Part shown: positions 1 through 64,000 of the stretch, piece by piece
Position numbering within the stretch: the stretch's first letter is position 1
Layout: each line of letters starts with the position of its first letter
DNA from: Burkholderiales bacterium
Lineage (GTDB): Bacteria > Pseudomonadota > Gammaproteobacteria > Burkholderiales > Burkholderiaceae_C
Direction: 5' to 3'
Assembly (NCBI GenBank): GCA_017307855.1
Contig: JAFKGD010000008.1
Location: 1-64,000, forward strand
Length of the DNA: 64,000 bases
The notes under the pieces: generated by a model
The model's input: only the letters and a program-made list of their open reading frames with translations
Database searches by the model: none
Told to the model about the DNA's origin: nothing
Translations under genes and position numbers: made by a program

Positions 1-2301
<2,301 letters not shown>

Positions 2302-2311
2302 CGCACCGCTC

Positions 2312-3979
2312 CTAGCGCCAGTCGTCCACCGACACGGTGGCGCGGTGCAGGGCCCCCATCATCTGCCAGTAGCCGTTGGCCTCGCCGCCGACCACCACGA
2401 CGTGGATGTCCTTTTCCTCGAAGATGCGCACCGGTGAGTCGTCGGGCACACCGACGTAGCGCGCCTTGGGCGACTCGGACTCGCCGAAGGTCGCCTTCGA
2501 ATACACGTAGTTCTGCACCAGTTGCAGATCCCAGTATCGGCCGGCGGGCATCTCGGCCGTCTCGCGCAGCCAGCGCACCAGCTTTTCCTTGGTGTCGAAG
2601 CCGCCGCGGTCGATGAACTGCTGCGCGGTGATCGGGTCCAGCAGCAGCACCGGGCCGGTGATCGAATCGGTGCCCAGCAACATGTCCTTGACGTGCTCGC
2701 GCCAGTACGCCTTGCGCAGGCCCAGGCTGAAGGTGGTGGAGCGGCAGCCGTGGAACACGGTGACCGTGCTGGTGTCGCGGTCGAAGCCCTTGTCGACGTG
2801 CAGCGGCTGCCAGGGGCTACGCTCTTCGTTCTCGGCGAAGGTGATGCCGTTGTACGTGTAGTTGTTGCCCAGCGAGCCCATGAAGGTCTCGCCCGGAACC
2901 GAGCCGCCCTGCAGGTTCTGCGACAGCAGGCCGTAGGCACGCCCGATCGTCGCGTTCGCGTGGTTGTAGGGTCCCATGGCGCCGATGCCGCAGTTCATGC
3001 CGATCTCGTGCCGGATGGGCCCGTTCACCACGCTCATCACCGATGCCGAACTCGACGTGCTGCCGCGCGCCGACACGCCGGTCGACGCCAGCGCCAGGAT
3101 CACGGGGAAGTACTCCGGCCGGGCGCCGGCCATCACGGCATTGACCGCCACCTTCTCCACGGTGTATTCCCAGAGGCCCCGGTTGGAGGTGGGCTGCATG
3201 CGCCCAACCACCTCTTCGGGACGGCGGCTCGTGCCAGCCAGCATGGCCGCGACGCGTTCCTCGGTCGGCAGCACGATGGGCAGGTAGTCCGTCCAGCCGT
3301 TGCGCTCGAACAGGGCGCGCAGGTTGTCCTCGGTGTCCGGGTCCTCCAAGCGCGGTGTGTCGCGGGCGTAGGGCTCCTCGCCGGTCTCGCTGGCGGCCAG
3401 GCCGCGCGTGAGGGCTTCGACGATCTCCTGCATCACGGGCCGGCCCGTGTACGGATCGTCGCCTTCCACGTAGGCACGCAGCTCGGCCTCGGTCTTGCCC
3501 ATCACGGGTTGTGGCACGAACACCATCGGCGATTGGGCGAGGCCGCCCATGCGCGCCACCGATTGCGCGATCTTCACGAACTTGTCGGTGTAGATCGCCG
3601 CCGTCGGAACGCCGTATTGCGTCTCCAGCGTGATGGCGTGCGTGGCGACGGCCGGCGTGCAGGTGCTGCAGTGGCCCACGCCGATGATGGCGGCGTGGCC
3701 CTTGTCGCGGATCTCGCTCCAGAGCACGGGGTCGTCCTTGGCGTAGTAGCTGGCCATCTGGCGCAGCTCGACGCGCACGCCAGGCATCTTGCGCGCGAAC
3801 CAGGCCTGCACCTGCTTGAGCAGCTCGACCGAATCGTCGAACTTGCTGTCGATGAGGTAGACGGTCTTGCCGTCCAGGCTGGCTGGGCGGGGCGCGGGTT
3901 GCTTGCGGCGGATCTTCGGCGCGTAGCCCACCGGGTTGTGGACTGTGAGCAGGGAGGGGGATTTGACAGCGGTCAGCAT
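2312..3979 (-). CDS. UGSC-family redox-motif protein with large C-terminal domain
   Basis: 555 residues from the ATG at 3979, whose first 7 nt overlap the end of the hydrolase gene. Residues about 40-200 match the UGSC-like domain (named after a Sec-Gly-Ser-Cys motif in selenoprotein members): the active loop is GVGHCSTCTPAVATHAI with C104 and C107, followed by YGVPTAAIYTDKF. Here Cys replaces selenocysteine. Residues about 215-555 form a second domain I cannot name, rich in conserved-looking Gly/Asn/Tyr (FMGSLGNNYTYNGITFAENE; VFHGCRSTTFSLGL). There is no signal peptide, so it should be cytosolic. The open frame continues upstream to 4276, but that part is a shadow of the hydrolase gene. The reaction is unknown; a thiol-dependent or reductase-type step is plausible because two thioredoxin-reductase-like genes follow. 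Confidence 0.8.
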   Translation of the reverse strand: MLTAVKSPSLLTVHNPVGYAPKIRRKQPAPRPASLDGKTVYLIDSKFDDSVELLKQVQAWFARKMPGVRVELRQMASYYAKDDPVLWSEIRDKGHAAIIGVGHCSTCTPAVATHAITLETQYGVPTAAIYTDKFVKIAQSVARMGGLAQSPMVFVPQPVMGKTEAELRAYVEGDDPYTGRPVMQEIVEALTRGLAASETGEEPYARDTPRLEDPDTEDNLRALFERNGWTDYLPIVLPTEERVAAMLAGTSRRPEEVVGRMQPTSNRGLWEYTVEKVAVNAVMAGARPEYFPVILALASTGVSARGSTSSSASVMSVVNGPIRHEIGMNCGIGAMGPYNHANATIGRAYGLLSQNLQGGSVPGETFMGSLGNNYTYNGITFAENEERSPWQPLHVDKGFDRDTSTVTVFHGCRSTTFSLGLRKAYWREHVKDMLLGTDSITGPVLLLDPITAQQFIDRGGFDTKEKLVRWLRETAEMPAGRYWDLQLVQNYVYSKATFGESESPKARYVGVPDDSPVRIFEEKDIHVVVVGGEANGYWQMMGALHRATVSVDDWR

Positions 3980-4653
3980 GGCAGGGCTTCTTTCAGGAAT
4001 GCATGGGTTCGTTCGGCGGCGAGCGCGGCGCTCGCCGGTTCGAAGGCGGCGCGGGCGTCGCAGTTGAAACCGTGGCCGGCCGGATAGCGGTGCAGCGCGA
4101 TGCGGGGGTGTGCGCGCGCGATGGCGTCCACGTGGTCCGGCGGGATGTGGGCGTCGTGCGCGCCGAAATGGAGCAACACCGGAGCGCGCGGCGTCTCGCC
4201 CAGGTGGCTGGCGATCTGCGTTCCGTAATAGGCGACGGCCGCGCGCACGCCCGGAAGACGTGCGGCGGCCAGCCACGCCAGCGTGCCGCCCCAGCAGAAG
4301 CCGATGACGGCCACCGCGTGGCGCCCGGCTGCCGCGGCGTCCACGGCGACCTGCACATCCAGCAGCGCGTCGGCGTCACGGATGCCGGCCTTCAGATCGC
4401 GGGCCCGCGCCATCGCGGCGGCGTCGTAGCCCAGCTCCACGGCGGGCTCGGCGCGGTCGAACAGCGATGGCGCGATGGCGCTCCAGCCTTGCGCCGCGTA
4501 CCGATCGCACAGCGAGCGGATGTGGGCGTTGACGCCGAAGATCTCGGGCAGGACGACGATGGCACCGCGAATCGGCGTGCCCGCGGGAGGCACCGCTTGC
4601 CAGGCCGCCAGGCGATGACCGTCGGCTGCGCGCAGGGATGTCCAGCCGATCAT
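3973..4653 (-). CDS. Dienelactone hydrolase family protein
   Basis: 226-residue alpha/beta hydrolase. The nucleophile elbow is GFCWGG with Cys120, Asp167 lies in GAHDAHIPP and His194 in AGHGFNCD, so the Cys-Asp-His triad of the family is complete. Glu37 in LPEIFG matches the glutamate that controls the cysteine in dienelactone hydrolase. Such enzymes open lactones in the degradation of (chloro)aromatics, but the family is broad and the substrate is unknown. There is no signal peptide. The ATG overlaps the aldo/keto reductase stop by 4 nt and the stop overlaps the UGSC start, so this is the middle of a translationally coupled operon. Confidence 0.87.
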   Translation of the reverse strand: MIGWTSLRAADGHRLAAWQAVPPAGTPIRGAIVVLPEIFGVNAHIRSLCDRYAAQGWSAIAPSLFDRAEPAVELGYDAAAMARARDLKAGIRDADALLDVQVAVDAAAAGRHAVAVIGFCWGGTLAWLAAARLPGVRAAVAYYGTQIASHLGETPRAPVLLHFGAHDAHIPPDHVDAIARAHPRIALHRYPAGHGFNCDARAAFEPASAALAAERTHAFLKEALPC

Positions 4654-5804
4654 CGCGGGCGCGCTCCGTCGTCGGTGGCGCGGGCGCGCTGCATGGCGTC
4701 GAATTCATGCACCTTCTCCGGCCTGAGGGTGCGATAGACGGGCGCGACCGTGCGGTCCTCGCCCGCGAGCGTGATGCGGTCGATCTCCAGCAGGTCGGCT
4801 TCGGTGAAGCGGATGTCGAGTGCCTTGACATTGGCCAACAGGTGCTCGGGCTTGTCGGCTCCGCAGATGGTGGTCGACATGGCCGGCCGCGACAGCAGCC
4901 AGGCCAGCGCCATCTGCGGCAGGGTCCAGCCCCGCTCGCGGGCGAAGGCGGCCAGTTGCTCCTGCATGCGCCAGTTGGCTTCGCTCTGCCAGGCGTTGGT
5001 CGAGGGGCTGACCTCGGCGCGCGTGCCGCTGGGCCGGGGGTCGTCTCGCCGCACCGCGCCGGTCAGCAGGCCGCCGGCCAGCGGGAAGTACGAATTCATG
5101 CCGATGCCGTGCTTCACGCAGAACGGCTCCATGCGTTTCTCGATGTCGCGGTAGAGCAGGTTGTAGAAGTCCTGCGCCGAGACGACGCGTTCCAGGCCGA
5201 GCCGGTCGCTGGTCCAGAGCGCTTCGCAGATCTCCCACTCGAAGAAGTTGGAGACGCCCAGATAGCGCACCTTGCCGGCGCGCACCAGGTCGTCGAGCGC
5301 GCGCAACGTCTCGTCGATCGGTGTCGAGCGGTCGGGCCAGTGGATCTGATAGAGGTCGATGTAGTCGGTGCGCAGCCGGCGCAGGCTGTCTTCGCAGGCC
5401 CGGGTCAGGGCCACGCGCGAGGCGCCCATGTCGTTGGGCCCGTCGCCCATGCGGTTGCCGAACTTGGTGGCGATCACCGCCTGCGAGCGTCGGCCCTGCA
5501 AAGCCGCGCCCAGGCACTGCTCGGACTGGCCGATGCCATAGCTGTTGGCGGTGTCGAAATAGTTGATGCCCAGGCCGAGTGCGCAGTCCACCACCGATGC
5601 GGCCTGCGCTGCACCGATGAAGTCTCCGAACGGATAGCAGCCGACGCCGATGGCCGAGACCGACAGCCCCGAGCGGCCGACGCGGCGGTACTGCATGCCG
5701 TTGCCGCGGCCGGGCGCGAGGCCGATGGCCGTGATGCGTGCGTTCAGGCTCTCATGGCCGGCGGAGGGCGTCGCGACGGCCGGCTCGCGTGTGGTGATGG
5801 TCAT
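4650..5804 (-). CDS. Aldo/keto reductase
   Basis: 384 residues in a TIM-barrel NAD(P)H oxidoreductase fold. The catalytic tetrad is visible: Asp and Tyr in FDTANSYG, Lys in ATKFG and His in QIHWPD. The first 35 or so residues (before MQYRRVGRSGLSVSAIG) are longer than usual; the upstream ATG at 5804 is kept because a GAGGGA ribosome site precedes it, but a start at the internal Met is possible. It begins 11 nt after the Bug gene and ends with an ATGA overlap to the hydrolase, so the same transcript should carry all three. It presumably reduces a carbonyl or oxidises a sugar/alcohol substrate of this operon. Confidence 0.87.
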   Translation of the reverse strand: MTITTREPAVATPSAGHESLNARITAIGLAPGRGNGMQYRRVGRSGLSVSAIGVGCYPFGDFIGAAQAASVVDCALGLGINYFDTANSYGIGQSEQCLGAALQGRRSQAVIATKFGNRMGDGPNDMGASRVALTRACEDSLRRLRTDYIDLYQIHWPDRSTPIDETLRALDDLVRAGKVRYLGVSNFFEWEICEALWTSDRLGLERVVSAQDFYNLLYRDIEKRMEPFCVKHGIGMNSYFPLAGGLLTGAVRRDDPRPSGTRAEVSPSTNAWQSEANWRMQEQLAAFARERGWTLPQMALAWLLSRPAMSTTICGADKPEHLLANVKALDIRFTEADLLEIDRITLAGEDRTVAPVYRTLRPEKVHEFDAMQRARATDDGARPR

Positions 5805-5815
5805 CGGCGCTTCCC

Positions 5816-6814
5816 TCAGTCGATGCGCATGCCGGTTTCCTGGATGAGCGGCGACCAGCGGGTGCGGTCGCCAGCCACTTTCCGTTGGTAGTCGGCCGCT
5901 GTTCCGCCCACGGGCTCCAGGCCCAGCTGGCGCAGCCGGTCGACCAGCGCCTGCACGCCCAGGGCTTCGGTGATGGCGGCGGCGTATTCGTTGACGATGG
6001 GCGCTGGCGTTCCGGCGCGCGCGAAGAAGCCGAACGAGGTGACAGCCGAGAACGAGGGAAAGCCCAGTTCGGCGAAGGTCGGCAGGTCAGGCGCGAGCGG
6101 CGTGCGCTTGTCGCTGGCGATGGCCAGGATGCGCAGCTTGCCGGCGCGGTGATCGTTCAGGTAGTCCGGCATGATCGACGCGCTGGCCGGGATCTGCCCG
6201 CCCAGCAGGTCGGTGAGCAGCGGCTGGCCGCCGCGGTAGGGCACGACCTGCACGTCGACGCCGAGCGTCTTGCGGATCTGGTGGATCAGCAGCGATGCGA
6301 GGCCTGCGGGGCTGGGCGTGCCGATCGAGCCCTTCGATGGCGACTTGCGGACCATCTCCACGTACTCGGCGAAGGTGTTGATGTCGCTCGAGGTGTTGAC
6401 GGTGATGGCATGGGGCGCCGCCGCGGCCTCGCACACGGCCACGAGATCCTTGTCGGCGTCGAAGGGCAGCTTGCTGGAGAACAGCGGCAGCAAGGAGATG
6501 GCCGACGTGGGGGCCAGCAGCAGATGGCTGCCGTCGGCTTCCATCTGCTTGAGATGCTGCACGGCCACCACGCCGCCTCCACCCGAGCGCGAATCGACCA
6601 CCACCGGGCGGTTGAGCCGGGTGCGCAAACGCTCGCCGATCAGGCGCGCGAGGATGTCCGACGAAGTGCCCGGCGGCACCGTGAGCACGATGGTGAGGGG
6701 TTTGCTGTTCTGTGCACGCAGCAGGCTGGGCGCGGCCAGCAGCGCGGGCGCGGCCAGCAGCGCGGGCGCGGCGGCCAGGCCGGCCAGCAGCCGCCTCCGG
6801 TTGGATTCGGTCAT
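5816..6814 (-). CDS. Bug/TctC family periplasmic substrate-binding protein, first gene of the UGSC operon
   Basis: 332 residues from the ATG at 6814, chosen over the longer frame (to 6898) because GGAGA lies 6 nt upstream and the twin-arginine signal SNRRRLLAGLAAAPALLAA follows at once. The mature part has VPPGTSSDILARLIGERL, VVDSRSGGGGVVA and VVPYRGGQPLLTDLLGGQIPAS, as in other Bug receptors. The hydrophobic core of the signal contains a duplicated APALLA unit produced by an 18-bp tandem repeat. It heads the minus-strand operon and is divergent from a LysR gene, a common arrangement for a regulated uptake and catabolic locus. Confidence 0.87.
   Translation of the reverse strand: MTESNRRRLLAGLAAAPALLAAPALLAAPSLLRAQNSKPLTIVLTVPPGTSSDILARLIGERLRTRLNRPVVVDSRSGGGGVVAVQHLKQMEADGSHLLLAPTSAISLLPLFSSKLPFDADKDLVAVCEAAAAPHAITVNTSSDINTFAEYVEMVRKSPSKGSIGTPSPAGLASLLIHQIRKTLGVDVQVVPYRGGQPLLTDLLGGQIPASASIMPDYLNDHRAGKLRILAIASDKRTPLAPDLPTFAELGFPSFSAVTSFGFFARAGTPAPIVNEYAAAITEALGVQALVDRLRQLGLEPVGGTAADYQRKVAGDRTRWSPLIQETGMRID
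6730..6771. repeat. Tandem 18-bp duplication inside a signal peptide
   Basis: Two perfect adjacent copies of an 18-bp unit (GCGCGGCCAGCAGCGCGG at 6730-6747 and 6748-6765) are followed by the first 6 nt of a third. The unit is a multiple of three and encodes APALLA on the minus strand, so copy-number change lengthens the signal-peptide core without a frameshift. Confidence 0.85.
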
Positions 6815-6958
6815 GGTTTTGTCTCCGGTGAATGTTGTCGTTCTGTTGTGGTTAACGGTTGCCGATGTCATTATTCGTTCGTGATATCGCCCCATCAATT
6901 GAAAAGAAGGGCGCTACTGTTAGACACGGGTTAACACCCGGCGACGAATGGAGACACG
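6815..6958. promoter_or_regulatory. Divergent control region between the UGSC operon and its LysR gene
   Basis: 144 nt, less GC-rich than the flanking genes. It holds two direct copies of GGTTAAC (6850-6856 and 6929-6935); the second sits in an inverted repeat CGGGT-TAAC-ACCCG (6927-6940). LysR regulators usually act from such divergent intergenic regions. Assigning these repeats as the LysR binding sites is inference from position. Ribosome sites GGAGA flank both starts. Confidence 0.5.
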
Positions 6959-7852
6959 ATGAATTTGCGCCAGATGGAGGTGTTCCGCGCCGTGATGCTG
7001 TCGGGTGGGGTCAACAGCGCGGCCCAGTTGCTGCACGTGTCGCCGCCGGCCGTGAGCAAGGTGCTGTCGCAGGCGGCGCGGGCCAGCGGGCTCGTGCTGT
7101 TCGAGCATGTGCGGGGCCGGCTGATACCGACGCCCGAGGCGCAGCAGCTCTACGACGAAATCAACACCTTGTGGAACGGCGTCGAGAAAGTACGCGACGT
7201 CACGCAGCAGCTGGCCAGCCCCACGCAGGCGGTGCTGAAGCTGGCGTGCACGTCGAACGTGGCACCGTTCCTGGTGTCGCGCACGATGGCGAGGCTCTAC
7301 GAGAAATACCCGCACCTCAAGTGCCGGCTTCAGGTGTCGTCACCAGAGATCGTGAACCAGCTGCTGCTGGACCGCTCCTTCAATCTGGGGGTGGCGCTGG
7401 AGCCTCACGAGCATCCCAACCTCGAAGTCGTGGAGGACTACCGCTGCGGGCTGGCGTGCATCATGCGCGCCGATCATCCGCTGGCACAGCGCAAGTCGAT
7501 CAAGCCGTCCGATCTGGCGGGCGAACGCATCATCGCCTCGCCGGAGACGACACCGTTCGGGCAGACCTTGCGCCGTGCGTTCGGCGCCGCCGCCGCGAAC
7601 ATGCGCATCGATTTCGAATGCGCGAGCTCGACGACGGCGTGCTGGTTCGCGCAGGCCGGCGTCGGGGTGGCCGTGGTGGATCGCGCCGGCATTGCCGGGG
7701 GGCTGCTCGAAGGGCTCGAAGTGCGTCCGTTCAAATCTGCCGAGACGCTCTCGGTGCGCATCGTGCGCAACCGCTACAGGCCGATGTCGGTGGTGGAGCG
7801 CGCGTTCGTCGTGGCGTTCGACGAAGTGTGGGCGCTGTCGATGCGTGAGTAG
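6959..7852 (+). CDS. LysR family transcriptional regulator
   Basis: 297 residues. The N-terminal winged helix-turn-helix (LRQMEVFRAVMLSGGVNSAAQLLHVSPPAVSKVLSQAARASG) is followed by the periplasmic-binding-like effector domain from about residue 90. A GGAGA ribosome site precedes the ATG. It is transcribed away from the Bug/aldo-keto/UGSC operon and is the likely activator of that operon, responding to its substrate or a pathway intermediate. This is inferred from the divergent layout; the effector is unknown. Confidence 0.88.
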   Translation: MNLRQMEVFRAVMLSGGVNSAAQLLHVSPPAVSKVLSQAARASGLVLFEHVRGRLIPTPEAQQLYDEINTLWNGVEKVRDVTQQLASPTQAVLKLACTSNVAPFLVSRTMARLYEKYPHLKCRLQVSSPEIVNQLLLDRSFNLGVALEPHEHPNLEVVEDYRCGLACIMRADHPLAQRKSIKPSDLAGERIIASPETTPFGQTLRRAFGAAAANMRIDFECASSTTACWFAQAGVGVAVVDRAGIAGGLLEGLEVRPFKSAETLSVRIVRNRYRPMSVVERAFVVAFDEVWALSMRE

Positions 7853-7888
7853 GAATTCATGAAGCGTTGAACCGGTCGGCGTGCCGTT

Positions 7889-8656
7889 TCAGATCAGCTC
7901 GCGCAGCACCATGTACAGCCCCAGCGCCGCCATGCTCAACAGGAAGCAGCGCCGGAACACTGCTGGCGACAGCCGCTGCCCCAGCCACTGGCCGGCCAGC
8001 ATGCCCAGCAGTGCGGGCGCCAGCATCACCAGCGACAGGCCCAGTGCCGCCGTGGGAAAGCGGCCGTTGGCCTGCAGCCCCAGGGCCAGCGCCGCGGTGG
8101 AGACCGAGAACGACAGCCCCATGGCCTGCATCAACGCCGCGCGCGGCAGGCCCAGCGCCTGCAGGTAGGGCACGGCCGGCACGGCGAACACGCCGGTGGC
8201 CGCGGTGACGATGCCCGTGATGGCTCCCGTCAGCGGGCCCAGCCAGCGCTCGGTGCGCGGCGCGACCGGCCGCACCGAGCCCAGCAGGCTCCACGCCGCA
8301 TAGCCCAGCAGCGCCACGCCCAGGGCAGCGCGCGCCCACGCGCCGGCCGGTGCCCCCAGCAGCCAGGCACCGAACAGCGTGCCGGCCACCACGCCGGCCT
8401 GCATCGGCAGCAGGCGCCGCAGCAGCGGCCACATGGCGGGCCAGGGGCGCATCTGCCAGAAATTGGTGACCAGCGACGGCACCACCAGCAGCGCGGCGGC
8501 GTCGGCCGGCGTCATGGCCAGCGCCAGCACGGCCATGGCCACTGTAGGCAGGCCCAGGCCCACCACGCCTTTCACCACCCCGGCCAGGGCGAAGGTGGCA
8601 ATGGAGAGGATCAGCAGCGTGGTCGGCAGCGACGAGAGTGGCGAGGCATCGGGCAT
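7889..8656 (-). CDS. TauE/SafE family membrane permease (sulfite/organic-anion exporter type)
   Basis: 255 residues from the ATG at 8656 (MPDASPLSS). The protein is nearly all hydrophobic, with about eight predicted membrane segments, and shows the family signature GVVKGVVGLGLPTVAMAVLAL near the N-terminus and a second repeat at GAITGIVTAATGVFAVPAVPYLQALG. Members export sulfite, sulfoacetate or other anions, or take up organic anions; the substrate here is unknown. The open frame extends to 8737, but the extra 27 residues run through the operator-like inverted repeats and look non-coding. It is divergent from a LysR gene. Confidence 0.85.
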   Translation of the reverse strand: MPDASPLSSLPTTLLILSIATFALAGVVKGVVGLGLPTVAMAVLALAMTPADAAALLVVPSLVTNFWQMRPWPAMWPLLRRLLPMQAGVVAGTLFGAWLLGAPAGAWARAALGVALLGYAAWSLLGSVRPVAPRTERWLGPLTGAITGIVTAATGVFAVPAVPYLQALGLPRAALMQAMGLSFSVSTAALALGLQANGRFPTAALGLSLVMLAPALLGMLAGQWLGQRLSPAVFRRCFLLSMAALGLYMVLRELI

Positions 8657-8696
8657 GGCCGCGCCGATTCTGCGCGGGCCCGCCCGCCGCGCCCAT

Positions 8697-8735
8697 GCGG
8701 GAATCCCGCAACGCGGCTCAGGCAGAACCTGAGCC
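8697..8735. promoter_or_regulatory. Two adjacent perfect inverted repeats between tauE-like and lysR genes
   Basis: GCGGGA-A-TCCCGC (8697-8709) is followed 5 nt later by GGCTCAGG-CAGAA-CCTGAGCC (8715-8735). Both arms of each are perfect. They lie in the 109-nt divergent region, 30 nt before the LysR ATG. They are candidate binding sites for that regulator; the second could also form an RNA hairpin in the LysR leader. Confidence 0.5.
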
Positions 8736-8765
8736 ATGCCGCGCCGGGCGTGCTAGCGTCGGGCG

Positions 8766-9677
8766 ATGCGATTCGATCTGGTCGACCTGCGCCTGTTCGT
8801 GCACGTGCACGATGCGGGCACCATCACCGGCGGCGCCGAGGCCTCGCACATGACGCTGGCCTCGGCCAGCGAGCGCATCCGCGGCATGGAAGACACGCTG
8901 GGCGTGCCGCTGCTGTCGCGTGAGCCGCGCGGCGTGCGGCCCACGGCTGCCGGGCGCACGCTGCTGCAGCACGCGCGGCTGGTGCTGCAGCAAGTCGAGC
9001 GCATGCGCGGCGAGCTGGGCGACTACGGCGCGGGCCTGCGTGGCCAGGTGCGCGTGCTGTGCAACACCTCGGCGCTGTCGGTGCACCTGCCGGGCCTGCT
9101 GGCGGGCTTCCTGTCGGCGCATCCGGGGCTGTCGGTCGATCTGGAAGAGCGGCCCAGCAACGACATCGCCGACGCCTTGCGCGGCGACACCTGCGACCTG
9201 GGCCTGCTGTCCGATGTCGCCGATCTGTCGGGCCTGGAGTCATTCGTCTTCGCGGCCGATCCGCTGGTGCTGGCGGTGCCCACGGGCCATGCATTGGCCG
9301 CGCGCCGCAGCGTGGCGCTGGCCGAGCTGCCGGGGCACGACTTCGTCGGGCTGGCGCAGGGCAGTGCGCTGCATGAGCTGGTGCTGCGCCAGGCGCGCCG
9401 GCTCGGCCTGCGGCTGGCCTATCGCGTGCGGCTGCGCGGACTCGAGTCGGTGTGCGGCCTGGTGGGGCAGGGCATCGGTGTGGCCATCGTGCCGCAGGCG
9501 GTGGCGCGGCGCTGCGCCCGCACGGCCGGCGTGCGCGCGGTGCCGCTGTCGGACGGCTGGGCGCGGCGCACGCTGATGCTGGCGGTGCGCGATCCGCCTG
9601 CACTGGCGCCACCTGCGCGCCAGTTCCTGCAACACCTGCGGACCCACGCGCCCGCCGCGTCGTCAGGCCGGGCCTGA
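8766..9677 (+). CDS. LysR family transcriptional regulator
   Basis: 303 residues with an N-terminal helix-turn-helix (FDLVDLRLFVHVHDAGTITGGAEASHMTLASASERIRGME) and a C-terminal substrate-binding fold. It is divergent from the TauE/SafE permease and probably controls it, perhaps in response to the transported anion. The neighbour on the other side is recC, 63 nt downstream on the same strand; no clear terminator separates them. Confidence 0.87.
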   Translation: MRFDLVDLRLFVHVHDAGTITGGAEASHMTLASASERIRGMEDTLGVPLLSREPRGVRPTAAGRTLLQHARLVLQQVERMRGELGDYGAGLRGQVRVLCNTSALSVHLPGLLAGFLSAHPGLSVDLEERPSNDIADALRGDTCDLGLLSDVADLSGLESFVFAADPLVLAVPTGHALAARRSVALAELPGHDFVGLAQGSALHELVLRQARRLGLRLAYRVRLRGLESVCGLVGQGIGVAIVPQAVARRCARTAGVRAVPLSDGWARRTLMLAVRDPPALAPPARQFLQHLRTHAPAASSGRA

Positions 9678-9740
9678 GCGCCCATCAGGGTTGGTACAGT
9701 CGTCGCCACAGCGACGCCCAACCGATCCCAGCCCCGCCCG

Positions 9741-12700
9741 ATGCCCCACACCCGCCCCGAACTCGCCCCCGGCCTGATGGTGGTGCACGGCAACCACCCC
9801 GAGGCGCTGCGCGACGTGCTGGTGGCCTGGCTGGCCGCGCATCCGCTGGCGCCGCTGGAAGACGAGCACGTGCTGGTGCAGAGCAACGGCATCGCGCAGT
9901 GGCTGCGGCTGGCGCTGGCGCGCGACGTGGCCGACGGCGGCTGCGGCATCGCCGCCGCGTTGCAGATGCAGCTGCCGCAGCGATTCATCTGGCAGGCTTA
10001 TCGGGCTGTGCTGGGCGAAGATGCGGTGCCGGCCGAGTCACCATTCGACAAGCCCCTGCTGGTGTGGCGCCTCATGCGACTGCTGCCCGCGTTGCTGCAC
10101 GAAGACGTGTTCGCGCCGCTGCGCCGCTTCCTGGAGGGCGACGCCGATTGCCGCAAGCGGCACCAGCTGGCCGAGCGGCTGGCCGATCTGTTCGATCAGT
10201 ACCAGGTCTATCGCGCCGACTGGCTGCAGGCCTGGGCCGACGGCGACGACGTGCTGCGCACCAGCCGCCAGGGTGACGTGCCTGTACCCGACACGCTGCG
10301 CTGGCAGCCGCGCCTGTGGCGTGCCCTGCTGCAGGACGTGGGCCCGCATGCCCATGCCAGCCGCGCGCAGGTGCACCAGCGCTTCATGGCCGCCGCGCTC
10401 GCCGGCGATGCGGCGGCGCGGCCCGCCGGCCTGCCGCGGCGGCTGGTGGTGTTCGGCATCTCGTCGCTGCCGCAGCAGGCGCTCGAAGTGCTGGCCGCGC
10501 TGGCGCGCTGGACGCAGGTGCTCATGTGCGTGCACAACCCCTGCGAGCACGACTGGTCGCACATCGTGGCCGACCGCGATCTGCTGCGCGCCGACCGCCT
10601 GCGCCAGCGACGCCGCGCGGGCGGCGAGGGCGAGATTCCCGACCACGCCCTGCACCAGCACGCGCAGCCGCTGCTGGCGGCGTGGGGCAAGCAGGGCCGC
10701 GACTTCATCCGCCTGCTCGACAGCCACGACGAACGCGAGGCCTACGCGCAACGGCTGACGGCCATCGGCCAGCGTGTGGACTGTTTCGACCCCAACGCGG
10801 CCGACACGCTGCTGCGCCAGTTGCAGGACGACATCCGCGACCTGCGCCCGCTGGCCGAGACGCAGGCCACCTGGCCCGGCGTCGATGCCGCGCGCGACCC
10901 GTCGATCCGTTTCCACGTTGCGCACGGCCCGCAGCGCGAGGTGGAAGTGCTGCACGACCAGTTGCTGGCCGCCTTCGCCGCCGACCCCACGCTGCGCCCG
11001 CGCGACGTGATCGTTATGGTGCCCGACGTGGCCACCTATGCCGCGCACGTGCAGGCGGTGTTCGGCCTGCACCGCGCGCAGGACGCGCGCCACATCCCCT
11101 TCGCCATAGCCGATCAGGGCCAGCGGCACCACGATCCGCTGCTGGGCGCGGTGGAGCGCCTCCTGGGCTTGCCCGCATCGCGCCTGTCGGTGAGCGACGT
11201 GCTCGACAGCCTGGAAGTGCCCGCGCTGCGCGCGCGCTTTCGCATCGAGGAAGCGCAACTGCCGCTGCTGCAGCGCTGGATCGCCGCCGCCAACGTGCGC
11301 TGGGGCCTGCACGCGCGGCAGCGCGCGTCGCTCGGGCTACCCGACGGTCAGTCGCACAACAGCTGGGACTTCGGCCTGCAGCGCATGCTGCTGGGCTATG
11401 CCGTGGGCAGCGGCCAGGCCTGGGCCGACATCGAGCCGATGGACGAGATCGGCGGCCTCGATGCCGCGCTGCTCGGTCCGCTGGCCGACCTGCTGGCCGC
11501 GCTGCAGCGCCACTGGGAACAGCTCTCGGCGCGCGCCACGCCCGCGCAATGGGGTGTGCGCCTGGCCGCGCTGCTCGATGATTTCTTCCAGGCGCCCGAA
11601 GGCGCCGACGGCTTCACCTTGCTGCGGCTGCGGCAGTCCCTGCAGGACTGGGTGGCCGCCTGCGAAGCCGCCGGCTTCGACGAGGCGTTGCCGCTGTCGG
11701 TGGTGCGCGAGCACTGGCTGGCTCAGGCGGAGCCGGGCGGCCTGCAGCAGCCGTTCTTCGCCGGTGCCGTCACCTTCGCCACGCTGATGCCCATGCGCGC
11801 CATCCCGTTCCGCGTCGTGGCGCTGCTCGGCATGAACGACGGCGACTATCCGCGCAGCCGCACGCCGCTCGATTTCGACCTGATGGCACAGGATTGGCGC
11901 CCCGGCGACCGCTCGCGCCGCGAGGACGACCGCTACCTGTTCCTGGAAGCGCTGCTGTCCGCGCGCGACCACCTGCACGTCAGCTGGGTCGGCCGCAGCA
12001 TCCACGACCATTCCGAGAGGCCGCCCTCGGTGCTGGTGGCGCAGTTGCGCGACCACCTCGCGGCTGGCTGGCATCTGGCGGGCGACGAGGCACTGCCGGC
12101 GCACGAGGCCGGCGCGCGCTTGCTGGAGGCCCTCACCATCGAGCACCGGCTGCAGCCCTTTCATCCCGATTACTTCAGTGCCGGCGGCGATGCGCGCCTG
12201 TTCAGCCACGCGAGCGAATGGCTCGACGGCTTGCGCGCGGCCGGCGGGCCGGCGCAGGGCGGCGGCGAAGCCCTTGCGCCCACCGCCTGGGCTGGCCCGC
12301 TCACGCTGCGCACGCTGAGCGATTTCCTGCGCAACCCGGCGCAGTCGTTCTTCCGTCTGCGGCTGGGCATCCACTTCCAGCAGGGAGACGAGGCGGCCGA
12401 TGATGCCGAGCCCTTCGCGGTAGGCGGCCTGCAGAACTGGCGCCTGCAGGACGAGCTCATCCAGGCGCAGCAGGCGGTATTCGACGACATCGATGCCGCC
12501 GGCGACGGCGCGCGCGTTGCCGCGTTGGAGCACGCGCTGGCACGCATCGCCCGCCGTGGCGAGCTGCCGGCCGGAGCCTTCGGTGCGCTGGCGCAGGCCG
12601 GCCTCTCCGAACCGATGGAGCGCCTGTTCTCCGATTACGCGCAGGCGCTGGCCGAATGGCCGATGGCGCTGGCCGACGAGCCGCTCGATCACTTGCCCGA

Positions 12701-13298
12701 AGGCCTGGACGCATCGCTGCGCCTGGCCGACTGGCTGACCGGACTGCGCGCGCGTGCCGGCGACGGCGGCGCGGGCGCGCGCATGCGCCTCGTGCTCGAC
12801 AGCGGCAGCCTCATCGCACAGAAGCCCCGCACGAGCTACCGGCTCGACAGGATCGTGCCGTTCTGGATCGCCCACGTGGCGGGCCACCTCGACGGCCAGC
12901 CCTTCACCACGCTGGTGTTCAACAAGACCGGCCCGGTGCAGTTGCACCCGCTCGCGCGCGAAGCGGCGCGCGACTACTGGCGGCGCCTGCTCGACGCCTT
13001 CGTGCAGGGGCTTGCCCGGCCGCTGCCGCTGGCCGTGCGCGCAGGCGCGGCGTGGCTGGGCGCGCGCAACGCCGGCCAGAACGCAGCCACCGCCGCCGAA
13101 GCCGCGCGCGCCGCCTTCGAGGACCATGACCCCGCGCGTGGCCGCTGGGGCGAACGCGAGTCCAGCGCCGACCTGGCGCGCGCCTTCGTCGATTTCGCAT
13201 CGCTGGCCGAGGGCGGTGAATTCGAACACTGGGTGCAAACGCTGATCGCGCCGCTGGACGCGGCCATCGTGCGCGCGACGGCACGGGACGACGCATGA
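9741..13298 (+). CDS. recC: Exodeoxyribonuclease V gamma subunit RecC
   Basis: 1185 residues, close to the usual length (about 1120). The N-terminus (GLMVVHGNHPEALRDVLVAWLAAHPLAPLEDEHVLVQSNGIAQWL) is the standard RecC opening, and VMVPDVATYAAHVQAVFG and VALLGMNDGDYPRSRTPLDFDLMAQDWRPGDRSRREDDRYLFLEALLSA are conserved blocks. RecC is the Chi-scanning scaffold of RecBCD, a dead helicase without Walker motifs, acting with RecB and RecD on double-strand ends. It is the first gene of a recC-recB-recD operon; its TGA overlaps the recB ATG. Confidence 0.96.
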   Translation: MPHTRPELAPGLMVVHGNHPEALRDVLVAWLAAHPLAPLEDEHVLVQSNGIAQWLRLALARDVADGGCGIAAALQMQLPQRFIWQAYRAVLGEDAVPAESPFDKPLLVWRLMRLLPALLHEDVFAPLRRFLEGDADCRKRHQLAERLADLFDQYQVYRADWLQAWADGDDVLRTSRQGDVPVPDTLRWQPRLWRALLQDVGPHAHASRAQVHQRFMAAALAGDAAARPAGLPRRLVVFGISSLPQQALEVLAALARWTQVLMCVHNPCEHDWSHIVADRDLLRADRLRQRRRAGGEGEIPDHALHQHAQPLLAAWGKQGRDFIRLLDSHDEREAYAQRLTAIGQRVDCFDPNAADTLLRQLQDDIRDLRPLAETQATWPGVDAARDPSIRFHVAHGPQREVEVLHDQLLAAFAADPTLRPRDVIVMVPDVATYAAHVQAVFGLHRAQDARHIPFAIADQGQRHHDPLLGAVERLLGLPASRLSVSDVLDSLEVPALRARFRIEEAQLPLLQRWIAAANVRWGLHARQRASLGLPDGQSHNSWDFGLQRMLLGYAVGSGQAWADIEPMDEIGGLDAALLGPLADLLAALQRHWEQLSARATPAQWGVRLAALLDDFFQAPEGADGFTLLRLRQSLQDWVAACEAAGFDEALPLSVVREHWLAQAEPGGLQQPFFAGAVTFATLMPMRAIPFRVVALLGMNDGDYPRSRTPLDFDLMAQDWRPGDRSRREDDRYLFLEALLSARDHLHVSWVGRSIHDHSERPPSVLVAQLRDHLAAGWHLAGDEALPAHEAGARLLEALTIEHRLQPFHPDYFSAGGDARLFSHASEWLDGLRAAGGPAQGGGEALAPTAWAGPLTLRTLSDFLRNPAQSFFRLRLGIHFQQGDEAADDAEPFAVGGLQNWRLQDELIQAQQAVFDDIDAAGDGARVAALEHALARIARRGELPAGAFGALAQAGLSEPMERLFSDYAQALAEWPMALADEPLDHLPEGLDASLRLADWLTGLRARAGDGGAGARMRLVLDSGSLIAQKPRTSYRLDRIVPFWIAHVAGHLDGQPFTTLVFNKTGPVQLHPLAREAARDYWRRLLDAFVQGLARPLPLAVRAGAAWLGARNAGQNAATAAEAARAAFEDHDPARGRWGERESSADLARAFVDFASLAEGGEFEHWVQTLIAPLDAAIVRATARDDA

Positions 13299-16200
13299 CC
13301 AGAACCATGCGCCCCGAAGTGCTGCGCCCGCTGCGTTTCCCGCTGCGCGGCAGCCGCCTCATCGAAGCCAGCGCCGGCACCGGCAAGACCTTCACCATCG
13401 CCGCGCTCTATCTTCGGCTGGTGCTGGGCCATGGAGGCGATGCAGCCTTCGGCCGGCCGCTGTCTCCGCGCGACATCCTCGTCGTCACCTTCACCGAGGC
13501 CGCCACGCAGGAGCTGCGCGACCGCATCCGCGCGCGGCTGGCCGAAGCGGCCGACGTGTTCTCCGCCGACCCCGATGCGGTGCACGACGACGGCAACCTG
13601 CTGCATGCGCTGCGCGCCGACTACGCGCCCGATCGCTGGCCGGCCTGCGCACGCGCGTTGCGGCTGGCAGCCGAGGCCATGGACGAGGCCGCCGTCTCCA
13701 CCATCCACGGCTGGTGCAACCGCATGCTGCGCGAGCATGCCTTCGACAGCGGCGCGCTGTTCACGCAGACCCTCGAAGCTGATGCGGGCGACCTGTTCGC
13801 CGAGGCCGTGCGCGACTACTGGCGCAGCTTCTTCGCGCCGTTGCCGCTGGCGCAGGCGACTGCCGTGCGCGCCTGGTGGCCCGATCCGCAGGCGCTGGGC
13901 GCCACCGTGGGACGGCTGCTGCCGGTGCGCGATGCGCTCCCCGAAGGGCAGCCGCCGGGGCAGGCCCTGCGCGAGTCCATCGACGAGCGGGCGCGCGTGC
14001 TGGCCGCGCTGAAGGCGCCCTGGCGGGCCTGGGTGGCTGAACTGCAGGCCTGGCTCGACGACGCCGTCGCGAACAAGCAGGTGGATGCGCGCCGGCTGCA
14101 GCCGCGCTACTACCAGCCGTGGCTCGATGGCCTGCGCCAATGGGCCGAGGGCGATGCGCAGGAACCCTTCGATGGCAAGAGCACGGGCTGGATGCGCCTC
14201 ACGCCACAGGGCCTGGCCGAAGTGTGCAAGCCCGGCGTCACGCCACCCGACCATCCGGCGCTGAACGCCATGTGCAGCCTGCGCGCACAGATCGACGCCT
14301 TGCCCGATGGCCTGCAGCCGCTGCTGGCCCACGCCACCCGCTGGATCGCGGCGCGGCTGGCGGCCGAGCAGGCACGCCGCGCGCAGATGGGCTTCGACGA
14401 CCTGCTGGCGCAGCTCGACACCGCGCTGCGCGGCCCCAACGGCGAGCGGCTGGCGGCGCTGATCCGCCAGCAGTTCCCGGTGGCGCTGATCGACGAATTC
14501 CAGGACACCGATCCGCTGCAGTACCGCATCTTCGATGCCGTCTACCGCGTGGCGGACGACGACCCGCGCACGGCCGTGGTGCTGATCGGCGACCCCAAGC
14601 AGGCCATCTACGCCTTCCGCGGCGCCGACATCCACACCTACCTGGCCGCGCGTGCCGACACGCAGGGACGCCATGCCACGCTGGGCACCAATTTCCGGTC
14701 CAGCCAGCCGATGGTGGCGGCCGTGAACCACGTGTTCGCGCAGGCCGAGGCGCGCCCCGATGGCGCGGGCGCCTTCCTGTTCCGCGCGCCGGATGGCGAC
14801 AACCCGCTGCCGTTCTTCGCCGTGGACGCGAAAGGCCGTGCCGAGCACTGGCAGCGCAATGGCGCCCGGGTGCCCGCGCTCACCTGCTGGTTCCTCGAAG
14901 GTGAGGGCGACGCGGCCAGGCCGCCCGGCCGCGACGACGCGCAGCGCCGCCTGGCCGCCAGTTGCGCCACCGAGATCGTGGCGCTGCTGTCCGAATCTCA
15001 GCAGGGCCGCACCGGCTTCGCCGATGCCGCGGGTGCGCTGCGGCCCGTGACCACGGGCGACATCGCCGTGCTGGTGAACAACGGCGGCGAGGCGCGCGCG
15101 GTGCGCGAGGCGCTGGCCGCGCGCGGCGTGCGCAGCGTGTACCTGTCGGACAAGGGCTCGGTGTTCCAGAGCCCCGTGGCGCCCGACCTGCAGCGCTGGC
15201 TGGCCGCCTGCGCCGAGCCCGATGACGACCGGCTGCTGCGCGCGGCCCTGGGCACGGCCACGCTGGGCCTGTCGTGGGCCGAGCTCGACCGGCTCAATCA
15301 CGACGAACTGCATTGGGAAGACCGCGTGCTGCAGTTCCGCCGCTACCAGCAGATCTGGCGACGCCAGGGCGTGCTGCCCATGCTGCGCCATCTGCTGCAC
15401 GACTTCCGCGTGCCCACGCGGCTTCTGGCACAGGGCCAGGCCGGTGGCGAGCGCGCGCTGACCGACCTGCTGCACCTGGCCGAGCTGCTGCAGATCGAAA
15501 GTCATCAGATCGACGGCGAGCATGCGTTGCTGCGCCATCTGGCCGAAGCGCTGGCCGGGGACGGCGGCGACGCCGAGGCCCGCCGGTTGCGCCTGGAAAG
15601 CGATGCCGACCTCGTGAAGGTGGTCACGGTGCACAAATCCAAAGGACTCGAATACCCGCTGGTGTTCCTGCCGTTCGCCACGGCTTTCCGCCCGGCGCGT
15701 GCCGACGATCTGCCGCTCAAGTGGCACGACGACGCCGGCCACGCGCGCGTGTCGCTGGTGGCCGATGCCGACGCGCTGGCGCGCGCCGACCGCGAGCGCC
15801 TGGGCGAGGATTTGCGCAAGCTCTACGTCGCGCTCACGCGCGCACGCTTCGCCACCTGGATCGGCGCGGCGCCGCTGGTCGAGGTCGAACGCAGTGCGCT
15901 CGGATACCTGCTGGGCGGCGGCCAGCCGCTGTCGGCCACGGGCCTGCGCGATGCGCTGCGCGCCCTGGCGGACGGCGGCCCGCGCGGCGCCCTGGGCGTG
16001 CAACCGGCGCCCGAGCCTTCCGGCGAGATCTACCGCGCGGCCAACGCCGAGCCGCGCTGGCTGCCCGAGCCACCGCTACCGCAAGGCGTGCGCGAGCCCT
16101 GGTGGATCGCCAGTTACACCGCGTTGCGCGCGCGCGGCGACGGCCGCGTCATCGGCATCGACGAGGACGCCGTGGCCGATGGGCCGGCCGAAGCGCCAGG

Positions 16201-17104
16201 CGCCGCCGCCAGCGCCGCCGAGGACACCTATGCCGAAGAAAGCGCGCAGGCCGATACCGCCGCCGACGTCCTGCCGATAGACGACGATGCGCCCGCACGC
16301 GCCGCGCCGCCAGCGGGCCAGCTCGCGCTGCGACTCGATGCCGATGTGTCGTTGCACGGCTTTGCGCGCGGCGCCACGCCGGGCAGCTTTCTTCATGCGC
16401 TGCTCGAAGCGGCGGGCCGCGAAGGGTTCGCCCGCGCGCAGGCCGATGGCGCCGTGCGTGCGCGGCTGGACGAGCTGATCGATCGCGGCTGCCAGCAGGC
16501 CGGCTGGGACGAATGGGTGCCCGTGCTGCGCGACTGGCTGCAGGGTTGGCTGACCACGCCACTGCGGCTCGACGCGCTGGTGCCGGGCGCATCGCCGGTC
16601 GCCCCGGCGCAGTTGCAGGTCATGCAGGTAGAGATGGAATTCTGGCTGTCCGCCACGCGTGTGGATGCCGCCGCGCTCGACGCGCTCGTCTGCCGCCACA
16701 CGCTGGGCGGCGCGCCGCGCGCCGCGCTGGCACCGCAGCAGGTCAACGGCATGCTCAAGGGCTTCATCGACCTGGTGTTCGAACACGAGGGCCGCTACTA
16801 CGTGGCCGACTACAAATCCAACTGGATCGGCGGCGACGATGCGGCCTACACGCCCGAGGCGTTGCGCGTCGCCGTGCTGCACCACCGCTACGAGCTGCAG
16901 TACGTGCTCTACGTGTTCGCGCTGCATCGCCTGTTGCGTGCGCGCCTGCCGGGCTACGACTACGACCTGCACGTGGGCGGCGCGGTCTACCTGTTCCTGC
17001 GCGGCCATGCGGCGCCTGGGCAGGGCCTGCATCTGGAGCGTCCCCCGCGCGTGCTGATCGACGCGCTCGATGCGCTGTTCATGGGCGGAGGCGCCACGGC
17101 ATGA
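13295..17104 (+). CDS. recB: Exodeoxyribonuclease V beta subunit RecB
   Basis: 1269 residues. The UvrD-type helicase domain has Walker A at residues 25-32 (ASAGTGKT), FTEAATQELRDRIRARL, the Walker B block LIDEFQDTDPLQY, GDPKQAIYAFRGADIHTY and VVTVHKSKGLEYPLVFLP. The C-terminal nuclease domain has GFIDLVFEH and the catalytic VADYKSN motif (D1172, K1174). RecB is the 3'-5' motor and sole nuclease of RecBCD. A stretch at about 960-1005, between the two domains, is Ala/Glu/Asp-rich and probably the flexible tether. Its start overlaps the recC stop and its stop overlaps the recD start, each by 4 nt. Confidence 0.96.
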   Translation: MTRTMRPEVLRPLRFPLRGSRLIEASAGTGKTFTIAALYLRLVLGHGGDAAFGRPLSPRDILVVTFTEAATQELRDRIRARLAEAADVFSADPDAVHDDGNLLHALRADYAPDRWPACARALRLAAEAMDEAAVSTIHGWCNRMLREHAFDSGALFTQTLEADAGDLFAEAVRDYWRSFFAPLPLAQATAVRAWWPDPQALGATVGRLLPVRDALPEGQPPGQALRESIDERARVLAALKAPWRAWVAELQAWLDDAVANKQVDARRLQPRYYQPWLDGLRQWAEGDAQEPFDGKSTGWMRLTPQGLAEVCKPGVTPPDHPALNAMCSLRAQIDALPDGLQPLLAHATRWIAARLAAEQARRAQMGFDDLLAQLDTALRGPNGERLAALIRQQFPVALIDEFQDTDPLQYRIFDAVYRVADDDPRTAVVLIGDPKQAIYAFRGADIHTYLAARADTQGRHATLGTNFRSSQPMVAAVNHVFAQAEARPDGAGAFLFRAPDGDNPLPFFAVDAKGRAEHWQRNGARVPALTCWFLEGEGDAARPPGRDDAQRRLAASCATEIVALLSESQQGRTGFADAAGALRPVTTGDIAVLVNNGGEARAVREALAARGVRSVYLSDKGSVFQSPVAPDLQRWLAACAEPDDDRLLRAALGTATLGLSWAELDRLNHDELHWEDRVLQFRRYQQIWRRQGVLPMLRHLLHDFRVPTRLLAQGQAGGERALTDLLHLAELLQIESHQIDGEHALLRHLAEALAGDGGDAEARRLRLESDADLVKVVTVHKSKGLEYPLVFLPFATAFRPARADDLPLKWHDDAGHARVSLVADADALARADRERLGEDLRKLYVALTRARFATWIGAAPLVEVERSALGYLLGGGQPLSATGLRDALRALADGGPRGALGVQPAPEPSGEIYRAANAEPRWLPEPPLPQGVREPWWIASYTALRARGDGRVIGIDEDAVADGPAEAPGAAASAAEDTYAEESAQADTAADVLPIDDDAPARAAPPAGQLALRLDADVSLHGFARGATPGSFLHALLEAAGREGFARAQADGAVRARLDELIDRGCQQAGWDEWVPVLRDWLQGWLTTPLRLDALVPGASPVAPAQLQVMQVEMEFWLSATRVDAAALDALVCRHTLGGAPRAALAPQQVNGMLKGFIDLVFEHEGRYYVADYKSNWIGGDDAAYTPEALRVAVLHHRYELQYVLYVFALHRLLRARLPGYDYDLHVGGAVYLFLRGHAAPGQGLHLERPPRVLIDALDALFMGGGATA

Positions 17105-19242
17105 CGACGATCTTCCTCGCGCCGCCCCCGGCCGCGCACGCGGCCATGCTGGCCGATCTGCAGCGCTGGGTCGAGCGGGGCTGGCTGCGCGCGCTCGACC
17201 ATGCGTTCGCGGCTTTCGTCTCGCATCACGCACCGCAGGCCGATGCCTTGCTGGTGCTGGGCGCCGCGCTGGCGAGCCACCAGCTCGGTCGTGGCCATGC
17301 CTGCCTCGACCTGCGCGCGGTGGTGGAACACGCCGATCGCACGCTCTCCCTGCCGCCCGATGGCGCGCGAGGCCGGCCCGACGACGACGACGGCCTGCCG
17401 CCGCCCGTCTCGCCCGCACGCCTGCTGGCGGGCGTCGATCTCGCGCGCTGGCAGGCCGCGCTCGACCTGCCTGCGGTGGTGGGCGAGGGCCCGGGCACGC
17501 AGCCGCTGGTGCGCGTGGCCGACCGGCTGTACCTGCGCCGCTACTGGCAGTACGAACAATCGGTGCGCGCCGGCATCGCGCAGCGGCTGGCGCAGCCCAC
17601 GGCGGCTGCGGCACCGGCCGCGCAGGGTGCGCTGCGCCATGCGCTGGACCTGCTGTTCCCGCCGTCCGCGGACAGCGCGACCAACTGGCAGAAGGTGGCC
17701 TGCGCGCTCGCCGCGCGCCAGGGCTTCGCCATCGTCACCGGGGGGCCGGGCACGGGCAAGACCACCACCGTGGTGCGCCTGCTGGCGGCGCTGCAGCATC
17801 TGGCGATGACCGGTGCCACGGGTGGTGCGGCCGATGGCGCCATCGGCCGCCCGCTGCGGGTGCGGCTGGCTGCGCCCACGGGCAAGGCGGCGGCGCGCCT
17901 GTCGGAGGCCATCGCTGGCGCGGTGTCGCGGCTGCCGCTGGCGGCGCTGGGCGACGAGGCTGCACTGCGCGAGGCCATCCCCACCGAAGTCACCACGGTG
18001 CACCGCCTGCTGGGCAGCCGGCCGGGCACGCGCCACTTTCGCCACGATGCGCGCAACCCGCTCGCGCTCGACGTGCTGGTGCTCGACGAAGCCTCGATGC
18101 TCGACCTTCAGATGACGGCGCAGGTGCTGGCGGCGCTGCCCCAGGGCGCGCGGCTGGTGCTGCTGGGTGACAAGGACCAGCTCGCCTCGGTGGAGGCCGG
18201 TGCCGTGCTGGGCGAGCTGTGCCAGCGCGCCGACGCCGGCCACTACCGGCCCGACACCGTGGCGTGGCTGCAGGCCGTGAGTGGCGAAACCGTGCCCGAT
18301 GCGTTGACCGATGCGCAGGGCCACGACCTCGACCAGGCCATCGTGAAGCTGCGCGTGAGCCACCGCTTCAGCGCCGACAGCGGTATCGGCCAACTGGCCG
18401 AGGCGGTCAATGCGGGCGACGCGCGGGCGGTGCGCCGCACGCTCGCGGCCGGCCATCCGGATCTGGCGCAGGCCACCATCGACGATGCCGATGCGTTGCG
18501 CCAGCTGGTGCTGGAAGGCGGCGGGGCGCGCTTCCCGGCGGGCGCTGCCGCCGCGCGCGGCCTGGCGCCGCCCGTGGGCTATCGCCATTACCTGCGCGTG
18601 ATGCGTGCGCAGCGCCCGGCAGGGGGCGCGCCGCGCGACGCACTCGATGCGTGGGCGCGCGAGGTGCTGGCGGCGTACGGCCAGTTCCAGCTGCTGTGCG
18701 CGCTGCGCGACGGCCCCCAGGGCGTCACCGGCCTCAACCAGCGCGTGGCCGCGCTGCTGCGCCACGAGGGCGAGCTGGAGGCGCCCGATGCGGGTGGCTG
18801 GTACGCCGGCCGTCCCGTGCTCGTCACGCGCAACGACTACGGCCTGGGCCTCATGAACGGCGACGTGGGCGTGGCGCTGCCCGTGCCCGCGCCGTCAGAG
18901 CCGCCCGATGGCCGTGCGCCCGTTCGCCAGACACTGCGCGTGGCCTTCGCCAGCGGCGACGGGCAGGGCGGCATCCGCTGGGTGCTGCCCAGCCGGCTGC
19001 AGGCGGTGGAGACGGTCTTCGCGATGACCGTGCACAAGTCGCAGGGCTCGGAATTCGCGCACGCCGCGCTGATGCTGCCCGACCGTGCGGCGGCCGTGCT
19101 CACGCGCGAGCTGGTCTACACCGGCATCACGCGCGCGCGCCACTGGTTCACGCTGGCGCAGGCGCGCGGCGGCGCCGGCGTGCTGGAGGCTGCGGTGACG
19201 ACGCGCGTGGAGCGCGTGGGTGGGCTGGCCGGCGCAGGCTAG
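17101..19242 (+). CDS. recD: Exodeoxyribonuclease V alpha subunit RecD
   Basis: 713 residues from the ATG at 17101, which overlaps the recB TGA. The open frame continues upstream to 15274, but that part is only a shadow of recB. Walker A is VTGGPGTGKTTTVVRLL (around residue 215), Walker B VLVLDEASMLD, with LLGDKDQLASVEAGAVLGEL and the C-terminal MTVHKSQGSEF motif of superfamily 1B helicases. RecD is the 5'-3' motor of RecBCD. Some low-complexity Asp/Pro and Ala linkers (near residues 95-105 and 165-180) are likely loops. Confidence 0.95.
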   Translation: MTTIFLAPPPAAHAAMLADLQRWVERGWLRALDHAFAAFVSHHAPQADALLVLGAALASHQLGRGHACLDLRAVVEHADRTLSLPPDGARGRPDDDDGLPPPVSPARLLAGVDLARWQAALDLPAVVGEGPGTQPLVRVADRLYLRRYWQYEQSVRAGIAQRLAQPTAAAAPAAQGALRHALDLLFPPSADSATNWQKVACALAARQGFAIVTGGPGTGKTTTVVRLLAALQHLAMTGATGGAADGAIGRPLRVRLAAPTGKAAARLSEAIAGAVSRLPLAALGDEAALREAIPTEVTTVHRLLGSRPGTRHFRHDARNPLALDVLVLDEASMLDLQMTAQVLAALPQGARLVLLGDKDQLASVEAGAVLGELCQRADAGHYRPDTVAWLQAVSGETVPDALTDAQGHDLDQAIVKLRVSHRFSADSGIGQLAEAVNAGDARAVRRTLAAGHPDLAQATIDDADALRQLVLEGGGARFPAGAAAARGLAPPVGYRHYLRVMRAQRPAGGAPRDALDAWAREVLAAYGQFQLLCALRDGPQGVTGLNQRVAALLRHEGELEAPDAGGWYAGRPVLVTRNDYGLGLMNGDVGVALPVPAPSEPPDGRAPVRQTLRVAFASGDGQGGIRWVLPSRLQAVETVFAMTVHKSQGSEFAHAALMLPDRAAAVLTRELVYTGITRARHWFTLAQARGGAGVLEAAVTTRVERVGGLAGAG

Positions 19243-19333
19243 TCCGCGCCATGGCGAGAGACGCGCGCGCGTCATCGGGCCACGCTTACACTGCGCGCTC
19301 ACGGCCGCCAGGCCGCACTCCGGGAGCAGAGGT

Positions 19334-20182
19334 TTGCGCACATTCGACGAAGCGGCCGAGAAGGTCAGGGCGTTGCTGTTCAACGGCACGCTGCGTCCTG
19401 GCGACCGGTTGCCGGCCGAGCGTGAACTGAGCGTGCTGCTGGGCATCAGCCGCCCCGCGCTGCGCGAGGCCCTGCGGGCGCTGGAGACCGGCGGCCTGCT
19501 GGAAATGCGGCCGGGCAAGTACGGCGGCACCTTCATCACCGGCGGCAAGGCGAGCGTCGTGTCGGGCGCGATGTCCGACCTGCTGCGCCTGGGCAGCGTG
19601 TCGATTGCCGAACTGTTCGAGGCGCGGCAGTGGATCCAGGGCGCGCTGGTGCGCGCGGCGGTCGAGCGGCTCACCGACGAGCAGATCGATGCGCTCGAGC
19701 AGAACGTGAACGAGGCCGAGGCCGCCCACAACGAAGGGCGTTTTGCCGATCGCATCCGCATCAACGTCGAATTCCACAACATGCTGGCCGAGGGATCGGC
19801 CAACACGGTGGCCGCCATCGTGGTGCGCGGGCTTACACAGGCCTGGCAGGCGCTGATGGCCGAGGTGGGCTCCGACCAGGTGTCGGGCGGCATCACTTAC
19901 CGTCGCGAGCTGCTGCGCGCCCTGCGCGCGCGCGACGAGGAGGGCGCGGCGCGCGCGCTGTCCAAGATCCTCAGGACGTCGGAAGCGCTCTACAAGGAAC
20001 TGGCCAAGCGCCGGGCACAGGACCTGATCGGCTCCACGGTGGCCGCCCCTGTCGCACCGGCGCTGACGCGGGCGACGACCCGCGCGAAACCCGCGGTCGA
20101 TCCTGCCACTGCGCCGCGCAAGCGCGCGGCCGCGGGCACGGATTCCACCGCCCCCGCCAGGCGCCGCACGCGGTCGGGCTGA
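19334..20182 (+). CDS. GntR family (FadR/FCD subfamily) transcriptional regulator
   Basis: 282 residues from a TTG at 19334, preferred because GGGAG precedes it and MRTFDEAAEKVRALLFNGTLRPGDRLPAERELSVLLGISRPALREALRALETGG then forms a full GntR winged helix. Upstream in-frame ATGs lie inside recD. The C-terminal FCD ligand domain spans about 90-230 (SIAELFEARQWIQGALVRAA; RIRINVEFHNMLAEGSANT). The last 45 residues are an Ala/Lys/Arg-rich tail unlike the family core. It probably controls the Bug-DUF1028 pair downstream and itself through the palindrome at 20297-20309. The ligand is unknown but FCD domains usually bind small carboxylates. Confidence 0.87.
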   Translation: MRTFDEAAEKVRALLFNGTLRPGDRLPAERELSVLLGISRPALREALRALETGGLLEMRPGKYGGTFITGGKASVVSGAMSDLLRLGSVSIAELFEARQWIQGALVRAAVERLTDEQIDALEQNVNEAEAAHNEGRFADRIRINVEFHNMLAEGSANTVAAIVVRGLTQAWQALMAEVGSDQVSGGITYRRELLRALRARDEEGAARALSKILRTSEALYKELAKRRAQDLIGSTVAAPVAPALTRATTRAKPAVDPATAPRKRAAAGTDSTAPARRRTRSG

Positions 20183-20234
20183 TCGCCTGCCCCGGCCTGG
20201 GGCGCGGCGCCGGCCATTCCCGTGAATGCAGCAA

Positions 20235-20257
20235 GACCCCGCGTCGGGGTCGGATTT
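20235..20257 (+). terminator. Probable intrinsic terminator after the GntR gene
   Basis: The sequence forms a 7-bp GC-rich stem GACCCCG-CGT-CGGGGTC (20235-20251) followed by GGATTTT. The stem is strong but the T run is short, so termination may be partial. It separates the regulator transcript from the promoter region of the Bug gene. Confidence 0.6.
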
Positions 20258-20261
20258 TCCA

Positions 20262-20309
20262 ATGGTTTGACATTTTGATGCATTGAGCGCGAACATATGG
20301 TCTGACCAT
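20262..20309 (+). promoter_or_regulatory. Promoter with FadR-type operator palindrome
   Basis: A perfect -35-like TTGACA lies at 20267-20272. Downstream, ATGGTC-T-GACCAT (20297-20309) is a perfect palindrome of the form seen for FadR-subfamily GntR regulators (GT-N-AC core). An imperfect copy, ATGGTTTGACAT (20262-20273), overlaps the TTGACA. No good TATAAT match is seen at the ideal spacing. The two sites start 35 nt apart and sit directly in front of the Bug-DUF1028 genes, beside the GntR gene, so repression by that protein is a reasonable inference. Confidence 0.6.
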
Positions 20310-20448
20310 TAGATGTCGCTGCATCACCGCAGGAGCCCATGGCCGATGCAACTTCCGCGCCCAGGTGCGGACGTCCGGATCCAGCGAGCACGAGATGGGT
20401 CTGTTGCGTCCCATTCTTGAATCTTCGCCTTCCCTTCAGGAGTTCTCG

Positions 20449-21447
20449 ATGTCCTCGCGTTTCCTCAGCTCTCTGGTGCATCGCCGTGCGGCATGCACGC
20501 TCATGGCGGCCATGGCCGCCGCGTTCGCCGTGCCGGCCATGGCACAGGCCTGGCCGGACCGGCCCGTCAAGCTCGTGAGCCCCTGGCCGCCGGGTGGCAG
20601 CAACGACACGTTCTCACGCCTGCTGGCGACCCGCCTGACCACCACCCTCGGCCAGCCCGTGGTGGTGGAAAACCGGCCCGGCGCCACGGGTACGCTGGGC
20701 GTAGGGCAGGTGGCACGCGCGCCGGCCGACGGCTATCTGCTGGTGATGGGCAGCTCGCCCACTCATGCCACGGCCACCAGCATCTATCCGCAGCTCAACT
20801 ACAACCCGGTCAAGGACTTCGCACCCATCACGCTGGTGGGCTCGTCGGCCAATGCGCTGGTGGTGCATCCGTCGGTGCCGGCGCGCACCGTGGCGGAGCT
20901 GATCGCCCTCGCCAAGGCGAAGCCGGGCACGCTCACCTATGCCTCGACAGGCAACGGCTCGTCGCAGCATCTGTCGGCCGAACTCTTCAAGGCCATGGCC
21001 GGCGTCGACATGCTGCATGTGCCGTACAAGGGCGCCGCGCCCGCCATCTCGGACATCGTGGCGGGACACATCAACCTCGGCTTCCACAACATGGTCGATG
21101 TGCTGCCGCACGTGAAAGCCGGCACCCTGCGGGCTTTGGCCGTCACTTCGTCGACGCGAGCCAGGCCCCTGCCCGACGTGCCGACCATCGCCGAATCCGG
21201 CGTGCCCGGCTACATGGCCGAAGTGTGGTTCGGCGTGTTCGCGCCGGCCCACACGCCGCGCCCGATCGTCGAGCGCCTGAACCGCGAGATCGTCGCGGCG
21301 CTGGCCGATCCCGAGATCCGTTCCAAGTTCGATGCCGCAGGTATGTCGGTCGTGGGCAACAGCCCCGACGAGTTCGCCCGGTACGTGCAGGAAGAAGTGA
21401 CCAAGTGGTCCGACATCGTCCGCCGGGCCGATGTCAAACCCAACTGA
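20449..21447 (+). CDS. Bug/TctC family periplasmic substrate-binding protein
   Basis: 332 residues from the ATG at 20449, chosen because AGGAG lies 6 nt upstream and a signal peptide ending AVPAMAQ follows; the longer frame from 20365 adds residues with no such features. Mature-protein motifs are [30 protein letters not shown] and HVPYKGAAPAISDIVAGHINLGFHNM. It begins about 140 nt after the GntR-type palindrome and is followed 28 nt later by a DUF1028 gene, so the two form a small regulated unit. The ligand is unknown. Confidence 0.88.
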   Translation: MSSRFLSSLVHRRAACTLMAAMAAAFAVPAMAQAWPDRPVKLVSPWPPGGSNDTFSRLLATRLTTTLGQPVVVENRPGATGTLGVGQVARAPADGYLLVMGSSPTHATATSIYPQLNYNPVKDFAPITLVGSSANALVVHPSVPARTVAELIALAKAKPGTLTYASTGNGSSQHLSAELFKAMAGVDMLHVPYKGAAPAISDIVAGHINLGFHNMVDVLPHVKAGTLRALAVTSSTRARPLPDVPTIAESGVPGYMAEVWFGVFAPAHTPRPIVERLNREIVAALADPEIRSKFDAAGMSVVGNSPDEFARYVQEEVTKWSDIVRRADVKPN

Positions 21448-21475
21448 GCCCGGCCCCAACAAGGAGATAGATCCA

Positions 21476-22174
21476 ATGACTTTTTCGGTTCTCGCGCGCT
21501 GCGAGGAGACGGGCATGTTCGGCATGGCCATCGCCACGCGCCCCATCGCCATCGGCGCCAAGTGCCCCTTCGTGCGTCCCAAGATCGGCGGCCTCGTGGT
21601 GCAGGCCAATGGCGATCCGCGCCTGGGCGCACTCGGCGTGAAGCTGCTGGAGATGGGCTACTCGGCGGAGAAGGTGCTCAAGGAGCTGCTGGAGAGCGAC
21701 GGCGCCGACAACATCCCGTGGCGCCAGATTTCGGTGGTCGACAAGGACGGCCGCACGGCGGCCCACACCGGCGCGACCAACGAAGAGTGGGCCGGCCACG
21801 TGGTGCGCCGCAATCTGGTCGTGATCGGCAACCGCCTCTCCAACGACAAGGTGGCCCAGGCCATGGCCGACGGCTTCGAGAACGCGAAGGGCGAGCTTGC
21901 CCACCGGCTGCTTGCGTCGCTGGAAGCCGGCCGCGACGCGGGCGGCCAGGTGGCAGGCCAGTACTCGACGGCGCTGCAGGTGCACCACGAGCGCAGCTAT
22001 GCGTGGGTGGATCTGCGCGTGGACGAGCACGACGAGCCGATCGCCGAATTGCGGCGCCTCTACACGCTCTACAAGCCGCTGATTCCCTACTACAACGAAC
22101 GGCCCGCCAACCCCTCGCTGCCGCGCGACGACGACTGGCGCAAGCAGCTGGGCATCCAGGGCGGGCCGCGCTGA
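21476..22174 (+). CDS. DUF1028 family protein (putative Ntn-hydrolase-like)
   Basis: 232 residues from the ATG at 21476, preceded by AAGGAG. The N-terminus TFSVLARCEETGMFGMAIATRPIAIGAKCPFVRPKIGGLVVQA is the DUF1028 hallmark, and DPRLGALGVKLLEMGYSAEKVLKEL and GNRLSNDKVAQAMADGFE follow. The family resembles Ntn hydrolases (for example proteasome-type peptidases and acylases), and the Thr after Met could become the N-terminal nucleophile; activity has not been shown for this protein. It is cotranscribed with a Bug receptor, which suggests it acts on the imported compound, perhaps hydrolysing an amide. Confidence 0.85.
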   Translation: MTFSVLARCEETGMFGMAIATRPIAIGAKCPFVRPKIGGLVVQANGDPRLGALGVKLLEMGYSAEKVLKELLESDGADNIPWRQISVVDKDGRTAAHTGATNEEWAGHVVRRNLVVIGNRLSNDKVAQAMADGFENAKGELAHRLLASLEAGRDAGGQVAGQYSTALQVHHERSYAWVDLRVDEHDEPIAELRRLYTLYKPLIPYYNERPANPSLPRDDDWRKQLGIQGGPR

Positions 22175-22185
22175 GCGAGTGACCG

Positions 22186-23943
22186 TCAACCCGCCAGCGA
22201 GCCGGCGGGTTGCGCGGCACCGATGTCCGCCATGCCCAGCACATGGCGCAGCGCGAGCGTCAGATCGGCGCGGGCCTGGGTCGCGGTGCCGGGTGCGAAT
22301 CGCGCGGCGATGAAACCGTCGGGCCGCACCAGCACGACCTGACCGGGCTGGCCGGCGTAGAGCTGCGCGAACTTCTTGTCGTCGGGCTGCGGCTGGCCTT
22401 CCGCGCCCACATCGAGCAAGTCGATGTCCAGCGCGAAGCGACGCACCGCATCCGCGCACACGCCGGTCCAGAAGCCGGGCAGGCGGTATCCGGCCAGCGT
22501 CAGGCGCTGGCCCCACAACTCGATGGTGGACACGCGATGGCCTGCGGTGTCGCGCAACCAGGCGTGCGGCGCACGCACGCCTGGCGCGGTGGTCTCGACA
22601 TAGTCGCGCAGACCGGGCGGCGGAGGTGGCGTCCGGGCATCCGCCAGCAGCGCACCCGTGCGATACACGGTGCCCAGCTGGTAGCCGGTGTGCAGCACAC
22701 TGTTGTCGCCGTGCGGCGCGACGAGTTGCCCCAGCAATGCGATCGCCTCGGATGACAGCTTGCCCTCGCGGAATTCCTCGCCCTCGCCAACGCGCACGGC
22801 CTCCGCGATCGCCTGGTAGTGCAACGAGTTGTAGGTGGCGGCCTTGACGGTAAGGCGTGCCTTCGACTTGCGTTCGGTTTCGTAGGTGTCCAGCAACGCT
22901 TCGGGCGCCAGCCCACGCAGCACCAGATGCAGCTTCCAGGCGAGGTTGTTGGCATCCTGGATGCCGGAATTCATGCCGTAGCCACCCCATGGAGAGTGCC
23001 AGTGCGCGGCGTCACCGGCGAACAGCACCGGCCCCTCGCGCCAGCGGCGCAACAGACCCGTGGTGTAGTCGAAACGATGGAAGCGGACGATCTCGACAGG
23101 CAGGTGCGGCATGCCAAGCGCGCCGCGCAGCCGTTCCAGCACCAGCGCCGGCGATGGCAATTCTTCCTCGTCATGCCGGAAGCTGTAGCGCCACAGGCCG
23201 GTGGCCGGATGCTGGCTGCCGAACCAGCCGGCGTGGTGCGGATGCAGGATGAAGGAATGGAAAAATCCGTCGCGGCCCAGTGTCGACTGCAGGTCGGCGC
23301 GGAACTCCACGAGGATCTGGTTGCCGAAAGTCGGGCCATGATCCTGACCGCCGCCGACCCGGCTGCGCACGAAACTGTGGGCGCCGTCGCACGCCACGAG
23401 GTAGCGCGCGCCGAAGCTGCGCCGGGCCTGCGTCTCCACGTCCTGCACAGTGACCTGCACGGCATCGGCCGCAGCCTGCACGTCCACCACCCGGGTGCCG
23501 AAGTGCATCTGCGCGCCAGGCCAGCGCGCCGCCTGTCGGCGGATGGCCGACTCGTATTCGGAAGCCGGCACCTTGCGCGGATAGACCGGGCTGAGCAGTT
23601 CCCACTTGCGCACGTAGTCCTCGTGCGAACCCTCGATGGCGCGGATGCTGGCCACCGGGCCGTGCGCCACGTTGACATAGAAGCCTTGCCCGTTGGAACT
23701 CTCGGTCGTCCAGCCCGCATCGTGGAGCAGATCCCACACGCCCCACTGCTTGAACAGCTCTCCGGTGGAAGCGTGCACGTATTGCCCTTTGGGCAGCGTG
23801 GTCGTGCTGGCGCGCCGCTCGAACATGGCGACACGCAGGCCTGCGCGGCCAAGCAGGTAGGTAAGCGACAGCCCCACCGGCCCGCCGCCGCACACGATGA
23901 CATCCACGTCGCAGGGCTGGTGCGCGCTGGCCGATGTCGTCAT
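22186..23943 (-). CDS. FAD-dependent aromatic-type monooxygenase
   Basis: 585 residues from the ATG at 23943, which overlaps the rhodanese stop by 4 nt. The flavin monooxygenase (group A) motifs are present: VIVCGGGPVGLSLTYLLGRAG near the N-terminus, the DG motif LVACDGAHSFVRSRVG, and the GD motif GPVLFAGDAAHWHSPWGGYG with NNLAWKLHLVLRG. A C-terminal thioredoxin-like domain, common in phenol and 3-(3-hydroxyphenyl)propionate hydroxylase types, covers about 480-575 (QPGQVVLVRPDGFIAARF). It probably hydroxylates an aromatic or polyketide-like acid with NAD(P)H and O2. It ends the rhodanese-containing operon and converges with the DUF1028 gene. Confidence 0.87.
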   Translation of the reverse strand: MTTSASAHQPCDVDVIVCGGGPVGLSLTYLLGRAGLRVAMFERRASTTTLPKGQYVHASTGELFKQWGVWDLLHDAGWTTESSNGQGFYVNVAHGPVASIRAIEGSHEDYVRKWELLSPVYPRKVPASEYESAIRRQAARWPGAQMHFGTRVVDVQAAADAVQVTVQDVETQARRSFGARYLVACDGAHSFVRSRVGGGQDHGPTFGNQILVEFRADLQSTLGRDGFFHSFILHPHHAGWFGSQHPATGLWRYSFRHDEEELPSPALVLERLRGALGMPHLPVEIVRFHRFDYTTGLLRRWREGPVLFAGDAAHWHSPWGGYGMNSGIQDANNLAWKLHLVLRGLAPEALLDTYETERKSKARLTVKAATYNSLHYQAIAEAVRVGEGEEFREGKLSSEAIALLGQLVAPHGDNSVLHTGYQLGTVYRTGALLADARTPPPPPGLRDYVETTAPGVRAPHAWLRDTAGHRVSTIELWGQRLTLAGYRLPGFWTGVCADAVRRFALDIDLLDVGAEGQPQPDDKKFAQLYAGQPGQVVLVRPDGFIAARFAPGTATQARADLTLALRHVLGMADIGAAQPAGSLAG

Positions 23944-24788
23944 GCCGCCTCCTGCGTTGCTGTGGCGCTGCGCGCCATGCGCGTCGGGTCGCGGCTCCAC
24001 TCGGACCACGAACCGACGAACAGGCGAGGCGTCGCACCCAACGCCGACAGCGTGAGCACGGTCAGTGCAGACAGGACGCCGCCACCGCAATACGCCACCA
24101 CGTCGCGAGCCTGCAGCGCGCCGCCCTGCGCATACAGTGCGCTCAGTTCTTCCACTGTGCGCAGGGTGGCGCCCGGCGTCCACTGTAACGACGAGGGCAG
24201 GTTGACGGCGCCGGGAATGGCGCCTGCCAGGAAGGCGCTCTCGTCGCGGGCGTCCAGCAGCAAGGTTTCCGGGCCCATTTCCTCGACGTCGTTCACCGTT
24301 GCCTCCGGCATCCCGCCGGGTTGCAGGACGAGCGCTGCCGTGCTGCGCGGCGTGCGTGGAGGCGCGTCGCCCTGCGCCAGCGGCCCACCCAGCGCCGTCC
24401 ATGCCTTGATGCCGCCGTCGAGCACGCGCACCTTGCGAAGTCCGGCCCAGCGCAGCACCCACCAGGCACGCGCGGCCAGCGCGACGGAGGGGCCGTACAC
24501 GATCAGCTCGGTGTCCCCGTCGACGCCCCAGGCGATGAGCTGCTGCCGCAGCATGTCGGGCGCCGGCAGGGGAAGCGTGCCCGTGTCGGGGCCGGCCGGG
24601 CCGGCGAACACGTCGCGGATCTGCGCATGCACCGCACCATGGATATGCGCGTCGCGGAAGCTGCGCAGCTCCTCCGCAGGCTCGCCCAGCCGGACGTCGA
24701 TGAACAGGCGGTTGGCACTCGGGTGGGCCAGCAAGCCATCGGCCTGGGCGATCTGATCGGTCAACGACGAGAGTCTGTGGGATGCCAT
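23940..24788 (-). CDS. Sulfurtransferase with two rhodanese domains
   Basis: 282 residues. Two rhodanese modules are visible: the N-terminal one (LFIDVRLGEPAEELRSFRDAHI) lacks an active cysteine, the C-terminal one (LLLDARDESAFLAGAIPGAVNLP) carries C234 in AYCGGGVLS, where the usual loop is CGSGVTA-like. Such proteins move sulfane sulfur from thiosulfate or 3-mercaptopyruvate to an acceptor. It lies 4 nt after the Bug gene and overlaps the monooxygenase, so it shares a transcript with an aromatic oxygenase; the substrate could contain sulfur, but this is inference. Confidence 0.87.
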   Translation of the reverse strand: MASHRLSSLTDQIAQADGLLAHPSANRLFIDVRLGEPAEELRSFRDAHIHGAVHAQIRDVFAGPAGPDTGTLPLPAPDMLRQQLIAWGVDGDTELIVYGPSVALAARAWWVLRWAGLRKVRVLDGGIKAWTALGGPLAQGDAPPRTPRSTAALVLQPGGMPEATVNDVEEMGPETLLLDARDESAFLAGAIPGAVNLPSSLQWTPGATLRTVEELSALYAQGGALQARDVVAYCGGGVLSALTVLTLSALGATPRLFVGSWSEWSRDPTRMARSATATQEAA

Positions 24789-24792
24789 GCTG

Positions 24793-25773
24793 TCAGTTCC
24801 CGGTGGCCAGATTCTTTTCCTTCACCAGGCGCGCCCAGGTGGTCTTCTCGGCGCGGATGATTTCCTCGAGGTAGGAGGCGCGCGTGTCCGGAATCTCGGC
24901 GCCCCACGAGGCCACAGTCTTCGCCACGGCAGGGTCGGCCGCGATCGCGGCGATCTGCTCCGACAAGCTCTTGACGACCGCTGGCGGCAGGTTCTTCGGA
25001 CCGAACAGCGCGATCCAGGCGCCGATGTCCGGAACGCCCGCGATGCCCGCCTCGCGCAGCGTCGGCACGCCGGGCGCGACGCGGCTGCGCCTGTGCGAGC
25101 TCACCGCCAGCGCTTCCAGTTGCCCTGCGTTGATCTGGGGCAGCGCCGTCACCAGCGAGATGATGGCGATCTGCACATCACCGGCGAGCACCGCCTGCAA
25201 CTGGCGCGATCCGGTGCTGTAGGGCACGTGCACGATGTGGATGCCGGCATTGACGTTGAGCAGTTCGCCCAGATAGTGCATGCCGGTGCCGACACCGGCC
25301 GATGCGAAGTTGATCGAGCCTGGCTGCGCCCGCGCCGCGTCGATGAAGCCCTTGAAGCTGCCGTACTTGCCGGCACGGGCCACCAGGACGTAGGGTGTGG
25401 TCACCAGCTGCGCGATGGGCGTCAGGTCGCGCTCGCTATCGGCGTTGTTCGCGTCGGTGACCGAGCGGATGGTGATGGAGGAGCCTGTCGAGAGCAGCGA
25501 ATAGCCGTCGGCGGCAGACTGGATGATCTGCCGGGCGGCCAGTTCGCCGCCCGCACCGGCCCGCACGTCGACAACGAACGGCTGCCGGTAGCGGTCGGCC
25601 AGTTCCTTGGCATACAGGCGCGTGGCGTTGGCTGGAAAGCCATCTTGCCAGGGCATCAGCACTTTCACCGGCTTGTCTGGATAGGCCTGCGCGAAGACCT
25701 GCGGCGCCAGGCCGATGGCGGCGAAGACAAGAGTGGCCGCAAGTTTCAGCAGGCGTGAGAGTTCGTATGGCAT
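24793..25773 (-). CDS. Bug/TctC family periplasmic substrate-binding protein
   Basis: 326 residues from the ATG at 25773, with GGAGA upstream; the longer frame to 25824 has no ribosome site. The signal peptide is LLKLAATLVFAAIGLAPQVFAQ. The glycine loop is unusual: MPWQDGFPANATRLYAKEL replaces the usual PxPPGGxxD segment, so the ligand-carboxylate pocket may differ. HVPYSTGSRQLQAVLAGDVQIAI is typical. It is the first gene of a three-gene operon with the rhodanese and monooxygenase and probably imports their substrate. Confidence 0.85.
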   Translation of the reverse strand: MPYELSRLLKLAATLVFAAIGLAPQVFAQAYPDKPVKVLMPWQDGFPANATRLYAKELADRYRQPFVVDVRAGAGGELAARQIIQSAADGYSLLSTGSSITIRSVTDANNADSERDLTPIAQLVTTPYVLVARAGKYGSFKGFIDAARAQPGSINFASAGVGTGMHYLGELLNVNAGIHIVHVPYSTGSRQLQAVLAGDVQIAIISLVTALPQINAGQLEALAVSSHRRSRVAPGVPTLREAGIAGVPDIGAWIALFGPKNLPPAVVKSLSEQIAAIAADPAVAKTVASWGAEIPDTRASYLEEIIRAEKTTWARLVKEKNLATGN

Positions 25774-25991
25774 GGGTCTATCTCCAGGGACAAACGTCGG
25801 ATCGTAGGAACAATCCACCGGCACGCGAACGACGCAATCGTGGTTTGCTTAGAACCGGAACATCGTTGGGCGCGGGGGTGGCCGGCTCACACGGCGGGTG
25901 CTGCGGCTCATTGTGCGAAGCGGCGGGCGTCGCCGCTTACCCTGCACGGAACAGTCCGTTCGTATTTACACCTATGACGCGGCCACCGCGT
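25774..25991. promoter_or_regulatory. Non-coding gap holding the promoter of the Bug-rhodanese-monooxygenase operon
   Basis: 218 nt between the AraC gene stop and the Bug start. No convincing open frame or terminator is seen. It must contain the minus-strand promoter for the operon starting at 25773, and possibly the site used by the AraC regulator encoded just upstream. I could not identify a specific operator. Confidence 0.4.
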
Positions 25992-26942
25992 TCATGGCGA
26001 CATGCCAGGCCATTGCAGCGTCAGCCTTGGCCGCAGGGCCGGCGGCAGGCTGTGCACGTGGGCGCGATAGCCCGAGGGCGTCCAGCCGGTGTTGGCGCGC
26101 ATGAAGCGCGTGAAATGCGGCGGTGCGCTGAAGCCGAGCTGATAGGCGATCTCGGCGATGGGGCGCGACATGTCGCCCAGCAGCGCGAATGCGGCATCGA
26201 GTCGCAGCATGTTGTAGAACGCCCGCGGCGGGAGCCGGGTGGCGCGGCGGAACAGCGTGAGGAAGTGCCGCTCTGACATGCCGCAGGCGGCCGCATGGCG
26301 GCGCACGGGGCCGAAATGCCCCAGGTCATGCAACGCTTCGATGCCGGCCAGGACGCTTGCGTGCCGCGCGCTTGCACGCGAGCGCGGCGGCGCGATGGGT
26401 GCCAGCCTTTCGAAGGCCGCATCCTGGAGCGCGCGCACACCTTGCTCGAGCACGGCCGGTTCAGGGATTTCTTTGAGCAGGTGCGCCACCAGCTGTCCGG
26501 CGTCGTCGCGTGCAGCGGCCGGCAACGAAATCTGCGCCGCCTGCCCGCGGAGCGTGTGCCGGGTGCCTGATTGCCAGTCGGTGTTCGCGCCTGCCTTGAC
26601 CAGCAGGAACCCGGGATGCTGCAGGTCCGCGTGCTGCTCGCCGTGAGGCGCATGCAGGCGTGGCGTGGCCTGTGCGGGCGTGATCGCGTAGACCTGGCGG
26701 CGTTCGATCAAGGTGGCTTCGAAGGGGCGCAACTGCCGGGTCGCGCCGTCCACGCGCACCTGCAGCTCGCTGGTGTGGACGTTGACCAGAAGTTGCGCGC
26801 AATCGCGCGCGTGATCGGCCAGCACGGTGTCGGCCGCCATCAGCGATACGCGGCCGAAACTGCCGCCGCAGTAGGCCAGATGCGGTGTCGGAGCAGCGGC
26901 GGTCGGCATGGCGGAGCGGGCCGGCTCGATGCAATCGCCCAC
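25992..26942 (-). CDS. AraC family transcriptional regulator
   Basis: 316 residues from a GTG at 26942; an ATG at 26909 is an alternative. The C-terminal double helix-turn-helix is clear: CGMSERHFLTLFRRATRLPPRAFYNMLRLD, then EIAYQLGFSAPPHFTRFMRANTGWTPSGYR. The N-terminal half (about 1-190) is a cupin-like sensing domain. It lies 3 nt after the thiolase stop, so it may be the last gene of the CoA-thioester operon, and it is also just upstream of the Bug-rhodanese-monooxygenase operon, which it could control. Confidence 0.88.
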   Translation of the reverse strand: MGDCIEPARSAMPTAAAPTPHLAYCGGSFGRVSLMAADTVLADHARDCAQLLVNVHTSELQVRVDGATRQLRPFEATLIERRQVYAITPAQATPRLHAPHGEQHADLQHPGFLLVKAGANTDWQSGTRHTLRGQAAQISLPAAARDDAGQLVAHLLKEIPEPAVLEQGVRALQDAAFERLAPIAPPRSRASARHASVLAGIEALHDLGHFGPVRRHAAACGMSERHFLTLFRRATRLPPRAFYNMLRLDAAFALLGDMSRPIAEIAYQLGFSAPPHFTRFMRANTGWTPSGYRAHVHSLPPALRPRLTLQWPGMSP

Positions 26943-26945
26943 GCC

Positions 26946-28106
26946 TCAGAGCGTGGCTTCGGTTCCCAGGATCACGGTGCTCTGCGCCGAGAGTGTTCCG
27001 CCGTTGCCGTGGGCGATGGCTGTCTCGCAACCAGAAACCTGTCGCCGGCCGGCCTCGCCGCGTAATTGCCGCACGGCTTCGATCAGAACGAACACACCGA
27101 ACATGCCCGGATGGCAGTAGGACAGGCCGCCGCCACTGGTGTTGACCGGCAGCGATCCGCCTGGCGCGATGCGGCCGTCGGCGACGAACCGGCCGCCCTC
27201 GCCCTTGGGACAGAAGCCGAGGTCTTCCAGGAACAGCAGCGTGGTGATGGTGAAAGCATCGTAGACCTGCACTACATCGATGTCGCGTGCCGCCAGTCCG
27301 GCCATCGCATAGGCCGCCGCCCCCGAGCGCACCGCGCCCGTGGTGGTGAGGTCGGGCATGTTGCTGATGCTGTAGTGGCCGAGGTCGTCGCCGAGGCCCA
27401 GCACGTAGGCAGGCCGGGCGCGCAGGCTGCGGGCGCGCCGTGCAGAGGTCACGATCAGCGCGCCGCCGCCATCGGTGACCAGGCAGCAGTCGCGCACGGT
27501 GAGCGGGCTGCTGACCATGCGGGAGCGCAGTACCTCGTCCACAGTCAGCGGTTCCTTCTCCCACGCATTCGGGTTGAGCAGCGCCCACTGGCGCGCGGCC
27601 ACGGCAATATGGGCCAGCTGCTCGCGCGTGGTGCCGAATTCGTGCATGTGCCGCGACGCGGCGAGTGCATACGAGCTGGCCGTGTAGAGGGGCCGGTAGG
27701 GCGCCTCGTAGGGGTTGGCGTCCGCCGCCGCGACGTTGGCCCGGCCCAGGCTGCGCTGGGTGCTCGCATAGGCGATCAGCGCCACTTCGCACAGGCCCGC
27801 CGCGATGGCAGCCTGCGCATGCGCGATCATCGACATGAAGCTGCAGCCGCCGATGTTGGTGCCGTCGTTGTAGCGCGGCCGCAGCCCCAGGTATTCGCTC
27901 AGGGCCAGCGTCGGCATGCGGCTTTGCGACGTGGTGGCGAACACACCGTCGATGTCGTCTAGCGACAAGCCGGCATCGGCCAGCGCACGGTGCGTCGCTT
28001 GCGCCATCAGGTCCATGGGCGAGAGGCCTGCGGCCACTTGCCCGAGGTCGGATTCGGCCACGCCGACGATGGCGCACGCACCGCGCTGCAGTGCAGAGGA
28101 GCTCAC
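26946..28106 (-). CDS. Thiolase-like protein of the SCP2 / acetyl-CoA acetyltransferase type
   Basis: 386 residues from a GTG at 28106 that overlaps the OB-fold gene stop by 4 nt. Thiolase fold features are IVGVAESDLGQ at the start, the TNIGGCSFMSMIAHAQAAIAAG helix, VTDGGGALIVTSARRA, and the C-terminal NTSGGGLSYCHPGMFG and AIAHGNGG loops. Around the nucleophile position the sequence is GGCSF rather than the classical CGSG, so the cysteine may be shifted by one residue. Members paired with DUF35/OB proteins act as lipid-transfer-type thiolases or retro-aldolases on CoA esters (Ltp2-like), which fits the MaoC genes nearby. Confidence 0.83.
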   Translation of the reverse strand: MSSSALQRGACAIVGVAESDLGQVAAGLSPMDLMAQATHRALADAGLSLDDIDGVFATTSQSRMPTLALSEYLGLRPRYNDGTNIGGCSFMSMIAHAQAAIAAGLCEVALIAYASTQRSLGRANVAAADANPYEAPYRPLYTASSYALAASRHMHEFGTTREQLAHIAVAARQWALLNPNAWEKEPLTVDEVLRSRMVSSPLTVRDCCLVTDGGGALIVTSARRARSLRARPAYVLGLGDDLGHYSISNMPDLTTTGAVRSGAAAYAMAGLAARDIDVVQVYDAFTITTLLFLEDLGFCPKGEGGRFVADGRIAPGGSLPVNTSGGGLSYCHPGMFGVFVLIEAVRQLRGEAGRRQVSGCETAIAHGNGGTLSAQSTVILGTEATL

Positions 28107-28498
28107 GGCTGTTCCTCCACGGCCACGAAGACCGGGCAGGGCGCAGCGCCATCGGCACCTGGCCGGATGCGGGCTTGCACGCGCATGCCGATGCGCACGT
28201 CCTGCGCGGGGCGATCGATGACGCTGCTCATGAGCCGGTAGCCTTCGTCCATGTCGACCAGCACGACGTTGTAGGAAGGCTCGCCGCGCGGTTCGATGAC
28301 GGTGACCGCATGCACGCGGCCCAGGCCGGCGCTCACGCGCCAGTCGAGGGAATCGCTGCCCGATCCCGGCGCGATCACTCGCGGATAGAACACGGCGCGA
28401 CCGCTGACGCGGTCGACCTGATAGGCGAGCTCTCCACGCTCCAGGTGCGCGCGAAAGCGCGCCAGCGGCGATTCGGTCACGGTCTGTTCGGTCGGCAT
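28103..28498 (-). CDS. OB-fold (DUF35-type) protein lacking the zinc-ribbon cysteines
   Basis: 131 residues from the ATG at 28498; the longer frame upstream is a shadow of the CoA-transferase gene. In DUF35 partners of thiolases an N-terminal rubredoxin-like zinc ribbon (two CxxC pairs) precedes an OB fold. Here the ribbon region reads LAYQVDRVSGRAVFYPRV with no cysteine at any of the four positions, while the OB part (GRVHAVTVIE; YNVVLVDMDEGYRLMSSVID; MRVQARIRP) is intact. It probably forms a complex with the adjacent thiolase and helps bind acyl-CoA. Gap to the CoA-transferase is 5 nt. Confidence 0.82.
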   Translation of the reverse strand: MPTEQTVTESPLARFRAHLERGELAYQVDRVSGRAVFYPRVIAPGSGSDSLDWRVSAGLGRVHAVTVIEPRGEPSYNVVLVDMDEGYRLMSSVIDRPAQDVRIGMRVQARIRPGADGAAPCPVFVAVEEQP

Positions 28499-28503
28499 GT
28501 CGT

Positions 28504-29754
28504 TCAGATGATCCGGTTGGCGCGGTGGCGCGCGATCTCCTCGGCGCTGCACTGAAGCAGCGATCCGAGGATGTCCTCGGTGTCCTGGCCCAGCCGGGGC
28601 GGTGGCCGGTCGTAGACCGGCGGCGTGGTGCGCAGCCGCAGCGGGCTGGCGATGGTCGAGACGCTTGCGCCGTCGGCGTGTTGCAGGTCGACGCGCAACT
28701 CGCGATGGCGTACCTGCGGGTCCTCGAAGACCTGCCGGTAGTCGTTGATCGGCCCGCAAGGCACGCCGTGGGCTTCCAGACGCGCGATCCATTCGTCGCG
28801 TCCGCGGGTGAGCATGGTGCTCGCCAGCTCGGGCACCAGCACGTCGCGGCCCGTGATGCGTCCGGTGACGCGGTGCCAGCGCTCGTCAGCCGCGAGATCG
28901 GGCCGGCCGATGGCCGCGCAGTACTGCTGCCATTGGCCGTCGTTGCCGACCGCCACCACGATTTCCCCGTCGTTCACGGCGAATACCTGGTAGGGAACCA
29001 GGCTGGCATGCGCGTTGCCGTAGCGGCCCGGCGCGCGCCCGGTGGCGAAGAAACCGGTGACCTGGTTGCCTCCGAGCGCGACGATGCAGTCGAGCAGAGC
29101 CATGTCGATGTACTGGCCGCGGCCGGAGACGGTGCGGTGCTGCAGCGCCGACAGGATGGCGATGGTGGCGTACATGCCCGTCATCACGTCAGCGATGGCG
29201 ATCCCTGCTTTCTGAGGCCCTCCGCCGGGCAGGGCATCGCGTTCGCCAGTGATGCTCATGAGGCCACCCATCGCCTGGAACACGAAGTCGTAGCCCGGCT
29301 TGTGGGCGCTCGGCCCGTCCTGGCCGTAGCCGGTGATGGAGCAATACACCAGGCCAGGATTGCTGGCCGCGAGCGACTCGTAGTCCAGGCCGTAGCGCCT
29401 GAGACCGCCGATCTTGTAGTTTTCGATCACCACATCGCTCATATCGGCCAGCCGACGCACCAACGCCTGGCCCTCGGGCTGGGCCAGATCGATCGTGATC
29501 GACTTCTTGCCACGGTTGGCGGCGGCGTAGTACGTCGAATCGGACGCGCCGCCACCGGATGCCGGTGCCGTCCATGGCGGGCCCCAGCCCCGGGTGTCGT
29601 CGCCTGCGCCTGGTCGCTCGACCTTGATTACCTCCGCTCCCATGTCGGCGAGGTTCTGGCTGCACCACGGGCCTGCGAGCACGCGGGAGAGATCCAGCAC
29701 ACGCAGATGAGACAAGGCACCCCGGGCATTGGCCGGCTTCACGGTTTCAGGCAA
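28504..29754 (-). CDS. CoA-transferase family III (CaiB/BaiF)
   Basis: 416 residues from a TTG at 29754, supported by AGGAG 7 nt upstream and an immediate family start (LSHLRVLDLSRVLAGPWCSQNLADMGAEVIKVE). The catalytic aspartate sits in KPGYDFVFQAMGG and GYGQDGP precedes it; NRGKKSITIDL is also typical. The enzyme would move CoA from a donor such as succinyl-CoA to a carboxylic acid, activating the substrate imported by the Bug receptor encoded just upstream. It lies 10 nt after that Bug gene and 5 nt before the OB-fold gene. Confidence 0.9.
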   Translation of the reverse strand: MPETVKPANARGALSHLRVLDLSRVLAGPWCSQNLADMGAEVIKVERPGAGDDTRGWGPPWTAPASGGGASDSTYYAAANRGKKSITIDLAQPEGQALVRRLADMSDVVIENYKIGGLRRYGLDYESLAASNPGLVYCSITGYGQDGPSAHKPGYDFVFQAMGGLMSITGERDALPGGGPQKAGIAIADVMTGMYATIAILSALQHRTVSGRGQYIDMALLDCIVALGGNQVTGFFATGRAPGRYGNAHASLVPYQVFAVNDGEIVVAVGNDGQWQQYCAAIGRPDLAADERWHRVTGRITGRDVLVPELASTMLTRGRDEWIARLEAHGVPCGPINDYRQVFEDPQVRHRELRVDLQHADGASVSTIASPLRLRTTPPVYDRPPPRLGQDTEDILGSLLQCSAEEIARHRANRII

Positions 29755-29764
29755 GGCGCGGCTC

Positions 29765-30751
29765 CTATTCGATGGTGACCCGGGCGTCGGTGATGACCTT
29801 GGACCACTTGGCCAGTTCGGTGTCGACGAACGTGGCGAATTGCGCCTGCGTCATGGCACCGGGCTCCGCGCCCAGCTTTTCGAACTGCGCCCGGATCGCC
29901 CCGCTGCGCAGCGTCTGCAGCACATCGCCAGCCAGGCGGTCACGCAGTGCCGGCGCCATGCGGCCCGGTGCGTAGAGGCCGAACCAGGCCGTGGCCTCGA
30001 AGCCCTTGATTCCGCTTTCGTCGATCGTCGGCACGGAAGGCAGGGCTGGCGAGCGTTTCACCGAAGTGACGGCGAGCGCGCGGAGCTTGCCCGACTGGAT
30101 GTGCTGGATCACGCCGGGCACCGAGTCGAACATGATCGGAATCTGGCCGCCCAGCAGATCATTGAGCGCAGGCGCGGCGCCCTTGTACGGCACGTGAACC
30201 ATCTCGACACCGGCCATGGACTTGAACAGTTCGCCAGACAGGTGATTGGCGCCACCGGCGCCCGACGAGCCGAAGTTGACCTTGCCCGGGTTGGAGCGGG
30301 CGTAGGCGATGAGTTCCTGCACGTTGCGCGGGCCGAAGGACGGATGCGCGACCAGCACGTTGGGCACCTCGGCCACCTGGGCGAGCGGGGTGAAGTCGGT
30401 GCGCGTGTCGTAGCGCAGGCTCTTGTAGAGCCCCGGATTGATCACATGGTGGGTCGCCGTCAGCATCAGCGTGTAGCCGTCGGCCGGCATGCGGGCGAAC
30501 TGCTCGGAAAAGATCGTTCCGCTGGCGCCGGCCCGGTTCTCCACCACCACGGGCTTGCCCCAGCGTGCCTGCAGTTCGTTGGCCAGATTGCGTGCCAGGA
30601 TGTCGGTGGTTCCGCCGGGCGGGAACGGAACGACGATCTTCACGGGCTGGGTGGGAAAGTCCTGCGCCGGCGCTGCCAGCGGGAGGAAGGCTGCCGCGCC
30701 AGCGACCGAGGCGGCCGCGAGCGCCGCGCGCAGGGATGTCGGGAATCTCAT
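29765..30751 (-). CDS. Bug/TctC family periplasmic substrate-binding protein
   Basis: 328 residues with a signal peptide (ALAAASVAGAAAFLPLAAPAQ) and GGAGA upstream of the ATG. Motifs are VPFPPGGTTDILARNLANEL, VVENRAGASGTIF and HVPYKGAAPALNDLLGGQIPIMF. It sits between the MaoC genes and the CoA-transferase, so the likely ligand is the carboxylate that the CoA-transferase then activates. The identity of the acid is unknown. Confidence 0.89.
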   Translation of the reverse strand: MRFPTSLRAALAAASVAGAAAFLPLAAPAQDFPTQPVKIVVPFPPGGTTDILARNLANELQARWGKPVVVENRAGASGTIFSEQFARMPADGYTLMLTATHHVINPGLYKSLRYDTRTDFTPLAQVAEVPNVLVAHPSFGPRNVQELIAYARSNPGKVNFGSSGAGGANHLSGELFKSMAGVEMVHVPYKGAAPALNDLLGGQIPIMFDSVPGVIQHIQSGKLRALAVTSVKRSPALPSVPTIDESGIKGFEATAWFGLYAPGRMAPALRDRLAGDVLQTLRSGAIRAQFEKLGAEPGAMTQAQFATFVDTELAKWSKVITDARVTIE

Positions 30752-30778
30752 GTCTTGTCTCCTTGTTGTTTCTGCGGA

Positions 30779-31219
30779 TCAGGCGGACAGGGGAAATTCG
30801 ACCAGGGCCTCCCCGGCCGCGACGACTTCGCCACGCTGATTGAGGACCTGCACGTCCAGCGTGTACCAGCGGCCCGTCTGCGTGTTGCGCTCCGACGTGA
30901 TGACGGCGTGCGGGGTGATCGTGTCGCCAGGCTTCACGGGTGCTTTCCAGCGTGTCTCGAGCCGGCGCTGCATGCCGCCATGGCCATAGACCCAGTCGGT
31001 GAGCATCTTCGTGATCACGCCGAAGTTGTTCATGCCGTGCATGATGATTCCGCCGAAGTTGGTCTTGCCGAAATCACCTTTCATGTAGTTGTCGTCCAGG
31101 TGCAGCGGGTTGAAGTCCAGCGAGGCTTCGCAGAACTGGCGGATGGACTCGCGCGTGGGCGAGAAGGACGAGCCCGTGATCTTGTGGCCGGCGGCGAAGC
31201 CGGAAGCTGTGACGGTCAT
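30779..31219 (-). CDS. MaoC family hot-dog dehydratase/hydratase
   Basis: 146 residues from the ATG at 31219 with AAGGAA upstream; the extra upstream frame is a shadow of the next gene. The hydratase-2 motif is present as SLDFNPLHLDDNYM followed by GGIIMHGMNNFG, giving the catalytic Asp and His. It should hydrate an enoyl-CoA or dehydrate a 3-hydroxyacyl-CoA. It starts 20 nt after the other MaoC-like gene; the two may form a heterodimer, as in two-gene MaoC pairs. Confidence 0.86.
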   Translation of the reverse strand: MTVTASGFAAGHKITGSSFSPTRESIRQFCEASLDFNPLHLDDNYMKGDFGKTNFGGIIMHGMNNFGVITKMLTDWVYGHGGMQRRLETRWKAPVKPGDTITPHAVITSERNTQTGRWYTLDVQVLNQRGEVVAAGEALVEFPLSA

Positions 31220-31239
31220 GGAGTTTCCTTGTCTCGATA

Positions 31240-31713
31240 TCAATGCGGGCGGATCGTCCAGCCGCGGCCGGAGCAGATCACCTGGTTGTGCTGGTTGAAG
31301 AACACGTTGTCGTGCACCACGAACAGCCGGTCTTTCTTGATGAATTTGTCGAGCGCCCGTGCCTCCAGGCGGATGGTGTCGCCTGGACGGGCCGGTACGT
31401 TGTAGCTCCAGGATTGGCCCGCGTTGACCGTGCCGGGGCTGCGCATCCAGTCGTCGGCCGGGGTGCACGAGAACATCAGCAGGATGTGGATGGCCGGCGG
31501 TGCGATCAGGCCCTTGTAGGGGGATGCCTTCGCATAGGCCTCGTCGAAGTACAGCGGGTGCAGGTCGCCGACGACGCGGCAGTATTTGTGGATCGCTTCC
31601 AGCGTCAGCGTATACGGGAGGGTCTTGCGCGGCTCGCCCGGGATGATCTGCTCCCAGGTCTTGCGCAGCTCGTTGTCCTTCCAGAAATCGGTCTCGAAAG
31701 CTTGTTCAGTCAT
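31240..31713 (-). CDS. MaoC-like N-terminal (FAS1-type) dehydratase domain protein
   Basis: 157 residues forming one hot-dog domain: PYTLTLEAIHKYCRVVGDLHPLYFDEAYAKASPYKGLIAPPAIHILLM. Such N-terminal MaoC domains usually lack the catalytic dyad and pair with a catalytic MaoC, here the protein encoded 20 nt downstream. It is the first gene of the minus-strand CoA-thioester operon and is divergent from the IclR gene, with a palindromic operator 48 nt upstream of its start. Confidence 0.83.
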   Translation of the reverse strand: MTEQAFETDFWKDNELRKTWEQIIPGEPRKTLPYTLTLEAIHKYCRVVGDLHPLYFDEAYAKASPYKGLIAPPAIHILLMFSCTPADDWMRSPGTVNAGQSWSYNVPARPGDTIRLEARALDKFIKKDRLFVVHDNVFFNQHNQVICSGRGWTIRPH

Positions 31714-31760
31714 GCGGATGTGCGTGAAGGGGTTGATGAAAGCAGCAGGATGATCTAGAA

Positions 31761-31788
31761 TGTCCGCCTAGCGGATGAAAGTGTCCGC
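31761..31788. promoter_or_regulatory. Likely IclR-family operator
   Basis: TCCGC-CTA-GCGGA (31763-31775) is a perfect palindrome of the kind bound by IclR regulators, and a third half-site TGTCCGC at 31782-31788 repeats the first (TGTCCGC at 31761-31767) with a 21-bp offset, two helical turns. It lies in the 125-nt region between the IclR gene and the divergent MaoC operon. Binding by the neighbouring IclR protein is inferred from position and motif type. Confidence 0.6.
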
Positions 31789-31838
31789 TTGAAGGTCATT
31801 ATTCTGCGCATCGTGCGCGGCTGTCAACACACGCATCT

Positions 31839-32603
31839 ATGGCAACACCTGAAAGCGAAGCCTTCGTTCGCACCTTCGCGCGCGGGCTGAAAGTCATTGA
31901 AGTCCTCGGACGGGGGCCCGGCGGCCAGACCCTGGCCGAACTGGCCGATGGGGTGGATCTGCCCCGCACCGCGGTGCGCCGCTTTCTCATGACGCTGATC
32001 GAGCTGTCGTTCGTGCGCTCGGACGGCAAGCGCTACTGGCTGACCCCGCGCGTACTGCGGTTGGGACTGTCCTATCTCTCGACGCTGCCTTACTGGCGCG
32101 ATGCGCAGGCCGCGCTCGAAGAGCTGTGTCTACGCATCCAGCAGTCGGCCGCGCTATCGGTGCTGGATGGGGACGAACTCGTCTATGTGCTGCGGCAGCA
32201 CACCAAACGCATCCTGCCGATGAGTCCGACGCTCGGCAGCCGTCTGCCGGCACACGCCGTGTCGATGGGGCGTGTGCTGCTGGCGGGACTGGGGGACGAC
32301 GAGCTGGAGCAGTACCTGCAGGCCGCGCCGCTCAAGCGCCTGACGCCTGCCACGCTGGTAGACCGCGACCGCCTGCGCGACGCCATCGTCGACGTCCGCC
32401 GCCAGGGCTGGGCCTGGGTGGACGGGGAACTGGACGAATCGATCTGCGGCCTGGCTGTGGCCGTTCGTGACCGCGAGGGCGCCACCATCGCTGCGTTGAA
32501 CGTGAGCCTGACCGCCGGCGAGTTCTCGCAGCAGATGGCGATCGAGCGCTTCCTGCCCGAATTGCGTGTGGCCGCTTCGCGGCTGCGCGCCAGCGACCGC
32601 TGA
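31839..32603 (+). CDS. IclR family transcriptional regulator
   Basis: 254 residues: an N-terminal winged helix (FARGLKVIEVLGRGPGGQTLAELADGVDLPRTAVRRFLMTLIELSFV) and the C-terminal IclR effector domain (YVLRQHTKRILPMSPTLGSRLPAHAVSMGRVLLAG; GWAWVDGELDESICGLAVAVRD). This subgroup resembles PcaR/PcaU-type regulators of aromatic and acid catabolism. It is divergent from the MaoC/CaiB/thiolase operon and faces the TGTCCGC palindrome, so it probably controls that operon and itself. Confidence 0.9.
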   Translation: MATPESEAFVRTFARGLKVIEVLGRGPGGQTLAELADGVDLPRTAVRRFLMTLIELSFVRSDGKRYWLTPRVLRLGLSYLSTLPYWRDAQAALEELCLRIQQSAALSVLDGDELVYVLRQHTKRILPMSPTLGSRLPAHAVSMGRVLLAGLGDDELEQYLQAAPLKRLTPATLVDRDRLRDAIVDVRRQGWAWVDGELDESICGLAVAVRDREGATIAALNVSLTAGEFSQQMAIERFLPELRVAASRLRASDR

Positions 32604-32619
32604 CGCGCGCAGCTTGAGT

Positions 32620-33123
32620 TCAGGCGCGCAGGTAGCGCACGAAGCGGTAGGGCAGGCCTTGCGCCGACACGTGCGCCTCGTCGCTGTCCGCGCGCCACTC
32701 GGGGCCGAGCAGCGGCGCGTAGGCGTCGCCTTCGATGTCCTGCTCGATCACCGTGACTTCCACACGCTGAGCCAGCGGCAGGGCCTGCGCATAGATCTGC
32801 GCACCGCCGATCACCCACACGTCGTCGACGTCGCCGGCCAGCCGAAGGGCGTGCTCCAGGTCGGCCGCGCGCAGCGCGCCGTCTTCGTGCCAGTCGGCCT
32901 GGCGCGTGACGACGATGTTGGTGCGGCCTGGCAAGGGGCGGAACTTCGGCGGCAGCGAATCCCAGGTCTTGCGGCCCATGATCACCGGGTGGCCAGTGGT
33001 GAGCTGTTTGAAGTGCGCCATGTCCTCGGGCAGGCGCCACGGGATGGCGTTGGCGCGGCCGATGACGCCGTTGGCGGCGCGGGCGTAGATGAGGTTGACG
33101 CGCGGTGTGCGGGTGCCGGCCAT
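32620..33123 (-). CDS. folA: Dihydrofolate reductase
   Basis: 167 residues from the ATG at 33123; the open frame to 33315 is a shadow of thyA. Motifs are LIYARAANGVIGRANAIPWRLPEDMAHFK, GRKTWDSLP, VVTRQ and VWVIGGAQIYAQALPLA, the standard chromosomal enzyme. It regenerates tetrahydrofolate from the dihydrofolate that thymidylate synthase makes, and it starts 4 nt after thyA, so the two are cotranscribed. Confidence 0.95.
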   Translation of the reverse strand: MAGTRTPRVNLIYARAANGVIGRANAIPWRLPEDMAHFKQLTTGHPVIMGRKTWDSLPPKFRPLPGRTNIVVTRQADWHEDGALRAADLEHALRLAGDVDDVWVIGGAQIYAQALPLAQRVEVTVIEQDIEGDAYAPLLGPEWRADSDEAHVSAQGLPYRFVRYLRA

Positions 33124-33127
33124 GAAG

Positions 33128-33958
33128 TCAGACCGCGACGGGTGCCTTGATGGCGGGATGGCACTGGTAGTCCAGCACTTCGAAGTCCTCGTACTCGTAC
33201 TCGAAGATCGAGGCCGGGCGGCGCTTGATGTGCAGCGTCGGATAGGCGTAGGGCGTGCGCGCGAGCTGCGTTTCGACCTGCTCGTGGTGGTTGCTGTAGA
33301 TGTGGCAGTCGCCACCCGTCCAGATGAAGTCGCCCACCTGCAGGTCGCACTGCTGCGCGAGCATGTGCGTGAGCAGGGCGTAGCTGGCGATGTTGAACGG
33401 CACGCCCAGGAAGATGTCGGCGCTGCGCTGGTAGAGCTGGCAGCTGAGCCGGCCCTCGGCCACGTAGAACTGGAAGAACGCGTGGCAGGGCATGAGCGCC
33501 ATCTTGGAGAGGTCGGCCACGTTCCATGCGCTCACGATGATGCGGCGCGAATCGGGGTTGGTCCTGAGTGTCTTGACCACCTCGGCGATCTGGTCGATGT
33601 GGCCGCCGTCGGGCGTGGGCCAGCTGCGCCATTGCACGCCGTACACCGGGCCCAGGTCGCCGTCCTCGCGTGCCCATTCGTCCCAGATGGTCACGCCGCG
33701 CTCGCGCAGCCAGTTGTTGTCGCTGGAGCCCTGCAGGAACCACAGCAGCTCCTGGATGATGGAGCGCAGATGCACCTTCTTGGTGGTGACCAGCGGGAAG
33801 CCTTCGTTCAGGTCGAAGCGCATCTGGTAGCCGAACACGCTCTTCGTGCCGGTGCCCGTGCGGTCGGTCTTGGGGGCGCCCGTGGTGTACACGTGGCGCA
33901 TGAAGTCTTCGTACTGGGAGCGGACGGGGCGCGAGGGCGCTGCGGCGGGCTGGGTCAT
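33128..33958 (-). CDS. thyA: Thymidylate synthase
   Basis: 276 residues. Catalytic Cys is in [70 protein letters not shown] and [13 protein letters not shown] are all conserved blocks. It methylates dUMP using methylene-tetrahydrofolate. Length is normal for ThyA with a short N-terminal extension ([13 protein letters not shown]). It precedes folA in a two-gene unit. Confidence 0.97.
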
Positions 33959-33976
33959 GGCGAAATTATCCGGTTT

Positions 33977-35395
33977 TCAGGTGCGCACGACCCGCCCGGG
34001 GTTGAACGTCCCCGCCGGATCCAGAGCCCGTTTGACCGAGCGCATCAGCTCCAGCGCCACGGGCGACTTGTGCTTCTCCAGCTTGTCGACCTTGAGGCTA
34101 CCCACGCCATGCTCGGCCGAGATGGAGCCGTCGAATTTCGCCACGGCGTCGTAGACGAGGGTGTTGACCTTGTCTTCCTGGTCGCGCAGGAACGCCTTGC
34201 CATCGGCGCCGGCCGGCGCCTGCACGTTGTAGTGCAGGTTGCCGTCGCCCAGGTGGCCGAAGTTGACCAGGCGCACGCCCTCGATCTCGCGCTGCAGCAC
34301 TTCGTCGGCATAGGCCACGAAAGCGGGGATGCGGGAGACGGCGATGGAGATGTCGTGCTTGATGTTCAGGCCCTCTTCGGCTTGCGCGAGCGGGATGCTT
34401 TCGCGCACGTGCCACAGCTGGTGGGCCTGCGTCAGGTTCTCGGCGACGACGGCATCGCTCACGTGACCGGCTTCGAAGGCGGCTTCCAGCAACGCCTCGA
34501 AGCGTTCGCGCGCATGGGCTTCTGATTCGCTGTCGGAGTTCTCCAGCAGTACGCAGTACGGCGCGCTCTCGTCGCCCAGGAAAGGCACGCGCAACTGCGG
34601 CATGTGCTTGCCCACCAGGCTGAGGGCGAACTGGCCCATCACCTCGAAGCCGGTGAGGCCTGCGCCCAACTGGCGGTGCGCCAGGCCCAGCAGGGCCACG
34701 GCCCGTTCCAGCGAGGGCACGGCGGCCCAGGCCGTGAGGCGCGCGGCGGGCTCGGGGTAGAGCTTCATGGTCGCGGCCGTGATGATGCCCAGCGTGCCTT
34801 CGCTGCCGATGTAGAGGTCGCGCAGGTCGTAGCCGGTGTTGTCCTTGCGCAGGCCGGTGAGGCCGTCCCAGATCTCGCCGGTGGGGGTGACGACTTCCAG
34901 GCCCAGGCACAGCTCGCGCGTGTTGCCATAGCGCACCACCTGTGTGCCGCCGGCGTTGGTGGCCAGGTTGCCGCCGATGGTGCAGCTGCCTTCGGCCGCC
35001 AGCGACAGCGGGAACAGGAAGCCCGCCTTTTCCGCCGTTTCCTGCAGGGTCTGCAGCACGCAGCCGGCTTCCACGGTCACGGTGAGGTTGTCGCCGTCGA
35101 GCGCGCGCACGGCCTGCATGCGCGAGAGGCTCAGCACCACCTGGGTGCCGGATCCATCGGGCACGCCGCCCACCGACAGGCCGGTGTTGCCACCCTGCGG
35201 CACGATGCTGTGGCCCGCGGCCACGCAGGCCTTGACCACGTCGGCCACCTGCTGCGTGCTGGCGGGCCGCACCACGGCCAGCGCCTTGCCGCGTGTGCGG
35301 CGCCGCCAGTCCTGCTCCCAGGCGGTGAGGTCGCCGTCGGTGAGCACATGCGGTTCGCCGACGATGCGGCGCAGGGTGTCGATCAGGGCGGTCAT
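33977..35395 (-). CDS. FAD-linked oxidase, D-2-hydroxyacid dehydrogenase type
   Basis: 472 residues from the ATG at 35395 (a TTG at 35425 is possible). The PCMH-type FAD domain shows VVRPASTQQVADVVKAC, IVPQGGNTGLSVGG, and GSCTIGGNLATNAGGTQVVRYGN; the C-terminal FAD-oxidase domain ends with the metal-site motifs NFGHLGDGNLHYNV and SAEHGVGSLK. This is the layout of D-2-hydroxyglutarate, D-lactate and glycolate (GlcD) dehydrogenases. Which hydroxyacid is used cannot be told. It has no signal peptide and lies 18 nt upstream of thyA on the same strand. Confidence 0.9.
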   Translation of the reverse strand: MTALIDTLRRIVGEPHVLTDGDLTAWEQDWRRRTRGKALAVVRPASTQQVADVVKACVAAGHSIVPQGGNTGLSVGGVPDGSGTQVVLSLSRMQAVRALDGDNLTVTVEAGCVLQTLQETAEKAGFLFPLSLAAEGSCTIGGNLATNAGGTQVVRYGNTRELCLGLEVVTPTGEIWDGLTGLRKDNTGYDLRDLYIGSEGTLGIITAATMKLYPEPAARLTAWAAVPSLERAVALLGLAHRQLGAGLTGFEVMGQFALSLVGKHMPQLRVPFLGDESAPYCVLLENSDSESEAHARERFEALLEAAFEAGHVSDAVVAENLTQAHQLWHVRESIPLAQAEEGLNIKHDISIAVSRIPAFVAYADEVLQREIEGVRLVNFGHLGDGNLHYNVQAPAGADGKAFLRDQEDKVNTLVYDAVAKFDGSISAEHGVGSLKVDKLEKHKSPVALELMRSVKRALDPAGTFNPGRVVRT

Positions 35396-35467
35396 GGTGT
35401 CAGGCCAGTCGAAGTTGGGTGGCAAAGCCGGGCGGGCGGCGGAAGGTCGAGGCGCGGCGACCCGCGT

Positions 35468-35878
35468 TCAGGAGCCGGAAGAGGCAGCCGCAGCCTGAGC
35501 CGCACGCGCGTTGCGAAAGCGCAGCCGCACGTGCATGGCGCAGGCGGCGAACAGCGACAGGCACAGCGCCACCTCGGCCAGCGCCAGCCAGCTCGAAGGG
35601 GCAGGATCGCTCCAGGCCCGCACCACGCCCTCGGTGAAATAGAGCCAGATCACCAGGCTCATCCAGCGATACGTGTACATGCGGTTTTTCAGCAGGCCGG
35701 CCAGCGGCAGCGTGAGCGGCAGCACCTTGAGCGCCAGCCACGAGCCGCCGGGCCGCAGCGGCGCCAGGAACAGCTCCCAGGCCAGGCCCAGCACGATCAG
35801 GGCGAGCAGGCTGCCCACGGCGATGCGGCGCGTCCAGTCGACGGAGGAAGAACGGGAGTCGGGAGAAGCGGCAGACAT
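35468..35878 (-). CDS. DUF2069 small inner-membrane protein
   Basis: 136 residues with about four membrane segments (IAVGSLLALIVLGLAWELF; ALKVLPLTLPLAGLL; MSLVIWLYFTEGVVRAW; LALAEVALCLSLFAACAM). The block LKVLPLTLPLAGLLKNRMYTYRW is diagnostic of DUF2069. Function is unknown. Its start lies only 21 nt from the divergent YihY start, so each promoter must overlap the other gene or both share a very compact control region. Confidence 0.85.
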   Translation of the reverse strand: MSAASPDSRSSSVDWTRRIAVGSLLALIVLGLAWELFLAPLRPGGSWLALKVLPLTLPLAGLLKNRMYTYRWMSLVIWLYFTEGVVRAWSDPAPSSWLALAEVALCLSLFAACAMHVRLRFRNARAAQAAAASSGS

Positions 35879-35899
35879 TCAACTGGCATCATAGCGACC

Positions 35900-37216
35900 A
35901 TGACGCTGGCCCAACGCCTGCAGGCACTGCTGCACGACCTGTCGCACTTTCCATGGCGCACCACGGCCCAGACGCTGCGCCTGCGCTTCCACGAAGACCA
36001 CCTGGCGCTCACGGCCAGCAGCCTCACGTTCACCACCACGCTGGCACTGGTGCCGTTCTTCGTGGTGGCGCTGGCGGTGCTCACGGCCTTTCCCATGTTC
36101 TCGCAGATGCAGGACGTGCTGCAACGCTGGCTGGTGGCCAGCCTGGTGCCCGAATCGATCTCGCGCCAGGTGCTGGGCTACCTCACGCAGTTCGCGCGGC
36201 AGGCCAACCGGCTGGGTGGCCTGGGCCTGGGCGTGGTGTTTCTCACGGCCCTGGCGCTGATCCTCACCATCGACCGCACGCTCAACAACATCTGGCGCGT
36301 GCGCCGTCCGCGCCCGCTGGCTCAGCGCGTGCTGATCTACTGGGCTGCGATCACGCTGGGACCGCTGGTGCTGGGTGCCAGCCTCATGCTGACCTCGTTC
36401 TTCGTTTCGCCCACGCGCGCGCTGTCGGGCAACATTCCCGGCGGCATCAAGCTGGTGCTCGACAGCTTCGAGTTCGCGCTGCTGGCCTTCGGCATGGCCG
36501 CGCTCTACCGCTACGTGCCCAATGCCCCGGTGAAATGGGGACATGCCTGGTCGGGCGGGTTGTTCGTGGCCGTCGGCATCGAGTCCGGCAAACGCCTGCT
36601 GGCGGCCTACATCGGCAATATTCCCACCTATTCGGTGGTGTACGGCGCCTTCGCCACCGTGCCCATCCTGCTGCTGTGGATCTACGTCGCCTGGGTGATC
36701 GTGCTGCTCGGCGCGGTGATCGCGGCCTACCTGCCTGCGCTGCTGTCGGGCGTGGCGCGGCGTGGCGGCGAGCATGGCTGGTCGTTCCAGCTCGCGCTCG
36801 AGGTGGTGGCGCTGCTGCGCGACGAGCGCGACACGGCGCAGCGCGGCCTGTCGGGGCCGCAACTGGCACAGCGCATGCGCGTGGACGTACTGCAACTGGA
36901 ACCGGCGCTCGAAACCCTGCTGGCGCTCGACTGGATCGGCCGCCTGGCCAGCGACCCGGAGCGCGCCGAGCTGGACGAGGAGCGCTACGTGCTCCTGGTC
37001 GATCCCGACCGCCTGGTGCTGGCGCCGCTCATGCAACGGTTGCTGCTCGATGCCGCGCCGGCGGGCAGCCCGCTGTGGCATCACGAGCGCTGGGCTGGCC
37101 TTACGCTGGGCGAGGCCCTTGCGCCCCCGGCGGCCATGCCCGCGCTGGCCGCCAGCGAACACGGCGCGCGCAGCGACAGCTTGCCGGCGGCCGTGCCGCG
37201 CCTGCCGTCGGCCTGA
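35900..37216 (+). CDS. YihY/virulence factor BrkB family inner-membrane protein
   Basis: 438 residues from the ATG at 35900; the long upstream open frame (to 34604) is antisense to the oxidase gene. Six membrane segments are predicted in residues 1-285, with family motifs LTASSLTFTTTLALVPFFVV, LTIDRTLNNIWRVRRPRP and YSVVYGAFATVPILLLWIYVAWVIVLLGAVIAA. The last 150 residues are a soluble tail with a winged-helix-like segment (GLSGPQLAQRMRVDVLQLEPALETLLALDWI). Transport activity is not established for this family. It converges with mutL, 15 nt away. Confidence 0.88.
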   Translation: MTLAQRLQALLHDLSHFPWRTTAQTLRLRFHEDHLALTASSLTFTTTLALVPFFVVALAVLTAFPMFSQMQDVLQRWLVASLVPESISRQVLGYLTQFARQANRLGGLGLGVVFLTALALILTIDRTLNNIWRVRRPRPLAQRVLIYWAAITLGPLVLGASLMLTSFFVSPTRALSGNIPGGIKLVLDSFEFALLAFGMAALYRYVPNAPVKWGHAWSGGLFVAVGIESGKRLLAAYIGNIPTYSVVYGAFATVPILLLWIYVAWVIVLLGAVIAAYLPALLSGVARRGGEHGWSFQLALEVVALLRDERDTAQRGLSGPQLAQRMRVDVLQLEPALETLLALDWIGRLASDPERAELDEERYVLLVDPDRLVLAPLMQRLLLDAAPAGSPLWHHERWAGLTLGEALAPPAAMPALAASEHGARSDSLPAAVPRLPSA

Positions 37217-37231
37217 GTCCGTCGCGGGTGT

Positions 37232-39166
37232 TCAGCGCCCGCGCAAAAACAGCGAATCCAGATCGCGCAGCGAGAGCTGGCGCCACGTGGGGCGCCCGTG
37301 GTTGCACTGGTCGGAACGCTCGGTCTCTTCCATCTGCCGCAACAGCGCGTTCATCTCGTCGATGGTGAGTCGCCGGTTGGCGCGCACCGCGCCATGGCAG
37401 GCCATGGTGGCCAGAAGTTCATTGCGAGCGCGTTCGATCACCGAGCTGGCGTCGTGCTGCGCCAATTCGGCCAGCACGCTGCGCGCCAATTCCACGGCAT
37501 CGCCCTGCGCCAGCCGCGTCGGCACGGCACGCACGGCCAGCGTGCGCGGCGAAAACGCCGTGATCTCCATGCCCAGCGCGGCGATGGCCTCGGCATGCGA
37601 CTCGGCCACCGCCACTTCCTGCGGCGTGGCCGCGAACGTGGCGGGTATCAGCAGGGGCTGGCTGGCCAGCGCCGCGCCGGGCGACTCCCCGGCCTGTTGC
37701 TTGAGCCGCTCGTACACGATGCGCTCATGCGCCGCATGCATGTCCACGATGACCAGGCCGTGCCGGTTCTCGGCCAGGATGTAGACGCCCTGCAATTGCG
37801 CCAGCGCGCGGCCCAGCGGCCAGTCGCCGTCGGGCAGGGGCGTGGCGGCCTGTGGGGTCGACGGCGTGGGCGGGACCATCGTCCCACCACCCACCGCCTG
37901 CAGAACGGCGAAACCGGCCGCGCCGGGCTCGGCAGCCTGCAGGGCAGCGCTGCCGGCCGAGGGATGCCACAGCGCGCCCAGGTCGTTCACGCGCTGGCCC
38001 CAGGCTTCGGCGCGTTGCGACAGCGCAAGCCCGCCTTGCGACCAGCCGGCGTTGGCGAAGCCGCCGGGTGCCACGCCGTCGACCTGCAGGGGCGGCAAGG
38101 CGCCGGCATCCGTATCTGCTTCGGCCGGGCGCAACAACGGCACACCACCCGTGGCCGCGCGCGGGGCCGCCAGCGCGTCGTCGAGCGCATGGCGGACGGC
38201 CTGATGCACCTCGCGGCTCTCGCGGAAGCGCACCTCGATCTTGGTGGGGTGGACGTTGACATCCACGCGCGCCGGCTCGATCTCGATGAAGAGCACGTAC
38301 ACCGGCTGGCGGTGGCCATGCAGGACGTCTTCGTAGGCGCTGCGTGCCGCGTGCGTGATGGTTTTCTCGCGCACGAAACGGCCGTTGACGTAGGCGAACT
38401 GGTGGTCGGCGCGCGAGCGTGCGGCGTCGGGGATGCCGGCACGGCCCCACACACGCACGGCGCCGCGCACACGGTCCACGGCCACGCTCTGGTCCATGAA
38501 GTCGTCGCCCAGCACGTCGCGCAGGCGCTGCGCCTGGTCGCCGGCACGCCATTGCTCCACCAGCCGGCCTTCGTGCCAGATCGCGAAGCCGACTTGCGGG
38601 CGCGCCAGGGCATGGCGGCGCACGGCCTCCACGCAATGCGCGAGTTCGGTGGCATCGGTCTTGAGGAACTTGCGGCGCGCCGGCGTGGAGAAGAACAGCT
38701 CCTTCACTTCCACCGTGGTGCCGGTGGCGCGTGCGATGGGCCGCACTTCGCCGCTCTGGCCGTCGAGCAGGAAGGCGTGCTCCTGCCCGGGTGTGCGCGA
38801 GGCGATCGACATTTCGGACACCGAATCGATGGCGGCCAGGGCCTCCCCACGGAACCCCATGGTGCCCACGGACTCGAGCTCTTCCAGGCTGGCGATCTTG
38901 CTGGTGGCATGACGGCGCAGCGCCACGGGCAGCTCGGCGCGCGGGATGCCGGCGCCGTCGTCCTCCACCGAGATCAGTCGCACGCCGCCGGCCAGCAGGC
39001 GCACGGTGACCTGTGTGGCGCCGGCGTCCAGCGCGTTGTCCACCAGTTCGCGCACCACCGAGGCGGGGCGTTCGACCACTTCGCCGGCTGCGATCTGGCT
39101 GATGAGCGTGTCGGGCAGCTCACGGATCGGGCGGCGGTCGGCGGAAGGGGTCAGAAGGGCGTTCAC
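37232..39166 (-). CDS. mutL: DNA mismatch repair protein MutL
   Basis: 644 residues from a GTG at 39166 (VNALLTPSADRRPIRELPDTLISQIAAGE begins directly before the conserved block). The GHKL ATPase motifs are GEVVERPASVVRELVDNALD, DDGAGI and GTMGFRGEALAAI. After a Pro/Ala-rich linker (about 345-445), the C-terminal dimerisation domain contains DMHAAHERIVYE, matching the DQHA(x)2E(x)4E endonuclease motif, plus ACHGA and CNHGRPT metal-site motifs. So this MutL should nick DNA itself, unlike the E. coli protein. amiC, its usual neighbour, lies 10 kb away here. Confidence 0.96.
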   Translation of the reverse strand: MNALLTPSADRRPIRELPDTLISQIAAGEVVERPASVVRELVDNALDAGATQVTVRLLAGGVRLISVEDDGAGIPRAELPVALRRHATSKIASLEELESVGTMGFRGEALAAIDSVSEMSIASRTPGQEHAFLLDGQSGEVRPIARATGTTVEVKELFFSTPARRKFLKTDATELAHCVEAVRRHALARPQVGFAIWHEGRLVEQWRAGDQAQRLRDVLGDDFMDQSVAVDRVRGAVRVWGRAGIPDAARSRADHQFAYVNGRFVREKTITHAARSAYEDVLHGHRQPVYVLFIEIEPARVDVNVHPTKIEVRFRESREVHQAVRHALDDALAAPRAATGGVPLLRPAEADTDAGALPPLQVDGVAPGGFANAGWSQGGLALSQRAEAWGQRVNDLGALWHPSAGSAALQAAEPGAAGFAVLQAVGGGTMVPPTPSTPQAATPLPDGDWPLGRALAQLQGVYILAENRHGLVIVDMHAAHERIVYERLKQQAGESPGAALASQPLLIPATFAATPQEVAVAESHAEAIAALGMEITAFSPRTLAVRAVPTRLAQGDAVELARSVLAELAQHDASSVIERARNELLATMACHGAVRANRRLTIDEMNALLRQMEETERSDQCNHGRPTWRQLSLRDLDSLFLRGR

Positions 39167-39255
39167 CGCGGCAATTCTAGGGCGCGGTGTCGGGCCATTC
39201 GGCCCGTGGGGCGGTGTGCCGGGCGCGGATAATCCGCGGCGCAAGAAAGGTCTCC

Positions 39256-39921
39256 ATGGAACTCGTGAGTCTGCTGATCGATTTCGTCCTGCATGTGGAC
39301 GTCCACCTGGAGGCCTTCGTGCGTGCCTACGGCCTGTGGGTCTATGCGCTGCTCTTCCTCATCGTGTTCGTGGAAACCGGGGTCGTGGTCATGCCCTTCC
39401 TGCCCGGCGATTCGCTGCTGTTCATCGTGGGGGCGCTGTGCGGCGCGGGGCTGATGAACCTGCCCCTGGCGATGGCGATCCTGCTGGTGGCCGCCATCCT
39501 GGGTGATCAATGCAACTACATGATCGGCCGGCATGTAGGCCCGCGCGTGTTCCAGTGGGAGCAGTCGCGTTTCTTCAACCGCAATGCGTTCAACGTGACG
39601 CACCAGTTCTACGAACGGCACGGCGGCATCACCATCGTCATCGCGCGATTCATGCCCTTCGTCCGCACGTTCGCGCCGTTCGTGGCCGGGGTGGCGCAAA
39701 TGAATCGTGCGCGCTTCAGCGCCTACAACGTCGCGGGCGCGGTCATCTGGGTGGTGGGCCTGTGCGCCGTGGGCTACCTGTTCGGCAACCTTCCGATTGT
39801 GAAGGACAACCTCGAAAAGGTGATCTGGGCGCTGATCATCGTGCCGGGGCTGATTGCCATCGTGGGTGGTTGGAGGGCTTCCCGCAAGGCCAGGCGTGAA
39901 GCAGGACAAATCGCACCGTAG
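39256..39921 (+). CDS. DedA family inner-membrane protein
   Basis: 221 residues from the ATG at 39256 with AAAGG upstream; the extra frame from 39187 overlaps the mutL leader. Motifs are VETGVVVMPFLPGDSLLFIVGALCG, GDQCNYMIGRHVG and ARFMPFVRTFAPFVAGVAQM, typical of DedA/SNARE-associated proteins such as YqjA and DedA. Members act as lipid scramblases or transporters linked to undecaprenyl-phosphate and phosphatidylethanolamine handling and to proton-motive-force tolerance. It is the first gene on the mutL side of the ethanolamine-type island, but need not belong to it. Confidence 0.9.
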   Translation: MELVSLLIDFVLHVDVHLEAFVRAYGLWVYALLFLIVFVETGVVVMPFLPGDSLLFIVGALCGAGLMNLPLAMAILLVAAILGDQCNYMIGRHVGPRVFQWEQSRFFNRNAFNVTHQFYERHGGITIVIARFMPFVRTFAPFVAGVAQMNRARFSAYNVAGAVIWVVGLCAVGYLFGNLPIVKDNLEKVIWALIIVPGLIAIVGGWRASRKARREAGQIAP

Positions 39922-39937
39922 TCGCAAGCCAAACGGC

Positions 39938-40018
39938 ACCTGACCCGACAACCCTCGGGGTGGTCAGGTCAGGCGCTGGCCAGACGTTGCAGTCTGGCGG
40001 GTGGACCCTCACGGGTCC
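39938..40018. other. Three consecutive perfect stem-loops between convergent genes
   Basis: In 81 nt there are ACCTGACC/GGTCAGGT (39938-39945 and 39962-39969, with ACCC-TCG-GGGT pairing inside the loop), GCCAGAC-GTTGCA-GTCTGGC (39979-39998) and GGACCC-TCAC-GGGTCC (40003-40018). None is followed by a T run on the plus strand. They fill the gap between the ends of dedA and the lipoprotein gene and may act as a two-way terminator or mRNA-stabilising 3' structures. Confidence 0.6.
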
Positions 40019-40032
40019 GGGGTGGCTACAGC

Positions 40033-40254
40033 TCAGCGGCCTTCGCTGCGCTTGCCGACTTCGTTGCCGAGCAACGCGCCGGCGCCGGCACCAATGATGG
40101 TGGCTCCGGTGCCGCCAATCGCACTGCCGGCCAGGCCGCCGGCGACAGCGCCGACACCGGTGCCGATTTGGGCATTGGTGGGGTTGGAAGCGCAGGCCGT
40201 CAGGCCCAGCACGGAGGCGGCGGCAATGGCCATCGCGGCGATTCTGGTCTTCAT
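40033..40254 (-). CDS. Small glycine-zipper lipoprotein
   Basis: 73 residues. The signal peptide MKTRIAAMAIAAASVLG ends in the lipobox LTAC, giving a lipidated Cys21. The mature part is a glycine zipper (GTGVGAVAGGLAGSAIGGTGATIIGAGAGALLGNEVG), as in OsmB- and SlyB-like proteins, which suggests a short membrane-associated oligomer of the envelope. AAAGGTG lies just upstream of the ATG. It is monocistronic; the 182 nt upstream (40255-40436) hold its promoter and show no other gene. The specific role is unknown. Confidence 0.87.
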   Translation of the reverse strand: MKTRIAAMAIAAASVLGLTACASNPTNAQIGTGVGAVAGGLAGSAIGGTGATIIGAGAGALLGNEVGKRSEGR

Positions 40255-40436
40255 GGTTTCACCTTTGCGTCGAGTGGTCAGGGATGACAGGGCGGGGCGG
40301 CTGGCGGTATTGCCGTTCGCTTCGTTTGCCTGTGGACTCCACTCTAGGCAGGCAGGCGGTGGGGCGCTGTAGGAGAGGATCGACGGGCCATGTCGGCTGG
40401 TCGTTGCTTCATCGTGTCATGCCGTCGCCGATCCGT

Positions 40437-41132
40437 TCACGCCGCCGCAGGCTGCGGGATCAGCCGGATGCACGGCCAGCCACGGCCGCGCGCATGCAGC
40501 GTGAGGGCGGCATCCGCATTTGCCGCGACCGGTGTGGCGACGGCTTCGAGCAGCGGCAGGTCGTTGATCGAGTCGCTGTAGAACCACGCGCCGGCCATCA
40601 GCTGTTGGGGCCAGTGCCGCTCATCCAGCCAGGCCCGAAGTCGCGTGACCTTTCCCTCGCGCATGTTGGGCGTTCCCTCGATCTGGCCGGTGTAGCGGCC
40701 GTGGTGCAACTCCAGTTCGGTGGCGATCAGGTGCTCGACGCCCAGTTCGCGGGCCGTACGCTCGGCGATCACGCGATTGCTGGCAGTGGTGAGCACGACG
40801 GTGTGCCCCAGGCCACGGTGCCGAGAGACGATCGCACGCGCCGGGTCCGGCAGGCGCGGCCGGATGACGTCCGAGAGGAAGCGGTCCTGCCACGGCGCCC
40901 AGAAATCGGGCGTCTGCCCACCCAGCAGCGCCGCGTAGAACGCGCTGAATTCATGCACGCCGACGCGCCCGTCCCGGTAGTCCCGGCCCAGCTGGTCGTT
41001 ACGGAACGACAGCGCGGTATCGGCCAGGCCGTGCTGCACCAGGAAGCGGCACCAGAGATCGTCACCATCGCCATCGAGCAGCGTGTGGTCCAGGTCGAAG
41101 AGGGCCAGTGTCTGGGGAGTGGAAGGAGTCAT
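40437..41132 (-). CDS. HAD-IB family phosphatase (SerB-like)
   Basis: 231 residues from the ATG at 41132, which overlaps the eutC stop by 4 nt; the longer frame upstream is a shadow. Motif I is LFDLDHTLLDGDGDD, motif II TTASNRV, and motif III/IV FYSDSINDLPLLEAV. HAD-IB enzymes are phosphomonoesterases for small substrates such as phosphoserine. As the last gene of the gpdQ-like/eutB/eutC run it might act on glycerol 3-phosphate or phosphoethanolamine; that is inference from context only. Confidence 0.86.
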   Translation of the reverse strand: MTPSTPQTLALFDLDHTLLDGDGDDLWCRFLVQHGLADTALSFRNDQLGRDYRDGRVGVHEFSAFYAALLGGQTPDFWAPWQDRFLSDVIRPRLPDPARAIVSRHRGLGHTVVLTTASNRVIAERTARELGVEHLIATELELHHGRYTGQIEGTPNMREGKVTRLRAWLDERHWPQQLMAGAWFYSDSINDLPLLEAVATPVAANADAALTLHARGRGWPCIRLIPQPAAA

Positions 41133-41899
41133 GAGGAGAGCTTGTCGATGGCGCTGTGGTCCTTGAGCCCGATGCCCGAGAGGCCCAGTCGCAGTGATTC
41201 CCGCACCAGCCAGGCGAGACGGCGTCCGGCTGCTTCGGGCGGCAGGCCCTCGCCGCGGATGTTGCTGACGCAGTTGCGCTCGGCATCGGTGCGGCCCACG
41301 CGCGGTGCGTGCGTCAGGTAGGCGCCCAGGCTGTCGGCTGCGCTGAGCCCGGGCCGCTCGCCCAGCAGGATCAGCACCAGGCGCGCTCCGAGGGCATCGC
41401 CGATTTCGTCCGCCAGGGCGACGCGGGCCTGGGTGGCGATGACCGTGGGCCCCCAGGCCAGAGGTGGTTCTCCTGCGCGTGGCGCCAGCGCCTGTCGCAG
41501 CGATGCCAGCGCGGCCACCGCATGCGACTGGACGGCCAGCGCCGACAGACCATCGCCGATGACGACAGCCAGATCCACGCGCGCGCGGGGCAGGGCGGAC
41601 AGCATCTGCCGGCTGGGCTCGTCCAGTGCACGGCCGTGGTCGGGACGGCGCAGGTAATCCTGCCGCGACGACGCGCGGCTCTGCACGCACAGCACGGACT
41701 GGCCGTCGGCCTCCAGCGCGGCCCGCAGCGCCGGCACGTCGAGCGGCACGTGAACGGCGTCGCGTGCGCGGGCATGCGCGGCGGCGAAGCGCAGCAACTC
41801 GTGCGTGGGCAGGCTGGTGCCGCTGCGGCCCAGTGCGATGCGGGCCGGCGTATGGCGCCGCAGCGTCGCCCAGGGATCGGGGGCGACGGGCGCGCTCAT
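41129..41899 (-). CDS. eutC: Ethanolamine ammonia-lyase small subunit
   Basis: 256 residues from the ATG at 41899 (overlaps the eutB stop). Motifs include TPARIALGRSGTSLPTHELLRFAAAHARARDAVH, VIGDGLSALAVQSH, LILLGERPGLSAADSLGAYLTHAPRVG and ERNCVSNIRGEGL, all typical of EutC. With EutB it binds adenosylcobalamin and converts ethanolamine to acetaldehyde and ammonia. It is shorter than the enteric protein (about 295), as usual for species without the microcompartment operon. No other eut shell or reactivase gene is in the window. Confidence 0.94.
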   Translation of the reverse strand: MSAPVAPDPWATLRRHTPARIALGRSGTSLPTHELLRFAAAHARARDAVHVPLDVPALRAALEADGQSVLCVQSRASSRQDYLRRPDHGRALDEPSRQMLSALPRARVDLAVVIGDGLSALAVQSHAVAALASLRQALAPRAGEPPLAWGPTVIATQARVALADEIGDALGARLVLILLGERPGLSAADSLGAYLTHAPRVGRTDAERNCVSNIRGEGLPPEAAGRRLAWLVRESLRLGLSGIGLKDHSAIDKLSS

Positions 41900-43284
41900 T
41901 CCGACTCCAGCAAGGGGCTGAAGCGGCGCGCCAGCGCCGGCACATCGCGGGGCGCGCGCAGGGCGCCGTCGGCGTCCACCACACCCTGTGCCTGCAGCCA
42001 GGCTTCGAACTCGGGTGCGCGGCGCTTGCCGTGCAGGCGGCGCACGAAGAGCGCATCGTGGAACGACGTGCTCTGGTAGTTGAGCATCACGTCGTCCGCG
42101 CCGGGCACGCCCATCATGAAGTTCAGGCCGGCACTGGAGAGCAGCACCAGCAGGTTGTCCATGTCGTCCTGGTCGGCCTCCGCATGGTTGGTGTAGCAGA
42201 TGTCGCAGCCCATCGGCAGGCCCAGCAGCTTGCCGCAGAAGTGGTCTTCCAGCCCGGCTCGGATGATCTGCCTTCCGTCGTAGAGGTATTCCGGGCCGAT
42301 GAAGCCGACGACCGTGTTGACCAGCAGCGGACGGTGGCGCCGCGCGACCGCATAGGCCCGCGCCTCCAGCGTCTGCTGGTCCACGCCATGGTGCGCGCCC
42401 GCCGACAGCGCGCTGCCCTGGCCGGTCTCGAAGTACATGAGGTTGTCGCCCACGGTGCCGCGGCGCAGTTCGCGCGCGGCGGCGTGCACTTCGTCGAGCA
42501 GGGCCAGATCGATGCCGAAGCTCCGGTTGGCGGCCTCGGTGCCGGCGATGCTCTGGAACACCAGGTCCACCGGCGCGCCATGCCCCAGGGCCTGCATCGT
42601 GTTGGTGATGTGTGTGAGCACGCAGCATTGCGTGGGCACGGCATGGCGGTGCACGATGTCGTCGAACAGGTGCAGCAGGCGCACCAGATCGGGCACGCTG
42701 TCGCTCACCGGATTGACGCCGATGCACGCATCGCCCGCCCCATACATTAGACCGTCCAGCACGCTGGCCAGGATCCCGGCCGGATCGTCGGAAGGATGGT
42801 TGGGCTGCAGCCGCACGGCCAGGTGGCCTTTCAGGCCCAACGTGTTGCGAAAGCGCGTGACCACCTCGCAGCGGCTTGCCACCAGGATCAGATCCTGGTT
42901 GCGCATGAGCTTGCTCACCGCCGCCACCATCTCCGGCATGAGCCCCGGCGCCAGGGCCTGGAGCGCCTGCGTATCGGCGGCGTCGGAGAGCAGCCAGTCG
43001 CGGAAATCGCCGACGGTGAGGTGGGACACCGCGGCGAACGCGGCCGCGTCGTGGCTGTCGATGATCAGCCGCGTGACTTCATCGCTCTCGTAGGGCACCA
43101 CCGCCTCCTGCAGGAAGTGCCTGAGCGGCAAGGCCGCCAGCACTTCGCGGGCGGCGATGCGCCGCTGCTGGCTGTCCGCGGCCAGGCCTGCGAGCTCGTC
43201 GCCCGAACGGGCGGGCGACGCGCAGGCCAGCAGCTCGCGCAGATCCCCGAAACCATGCCGCTCGTGTCCGACCAGGGCTCGCAT
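41896..43284 (-). CDS. eutB: Ethanolamine ammonia-lyase large subunit
   Basis: 462 residues from the ATG at 43284 (TGATG junction with the phosphoesterase gene). The open frame continues upstream to 43506 only as a shadow. Recognisable blocks are LLACASPARSGDELAGLAA, LRNTLGLKG-like RFRNTLGLKGHLAVRLQPNHPSD, DACIGVNPVSD, HITNTMQALG, FQSIAGTEAANRSFGID, NLMYFETGQGSALSAGAHHG, GLPMGCDICYTNHAEADQDD and MMGVPGADDVMLNYQSTSFHD. It is the catalytic, B12-binding subunit that splits ethanolamine. It usually sits beside an ethanolamine permease; here a phosphodiesterase takes that place. Confidence 0.95.
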   Translation of the reverse strand: MRALVGHERHGFGDLRELLACASPARSGDELAGLAADSQQRRIAAREVLAALPLRHFLQEAVVPYESDEVTRLIIDSHDAAAFAAVSHLTVGDFRDWLLSDAADTQALQALAPGLMPEMVAAVSKLMRNQDLILVASRCEVVTRFRNTLGLKGHLAVRLQPNHPSDDPAGILASVLDGLMYGAGDACIGVNPVSDSVPDLVRLLHLFDDIVHRHAVPTQCCVLTHITNTMQALGHGAPVDLVFQSIAGTEAANRSFGIDLALLDEVHAAARELRRGTVGDNLMYFETGQGSALSAGAHHGVDQQTLEARAYAVARRHRPLLVNTVVGFIGPEYLYDGRQIIRAGLEDHFCGKLLGLPMGCDICYTNHAEADQDDMDNLLVLLSSAGLNFMMGVPGADDVMLNYQSTSFHDALFVRRLHGKRRAPEFEAWLQAQGVVDADGALRAPRDVPALARRFSPLLESE

Positions 43285-44099
43285 CACAGCGGTATCCCGC
43301 GTCCGAAATCGCCGACGTAGCTGGTGTGCGTGCACAGGCCGAGTGCTGCGCTCCAGCGGTGCAGGGATATCTTGGGTGGCTCCAGGCGGGCGCGCAATGG
43401 TGCCTCGGGCCGCAGGTCCAGCGCGATCTGGTGCGCGACGGACGGCGCGACGTGCAGCGGTGCGCCGCCGAAGCTCATCTGCACCGGCCGGTGCAAATGG
43501 CCGCACAGCAGGCCTTGCACCTGGCCGTAGCCGCGCACCAGCGCGGCCAGCCTGTCACCGCCTTCCAGCAGGCTGCAGGCGTCCATGGCCTCGATCCCGG
43601 TGGGCAAGGGGGGGTGGTGCATGAACAGCAGGACGGGCTGGTCGTGGCATCGGGCGAGCGTCCTCTCGAGCCAGTCGAGTTGCGGCGAGTCCAGCGCACC
43701 GTGCGGGCGACCGGGCACGACGGTATCCAGGGCGATCAGCTGCAGGCCGGCGTGCTGCACGTGATAGCAGCAGGTCTGTGCTGGTGCATCCGCTCGCACC
43801 GGCATGCACGCAGGCAGGGCATCGCGCGCCACGCTGGGGTGGTCGTGGTTGCCGGGGACGGCGTACACGGGCATCGGCAGCGAGGCCAGCGCCTGGGCGA
43901 TGGCCTCGTATTCAGCGGCATGACCGCGTTCGGCGAGATCCCCGGTGAACAGCACGAGATCGGGCAGGGGATCCAGGCACGCCACATGCGCTACGGCCCG
44001 GTGCAGGGCGGCCAGGGTGTCGAGGCGGCCTTCCAGCACGTCGAGCGCCATGCCGACGTGGCTGTCGGACAGCTGGGCAATCAGGAGCGGCATGGTCAT
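43284..44099 (-). CDS. GpdQ-like glycerophosphodiesterase (calcineurin-type metallophosphoesterase)
   Basis: 271 residues, the length of GpdQ (274). All binuclear metal ligands can be placed: D12 and H14 in QLSDSHVG, D54 in FTGDLAE, N84 in PGNHDHP, H161 in MHHPPLPTG, and H201/H203 in CGHLHRP. The HHPPLPxG...MD segment and the spacing match GpdQ, which hydrolyses glycerophosphodiesters, glycerophosphoethanolamine among them; a cyclic-nucleotide (CpdA-like) role is a less likely alternative. There is no signal peptide, so the substrate must be imported. It is the first gene of an operon with eutB, eutC and the HAD phosphatase, and divergent from a Ugp-like importer. Confidence 0.85.
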   Translation of the reverse strand: MTMPLLIAQLSDSHVGMALDVLEGRLDTLAALHRAVAHVACLDPLPDLVLFTGDLAERGHAAEYEAIAQALASLPMPVYAVPGNHDHPSVARDALPACMPVRADAPAQTCCYHVQHAGLQLIALDTVVPGRPHGALDSPQLDWLERTLARCHDQPVLLFMHHPPLPTGIEAMDACSLLEGGDRLAALVRGYGQVQGLLCGHLHRPVQMSFGGAPLHVAPSVAHQIALDLRPEAPLRARLEPPKISLHRWSAALGLCTHTSYVGDFGRGIPL

Positions 44100-44261
44100 G
44101 GTGTGGCAGTTTAGTCCTTAAATCCACATGAATCCAAAAAATAATGTGGAACAAGAATTGCATGTGTGGAATTCATATGGTTGTCATGTGGGAAATGCAG
44201 CATTCGGCACGTCTGCTGTCCTGCAAACATTTCTTCGTCCCCTGTTCTTAGGAGCCTCGAC
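44100..44261. promoter_or_regulatory. AT-rich divergent control region with a phased ATGTGGA motif array
   Basis: The 162 nt between the phosphodiesterase and importer genes are much richer in A+T than the flanks. Four copies of one motif are seen: TCCACAT (44123-44129, inverted), ATGTGGA (44144-44150), ATGTGTGGA (44162-44170) and ATGTGGGA (44186-44193). Their centres are about 21 bp apart, so they face the same side of the helix. The DeoR-type protein encoded at the far end of the plus-strand operon is the most likely ligand, by inference. Confidence 0.6.
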
Positions 44262-45563
44262 ATGTCCCGTTCCGCTTCCGCTTCCACGCCCCGCCGCCAG
44301 TTCCTCCAGCGCAGTGCCAGTGTTTCGGCCGCTGCCCTGTTCGGCGGCATGCCGCTGTTCGCTTCGGGCCAGCAACAGGTCAAGCTGGCCTTCATGTATC
44401 CGGTCGGGGTGTCCGGCGACATCAACCGCCTGGTCAGCACCATGATTGCCGGCTTCAATGCGGCGCACACCAACATCCAGGTGGAGGCCATCTACGCCGG
44501 CAGCTACGACAACACCGAACAGAAGGTGATGACCGCGCTGGGCGTGGGCGATCCGCCGGCCTCGTGGCTGCCCATCAACTCCATGCTAACCACCTTCCTG
44601 GGCATGGACGCGCTGGAAGACGTCACCGCGCTGGCCCGCGCCGACGACATCTATCAGGACTTCCTGCCCGGTTTTCTGGGCACGTGCATTTCCGACAACA
44701 AGCTCTATGGCCTGCCGTTCCAGTGCAGCACGCCGGTGCTGTACTACAACAAGGCTGCCTTCGAGAAAGCCGGCGCCAGGCCACCCACGACCTGGTCCGA
44801 ACTCGAGGCCGCCGCGAAGGCGCTCACCGTGCGCCAGGGCGACACCGTCTCGCAATGGGGCCTGACCATCGGTGGCGGCTGGCACGACTGGATCTTCGAG
44901 AGCTTCGTGCGCCAGAACGGCCTGGTGTTCTGGAACAAGGACAAAGTGATGTTCGACGCACCCGAGAGCCTGAATGCGATGGAATTCTGGGTGCGCATGG
45001 CGCAGGCCAAGCTGATGCCGGCCGCTTCCACCTGGGAAAGCTCGGCCAACGACTTCATGGCCGGCCGCACGGCCATGCTCTACCACTCCACGGGCTCGAT
45101 GACCAACATCCTCAAGTCCTCCTCGTTCCCGGTCGGCGTGGTGCCCATGCCGCGCGGCAAGCAACTGGGCTCGACCATGGGCGGAGGCCCCATCCTCATC
45201 GCGAAGAAGCAGCCCGACGCGCACAAGCGCGCCGCCTGGACTTTCGCGCGCTGGATGACCAACACCGCCAACCAGGCGCAGTGGTGCGTGGACACCGGCT
45301 ACCTGGCCGCGCGCAAGTCGTCGTGGGAGACGCCGGTGCTCAAGGCCCACGTGGCCAAGCTGCCGGAATCGCGCGCCGCCTTCGTGACGGCCGAAGTCGC
45401 CGGTGCCTTCCTGCAGGTGCCGGGCTACCACAAGGTGCGCTCGTTCCTGCAGAGCGCCATCGACCGCTCGCTGGCCGGCGAGATCAAGCCCGACGCCGCG
45501 CTGCGCGAAGCCAACGCCAAGGCCAATCTCGAGATCCAGCGCGTCTCGCGCCGCCGCGGCTGA
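44262..45563 (+). CDS. UgpB-like ABC transporter solute-binding protein
   Basis: 433 residues from the ATG at 44262 with AGGAG 7 nt upstream; the longer frame lies in the control region. A Tat-type signal (PRRQFLQRSASVSAAALFGG) directs export. It belongs to the carbohydrate-uptake-1 binding family, and several stretches resemble UgpB of E. coli: NYE-like YAGSYDNTEQ, PFQCSTPVLYYNKAAFEKAG, FMAGRTAMLYHSTGSMTNI, GGGPILI and DTGYLAARKS. UgpB binds glycerol 3-phosphate and glycerophosphodiesters, which fits the GpdQ-like gene opposite. A glutamate of the UgpB pocket is not obvious here (LPINSM in its place), so specificity may differ. Confidence 0.82.
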   Translation: MSRSASASTPRRQFLQRSASVSAAALFGGMPLFASGQQQVKLAFMYPVGVSGDINRLVSTMIAGFNAAHTNIQVEAIYAGSYDNTEQKVMTALGVGDPPASWLPINSMLTTFLGMDALEDVTALARADDIYQDFLPGFLGTCISDNKLYGLPFQCSTPVLYYNKAAFEKAGARPPTTWSELEAAAKALTVRQGDTVSQWGLTIGGGWHDWIFESFVRQNGLVFWNKDKVMFDAPESLNAMEFWVRMAQAKLMPAASTWESSANDFMAGRTAMLYHSTGSMTNILKSSSFPVGVVPMPRGKQLGSTMGGGPILIAKKQPDAHKRAAWTFARWMTNTANQAQWCVDTGYLAARKSSWETPVLKAHVAKLPESRAAFVTAEVAGAFLQVPGYHKVRSFLQSAIDRSLAGEIKPDAALREANAKANLEIQRVSRRRG

Positions 45564-45567
45564 GCCC

Positions 45568-46512
45568 ATGACGACCACGCTGGCTGATTCCCGGATGGCC
45601 GCCCACGCCGTGCCCGACCGCACGGTGCGCAGCCAGCGGCGGCGCGAGGCCCTCACTGCCCTGGTGATGCTCGCACCGTCGCTGGTGTTCCTGGCCGCGT
45701 TCACCTACTGGCCCATCGCGCGTTCGCTGGCCTACGGTTTCTTCGACGTGCAGCTCGGCTCGTCCGAGATCTTCTTCACCGGATGGGACAACTACCTGCG
45801 CCTGTGGCATGACGAGCTGTTCTGGAAGTCGCTGCGCAACACCGTGCTCTACATGGTGATCACCGTGCCGTCTTCCATCGGCCTGGCGCTGCTGCTGGCC
45901 GTGGCGCTGGACCGCAAGCTGCGCGGCACGGCGCTCTACCGTTCCACCTTCTTCTACCCGGTGATGGTGCCGTCGGTGGCTGCCGGCATGGTGTGGGTGT
46001 TCCTGTATGCGCCGGGCTACGGGCCCATCAACGGACTGATGAACTGGCTGGGCCTGCCCAGGCTGGAATGGCTGTACGACAGCACCTGGGCGCTGCCGGC
46101 CATCATCTTCATGAGCATCTGGAAGTACGCGGGCTACTTCATGCTCATCCTGCTGGCCGCGCTGCAACTGGTGCCGCGCGACCTGTACGAGGCCGCGCGG
46201 CTGGACGGCGTGTCGGGCTTCCGGCAGCTGGTGCACATCACGGTGCCGTTGATCTCGCCCACGCTGTACTTCGTGGTGGTGATCGGCGTGCTGCACTCCT
46301 ACCAGATCTTCGACTACGTGTTCGTGATGACGCAGGGCGGCCCGGCCGACGCGACCAACGTGCTCACCTTCTACATCTACCAGAACGCCTTCCAATTCCA
46401 GGACATCGGCACCGCTTCGGCCATCGCCACCATCCTGCTGCTGGTGGTGGGCGTGCTGATCGGCATCGTGGCCCTCACGCTGGGCCGGCGCGTGCATTAC
46501 CTGGGGCGATGA
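45568..46512 (+). CDS. ABC transporter permease, UgpA/MalF type
   Basis: 314 residues from the ATG at 45568, 4 nt after the binding-protein stop. Six membrane segments are predicted and the cytoplasmic EAA loop reads YEAARLDGVSGFRQLVHITVPLISPT, the docking site for the ATPase. The first 35 residues are a polar extension before segment one (ALVMLAPSLVFLAAFTYWPI). It forms the translocation channel with the next permease. Its TGA overlaps the next ATG. Confidence 0.93.
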   Translation: MTTTLADSRMAAHAVPDRTVRSQRRREALTALVMLAPSLVFLAAFTYWPIARSLAYGFFDVQLGSSEIFFTGWDNYLRLWHDELFWKSLRNTVLYMVITVPSSIGLALLLAVALDRKLRGTALYRSTFFYPVMVPSVAAGMVWVFLYAPGYGPINGLMNWLGLPRLEWLYDSTWALPAIIFMSIWKYAGYFMLILLAALQLVPRDLYEAARLDGVSGFRQLVHITVPLISPTLYFVVVIGVLHSYQIFDYVFVMTQGGPADATNVLTFYIYQNAFQFQDIGTASAIATILLLVVGVLIGIVALTLGRRVHYLGR

Positions 46513-47405
46513 ACATGCTGAAGAACCAGGATCCCCATGCCCCCCGAGGGGGAAGCTTTTCATCTTGGGGCGGCCCGGCGATGAAGATGCTTTTCGGCCG
46601 TTCACGCTGGATGCAGTGGCTGCTGGTGCCGGCGGTGCTGCTCTGGCTCAGCCCGTTGGCGTGGATGCTGCTCACCTCGTTCAAGACGCGGGCCGAGATC
46701 TTCGATCCGGCCGCGGGGGTGCTGCCGCAGGCGCTGCAGTGGGGCAACTATCCGGCGGCGCTGGCGGTGGCGCCGTTCGGCACCTACCTGCTCAATTCGA
46801 TCCTGGTCACCGGCGGCATCCTGCTGGCGCAGATGACCACGATCACGCTGGCGGCGTATGCCTTCGCGCGGCTGCGCTTCCCGGGGCGCGACGTGCTGTT
46901 CGGGCTGTTCCTGCTGCAGGTGATGTTTCCCATCTACGCGACCTTCCTCACCAACTTCATCACGGTGCGCGAGCTGGGCCTGCTCAACAGCCTGTGGGCG
47001 CTGATGGTGCCCTTCATCGCCAGCGGCTACGGCACCTTCATGCTGCGCCAGGCCTTCCGTCAGGTGCCGAACGATCTGGCCGATGCGGCCCGGCTGGACG
47101 GCTGCGGCCACTGGGCCACGCTCTGGCATGTCTACCTGCCGCTGGTCAAGCCCACGCTGGTCGCGTTCGGCATGATTTCCGTGGTCACGCACTGGAACGA
47201 CTACATGTGGCCGCTGCTGGTCACCAACAGCGAAGGCGTGCGCACGCTGCCGATCGGGCTTGGCCTGCTGGCCAAGGCCGACAGCGGCGCCGACTGGCCG
47301 CGCCTGATGGCCGCCACCATGGTCGTCATCTCCCCGCTCCTGCTGCTGTTCGTGATCTTCCAGCGCCGCTTCGTCGACAGCTTCATGCACGCCGGGCTCA
47401 AGTAG
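46509..47405 (+). CDS. ABC transporter permease, UgpE/MalG type
   Basis: 298 residues from the ATG at 46509 (ATGA overlap). The family core begins near MKMLFGRSRWMQWLLVPAVLLWL, and the EAA loop is ADAARLDGCGHWATLWHVYLPLVKPT, with about six membrane segments. The first 24 residues (NMLKNQDPHAPRGGSFSSWGGPA) have no counterpart in such permeases and are encoded by a G/C-rich repeat-like stretch, so translation either passes through it or starts at the ATG at 46581. Confidence 0.92.
   Translation: MNMLKNQDPHAPRGGSFSSWGGPAMKMLFGRSRWMQWLLVPAVLLWLSPLAWMLLTSFKTRAEIFDPAAGVLPQALQWGNYPAALAVAPFGTYLLNSILVTGGILLAQMTTITLAAYAFARLRFPGRDVLFGLFLLQVMFPIYATFLTNFITVRELGLLNSLWALMVPFIASGYGTFMLRQAFRQVPNDLADAARLDGCGHWATLWHVYLPLVKPTLVAFGMISVVTHWNDYMWPLLVTNSEGVRTLPIGLGLLAKADSGADWPRLMAATMVVISPLLLLFVIFQRRFVDSFMHAGLK
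46540..46582 (+). repeat. Repeat-like insert at the 5' end of the second permease gene
   Basis: CCCCC-GA-GGGGG (46541-46552) is followed by TTGGGGCGGCCCGGCG (46565-46580). The same elements, a C-run/G-run hairpin then GCGGCCCGGCGGAGCCGG, occur in the intergenic repeat at 62649-62688. The similarity, by eye, suggests a partial copy lodged at the junction of two overlapping genes, keeping the frame open. Confidence 0.5.
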
Positions 47406-47441
47406 GCCGTCCCCTCATTCTTCCAACCCACCCTCCAAGCT

Positions 47442-48527
47442 ATGGCTGCCATTTCCCTCCAGGGCATCTGCAAGCGTTATCGCGACCACACGGCCGTCCA
47501 TCACCTGAACCTCGAAGTCCAGGCGGGCGAATTCATGGTGCTCGTCGGTCCTTCGGGCTGCGGCAAATCGACCACGCTGCGCATGATCGCGGGGCTGGAG
47601 GACATCACCGAAGGCAAGCTCGTCATTGGCGGCAAGGACGTCACGCACGCCGAGCCGCACGAGCGCGACATCGCGATGGTGTTCCAGTCGTACGCGCTCT
47701 ATCCGCACATGACGGTGCAGATGAACATGTCGTTCGGCCTGCTGCGCGCCAGCCGTCTGCCGCGCGCCGAGATCGAAGCGCGCGTGCACGACGCGGCCGA
47801 ACGCCTGCGCATCACCGATCTGCTGCAGCGCCGGCCCAACGAGCTCTCGGGCGGACAGCGCCAGCGCGTGGCCATCGGCCGCGCGCTCGTGCGCAAGCCC
47901 AAGGTCTTCCTGTTCGACGAACCGCTGTCCAATCTGGATGCCAAGCTGCGCACGCACATGCGCGGCGAGCTGGAGCGACTGCACCACGAACTGGGCATCA
48001 CCATCGTCTACGTGACGCACGACCAGGTCGAAGCCATGACGCTGGGCACGCGCATCGCGGTCATGGACGGCGGCCGCCTGCAGCAGGCCGGCGCACCCAT
48101 GGACATCTACCGCGCACCGGCCACGCGCTTCGTCGCATCGTTCATCGGCTCGCCCGAGATGAATTTCCTGCCCGTGCCGGCCGGCGACGGCACAGGCCGT
48201 GCCTGGCTCGCGCAACGCTTCGATGCCAGCGCGCTGCAGGGCAGCGCCGTGCTGGGCCTGCGTCCGGAGGAGCTCGCGCTGGCAGTGGACTGCACGACAC
48301 CGGCCAGCTCGCCGCTGGTCTGGCGCGGCGTGGTCCAGCGCATCGAGCGTCTGGGCGCCGAAGCCTACGCGCAGGTGCGGCTGCAGGATGCGGAGCGCGC
48401 CGTGCTGGTGCGCACCGCGCCCGACATCGCGATCGAAGTAGGCCAGGACGCCCTCCTGTCGGCGGACGTCACGCGGCTGCGCATGTTCGATGGCCCAAGC
48501 GGTGTCGCGGTGCCGGCGCACGCCTGA
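47442..48527 (+). CDS. ABC transporter ATP-binding protein, UgpC/MalK type
   Basis: 361 residues. Walker A is LVGPSGCGKSTTLRMIAGLE, the Q loop VFQSYALYPHMTV, the signature NELSGGQRQRVAIGRAL, Walker B VFLFDEPLSNLDAKLR, and the H loop VYVTHDQVEAMTLG. A C-terminal TOBE/OB regulatory domain starts near residue 240 (LGLRPEELALAVD). It powers the importer made with the preceding two permeases. The gap to the permease is 36 nt, with no terminator. Confidence 0.93.
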   Translation: MAAISLQGICKRYRDHTAVHHLNLEVQAGEFMVLVGPSGCGKSTTLRMIAGLEDITEGKLVIGGKDVTHAEPHERDIAMVFQSYALYPHMTVQMNMSFGLLRASRLPRAEIEARVHDAAERLRITDLLQRRPNELSGGQRQRVAIGRALVRKPKVFLFDEPLSNLDAKLRTHMRGELERLHHELGITIVYVTHDQVEAMTLGTRIAVMDGGRLQQAGAPMDIYRAPATRFVASFIGSPEMNFLPVPAGDGTGRAWLAQRFDASALQGSAVLGLRPEELALAVDCTTPASSPLVWRGVVQRIERLGAEAYAQVRLQDAERAVLVRTAPDIAIEVGQDALLSADVTRLRMFDGPSGVAVPAHA

Positions 48528-48578
48528 GGGCCGGGCAGCGCTCGTGGACAATCGCGCAGAACCCGAGGAGATCCATCC

Positions 48579-49355
48579 ATGAGCATCACGCCGGTGCTGA
48601 GCGCGCGCCAGGAGCGCATCGTCGAGATCCTGCGCAGCACGCCGTCCATCACCACGATCGAGCTCGCGCAGCGGCTGGCCGTGTCGGGCGAAACCGTGCG
48701 CCGCGACCTGCAGGCGCTGGCCGACGATGGCATCGTGCAGAAGTTCCATGGCGGCGTGAGCCTGCACCGCGATGTGCAGGAATCGCCCTTCCAGCTTCGT
48801 CTGCGCAGCAACGTGGCCGCCAAGCGCCGGCTGGCGCAGCAGGTGTCGGCCCTGCTGCCCGATGGCGCCAGCGTGGTGCTGGACAACAGCAGCACGGCCT
48901 GCTTCGTGGCCGAGGCGCTGGCCGAGCGTCGCGGCCTCACGGTCGCCACGCCGTCGCTGGAAGTCGCGCGGGCACTGGCGCAAAGCGGCGACCGCCACAC
49001 CGTGCTGCTGCCCGGTGGCACGCTGCGCAGCAGCGACATGACCCTGGCCGGCGCGAACGCGTTGCGCTTCGCGTCGCAGCTGCATCCGGATTTCTTTGTC
49101 GCCTCTGTCGCCTCGCTGAGCGCCCGCGGTGGCTGCCTCGATTTCGACCCGTTCGAGGTGGAGTTCAAGCAGACCGTCGCGCCCCATGCCGGCACGGTGA
49201 TCGTCGTGGCCGATGCGAGCAAGTTCGGCGCGCCGGGCCTCATCACCAGCCTGTCGTGGGAGCAGCCGCAGATCCTGGTGGTCGACCAGCCGCTGCCCGA
49301 CGAGCTCTCCCGCGCGACGCAGGGCCTGCGGGTGGTGGTCGCCGCCGCGGATTGA
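48579..49355 (+). CDS. DeoR family transcriptional regulator
   Basis: 258 residues: an N-terminal winged helix (RQERIVEILRSTPSITTIELAQRLAVSGETVRRDLQALADDGIVQKFHGGV) and a C-terminal sugar-phosphate-sensing DeoRC domain (SNVAAKRRLAQQVSALLPDGASVVLDNSSTACFVAEAL). GAGGAG precedes the ATG. Members such as GlpR respond to phosphorylated metabolites, glycerol 3-phosphate for GlpR itself. As last gene of the importer operon it probably regulates both divergent operons through the motifs at 44123-44193. Confidence 0.9.
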   Translation: MSITPVLSARQERIVEILRSTPSITTIELAQRLAVSGETVRRDLQALADDGIVQKFHGGVSLHRDVQESPFQLRLRSNVAAKRRLAQQVSALLPDGASVVLDNSSTACFVAEALAERRGLTVATPSLEVARALAQSGDRHTVLLPGGTLRSSDMTLAGANALRFASQLHPDFFVASVASLSARGGCLDFDPFEVEFKQTVAPHAGTVIVVADASKFGAPGLITSLSWEQPQILVVDQPLPDELSRATQGLRVVVAAAD

Positions 49356-49373
49356 TCGCGCTGCGTCCGGCCG

Positions 49374-50792
49374 CTAGACCGAACGGTTGCGCGCGAGGGG
49401 CGGATTGCGCGCGAAGTAGCGCTCGATGCCGCGCATGAGCGCGTCGGCCATCTCTTCCTGATACGCGTTGCTGGCCAGGCGCCTTTCTTCCTCGGGGTTG
49501 CTGATGAAAGCGGTCTCGACCAGCACGCTGGGAATGTCGGGCGCCTTCAGCACCGCGAAGCCGGCCTGCTCCACGCGCGGCTTGTGCAGGCGGCCGATGC
49601 CCTTGATCTCGCCGAGCAGTGCGCTACCCAGCTTGAGGCTGTCGTTGATCTGCGCGGTGGTGCTCATGTCGAGCATGGCGCGCTGCACGGCCTGGTCGCG
49701 CACGCTGGTCACATTGGCACCGCCGATCAGGTCGGCCTGGTTTTCCTTGTTGGCCAGCCAGCGCGCCGCCGTGCTGCTGGCGCCGCTGGTGCTGAGCGCG
49801 AACACGCTGGCGCCGCGCGCGGTCGGCGTGGTGAAGGCGTCGGCGTGGATGCTGACGAACAGATCGGCCTGCACGCGGCGGGCTTTCTGCACGCGCACGC
49901 CCAGCGGCACGAAGAAGTCGGCATCGCGCGTGAGGAAGGCACGCATCGGGTTGCCGTTGATCGTGGTGGCGTTGATGCGGTCGCGCAGCTTCAGTGCGAC
50001 GCGCAGCACCACGTCTTTCTCGCGTGTGCCGCCCGGGCCGATGGCGCCGGGGTCTTCGCCGCCGTGGCCGGGGTCGAGCGCCACGATGATGAGCCGGTCG
50101 GTGCGGGCCGGCGCGCGCGGTGCGGCGGCGGCAGCGCGCGCGCCGGGCGGTGCCTTCGACGGAATACGGGCCTGCGCCGTGGTTTCGGGCGGTGGCGCGG
50201 GCGTGGCGGCCGTGCCGCCCGGGGTGGAGTGCCGCGCGATGAGTTCGTCCAGCGCCGCCGAATCCGCCGCCGCGGCGGGTGAGGGCGCGGGCGCCGACGG
50301 GTCGCGCATGCGCTCGGCGATCAGCGCCTCCAGCGGATCGGCCTCCTTCGTGGGGTGCAGATCGAGCACCAGGCGGTGCTGGTAGGCCGCCACGGGCGGC
50401 AGCGCGAACACCTGGGGCTCGACGGGCTGCTTGAGGTCGAGCACGACGCGGATCACGCCCGGCGTGTTCTGGCCGGCGCGCACGCCGCTGATGAAGGGAT
50501 CGTCGGGCCGGATCTTGCCCACCAGGTCGCGCAGGGCGGGGTCGAGGTCGATGCCCTCGATGTCCACCGCCAGGCGCGGCGGGCTGGCCACGAAGATCTG
50601 CCTGGTGACGAGCGCGGTGTCGGATTCGATGGTGACGCGCGTGTAGTCCTGGGCGGGCCAGACGCGCACGGCGACGATGCTGGCGCCACGCGCAATCTGC
50701 GCCTGGCCGATCAGCAGCACCAGCGCGCCGGCGCGCAGCACGGCCCGGCGCTGCAACGGCGCGGGCGGCGGGGGGCAGGGTGTCATGGTCAT
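49374..50792 (-). CDS. amiC: N-acetylmuramoyl-L-alanine amidase
   Basis: 472 residues from the ATG at 50792 (overlaps the tsaE stop). A Tat-like signal (RRAVLRAGALVLLIGQAQIARG) is followed by an AMIN domain (about 40-145) that targets septal peptidoglycan, a Pro/Ala-rich linker, and a zinc amidase_3 domain with VALDPGHGGEDPGAIG, SIHADAF and VETAFISNPEEE supplying His and Glu ligands. It cleaves peptidoglycan stems during daughter-cell separation in the periplasm. It is coupled to tsaE upstream; mutL, its usual downstream partner, is not next to it. Confidence 0.94.
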   Translation of the reverse strand: MTMTPCPPPPAPLQRRAVLRAGALVLLIGQAQIARGASIVAVRVWPAQDYTRVTIESDTALVTRQIFVASPPRLAVDIEGIDLDPALRDLVGKIRPDDPFISGVRAGQNTPGVIRVVLDLKQPVEPQVFALPPVAAYQHRLVLDLHPTKEADPLEALIAERMRDPSAPAPSPAAAADSAALDELIARHSTPGGTAATPAPPPETTAQARIPSKAPPGARAAAAAPRAPARTDRLIIVALDPGHGGEDPGAIGPGGTREKDVVLRVALKLRDRINATTINGNPMRAFLTRDADFFVPLGVRVQKARRVQADLFVSIHADAFTTPTARGASVFALSTSGASSTAARWLANKENQADLIGGANVTSVRDQAVQRAMLDMSTTAQINDSLKLGSALLGEIKGIGRLHKPRVEQAGFAVLKAPDIPSVLVETAFISNPEEERRLASNAYQEEMADALMRGIERYFARNPPLARNRSV

Positions 50793-51289
50793 GGGCGCGC
50801 GGCTTCCAGCAGCGCCCGGCCGGTGGCCGTGCGGCCTTCCAGGTGGAGGCGGCGGGTGTCGTCGCCCTCGTCGCCTGTCGGGCGGATGTGGATGTCCAGG
50901 TCGGCCGTGGGCAGGAAGCCGGCGGCGTTCTGCGGCCATTCGGCCAGCTTGAGTCCGGGCGTGGCGAAGATGTCGCGCAGGCCGGCGTCTTCCAGTTCGC
51001 GTGGATCGCCGAAGCGGTAGAAGTCGAAATGCCAGATGGCCAGGCCTGGCGCCTCGTGCGGTTCGACCACGGCATACGTCGGGCTCTTGATGCGGCCCTG
51101 CACGCCCAGGGCGCGCAACAGATGGCGCACGAAGGTGGTCTTGCCCGCGCCCAGGTCGCCGTGCAGGGCGATGAAGGCGTCGCGGATGGCCGGGCTGGCC
51201 GCCAGGCGGGCGGCCCATGCGCCCGTGGCGGCCTCGTCGGGCCAGAGGGCGGTTTCTACAATCGGCGGATGGATTTCGATGGCACTCAA
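50789..51289 (-). CDS. tsaE: tRNA threonylcarbamoyladenosine biosynthesis ATPase TsaE
   Basis: 166 residues if the TTG at 51289 is the start; no ATG is in frame near the expected N-terminus, and the very long upstream frame is antisense to queG. Walker A is residues 43-52 (HGDLGAGKTT), followed by SPTYAVVEPH, IWHFDFYRFGDPRELEDAGLRDIF and LAEWPQNAAGFLP, the standard TsaE blocks. It works with TsaB and TsaD in t6A37 tRNA modification. Its 5' end overlaps the divergent queG start by about 21 nt, and its stop overlaps the amiC start. Confidence 0.9.
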   Translation of the reverse strand: MSAIEIHPPIVETALWPDEAATGAWAARLAASPAIRDAFIALHGDLGAGKTTFVRHLLRALGVQGRIKSPTYAVVEPHEAPGLAIWHFDFYRFGDPRELEDAGLRDIFATPGLKLAEWPQNAAGFLPTADLDIHIRPTGDEGDDTRRLHLEGRTATGRALLEAARP

Positions 51290-52342
51290 CTCGTGGAACG
51301 CATGAACGTGTGGGCCCGGGAGCTGGGATTCTCCCAAATCGGGGTTGCCGGTGTGGATTTGTCCTCGGCGGAGCCGGGGTTGCTCGACTGGCTGGCGCGC
51401 GGATTCCATGGCGAGATGCAGTGGATGGCCACGCACGGCCTGCGCCGCGCTCGCCCCGCCGAGCTGGTGCCCGGCACCGTGAGCGTGATCACCGCGCGCA
51501 TGGACTATCTGCCGCGCGGCACGCCGTCCGACTGGCAGGCGCGCGAATTCGCACGGCTGCACCAGCCCGGCGAGGCCGTCATCTCCGTGTATGCCAGGGG
51601 GCGCGACTATCACAAGGTGATGCGCCAGCGGCTGCAGAAGCTGGCCGATCGCATCGGCGAGGCCATCGGCGATTTCGGTCACCGCGTCTTCACCGATTCG
51701 GCGCCGGTGCTCGAAGCCGAACTGTCGGCCCGCAGCGGCCAGGGCTGGCGCGGCAAGCACACGTTGGTGCTCAGCCGCGAGGCGGGCTCGATGTTCTTCC
51801 TGGGCGAGATCTACGTGGACATCGCGCTGCCGCGCAGCGAGCCCGTGGCCGCGCACTGCGGCAGTTGCAGCGCCTGCATCGACATCTGTCCCACGCAGGC
51901 CATCGTGGCGCCGGGCCTGCTCGATGCGCGTCGCTGCATCTCGTACCTGACCATCGAGCATGCGGGCTCCATTCCGCTGGAACTGCGTCCGCTCATGGGC
52001 AACCGCATCTATGGCTGCGACGACTGTCAGCTGGCCTGCCCGTGGAACAAGTTCGCCCGCACCAGCACGCTGCCCGATTTCGATGCGCGCCATGGCCTGG
52101 GCGCCGCGCAGCTCGTGCCGCTGATGGGCTGGAGCGAGGCCGACTTCCTGCGCTTCACCGAAGGCAGCCCGATCCGCCGCATCGGGCATGCGCGCTGGCA
52201 GCGCAACGTGGCGGTGGCGCTGGGCAACGGCCTGCGCCAGCGCGAGGACGCCGCCGCCCGCCAGGCCCTGGCCCTGCATGCCGACCACCCCGACGACATG
52301 GTGCGGGAGCACGTGCGCTGGGCGATGGCGCAGGCGCGGTGA
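51269..52342 (+). CDS. queG: Epoxyqueuosine reductase
   Basis: 357 residues from the ATG at 51269. Two 4Fe-4S motifs are visible, CGSCSACIDICPTQAI and CDDCQLACPWNKF, after the N-terminal cobalamin-binding region (ELGFSQIGVAGVDLSSAE; HTLVLSREAGSMFFLGEIY). The enzyme makes queuosine from epoxyqueuosine in tRNA wobble position 34 and needs cobalamin, as does EutBC. A HEAT-like tail follows (RRIGHARWQRNVAVALGNGLR). It diverges from tsaE and ends 1 nt before the AEC gene stop. Confidence 0.95.
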   Translation: MDFDGTQLVERMNVWARELGFSQIGVAGVDLSSAEPGLLDWLARGFHGEMQWMATHGLRRARPAELVPGTVSVITARMDYLPRGTPSDWQAREFARLHQPGEAVISVYARGRDYHKVMRQRLQKLADRIGEAIGDFGHRVFTDSAPVLEAELSARSGQGWRGKHTLVLSREAGSMFFLGEIYVDIALPRSEPVAAHCGSCSACIDICPTQAIVAPGLLDARRCISYLTIEHAGSIPLELRPLMGNRIYGCDDCQLACPWNKFARTSTLPDFDARHGLGAAQLVPLMGWSEADFLRFTEGSPIRRIGHARWQRNVAVALGNGLRQREDAAARQALALHADHPDDMVREHVRWAMAQAR

Positions 52343-52343
52343 C

Positions 52344-53264
52344 CTAGCCGTTCACGAACGGTCGCAGCACACCCAGAGCGAACGGCAGGCTCACCACGCC
52401 CATCACGGTGGACAGCGTGACCAGGCCTGCGACGTAAGGCCCGTTGTAGCCCATGCGCGCCGCGAGGATGTAGCAGCTCGACGCCGTCGGCAGGGCCGAG
52501 AACGCCAGCAACACGGTCGCCTGCAGCGGCGACAGGCGCAAGAGCAGGGCCAGCCCCAGCGCGATCACCGGCATGACCAGGTGCCGGATGGTGAGCACCG
52601 ACACCGACAGCGTGCGCGACTTCGCGAGCGAGCTGAACTGCATGCCGGCACCTGCCGCCAGCAGGCCGAGCGCGAGCGAGGCGGCACCGATGCGCGACAC
52701 CGTCGGCTCGAGCCAGCCGGGGATGTGCAGGCCCGCGATGTTGGCGGCCAGCCCCGAAGCCGTGCCGATGATCAGCGGATTGCGCAGCAGCTCGCGGCCG
52801 AAGCCGCGCCCGGCATGACGCGCCATGGGCCACACCGCGCCCACGTTGAACAACGGCACGCACACGCCGATCAACACCGCGATCATCAACAGCCCCTGCG
52901 GGCCGGCCAGCCGTTCCGTGATGGCGAGGGCGATGAACGAGTTGAAGCGGAAGGCGATCTGCGCGCTGGCCGCATGCTCGCGCCGGTCGATGTGACGGCC
53001 GATGAACGGCAGCCTCGGCAGGGCATAGGACAGGCCGATGCCAGCCACGCCCATGGCCAGACCTGCGGCAATCAGGCTCGATGCCGACGCCAGGTCCAGC
53101 GTGCTGCGCACGATGGAATGGAACAGCAGCACCGGAAACAGGAAGTAATAGGTGAGGCTCTCCACCTGTTCCCAGACGGGCCGCCCGAGGGCCGTGAAAC
53201 GGCACAGCAAGTAGCCGCAGAGGATCAGCGAGAAGTCGGGAAACAGCAGTTGGGCGTAGTACAC
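52344..53264 (-). CDS. AEC family auxin-efflux-type carrier
   Basis: 306 residues from a GTG at 53264 (VYYAQLLFPDFSLILCGYLLCR). No ATG lies between it and the upstream frame, which has non-membrane sequence. About ten membrane segments in two halves are predicted; family blocks are YYFLFPVLLFHSIVRS, ALGLLAAGAGMQF and LLAFSALPTASSCYILAARMGYN. Members export or exchange malate, malonate or auxin-like acids; the substrate here is unknown. It converges with queG and diverges from a Bug gene 155 nt away. Confidence 0.85.
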   Translation of the reverse strand: MYYAQLLFPDFSLILCGYLLCRFTALGRPVWEQVESLTYYFLFPVLLFHSIVRSTLDLASASSLIAAGLAMGVAGIGLSYALPRLPFIGRHIDRREHAASAQIAFRFNSFIALAITERLAGPQGLLMIAVLIGVCVPLFNVGAVWPMARHAGRGFGRELLRNPLIIGTASGLAANIAGLHIPGWLEPTVSRIGAASLALGLLAAGAGMQFSSLAKSRTLSVSVLTIRHLVMPVIALGLALLLRLSPLQATVLLAFSALPTASSCYILAARMGYNGPYVAGLVTLSTVMGVVSLPFALGVLRPFVNG

Positions 53265-53419
53265 GAGAGGCGGACGAAGAGCGCAGCGAAATACCTTCGC
53301 GGGCGCGGGGGAATCCGGGAAATCGGGGTAAGTCCTGATCGAAAAGGGCCGGCCGTGCAAGCACTTCGCAAGCAACCAGCCTCTAACATCGTCGATTCCG
53401 TTATACGAAGGAGAGAAGT

Positions 53420-54391
53420 ATGCAACGCCGACTCTGGCTCGCCCTCGCGGGCACTGTTGCCGCCGTCGCCACAAGCGGCGCGTTCGCCCAGGCTTATCCC
53501 AACAAGGTCGTGAAGCTGCAGGTGCCGTTCGCGCCCGGTGGCACCACCGACATCGTGGCCCGCGTGATTTCCGAGCCGCTGGGCAAGGCCATCGGCCAGT
53601 CGGTCATCGTCGAGAACAAGGGCGGTGGCGGCGGCGTGGTGGGTGCCATGGAAACCGTGCGCGCCGCGCCGGACGGCTACTTCCTGGGCGTGGCCACTGT
53701 TTCCACGACGGCCACCAATCCGGCCATCAACCCGGCCATCCAGTACAACCCGACGACCGACTTCACCCCGATCATCAACATCGCGGCCACGCCCAACGTG
53801 ATCGCGGTGAACCCCAACTTCCCCGCCAAGGACTACGCGGCCTTCCTGGCGGAGCTCAAGAAGAGCCCGGGCAAGTACTCGTATGGCTCGTCGGGCACGG
53901 GCGGCATCGGCCACCTGCAGATGGAACTGTGGAAGAGCCTGACGGGTACCTTCGTCACGCACATCCCGTACCGTGGCGCGGGCCCCGCCCTCAACGACGT
54001 GGTGGCCGGCCAGGTGCCGATCGTCTTCGACAACCTGCCCTCGGCCCTGCCGTTCATCCAGAGCGGCCGCCTGGTGGCCATCGCCGTGGCCGCGCCGCAG
54101 CGCCTGACCGTGCTGCCCAACGTGCCCACCTTCAAGGAAGTGGGCCTGGAGCCCGTGAACCGCATGGCCTACTACGGCATCCTCGGCCCCAAGGGCCTGC
54201 CCAAGGAAGTCGTCGACAAGATCAGCGCCGGCACGCTCGAGGCGCTGAAAGACCCGGCCGTGCGCGAGCGCATCGAGAAGACCGGTTCGCTCGTCGTGGG
54301 CAACACGCCCGAACAGTTCGCAGCGCAGATCAAGGCTGAGTTCGACGTGTACAAGCAGGTGGTGGCCAAGCAGAAGCTCAAGCTGGAATGA
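53420..54391 (+). CDS. Bug/TctC family periplasmic substrate-binding protein
   Basis: 323 residues with a signal peptide (RRLWLALAGTVAAVATSGAFAQ) and AAGGAGAG before the ATG. Family motifs are VPFAPGGTTDIVARVISEPL, VIVENKGGGGGVVG and HIPYRGAGPALNDVVAGQVPIVFDNL. It stands alone: a strong terminator follows it and the gene upstream is divergent, so it is likely a separately expressed uptake receptor. The 155-nt gap before it (53265-53419) holds its promoter. Confidence 0.9.
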   Translation: MQRRLWLALAGTVAAVATSGAFAQAYPNKVVKLQVPFAPGGTTDIVARVISEPLGKAIGQSVIVENKGGGGGVVGAMETVRAAPDGYFLGVATVSTTATNPAINPAIQYNPTTDFTPIINIAATPNVIAVNPNFPAKDYAAFLAELKKSPGKYSYGSSGTGGIGHLQMELWKSLTGTFVTHIPYRGAGPALNDVVAGQVPIVFDNLPSALPFIQSGRLVAIAVAAPQRLTVLPNVPTFKEVGLEPVNRMAYYGILGPKGLPKEVVDKISAGTLEALKDPAVRERIEKTGSLVVGNTPEQFAAQIKAEFDVYKQVVAKQKLKLE

Positions 54392-54445
54392 GCCTGAGCC
54401 GCTGAATCCGATGGCCCGCTTGCCGGGCCGGAGCCAGCCGACCGG

Positions 54446-54479
54446 GGCCGTGCGGTGCAGACCGCGCGGCCTTTTCGTT
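54446..54479 (+). terminator. Intrinsic terminator after the Bug gene
   Basis: An 11-bp stem (GGCCGTGCGGT pairing with ACCGCGCGGCC through one T-G wobble, loop GCAG) spans 54446-54471 and is followed by TTTTCGTTT. Both a strong stem and a T run are present. It lies 55 nt after the stop codon and 32 nt before xerD. Confidence 0.87.
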
Positions 54480-54510
54480 TGCGACGTGGTTTTTTGCTAT
54501 CGTCGCCGCC

Positions 54511-55407
54511 ATGTTGCCCGCCAGCCAGGATGCCATCGACGCCTTCATCGACGCGCTGTGGCTGGAAGAGGGGCTCTCGCGCAACACCCTGGCCGCCTAC
54601 CGCCGCGACCTCTCGCTGTACGCCGGATGGCTGCAGGCCCAGGGCGGCCGGGCTCTCGACGACACGCGCGAGGCCGACCTGCACGGCTACTTCGCCGCAC
54701 GCCATGGCCAGACGCGTGCCACCACGGCCAACCGCCGGCTCACCGTGCTCAAGCGCTACTTCCGGTGGGCGCTGCGCGAGCGGCGCCTTGCTGCCGATCC
54801 CACGCTGCGCCTGCAGGCCGCGCGCCAGCCGCTGCGCGTGCCCAAGACGCTCACCGAGGCGCAGGTCGATGCGCTGCTGGCCGCGCCCGACGCCGGCACG
54901 CCGCTGGGCCTGCGCGACCGCGCGATGCTGGAGCTGATCTACGCCTCGGGCCTGCGCGTGAGCGAGCTGGTGGGCCTGAAGCTGTTCCACCTAGGCATGA
55001 ACGAGGGCGTGCTGCGTGTCACGGGCAAGGGCGACAAGGAGCGCCTGGTGCCTTTCGGCGAAGTGGCGCGCGACTGGATCGGGCGCTATCTGGCCGAGGC
55101 GCGCGGTGCCATCCTCGGCGGCCAGCAGAGCGACGACGTGTTCGTGACGGCGCGCGGCGCGGGCATGACGCGCGCCATGTTCTGGGTGGTGGTGAAGAAG
55201 AGCGCGCAGCGCGCCGGCATCACCGCGCCACTGTCGCCGCACACCTTGCGCCATGCCTTCGCCACCCATCTGCTCAACCATGGTGCCGACCTGCGCGCCG
55301 TGCAGATGCTGCTGGGTCATGCCGACATCTCCACGACCACGATCTACACGCACGTGGCGCGCGAGCGGCTGCGCCAGTTGCACGCGAAGCATCACCCGCG
55401 CGGTTGA
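54511..55407 (+). CDS. xerD: Tyrosine recombinase XerD
   Basis: 298 residues, exactly the size of E. coli XerD. All catalytic residues are at the E. coli positions or one off: R149, K173 (VTGKGDKERLVPFG), H244 and R247 (HTLRHAFATHLL), H270 (LLGHADISTT) and Y279 (IYTHV). It resolves chromosome dimers at dif with XerC under FtsK control. It is transcribed alone after a terminator; the GntR- or phage-type neighbours of an integrated element are absent, so it is not an island integrase. Confidence 0.95.
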   Translation: MLPASQDAIDAFIDALWLEEGLSRNTLAAYRRDLSLYAGWLQAQGGRALDDTREADLHGYFAARHGQTRATTANRRLTVLKRYFRWALRERRLAADPTLRLQAARQPLRVPKTLTEAQVDALLAAPDAGTPLGLRDRAMLELIYASGLRVSELVGLKLFHLGMNEGVLRVTGKGDKERLVPFGEVARDWIGRYLAEARGAILGGQQSDDVFVTARGAGMTRAMFWVVVKKSAQRAGITAPLSPHTLRHAFATHLLNHGADLRAVQMLLGHADISTTTIYTHVARERLRQLHAKHHPRG

Positions 55408-55416
55408 GGCGGGGCC

Positions 55417-56223
55417 TCAGCCCGCGGCCAGCCAGTCGATCTCGGCCTGGCTGAAACCGGCACGCCGCCGGGCCTCTGCATTGAATGGCGGTTTCAGGCG
55501 CGGCGCCTCGTAGCGCCGGGCGAGGTCGGCATAGTGCGCCACCGGATCGGCGATGCCCGCGCGCTGGCACAGCCACGCATACCAGTGATTGCCGATGGCG
55601 ACGTGGCCCACTTCATCCCGCAGGATGATGTCGAGGATGTCGACTGCCGCGAGCGCCGCTGGCGTGCCGACCTTGCGCAGCCGTGCCTGGATCAGCGGCG
55701 AGGCGTCGAGCCCGCGCGCCTCCAGCGTGCGTGGCACCAGTGCCATGCGCGCGACGATGTCGTCCGAGGTTTTCTGGCACATGCCCCACAGGCCGTCATG
55801 TGCGGGGAAGTCGCCGTAGGCGTGGCCCAGGTCGCGCAGGTGGCCGTGGAGCAGGCCGAAATGAAAAGCCTCTTCGCGTGCCACGCGCAGCCAGTCGAGA
55901 TAGAACGCCCGCGGCATTCCGTCGAAGCGCCAGACGGCATCGAGCGCCAGGTTGATGGCATTGAACTCGATATGGCAGATGGCGTGGATCAGGCCCGCGT
56001 AGCCGGGCGCGGTGAAGGGCGAGCGCTGCGGAACATCCTTGGGCGCCACCAGCAGCGGGCGCGCCGGCCGCCCGGGCAGGCCTGGCGGCTCGGCCAGCGG
56101 CCCGTCGGCGATGGTGGCGATGGCAGCGTCGTCGGGCTGCGCCCACGGCTCGGCCATCACCGCCGCCTTGTGCAGCGGATCGGTGATGCACAAGACCTCC
56201 AGCGCACGGGTTCTCAACTCCAT
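55417..56223 (-). CDS. DUF455 ferritin-like protein
   Basis: 268 residues from the ATG at 56223. Ferritin-like iron ligands can be placed in [33 protein letters not shown] and [20 protein letters not shown], giving the E...ExxH...DExxH pattern of a carboxylate-bridged metal site. Family members are conserved but uncharacterised; some resemble tRNA-hydroxylase MiaE. The frame goes on to 56799 only as a shadow of the divergent gene. The two starts are 33 nt apart. Confidence 0.87.
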
Positions 56224-56256
56224 CCCTACAATTCTATTTTTCCCACGGAGACAGGC

Positions 56257-56781
56257 ATGGCGGTGTACGAACTGGACGGAATCCGGCCCCGGTTGGCCGG
56301 GAGCACCTGGGTGGCCGACAACGCTCAGGTCATCGGCGACGTGGAGATGGGCGAGGCCGCCAGCGTCTGGTTCGGTGCCGTGATCCGCGGCGATACCGAA
56401 ACCATCCGCATCGGTGCCCGCACGAACGTTCAGGATCTCTCGATGCTGCACGCCGACCACGGCTTCCCGCTCACGCTGGGCGAAGGCGTCACGGTGGGCC
56501 ATCAGGTGACGTTGCACGGTTGTACGGTGGGCGACAACTCGCTCATCGGCATCCAGGCGGTGGTCTTGAATGGTGCGCGCATCGGCCGCAACTGCATCGT
56601 GGGCGCGGGCAGTGTGGTGACGGAGGGCAAGGAGTTTCCGGACAACTCGCTCATCCTCGGCGCGCCCGCCAAAGTCGTGCGCACGCTGGACGAGGCCACG
56701 GCGCAGAAGCTGAGGCAGAGTGCCCAGCATTACGTGGACAACGCCGCGCGCTTCGCGCAAGGCCTCGGCCGCATCGCCTGA
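56257..56781 (+). CDS. Gamma carbonic anhydrase family protein
   Basis: 174 residues forming a left-handed beta helix of hexapeptide repeats ([47 protein letters not shown]). Three His at [13 protein letters not shown] match the zinc sites, as in YrdA/CaiE-type proteins. CGGAGACAGGC precedes the ATG. Whether it hydrates CO2 is unproven for this subgroup. It may be the first gene before hslO, 98 nt downstream, though a hairpin separates them. Confidence 0.9.
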
Positions 56782-56808
56782 GGACGTGACCGGTCCCATG
56801 CCCTGCGG

Positions 56809-56834
56809 GGCGGGCCATCGTCGGTCGGCCCGCC
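56809..56834 (+). other. Inverted repeat before hslO
   Basis: GGCGGGCC (56809-56816) and GGCCCGCC (56827-56834) form an 8-bp GC stem with a 10-nt loop, but no T run follows. It could weaken transcription from the carbonic anhydrase gene or fold in the hslO leader. Confidence 0.5.
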
Positions 56835-56879
56835 GAAGGCAGCACGCGGGCGTGCGGCCCTGTTTATTGGACGAGCATC

Positions 56880-57851
56880 TTGAGCAACAACGAACTGCAC
56901 AAATTCATCTTCGACGGCCTGCCGGTGCGTGGCACGCTGGTGCGCCTCTCTGGCGCCTGGCAGGAGATCCTCGCGCGCCGCGCGGCCAACACCGAGACAG
57001 GCGCCTGGCCCGAGCCCGTGCGCGATCTGCTGGGCCAGATGGCCGCGGCCGGCGCGCTCATGCAGTCGAGCATCAAGTTCAACGGCGCGCTGGTGCTGCA
57101 GGTGTTCGGCGATGGTCCGGTCAAGCTCGCGGTGGTCGAGGTACAGCCCGACCTGGCGCTGCGTGCCACCGCCAAGGTGATGGGCGACGTGGCGGACGGC
57201 ATGTCCCTCAGCGCCATGGTCAACCTGAACAACAAGGGCCGCTGCGCCATCACGCTCGACCCCAAGGACCGGCAGCCTGGCCAGCAACCCTACCAGGGCG
57301 TGGTGCCGCTCTTCGGCGATCAGGGCGAGAAGCTCGAGCAGATCAGCGATGTGCTGCAACATTACATGCTGCAGAGCGAGCAGCTCGACACCACGCTGGT
57401 GCTGGCCGCCGATGGCCAGGTGGCGGCGGGGCTGCTGATCCAGCGCATGCCGGTGGAAGGCGAGGGCAACCTGGCAGGCCGATCCAGCGAGGACGAGATC
57501 GGCCTCAACGAGCACTACAACCGCATCGCCACGCTGGCGGCCAGCCTCAAGCGCGAGGAACTGCTCACGCTCGATGCCGACACCATCCTGCGCCGTCTGT
57601 TCTGGGAAGAGCAGATCACGCGCTTCGAACCGCTGCAGCCCCGCTTTGCCTGCACTTGCAGCGCCGAGCGCGTGAGCGGCATGCTGCGCGGCTTGGGTGC
57701 CGACGAGGCCGAAAGCATCATCGCCGAGCGCGGCGCGATCGAAGTGGGATGCGACTTCTGCGGGCAGCAGTACCGTTTCGATGCCGTCGATGCGGCGCGC
57801 CTGTTCCTGGCGCCGGGTGACCAGCCGCCGGGCAGCGCCAGCGTTCAGTGA
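56880..57851 (+). CDS. hslO: Redox-regulated chaperone Hsp33
   Basis: 323 residues from a TTG at 56880 (LSNNELHKFIFDGLPVRGTLVRL follows at once). The N-terminal domain is typical, and the C-terminal zinc redox switch is complete: CTC and CDFC separated as in CxC-x27-CxxC. On oxidation zinc is lost and the chaperone protects unfolded proteins in the cytoplasm. The start has no ATG alternative near the conserved N-terminus. Confidence 0.93.
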   Translation: MSNNELHKFIFDGLPVRGTLVRLSGAWQEILARRAANTETGAWPEPVRDLLGQMAAAGALMQSSIKFNGALVLQVFGDGPVKLAVVEVQPDLALRATAKVMGDVADGMSLSAMVNLNNKGRCAITLDPKDRQPGQQPYQGVVPLFGDQGEKLEQISDVLQHYMLQSEQLDTTLVLAADGQVAAGLLIQRMPVEGEGNLAGRSSEDEIGLNEHYNRIATLAASLKREELLTLDADTILRRLFWEEQITRFEPLQPRFACTCSAERVSGMLRGLGADEAESIIAERGAIEVGCDFCGQQYRFDAVDAARLFLAPGDQPPGSASVQ

Positions 57852-57861
57852 CGGGCCAGTC

Positions 57862-58344
57862 CTAGCCGCGAGCGGCCGGCTCGACGGCCGCGCCGTCGTC
57901 CATGCGCACGAGCCGGCGGAACAGCTGGTGCTCGCAGGCCGGATCGGAGCATTTGTCGCACGACCAGGCCCACGGGCGGGCCGCCACTGCGCTGGCGGTA
58001 CGCAGCCGAAGCGCCCGCAGTGCATGGGACAGGCGCTGGCTGTCGTCCGCCGCATGAATGACATGGAAAGCCACGCCGCGGTGCGCCAGCGATTCGCGCA
58101 ACCCGGCATCGGCGAGTTCGTGCGCGCTTCGTATCGCCAGGTCGGCTTCGAGGGGGTCGGGAGCGAGCAGCAGGCAGACCGTCGGCGCCGTCTTCGGCGG
58201 CAGGCCGTCGATGCCGGTCGAGGCCAGGACATCGATGCCGTTCTCGGTCGCCAGCGCGCTGGCCAGACGGCGTACGGCCGCCGGCGAGGCGCCAAGCACC
58301 CACACGACTCGGCGCCCGACCGGAGGGGCCGCGGTCGCGCTCAC
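57862..58344 (-). CDS. Hypothetical protein with a C-terminal Cys/His motif, coupled to ftsB
   Basis: 160 residues from a GTG at 58344 that overlaps the ftsB stop by 4 nt (GTGA). I do not recognise the family. The first 90 residues look like a small alpha/beta fold (RRVVWVLGASPAAVRRLASALA; TVCLLLAPDPLEADLAIRSA), and the C-terminus has C129-x2-C132-x4-C137-x-H139 (WSCDKCSDPACEHQLFRRL), which may bind a metal. There is no signal or membrane segment. The overlap with ftsB argues for a real gene in the eno-ftsB unit. Confidence 0.7.
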   Translation of the reverse strand: MSATAAPPVGRRVVWVLGASPAAVRRLASALATENGIDVLASTGIDGLPPKTAPTVCLLLAPDPLEADLAIRSAHELADAGLRESLAHRGVAFHVIHAADDSQRLSHALRALRLRTASAVAARPWAWSCDKCSDPACEHQLFRRLVRMDDGAAVEPAARG

Positions 58345-58616
58345 TTCACGATCTGCACGAAGATTTCGTTGGGCTTGACCATGCCGAGCTCGAAGCGGGC
58401 CTTTTCCTCGACCATCTCCAGCCCTTCCTGCAGGTCGCGCACCTCGGCCGCCAGACGCTCGTTGGCCAGTTGAGCCTGGTCGTTGGCGTCGCGCTGCACG
58501 GCCAGCCGCTGCGACATCTGCGCCACGTTGGGCACGCTGCCGCGGCCGAACCACAGCTGCGCATGCAGCACCGCCAGCAGCGCGATCAGCACGAGGGGAA
58601 CGACGCGCGAGCCCAT
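58341..58616 (-). CDS. ftsB: Cell division protein FtsB
   Basis: 91 residues from the ATG at 58616. One membrane segment (VVPLVLIALLAVLHAQLWF) is followed by a coiled coil (QMSQRLAVQRDANDQAQLANERLAAEVRDLQEG) and the family end block EEKARFELGMVKPNEIFVQ. FtsB joins FtsL and FtsQ at the septum and activates FtsWI. It follows eno by 47 nt, the usual order. Confidence 0.93.
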   Translation of the reverse strand: MGSRVVPLVLIALLAVLHAQLWFGRGSVPNVAQMSQRLAVQRDANDQAQLANERLAAEVRDLQEGLEMVEEKARFELGMVKPNEIFVQIVK

Positions 58617-58663
58617 GGACTGGATGAGGCGTGTGGCGAAGGTGTCGGAGGGCCTGCGTCGGG

Positions 58664-60854
<2,191 letters not shown>

Positions 60855-60885
60855 GAGAGCGTCGGTGTGCGGTTGCTTGAATGTC

Positions 60886-62613
<1,728 letters not shown>

Positions 62614-62620
62614 TTATAGG

Positions 62621-62754
62621 CTCCCCCCCATGGCGGCCTGCGGCCGCCTCCCCCTCAAGGGGGCGCAACCAGCGGCCCGGCGGAGCCGGTTCCGCGGTTG
62701 CTCTGGCCTTGGAGCGTGGCTCGCGCAGGCGGCGCCCCCCGGGCTCGGGGGATG
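62621..62754. repeat. G/C-rich multi-hairpin intergenic repeat
   Basis: The divergent pyrG-coaBC gap holds a string of short inverted repeats: GGCGGCC-TGC-GGCCGCC (62631-62647), CCCCC-TCAA-GGGGG (62649-62662), CCGGC-GGA-GCCGG (62676-62688) and a CCCCCCGGG/CGGGGG end near 62745. This pattern is familiar to me from intergenic repeats of Comamonadaceae. A partial look-alike is at 46540-46582. The rest of the 203-nt gap (62572-62774) must contain both promoters. Confidence 0.6.
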
Positions 62755-62774
62755 GTTCACTTACCATTGCGGCC

Positions 62775-64000
62775 ATGAACGACCTCGCCGGCAAACACAT
62801 CCTCCTGGGCCTGACGGGCGGCGTCGCCTGCTACAAGGCGGCCGAGCTCTGCCGTGCCTTCGTCAAGGAGGGTGCCACGGTGCAGGTGGTGATGACCGAG
62901 GCGGCCTGCCAGTTCATCACGCCGGTGACGATGCAGGCGCTGTCGGGCCGGCCGGTGTACGTGTCGCAGTGGGACGCGCGCGAGCCCAACAACATGCCGC
63001 ACATCAACCTCACGCGCGGGGCCGATGCCATCGTGCTGGCGCCATGCAGTGCCGACTTCATCGCACGGCTCGTGCAGGGCCGGTCCGACGAGCTGCTGAG
63101 CCTGCTGTGCCTGGCCCGCCCCATGGGCAGCGTGCCGCTGCTGGTGGCGCCCGCCATGAACCGCGAGATGTGGGCCCACCCGGCCACACAGCGCAACCTC
63201 GCGCAACTGGCGGCCGACGGAGCCACCGTGCTGGGCGTGGGCAGCGGCTTCCAGGCCTGCGGCGAGACGGGTGACGGACGCATGCTGGAGCCCGACCAGT
63301 TGCTGCACGACGTGATCGCGCAGTTCCAGCCCAGGTCGCTCGGTGGACAGCGTGTGCTGGTCACGGCCGGTCCCACCTTCGAGGCGATCGATCCCATCAG
63401 AGGCATCACCAACCATTCGTCCGGCAAGATGGGTTTCGCCATCGCGCGTGCTGCGCATGAGGCCGGTGCCGAGGTCACGCTGGTGGCGGGCCCGGTATCG
63501 CTGCCCACGCCGCGCGGCGTGAAGCGGGTCGATGTGCAGTCGGCGCGCGACATGCTGGCGGCCTGCACGCGGCTGGCCGAAGGCGCCGACGTGTTCGTGG
63601 CCACGGCAGCCGTTGCCGACTGGCGGCCCGCCACGGCCAGCGAGCAGAAGATCAAGAAGGACGGCAGCGGCCAGGCGCCGGTGATCGCCTTCGCCGAAAA
63701 CCCCGACATCCTCGCCACGCTGGCGCAGGGCGAGCGCGCGAAGTCCGGCGATCTGTTCTGTGTGGGCTTCGCGGCCGAAAGCCACGACCTCGCCAACCAT
63801 GCGCGTGCCAAGCGCGAACGCAAGGGCATCCCGCTGCTGGTGGGCAACATCGGCCCGCTGGCGTTCGGGCAGGACGACAACGCCCTGCTGCTGGTCGATG
63901 CCCACGGCGAGCGCGAGTTGCCGCGCGCGCCCAAGCTCGATCTCGCGCGCCAGCTGGTGCGCGAGATTGCCCATCGATTGCCCCGGAATGGCAGTACCTC
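62775..64000 (+). CDS. coaBC: Bifunctional phosphopantothenoylcysteine decarboxylase/ligase, N-terminal part (runs off the window)
   Basis: 408 residues are visible from the ATG at 62775, with no stop before the window end, so the protein is nearly complete (usual length about 400-420). CoaC part: LLGLTGGVACYKAAELCRAF, the catalytic His in MPHINLTRGAD, PAMNREMWAHPATQRNL and the Cys loop FQACGETGDGRMLEP. CoaB part: VLVTAGPTFEAIDPIRGITNHSSGKMG and FVATAAVADWRP. It makes 4'-phosphopantetheine for coenzyme A. It diverges from pyrG. Confidence 0.95.
   Translation, partial: MNDLAGKHILLGLTGGVACYKAAELCRAFVKEGATVQVVMTEAACQFITPVTMQALSGRPVYVSQWDAREPNNMPHINLTRGADAIVLAPCSADFIARLVQGRSDELLSLLCLARPMGSVPLLVAPAMNREMWAHPATQRNLAQLAADGATVLGVGSGFQACGETGDGRMLEPDQLLHDVIAQFQPRSLGGQRVLVTAGPTFEAIDPIRGITNHSSGKMGFAIARAAHEAGAEVTLVAGPVSLPTPRGVKRVDVQSARDMLAACTRLAEGADVFVATAAVADWRPATASEQKIKKDGSGQAPVIAFAENPDILATLAQGERAKSGDLFCVGFAAESHDLANHARAKRERKGIPLLVGNIGPLAFGQDDNALLLVDAHGERELPRAPKLDLARQLVREIAHRLPRNGST

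Follow-up and report, generated by a model that had tools for sequence, protein, structure and literature searches.

A predicted phosphodiester scavenging locus joined by ethanolamine ammonia-lyase genes in a Burkholderiales bacterium

Described systems and the layout of the locus

The Ugp system of Escherichia coli, encoded by ugpBAECQ, takes up glycerol 3-phosphate and glycerophosphodiesters, and its UgpQ component is a GDPD. Importers of the CUT1 class mostly carry sugars. GpdQ and other glycerophosphodiesterases release glycerol 3-phosphate. The same product is given for glycerophosphodiesterases, GpdQ included, in an excerpt of PMC4926365. The short eut operon of Pseudomonas aeruginosa, as outlined in an excerpt of PMC5821096, comprises an acetaldehyde dehydrogenase, an ethanolamine transporter and EutBC. 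A route from glycerophosphoethanolamine through ethanolamine to EutBC is stated for Fusobacterium nucleatum in a passage of PMC4234264, and appears in the E. coli model reaction list excerpted from PMC2390508; the chemical idea is the one considered here, but these passages contain no dedicated importer-esterase-eutBC operon.

The locus analyzed here lies in a 64,000-nucleotide stretch of DNA from a Burkholderiales bacterium (the window), and comprises the following features:

44099-43284, minus strand: metallophosphoesterase (MPE), GpdQ-like, 271 aa, proposed glycerophosphodiesterase; Metallophos 70 bits (cut-off 21.5)
43284-41896, minus strand: eutB, ethanolamine ammonia-lyase large subunit, 462 aa; Pfam 719 bits (25), NCBIfam 709 (554)
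41899-41129, minus strand: eutC, ethanolamine ammonia-lyase small subunit, 256 aa; NCBIfam 313 bits (cut-off 230)
41132-40437, minus strand: HAD-IB phosphatase, 231 aa; Pfam HAD 137 bits (cut-off 27)
44100-44261, no strand: promoter region between the divergent operons, in which TGTGG-type boxes recur, proposed DeoR operator; motif count
44262-45563, plus strand: UgpB-like substrate-binding protein, 433 aa; SBP_bac_8 162 bits, UgpB structures best
45568-46512, plus strand: CUT1 permease, UgpA-like, 314 aa; BPD_transp_1 62 bits, UgpA the best model
46581-47405, plus strand: CUT1 permease, UgpE-like, 274 aa; BPD_transp_1 74 bits, UgpE the best model
47442-48527, plus strand: ABC ATPase, UgpC subfamily, 361 aa; NF008653, 434.9 bits (cut-off 432)
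48579-49355, plus strand: DeoR/GlpR-family regulator, 258 aa; DeoRC 124 bits (cut-off 31.8), HTH_DeoR 57 bits

The start codons of both permease genes are our choice, and eutB is read from an ATG, with an alternative GTG possible at 43287. With the chosen starts the minus-strand genes overlap by 1 nt (MPE/eutB), 4 nt (eutB/eutC) and 4 nt (eutC/HAD), and the related locus L111 has the same three junctions. An earlier note on this DNA had described nine genes with overlaps of 1 and 4 nt, and all of them were recovered at the place and on the strand that it gave.

Like Ugp, the locus combines a CUT1 importer, a UgpB-like binding protein and a UgpC-subfamily ATPase with a phosphodiesterase gene alongside; unlike Ugp, its phosphodiesterase is a GpdQ-like metalloenzyme rather than UgpQ, and it adds a DeoR regulator and a phosphatase, with eutBC present in few relatives. 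The esterase shares its fold, length and metal-ligand positions with Enterobacter aerogenes GpdQ, but is only about 28% identical to it, and in relatives the predicted esterase is encoded divergently from the importer. As in the P. aeruginosa short eut operon, EutBC comes without microcompartment genes; the operon described here, however, has neither ethanolamine permease nor dehydrogenase, their place being taken by the esterase, phosphatase and importer. The titles and abstract openings of the literature matches listed contain no description of this operon, in keeping with the earlier note, which knew of none with this content.

A conserved divergent unit of esterase, importer and regulator

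Scanned across species, the binding protein yielded 40 relatives; the scan used two short peptide patterns, by which relatives can be missed, and L084 and L115, being one locus, were counted once. Neighboring genes were called with a crude composition-based gene finder and clustered, with groups present in at least three loci retained up to a total of 30. The phosphodiesterase is found in 32 of these relatives, the importer genes in 39 and DeoR in 38, and in 32 of the 40 loci, spread over two proteobacterial classes, the esterase is divergent from the importer genes. The divergent arrangement of a phosphodiesterase on one side and the importer with DeoR on the other is an old conserved unit. 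Its recurrence points to more than a chance neighborhood, and we rejected the view that these genes are chance neighbors on account of this linkage. The earlier note had suggested searching for co-occurrence of GpdQ-type, EutBC and CUT1 genes: its two divergent operons do recur together as far as esterase and importer are concerned, but eutBC accompanies them in only two of the 40.

The nearest solved structures of the binding protein, by both sequence and fold, are those of UgpB; the structural matches include Mycobacterium tuberculosis UgpB bound to glycerophosphocholine (6r1b), and dinucleotide-binding proteins are also among the near folds. The protein scores 105 bits against the UgpB NCBIfam equivalog, short of its cut-off of 411, and the permeases likewise fall under theirs (143 bits against 335 for UgpA, 135 against 297 for UgpE), while the ATPase narrowly passes that of the UgpC subfamily. 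We mapped the UgpB pocket by eye onto alignments of UgpB and the binding proteins, using the residue list in an excerpt of PMC12718374, which gives the phosphate-holding Tyr and Ser pairs and the Trp clamp. Y82 (or Y78), S156, W207, W210 and S279 are kept in all 41 binding proteins and Y347 in 40, with one gap. Gly307-309, the candidate counterpart of the Gly that holds the glycerol hydroxyls in UgpB, is conserved in 41/41, and R393, outside the aligned part and assigned by eye the role of the glycerol-holding Arg, in 40/41. Unlike in UgpB, the glycerol-holding Glu is replaced by Asn106 in 41/41. Since eutBC is present in so few of the relatives, a putative importer of glycerophosphodiesters, or of a wider range of phosphodiesters, is a better reading than one for glycerophosphoethanolamine only, and the importer is probably not ethanolamine-specific; of the glycerophosphoethanolamine importer envisaged in the earlier note, the kinship to UgpB is supported and the narrow substrate is improbable.

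GpdQ (3d03, 2zo9, 2dxl) is the nearest solved structure of the esterase, at about 28% identity. D12, H14, D54, N84, H161, H162, H201 and H203 are invariant in 30 aligned esterase sequences, and from their alignment to GpdQ we take these eight positions to be the dinuclear metal ligands. The motif HHPPLPTG is present, so that both the ligand set and the HHPPLPxG motif reported earlier are borne out. Models of cyclic-nucleotide phosphodiesterases, enzymes of the same superfamily, match the esterase as well, with 106-120 bits, and its closer kinship to GpdQ is tentative. We propose that it is a glycerophosphodiesterase, a prediction from homology.

The regulator is best matched by a GlpR-type model, at 134 bits and below the cut-off of 331. 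In the divergent promoter region a motif that was picked after viewing the sequence has 8 overlapping matches at 5 sites; dinucleotide shuffles give 0.59, and none of 1000 reaches 8. TGTGG-like boxes, judged by eye, are also present in related Burkholderiales loci, and we propose these boxes as a candidate operator of the DeoR regulator.

Of 160 genomes sampled from the family, 33 carry an esterase match, and most of these esterase relatives adjoin other ABC ATPases or none of the genes considered here. A binding-protein match at E 1e-40 occurs in 15 of the 160, being close only in the window's genome and G151, with the remainder 31-36% identical. Adjacency of esterase and eutB is rare in this sample: among 44 EutB places an MPE match lies beside EutB only at the window's, and no other esterase relative is found beside eutB. 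The fragments G662:C246 and G628:C325 were left out of 67 EutB places. Across the order, with 349 genomes searched, the binding protein found nothing but the window at E 1e-80, and the esterase was matched at E 1e-58 in 17 genomes (18 places).

The phosphatase slot and the recruitment of eutBC

Both lyase subunits score over their curated cut-offs, and the EutB at this locus is the only match in the window's genome. Apart from the window, eutBC is found in two of the 40 related loci, and in a fourth genome the phosphodiesterase-eutBC set lacks the importer; in all four genomes, which belong to two lineages, eutBC lies directly behind the esterase. We rejected eutBC as a core part of the system, as it is not beside 38/40 relatives. 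EutB trees indicate no fewer than two separate arrivals of eutBC beside this phosphodiesterase, one among betaproteobacteria and another among alphaproteobacteria. The smaller tree included all 31 EutB matches and the window; the larger left out rows aligned over ≤380 residues and three duplicate loci, and went from 130 rows to 123 once identical ones were removed. An AU test rejects a single eutBC clade at p 2e-99, a value that is not clean as the group was named after the first tree was seen, and the larger tree also supports the alphaproteobacterial placement; on these grounds we rejected a single capture that spread with the cluster. A tree of 11 Burkholderiales binding proteins did not resolve their order of branching, so that the support for one capture common to the window and L111 comes from the EutB trees. 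At the level of predicted proteins, these scores and trees show both the identity of EutBC and its two separate captures, in the window's lineage and in one alphaproteobacterial lineage.

No ethanolamine permease gene is present in the window's eutBC operon, and in the window's genome nothing passes the cut-off of the permease model TIGR00908 (best 69 against 382 bits). This agrees with the absence reported earlier, but we rejected it as strong evidence because a match over the cut-off is likewise lacking in 18 of the 20 EutB-bearing genomes searched.

A HAD match occurs in 10 of the 40 related loci. Altogether 18 have a phosphomonoesterase, which belongs to either of two families unrelated to each other; in eight alphaproteobacterial loci an inositol-phosphatase-type protein adjoins DeoR. 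The nearest model for both families is histidinol-phosphatase, as judged from the HADs of 4 of the 10 loci, 5 of the 8 inositol-phosphatase-type proteins and the window HAD. The last scores 225 bits against HolPasePseu, under the cut-off of 280, and a second copy elsewhere in the genome, 42% identical to it, scores 279.7, just under the same cut-off. As the second copy scores higher, we rejected the window HAD as the genome's histidinol-phosphatase, and propose that it is a cluster-specific paralog related to that enzyme which would dephosphorylate the monoester left after cleavage. The cluster HAD accompanies the esterase without eutBC in seven Burkholderiales loci (L107, L108, L110, L112, L113, L114 and L116), of which L110 is from the cultured Hydrogenophaga palleronii. 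Two further Burkholderiales loci, L109 and L115, have no esterase, and their genomes have no cluster HAD either. The HAD thus does not belong to the ethanolamine step proper.

A proposed scavenging pathway and its alternatives

We consider it likely that the locus serves DeoR-controlled scavenging of phospholipid headgroup remnants, i.e. glycerophosphodiesters, extended in this bacterium to draw ethanolamine from glycerophosphoethanolamine. Homology and pocket residues suggest that the CUT1 importer with its UgpB-like binding protein would take up glycerophosphodiesters, which the intracellular GpdQ-like dinuclear phosphodiesterase would then split, glycerophosphoethanolamine giving ethanolamine and glycerol 3-phosphate. 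A dedicated phosphomonoesterase, of the HAD-IB type in betaproteobacteria and of the inositol-phosphatase type in several alphaproteobacteria, would take off the last phosphate. Where eutBC lies behind the esterase, the ethanolamine made in the cell may be converted to acetaldehyde and ammonia, and the DeoR protein would control both divergent operons in response to a phosphorylated intermediate. The earlier note's interpretation is, as a whole, partly supported: its pathway is plausible overall, with UgpB and GpdQ as nearest structures, eutBC twice joined to the esterase and the genome's sole EutB match at this place.

The same importer and substrate could be combined with the opposite cut, giving phosphoethanolamine and glycerol, with the phosphatase then freeing ethanolamine for EutBC. 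The affinity of both unrelated phosphatase families to histidinol-phosphatase would fit this, histidinol phosphate and phosphoethanolamine both being, from their chemistry, amino-alcohol phosphates; nevertheless, GpdQ and its functional counterparts release glycerol 3-phosphate, and the phosphatases are present also where eutBC is absent, which leaves this cut improbable. The core might alternatively import another phosphodiester (e.g. glycerophosphoinositol, glycerophosphoglycerol or a dinucleotide), with the co-transcribed eutBC serving ethanolamine from elsewhere. The many clusters without adjoining eutBC, the inositol-phosphatase-type protein beside DeoR, the dinucleotide-binding proteins among the near folds and the Glu to Asn change that sets the pocket apart from that of UgpB all favor such a substrate, but if the genes shared no ethanolamine step it would be difficult to account for two lineages in which eutBC came to follow the esterase immediately, and we regard this alternative as unlikely too.

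It is very doubtful that the locus merely juxtaposes a sugar importer and its DeoR, a cyclic-nucleotide phosphodiesterase and an ordinary inserted eutBC pair: the matches to cyclic-nucleotide phosphodiesterase models, the sugars usually carried by CUT1 importers and the family-sample esterase relatives that adjoin ABC transporters of various other kinds, or no gene of this set, are outweighed by the joint recurrence of esterase and importer, the conserved phosphate-binding positions and the UgpB and GpdQ folds. Returning to headgroup scavenging, we lean slightly towards its being a previously undescribed alpha- and betaproteobacterial phosphodiester system that capture of eutBC at least twice made into an ethanolamine supply line with no need of an ethanolamine permease.

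If so, phosphate, glycerol, carbon and nitrogen could all come from one headgroup remnant, and the locus would illustrate a way in which some bacteria could supply EutBC when they have no such permease. The related loci would gain a testable function, and the occurrence of two unrelated phosphatase families at one step of the pathway offers a handle for identifying the substrate of that step. A gene set annotated as a sugar transporter and the like would become a lipid-headgroup scavenging system. Among plasmid records, 2 match the binding protein and 21 the esterase, and a Martelella plasmid gene set is annotated as sugar transporter, phosphodiesterase, DeoR/GlpR regulator and histidinol-phosphatase.

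Composition and conservation of the importer-esterase-regulator unit

The nine genes of the cluster are placed as the earlier note described them; profile comparison gave clear family matches and the minus-strand junctions overlap by 1, 4 and 4 nt, which bears out the gene content proposed there. The genome (4.99 Mb) is the only representative of its genus in the set searched. A species-wide scan, with the binding proteins of the window and of G151, a genome from the same family, as queries, recovered 40 loci with binding proteins 57-89% identical, which by their titles belong to beta- and alphaproteobacteria, except for L139 from Marinicella. Both permeases and the ATPase lie downstream of the binding protein in 39 of these loci (the exception, L143, meets a contig end at that point), a DeoR gene is present in 38, a divergent esterase gene in 32, and EutB in only two, L111 and L143. 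These counts argue that importer, esterase and regulator constitute one old unit, to which eutBC is an addition.

Esterase and importer genes, from the two divergent operons whose co-occurrence in related genomes the earlier note took as a check, do stand together in most of these relatives. Its reading of the locus, in which imported glycerophosphoethanolamine is cleaved by the diesterase to supply EutBC, is right in outline but needs correction as to what is conserved and where the ethanolamine branch belongs. What is conserved is predicted to be a unit for scavenging of the glycerophosphodiester type, which in many cases has a phosphatase of its own. The ethanolamine branch appears to be an uncommon extension, acquired on more than one occasion according to the EutB trees. 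The nearest folds and conserved pocket residues, like the gene content, its conservation and the separate eutBC captures, are apparent from sequence; the substrate and products are predictions.

Within a 160-genome sample of the family (window's genome included), an esterase match at E 1e-30 is found in 33 genomes and EutB in 44. The neighborhoods of the other 43 EutB places (5-20 kb each, some shortened by contig ends) contain no esterase match at E 1e-5, and the operon is apparently unique within this sample. The one close binding-protein relative in it, from G151 (87%), is accompanied by permeases, ATPase and DeoR, without esterase or eutBC. G151 has another esterase-importer pair in a second, differently ordered cluster (L062, G151:C1:422700-442600, ~9524-15295), where the esterase gene (42%) diverges from a run of DeoR, ATPase, binding protein (33%) and permeases. 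The gene set has a further distant version in L051 (G014:C9:37800-57700, 9583-16239), in which the genes for an esterase (36%), a binding protein, a pair of permeases, an ATPase and a HAD-like protein (named by eye) are consecutive, with DeoR divergent. A third kind of phosphoesterase, by eye an endonuclease/exonuclease/phosphatase-family-like protein, follows Ugp-like importers with binding proteins 32-34% identical to that of the window (L085 12432-13313, L088 6986-7855, L090 6943-7875). In many family members (L054, L055, L056, L059, L060, L064, L065 and others) an esterase relative adjoins an ABC ATPase that belongs to a different type of transporter and is 39-53% identical to that of the window; hence, the esterase family seems to be tied to several importers. 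The esterase of L139 (8821-9701) is split over two frames, by gene decay or assembly error.

Phosphatase partners and the divergent region

Clustering of open frames around the loci identified two families of recurring partners compatible with the pathway, namely a HAD-IB phosphatase in 10 loci (8 from Burkholderiales and 2 from Azoarcus) and an inositol-phosphatase-type protein adjoining DeoR in 8; the remaining groups are general protein families, antisense shadows of genes in the list, or gene runs common to three near-identical loci. Among the proteins scanned, histidinol-phosphatases are the nearest models for both families: the scanned cluster HADs score 209-242 bits, under the model's cut-off of 280, and five inositol-phosphatase-type proteins score 279-287 bits, over the cut-off of 275. 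A Martelella plasmid with the alphaproteobacterial form of the cluster is annotated as encoding a phosphodiesterase, ABC transporter, DeoR/GlpR regulator and histidinol-phosphatase. L118 has two HADs, one of which may be a housekeeping gene, as it lies above the histidinol-phosphatase cut-off and on the opposite strand. With the window's HAD as query, a copy of the cluster type is found in 9 of 12 genomes (the query itself in the window's genome, 61-68% identity elsewhere) and at least one distant copy (38-45%) in all 12. The Burkholderiales loci L109 and L115 (genomes G502 and G508) have neither esterase nor cluster HAD, these genomes having the distant copy only, and L114 has the HAD without the esterase. 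A role for either phosphatase in the pathway is a prediction.

The divergent region of the window contains TGTGG-type boxes, a motif first picked by eye, far in excess of shuffled sequences. By eye, similar boxes recur in other Burkholderiales divergent regions, and TTTCAACA-like repeats in those of some other loci. A shared operator is plausible, and the regulation of the cluster is a prediction.

Separate captures of eutBC

In the EutB tree the L111 sequence is sister to that of the window (100/98), both being surrounded by betaproteobacterial sequences. The L143 sequence groups with alphaproteobacterial ones, alongside another EutB encoded in the L143 genome. A constrained-tree test rejected a single group of the three, a grouping named after the first tree was inspected. 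The L111 junctions (1, 4 and 4 nt) are the same as those of the window. In the order of genome G524, EutB occurs in 64 of 249 genomes, at 67 places; of the 65 examined, two have the esterase directly upstream, in G536, which is the genome of L143, and in G558, whose EutB is 95% identical to that of L143 and where the 20 kb read contains no such importer. In total the esterase-eutBC arrangement is found in four genomes of two lineages, suggesting that eutBC joined the esterase on at least two separate occasions.

EutB is present in 19 of the 41 cluster genomes, and the cluster copy is the sole EutB match in the genomes of the window and L111. By a rough estimate rather than a test, assuming random EutB placement among ~4500 genes on either strand, ~0.002 chance esterase-eutB adjacencies are expected in the 19 genomes, against three observed, from two captures. 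No ethanolamine permease scored over the cut-off in a model search of the genomes of the window or L111. The earlier note took the lack of a permease beside eutBC to fit an internal ethanolamine supply; absence from the genome is consistent with this, though weak as evidence, because a permease is over the cut-off in only 2 of 20 EutB-bearing genomes (G053 and G500, both beside EutB).

The route from glycerophosphoethanolamine via ethanolamine to EutBC is stated in a passage of PMC4234264 and falls within the reaction list of an E. coli model in part of PMC2390508; a passage of PMC6529630 discusses ethanolamine release from glycerophosphoethanolamine. Among the papers listed in literature searches, which covered few subscription papers, no title or abstract opening describes the operon.

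The eutC of L143 (537-1275) is split over two frames, through gene decay or assembly error. In six loci from the order of G524 (L247, L248, L253, L255, L256 and L258) ~1.8 kb separates eutB from eutC, and therefore something is inserted between the subunit genes. At L178 (G011:C3:45500-53100) eutBC is preceded by an aminotransferase, 2-aminoethylphosphonate transaminase-like by eye, another possible link of eutBC to a phosphorus compound.
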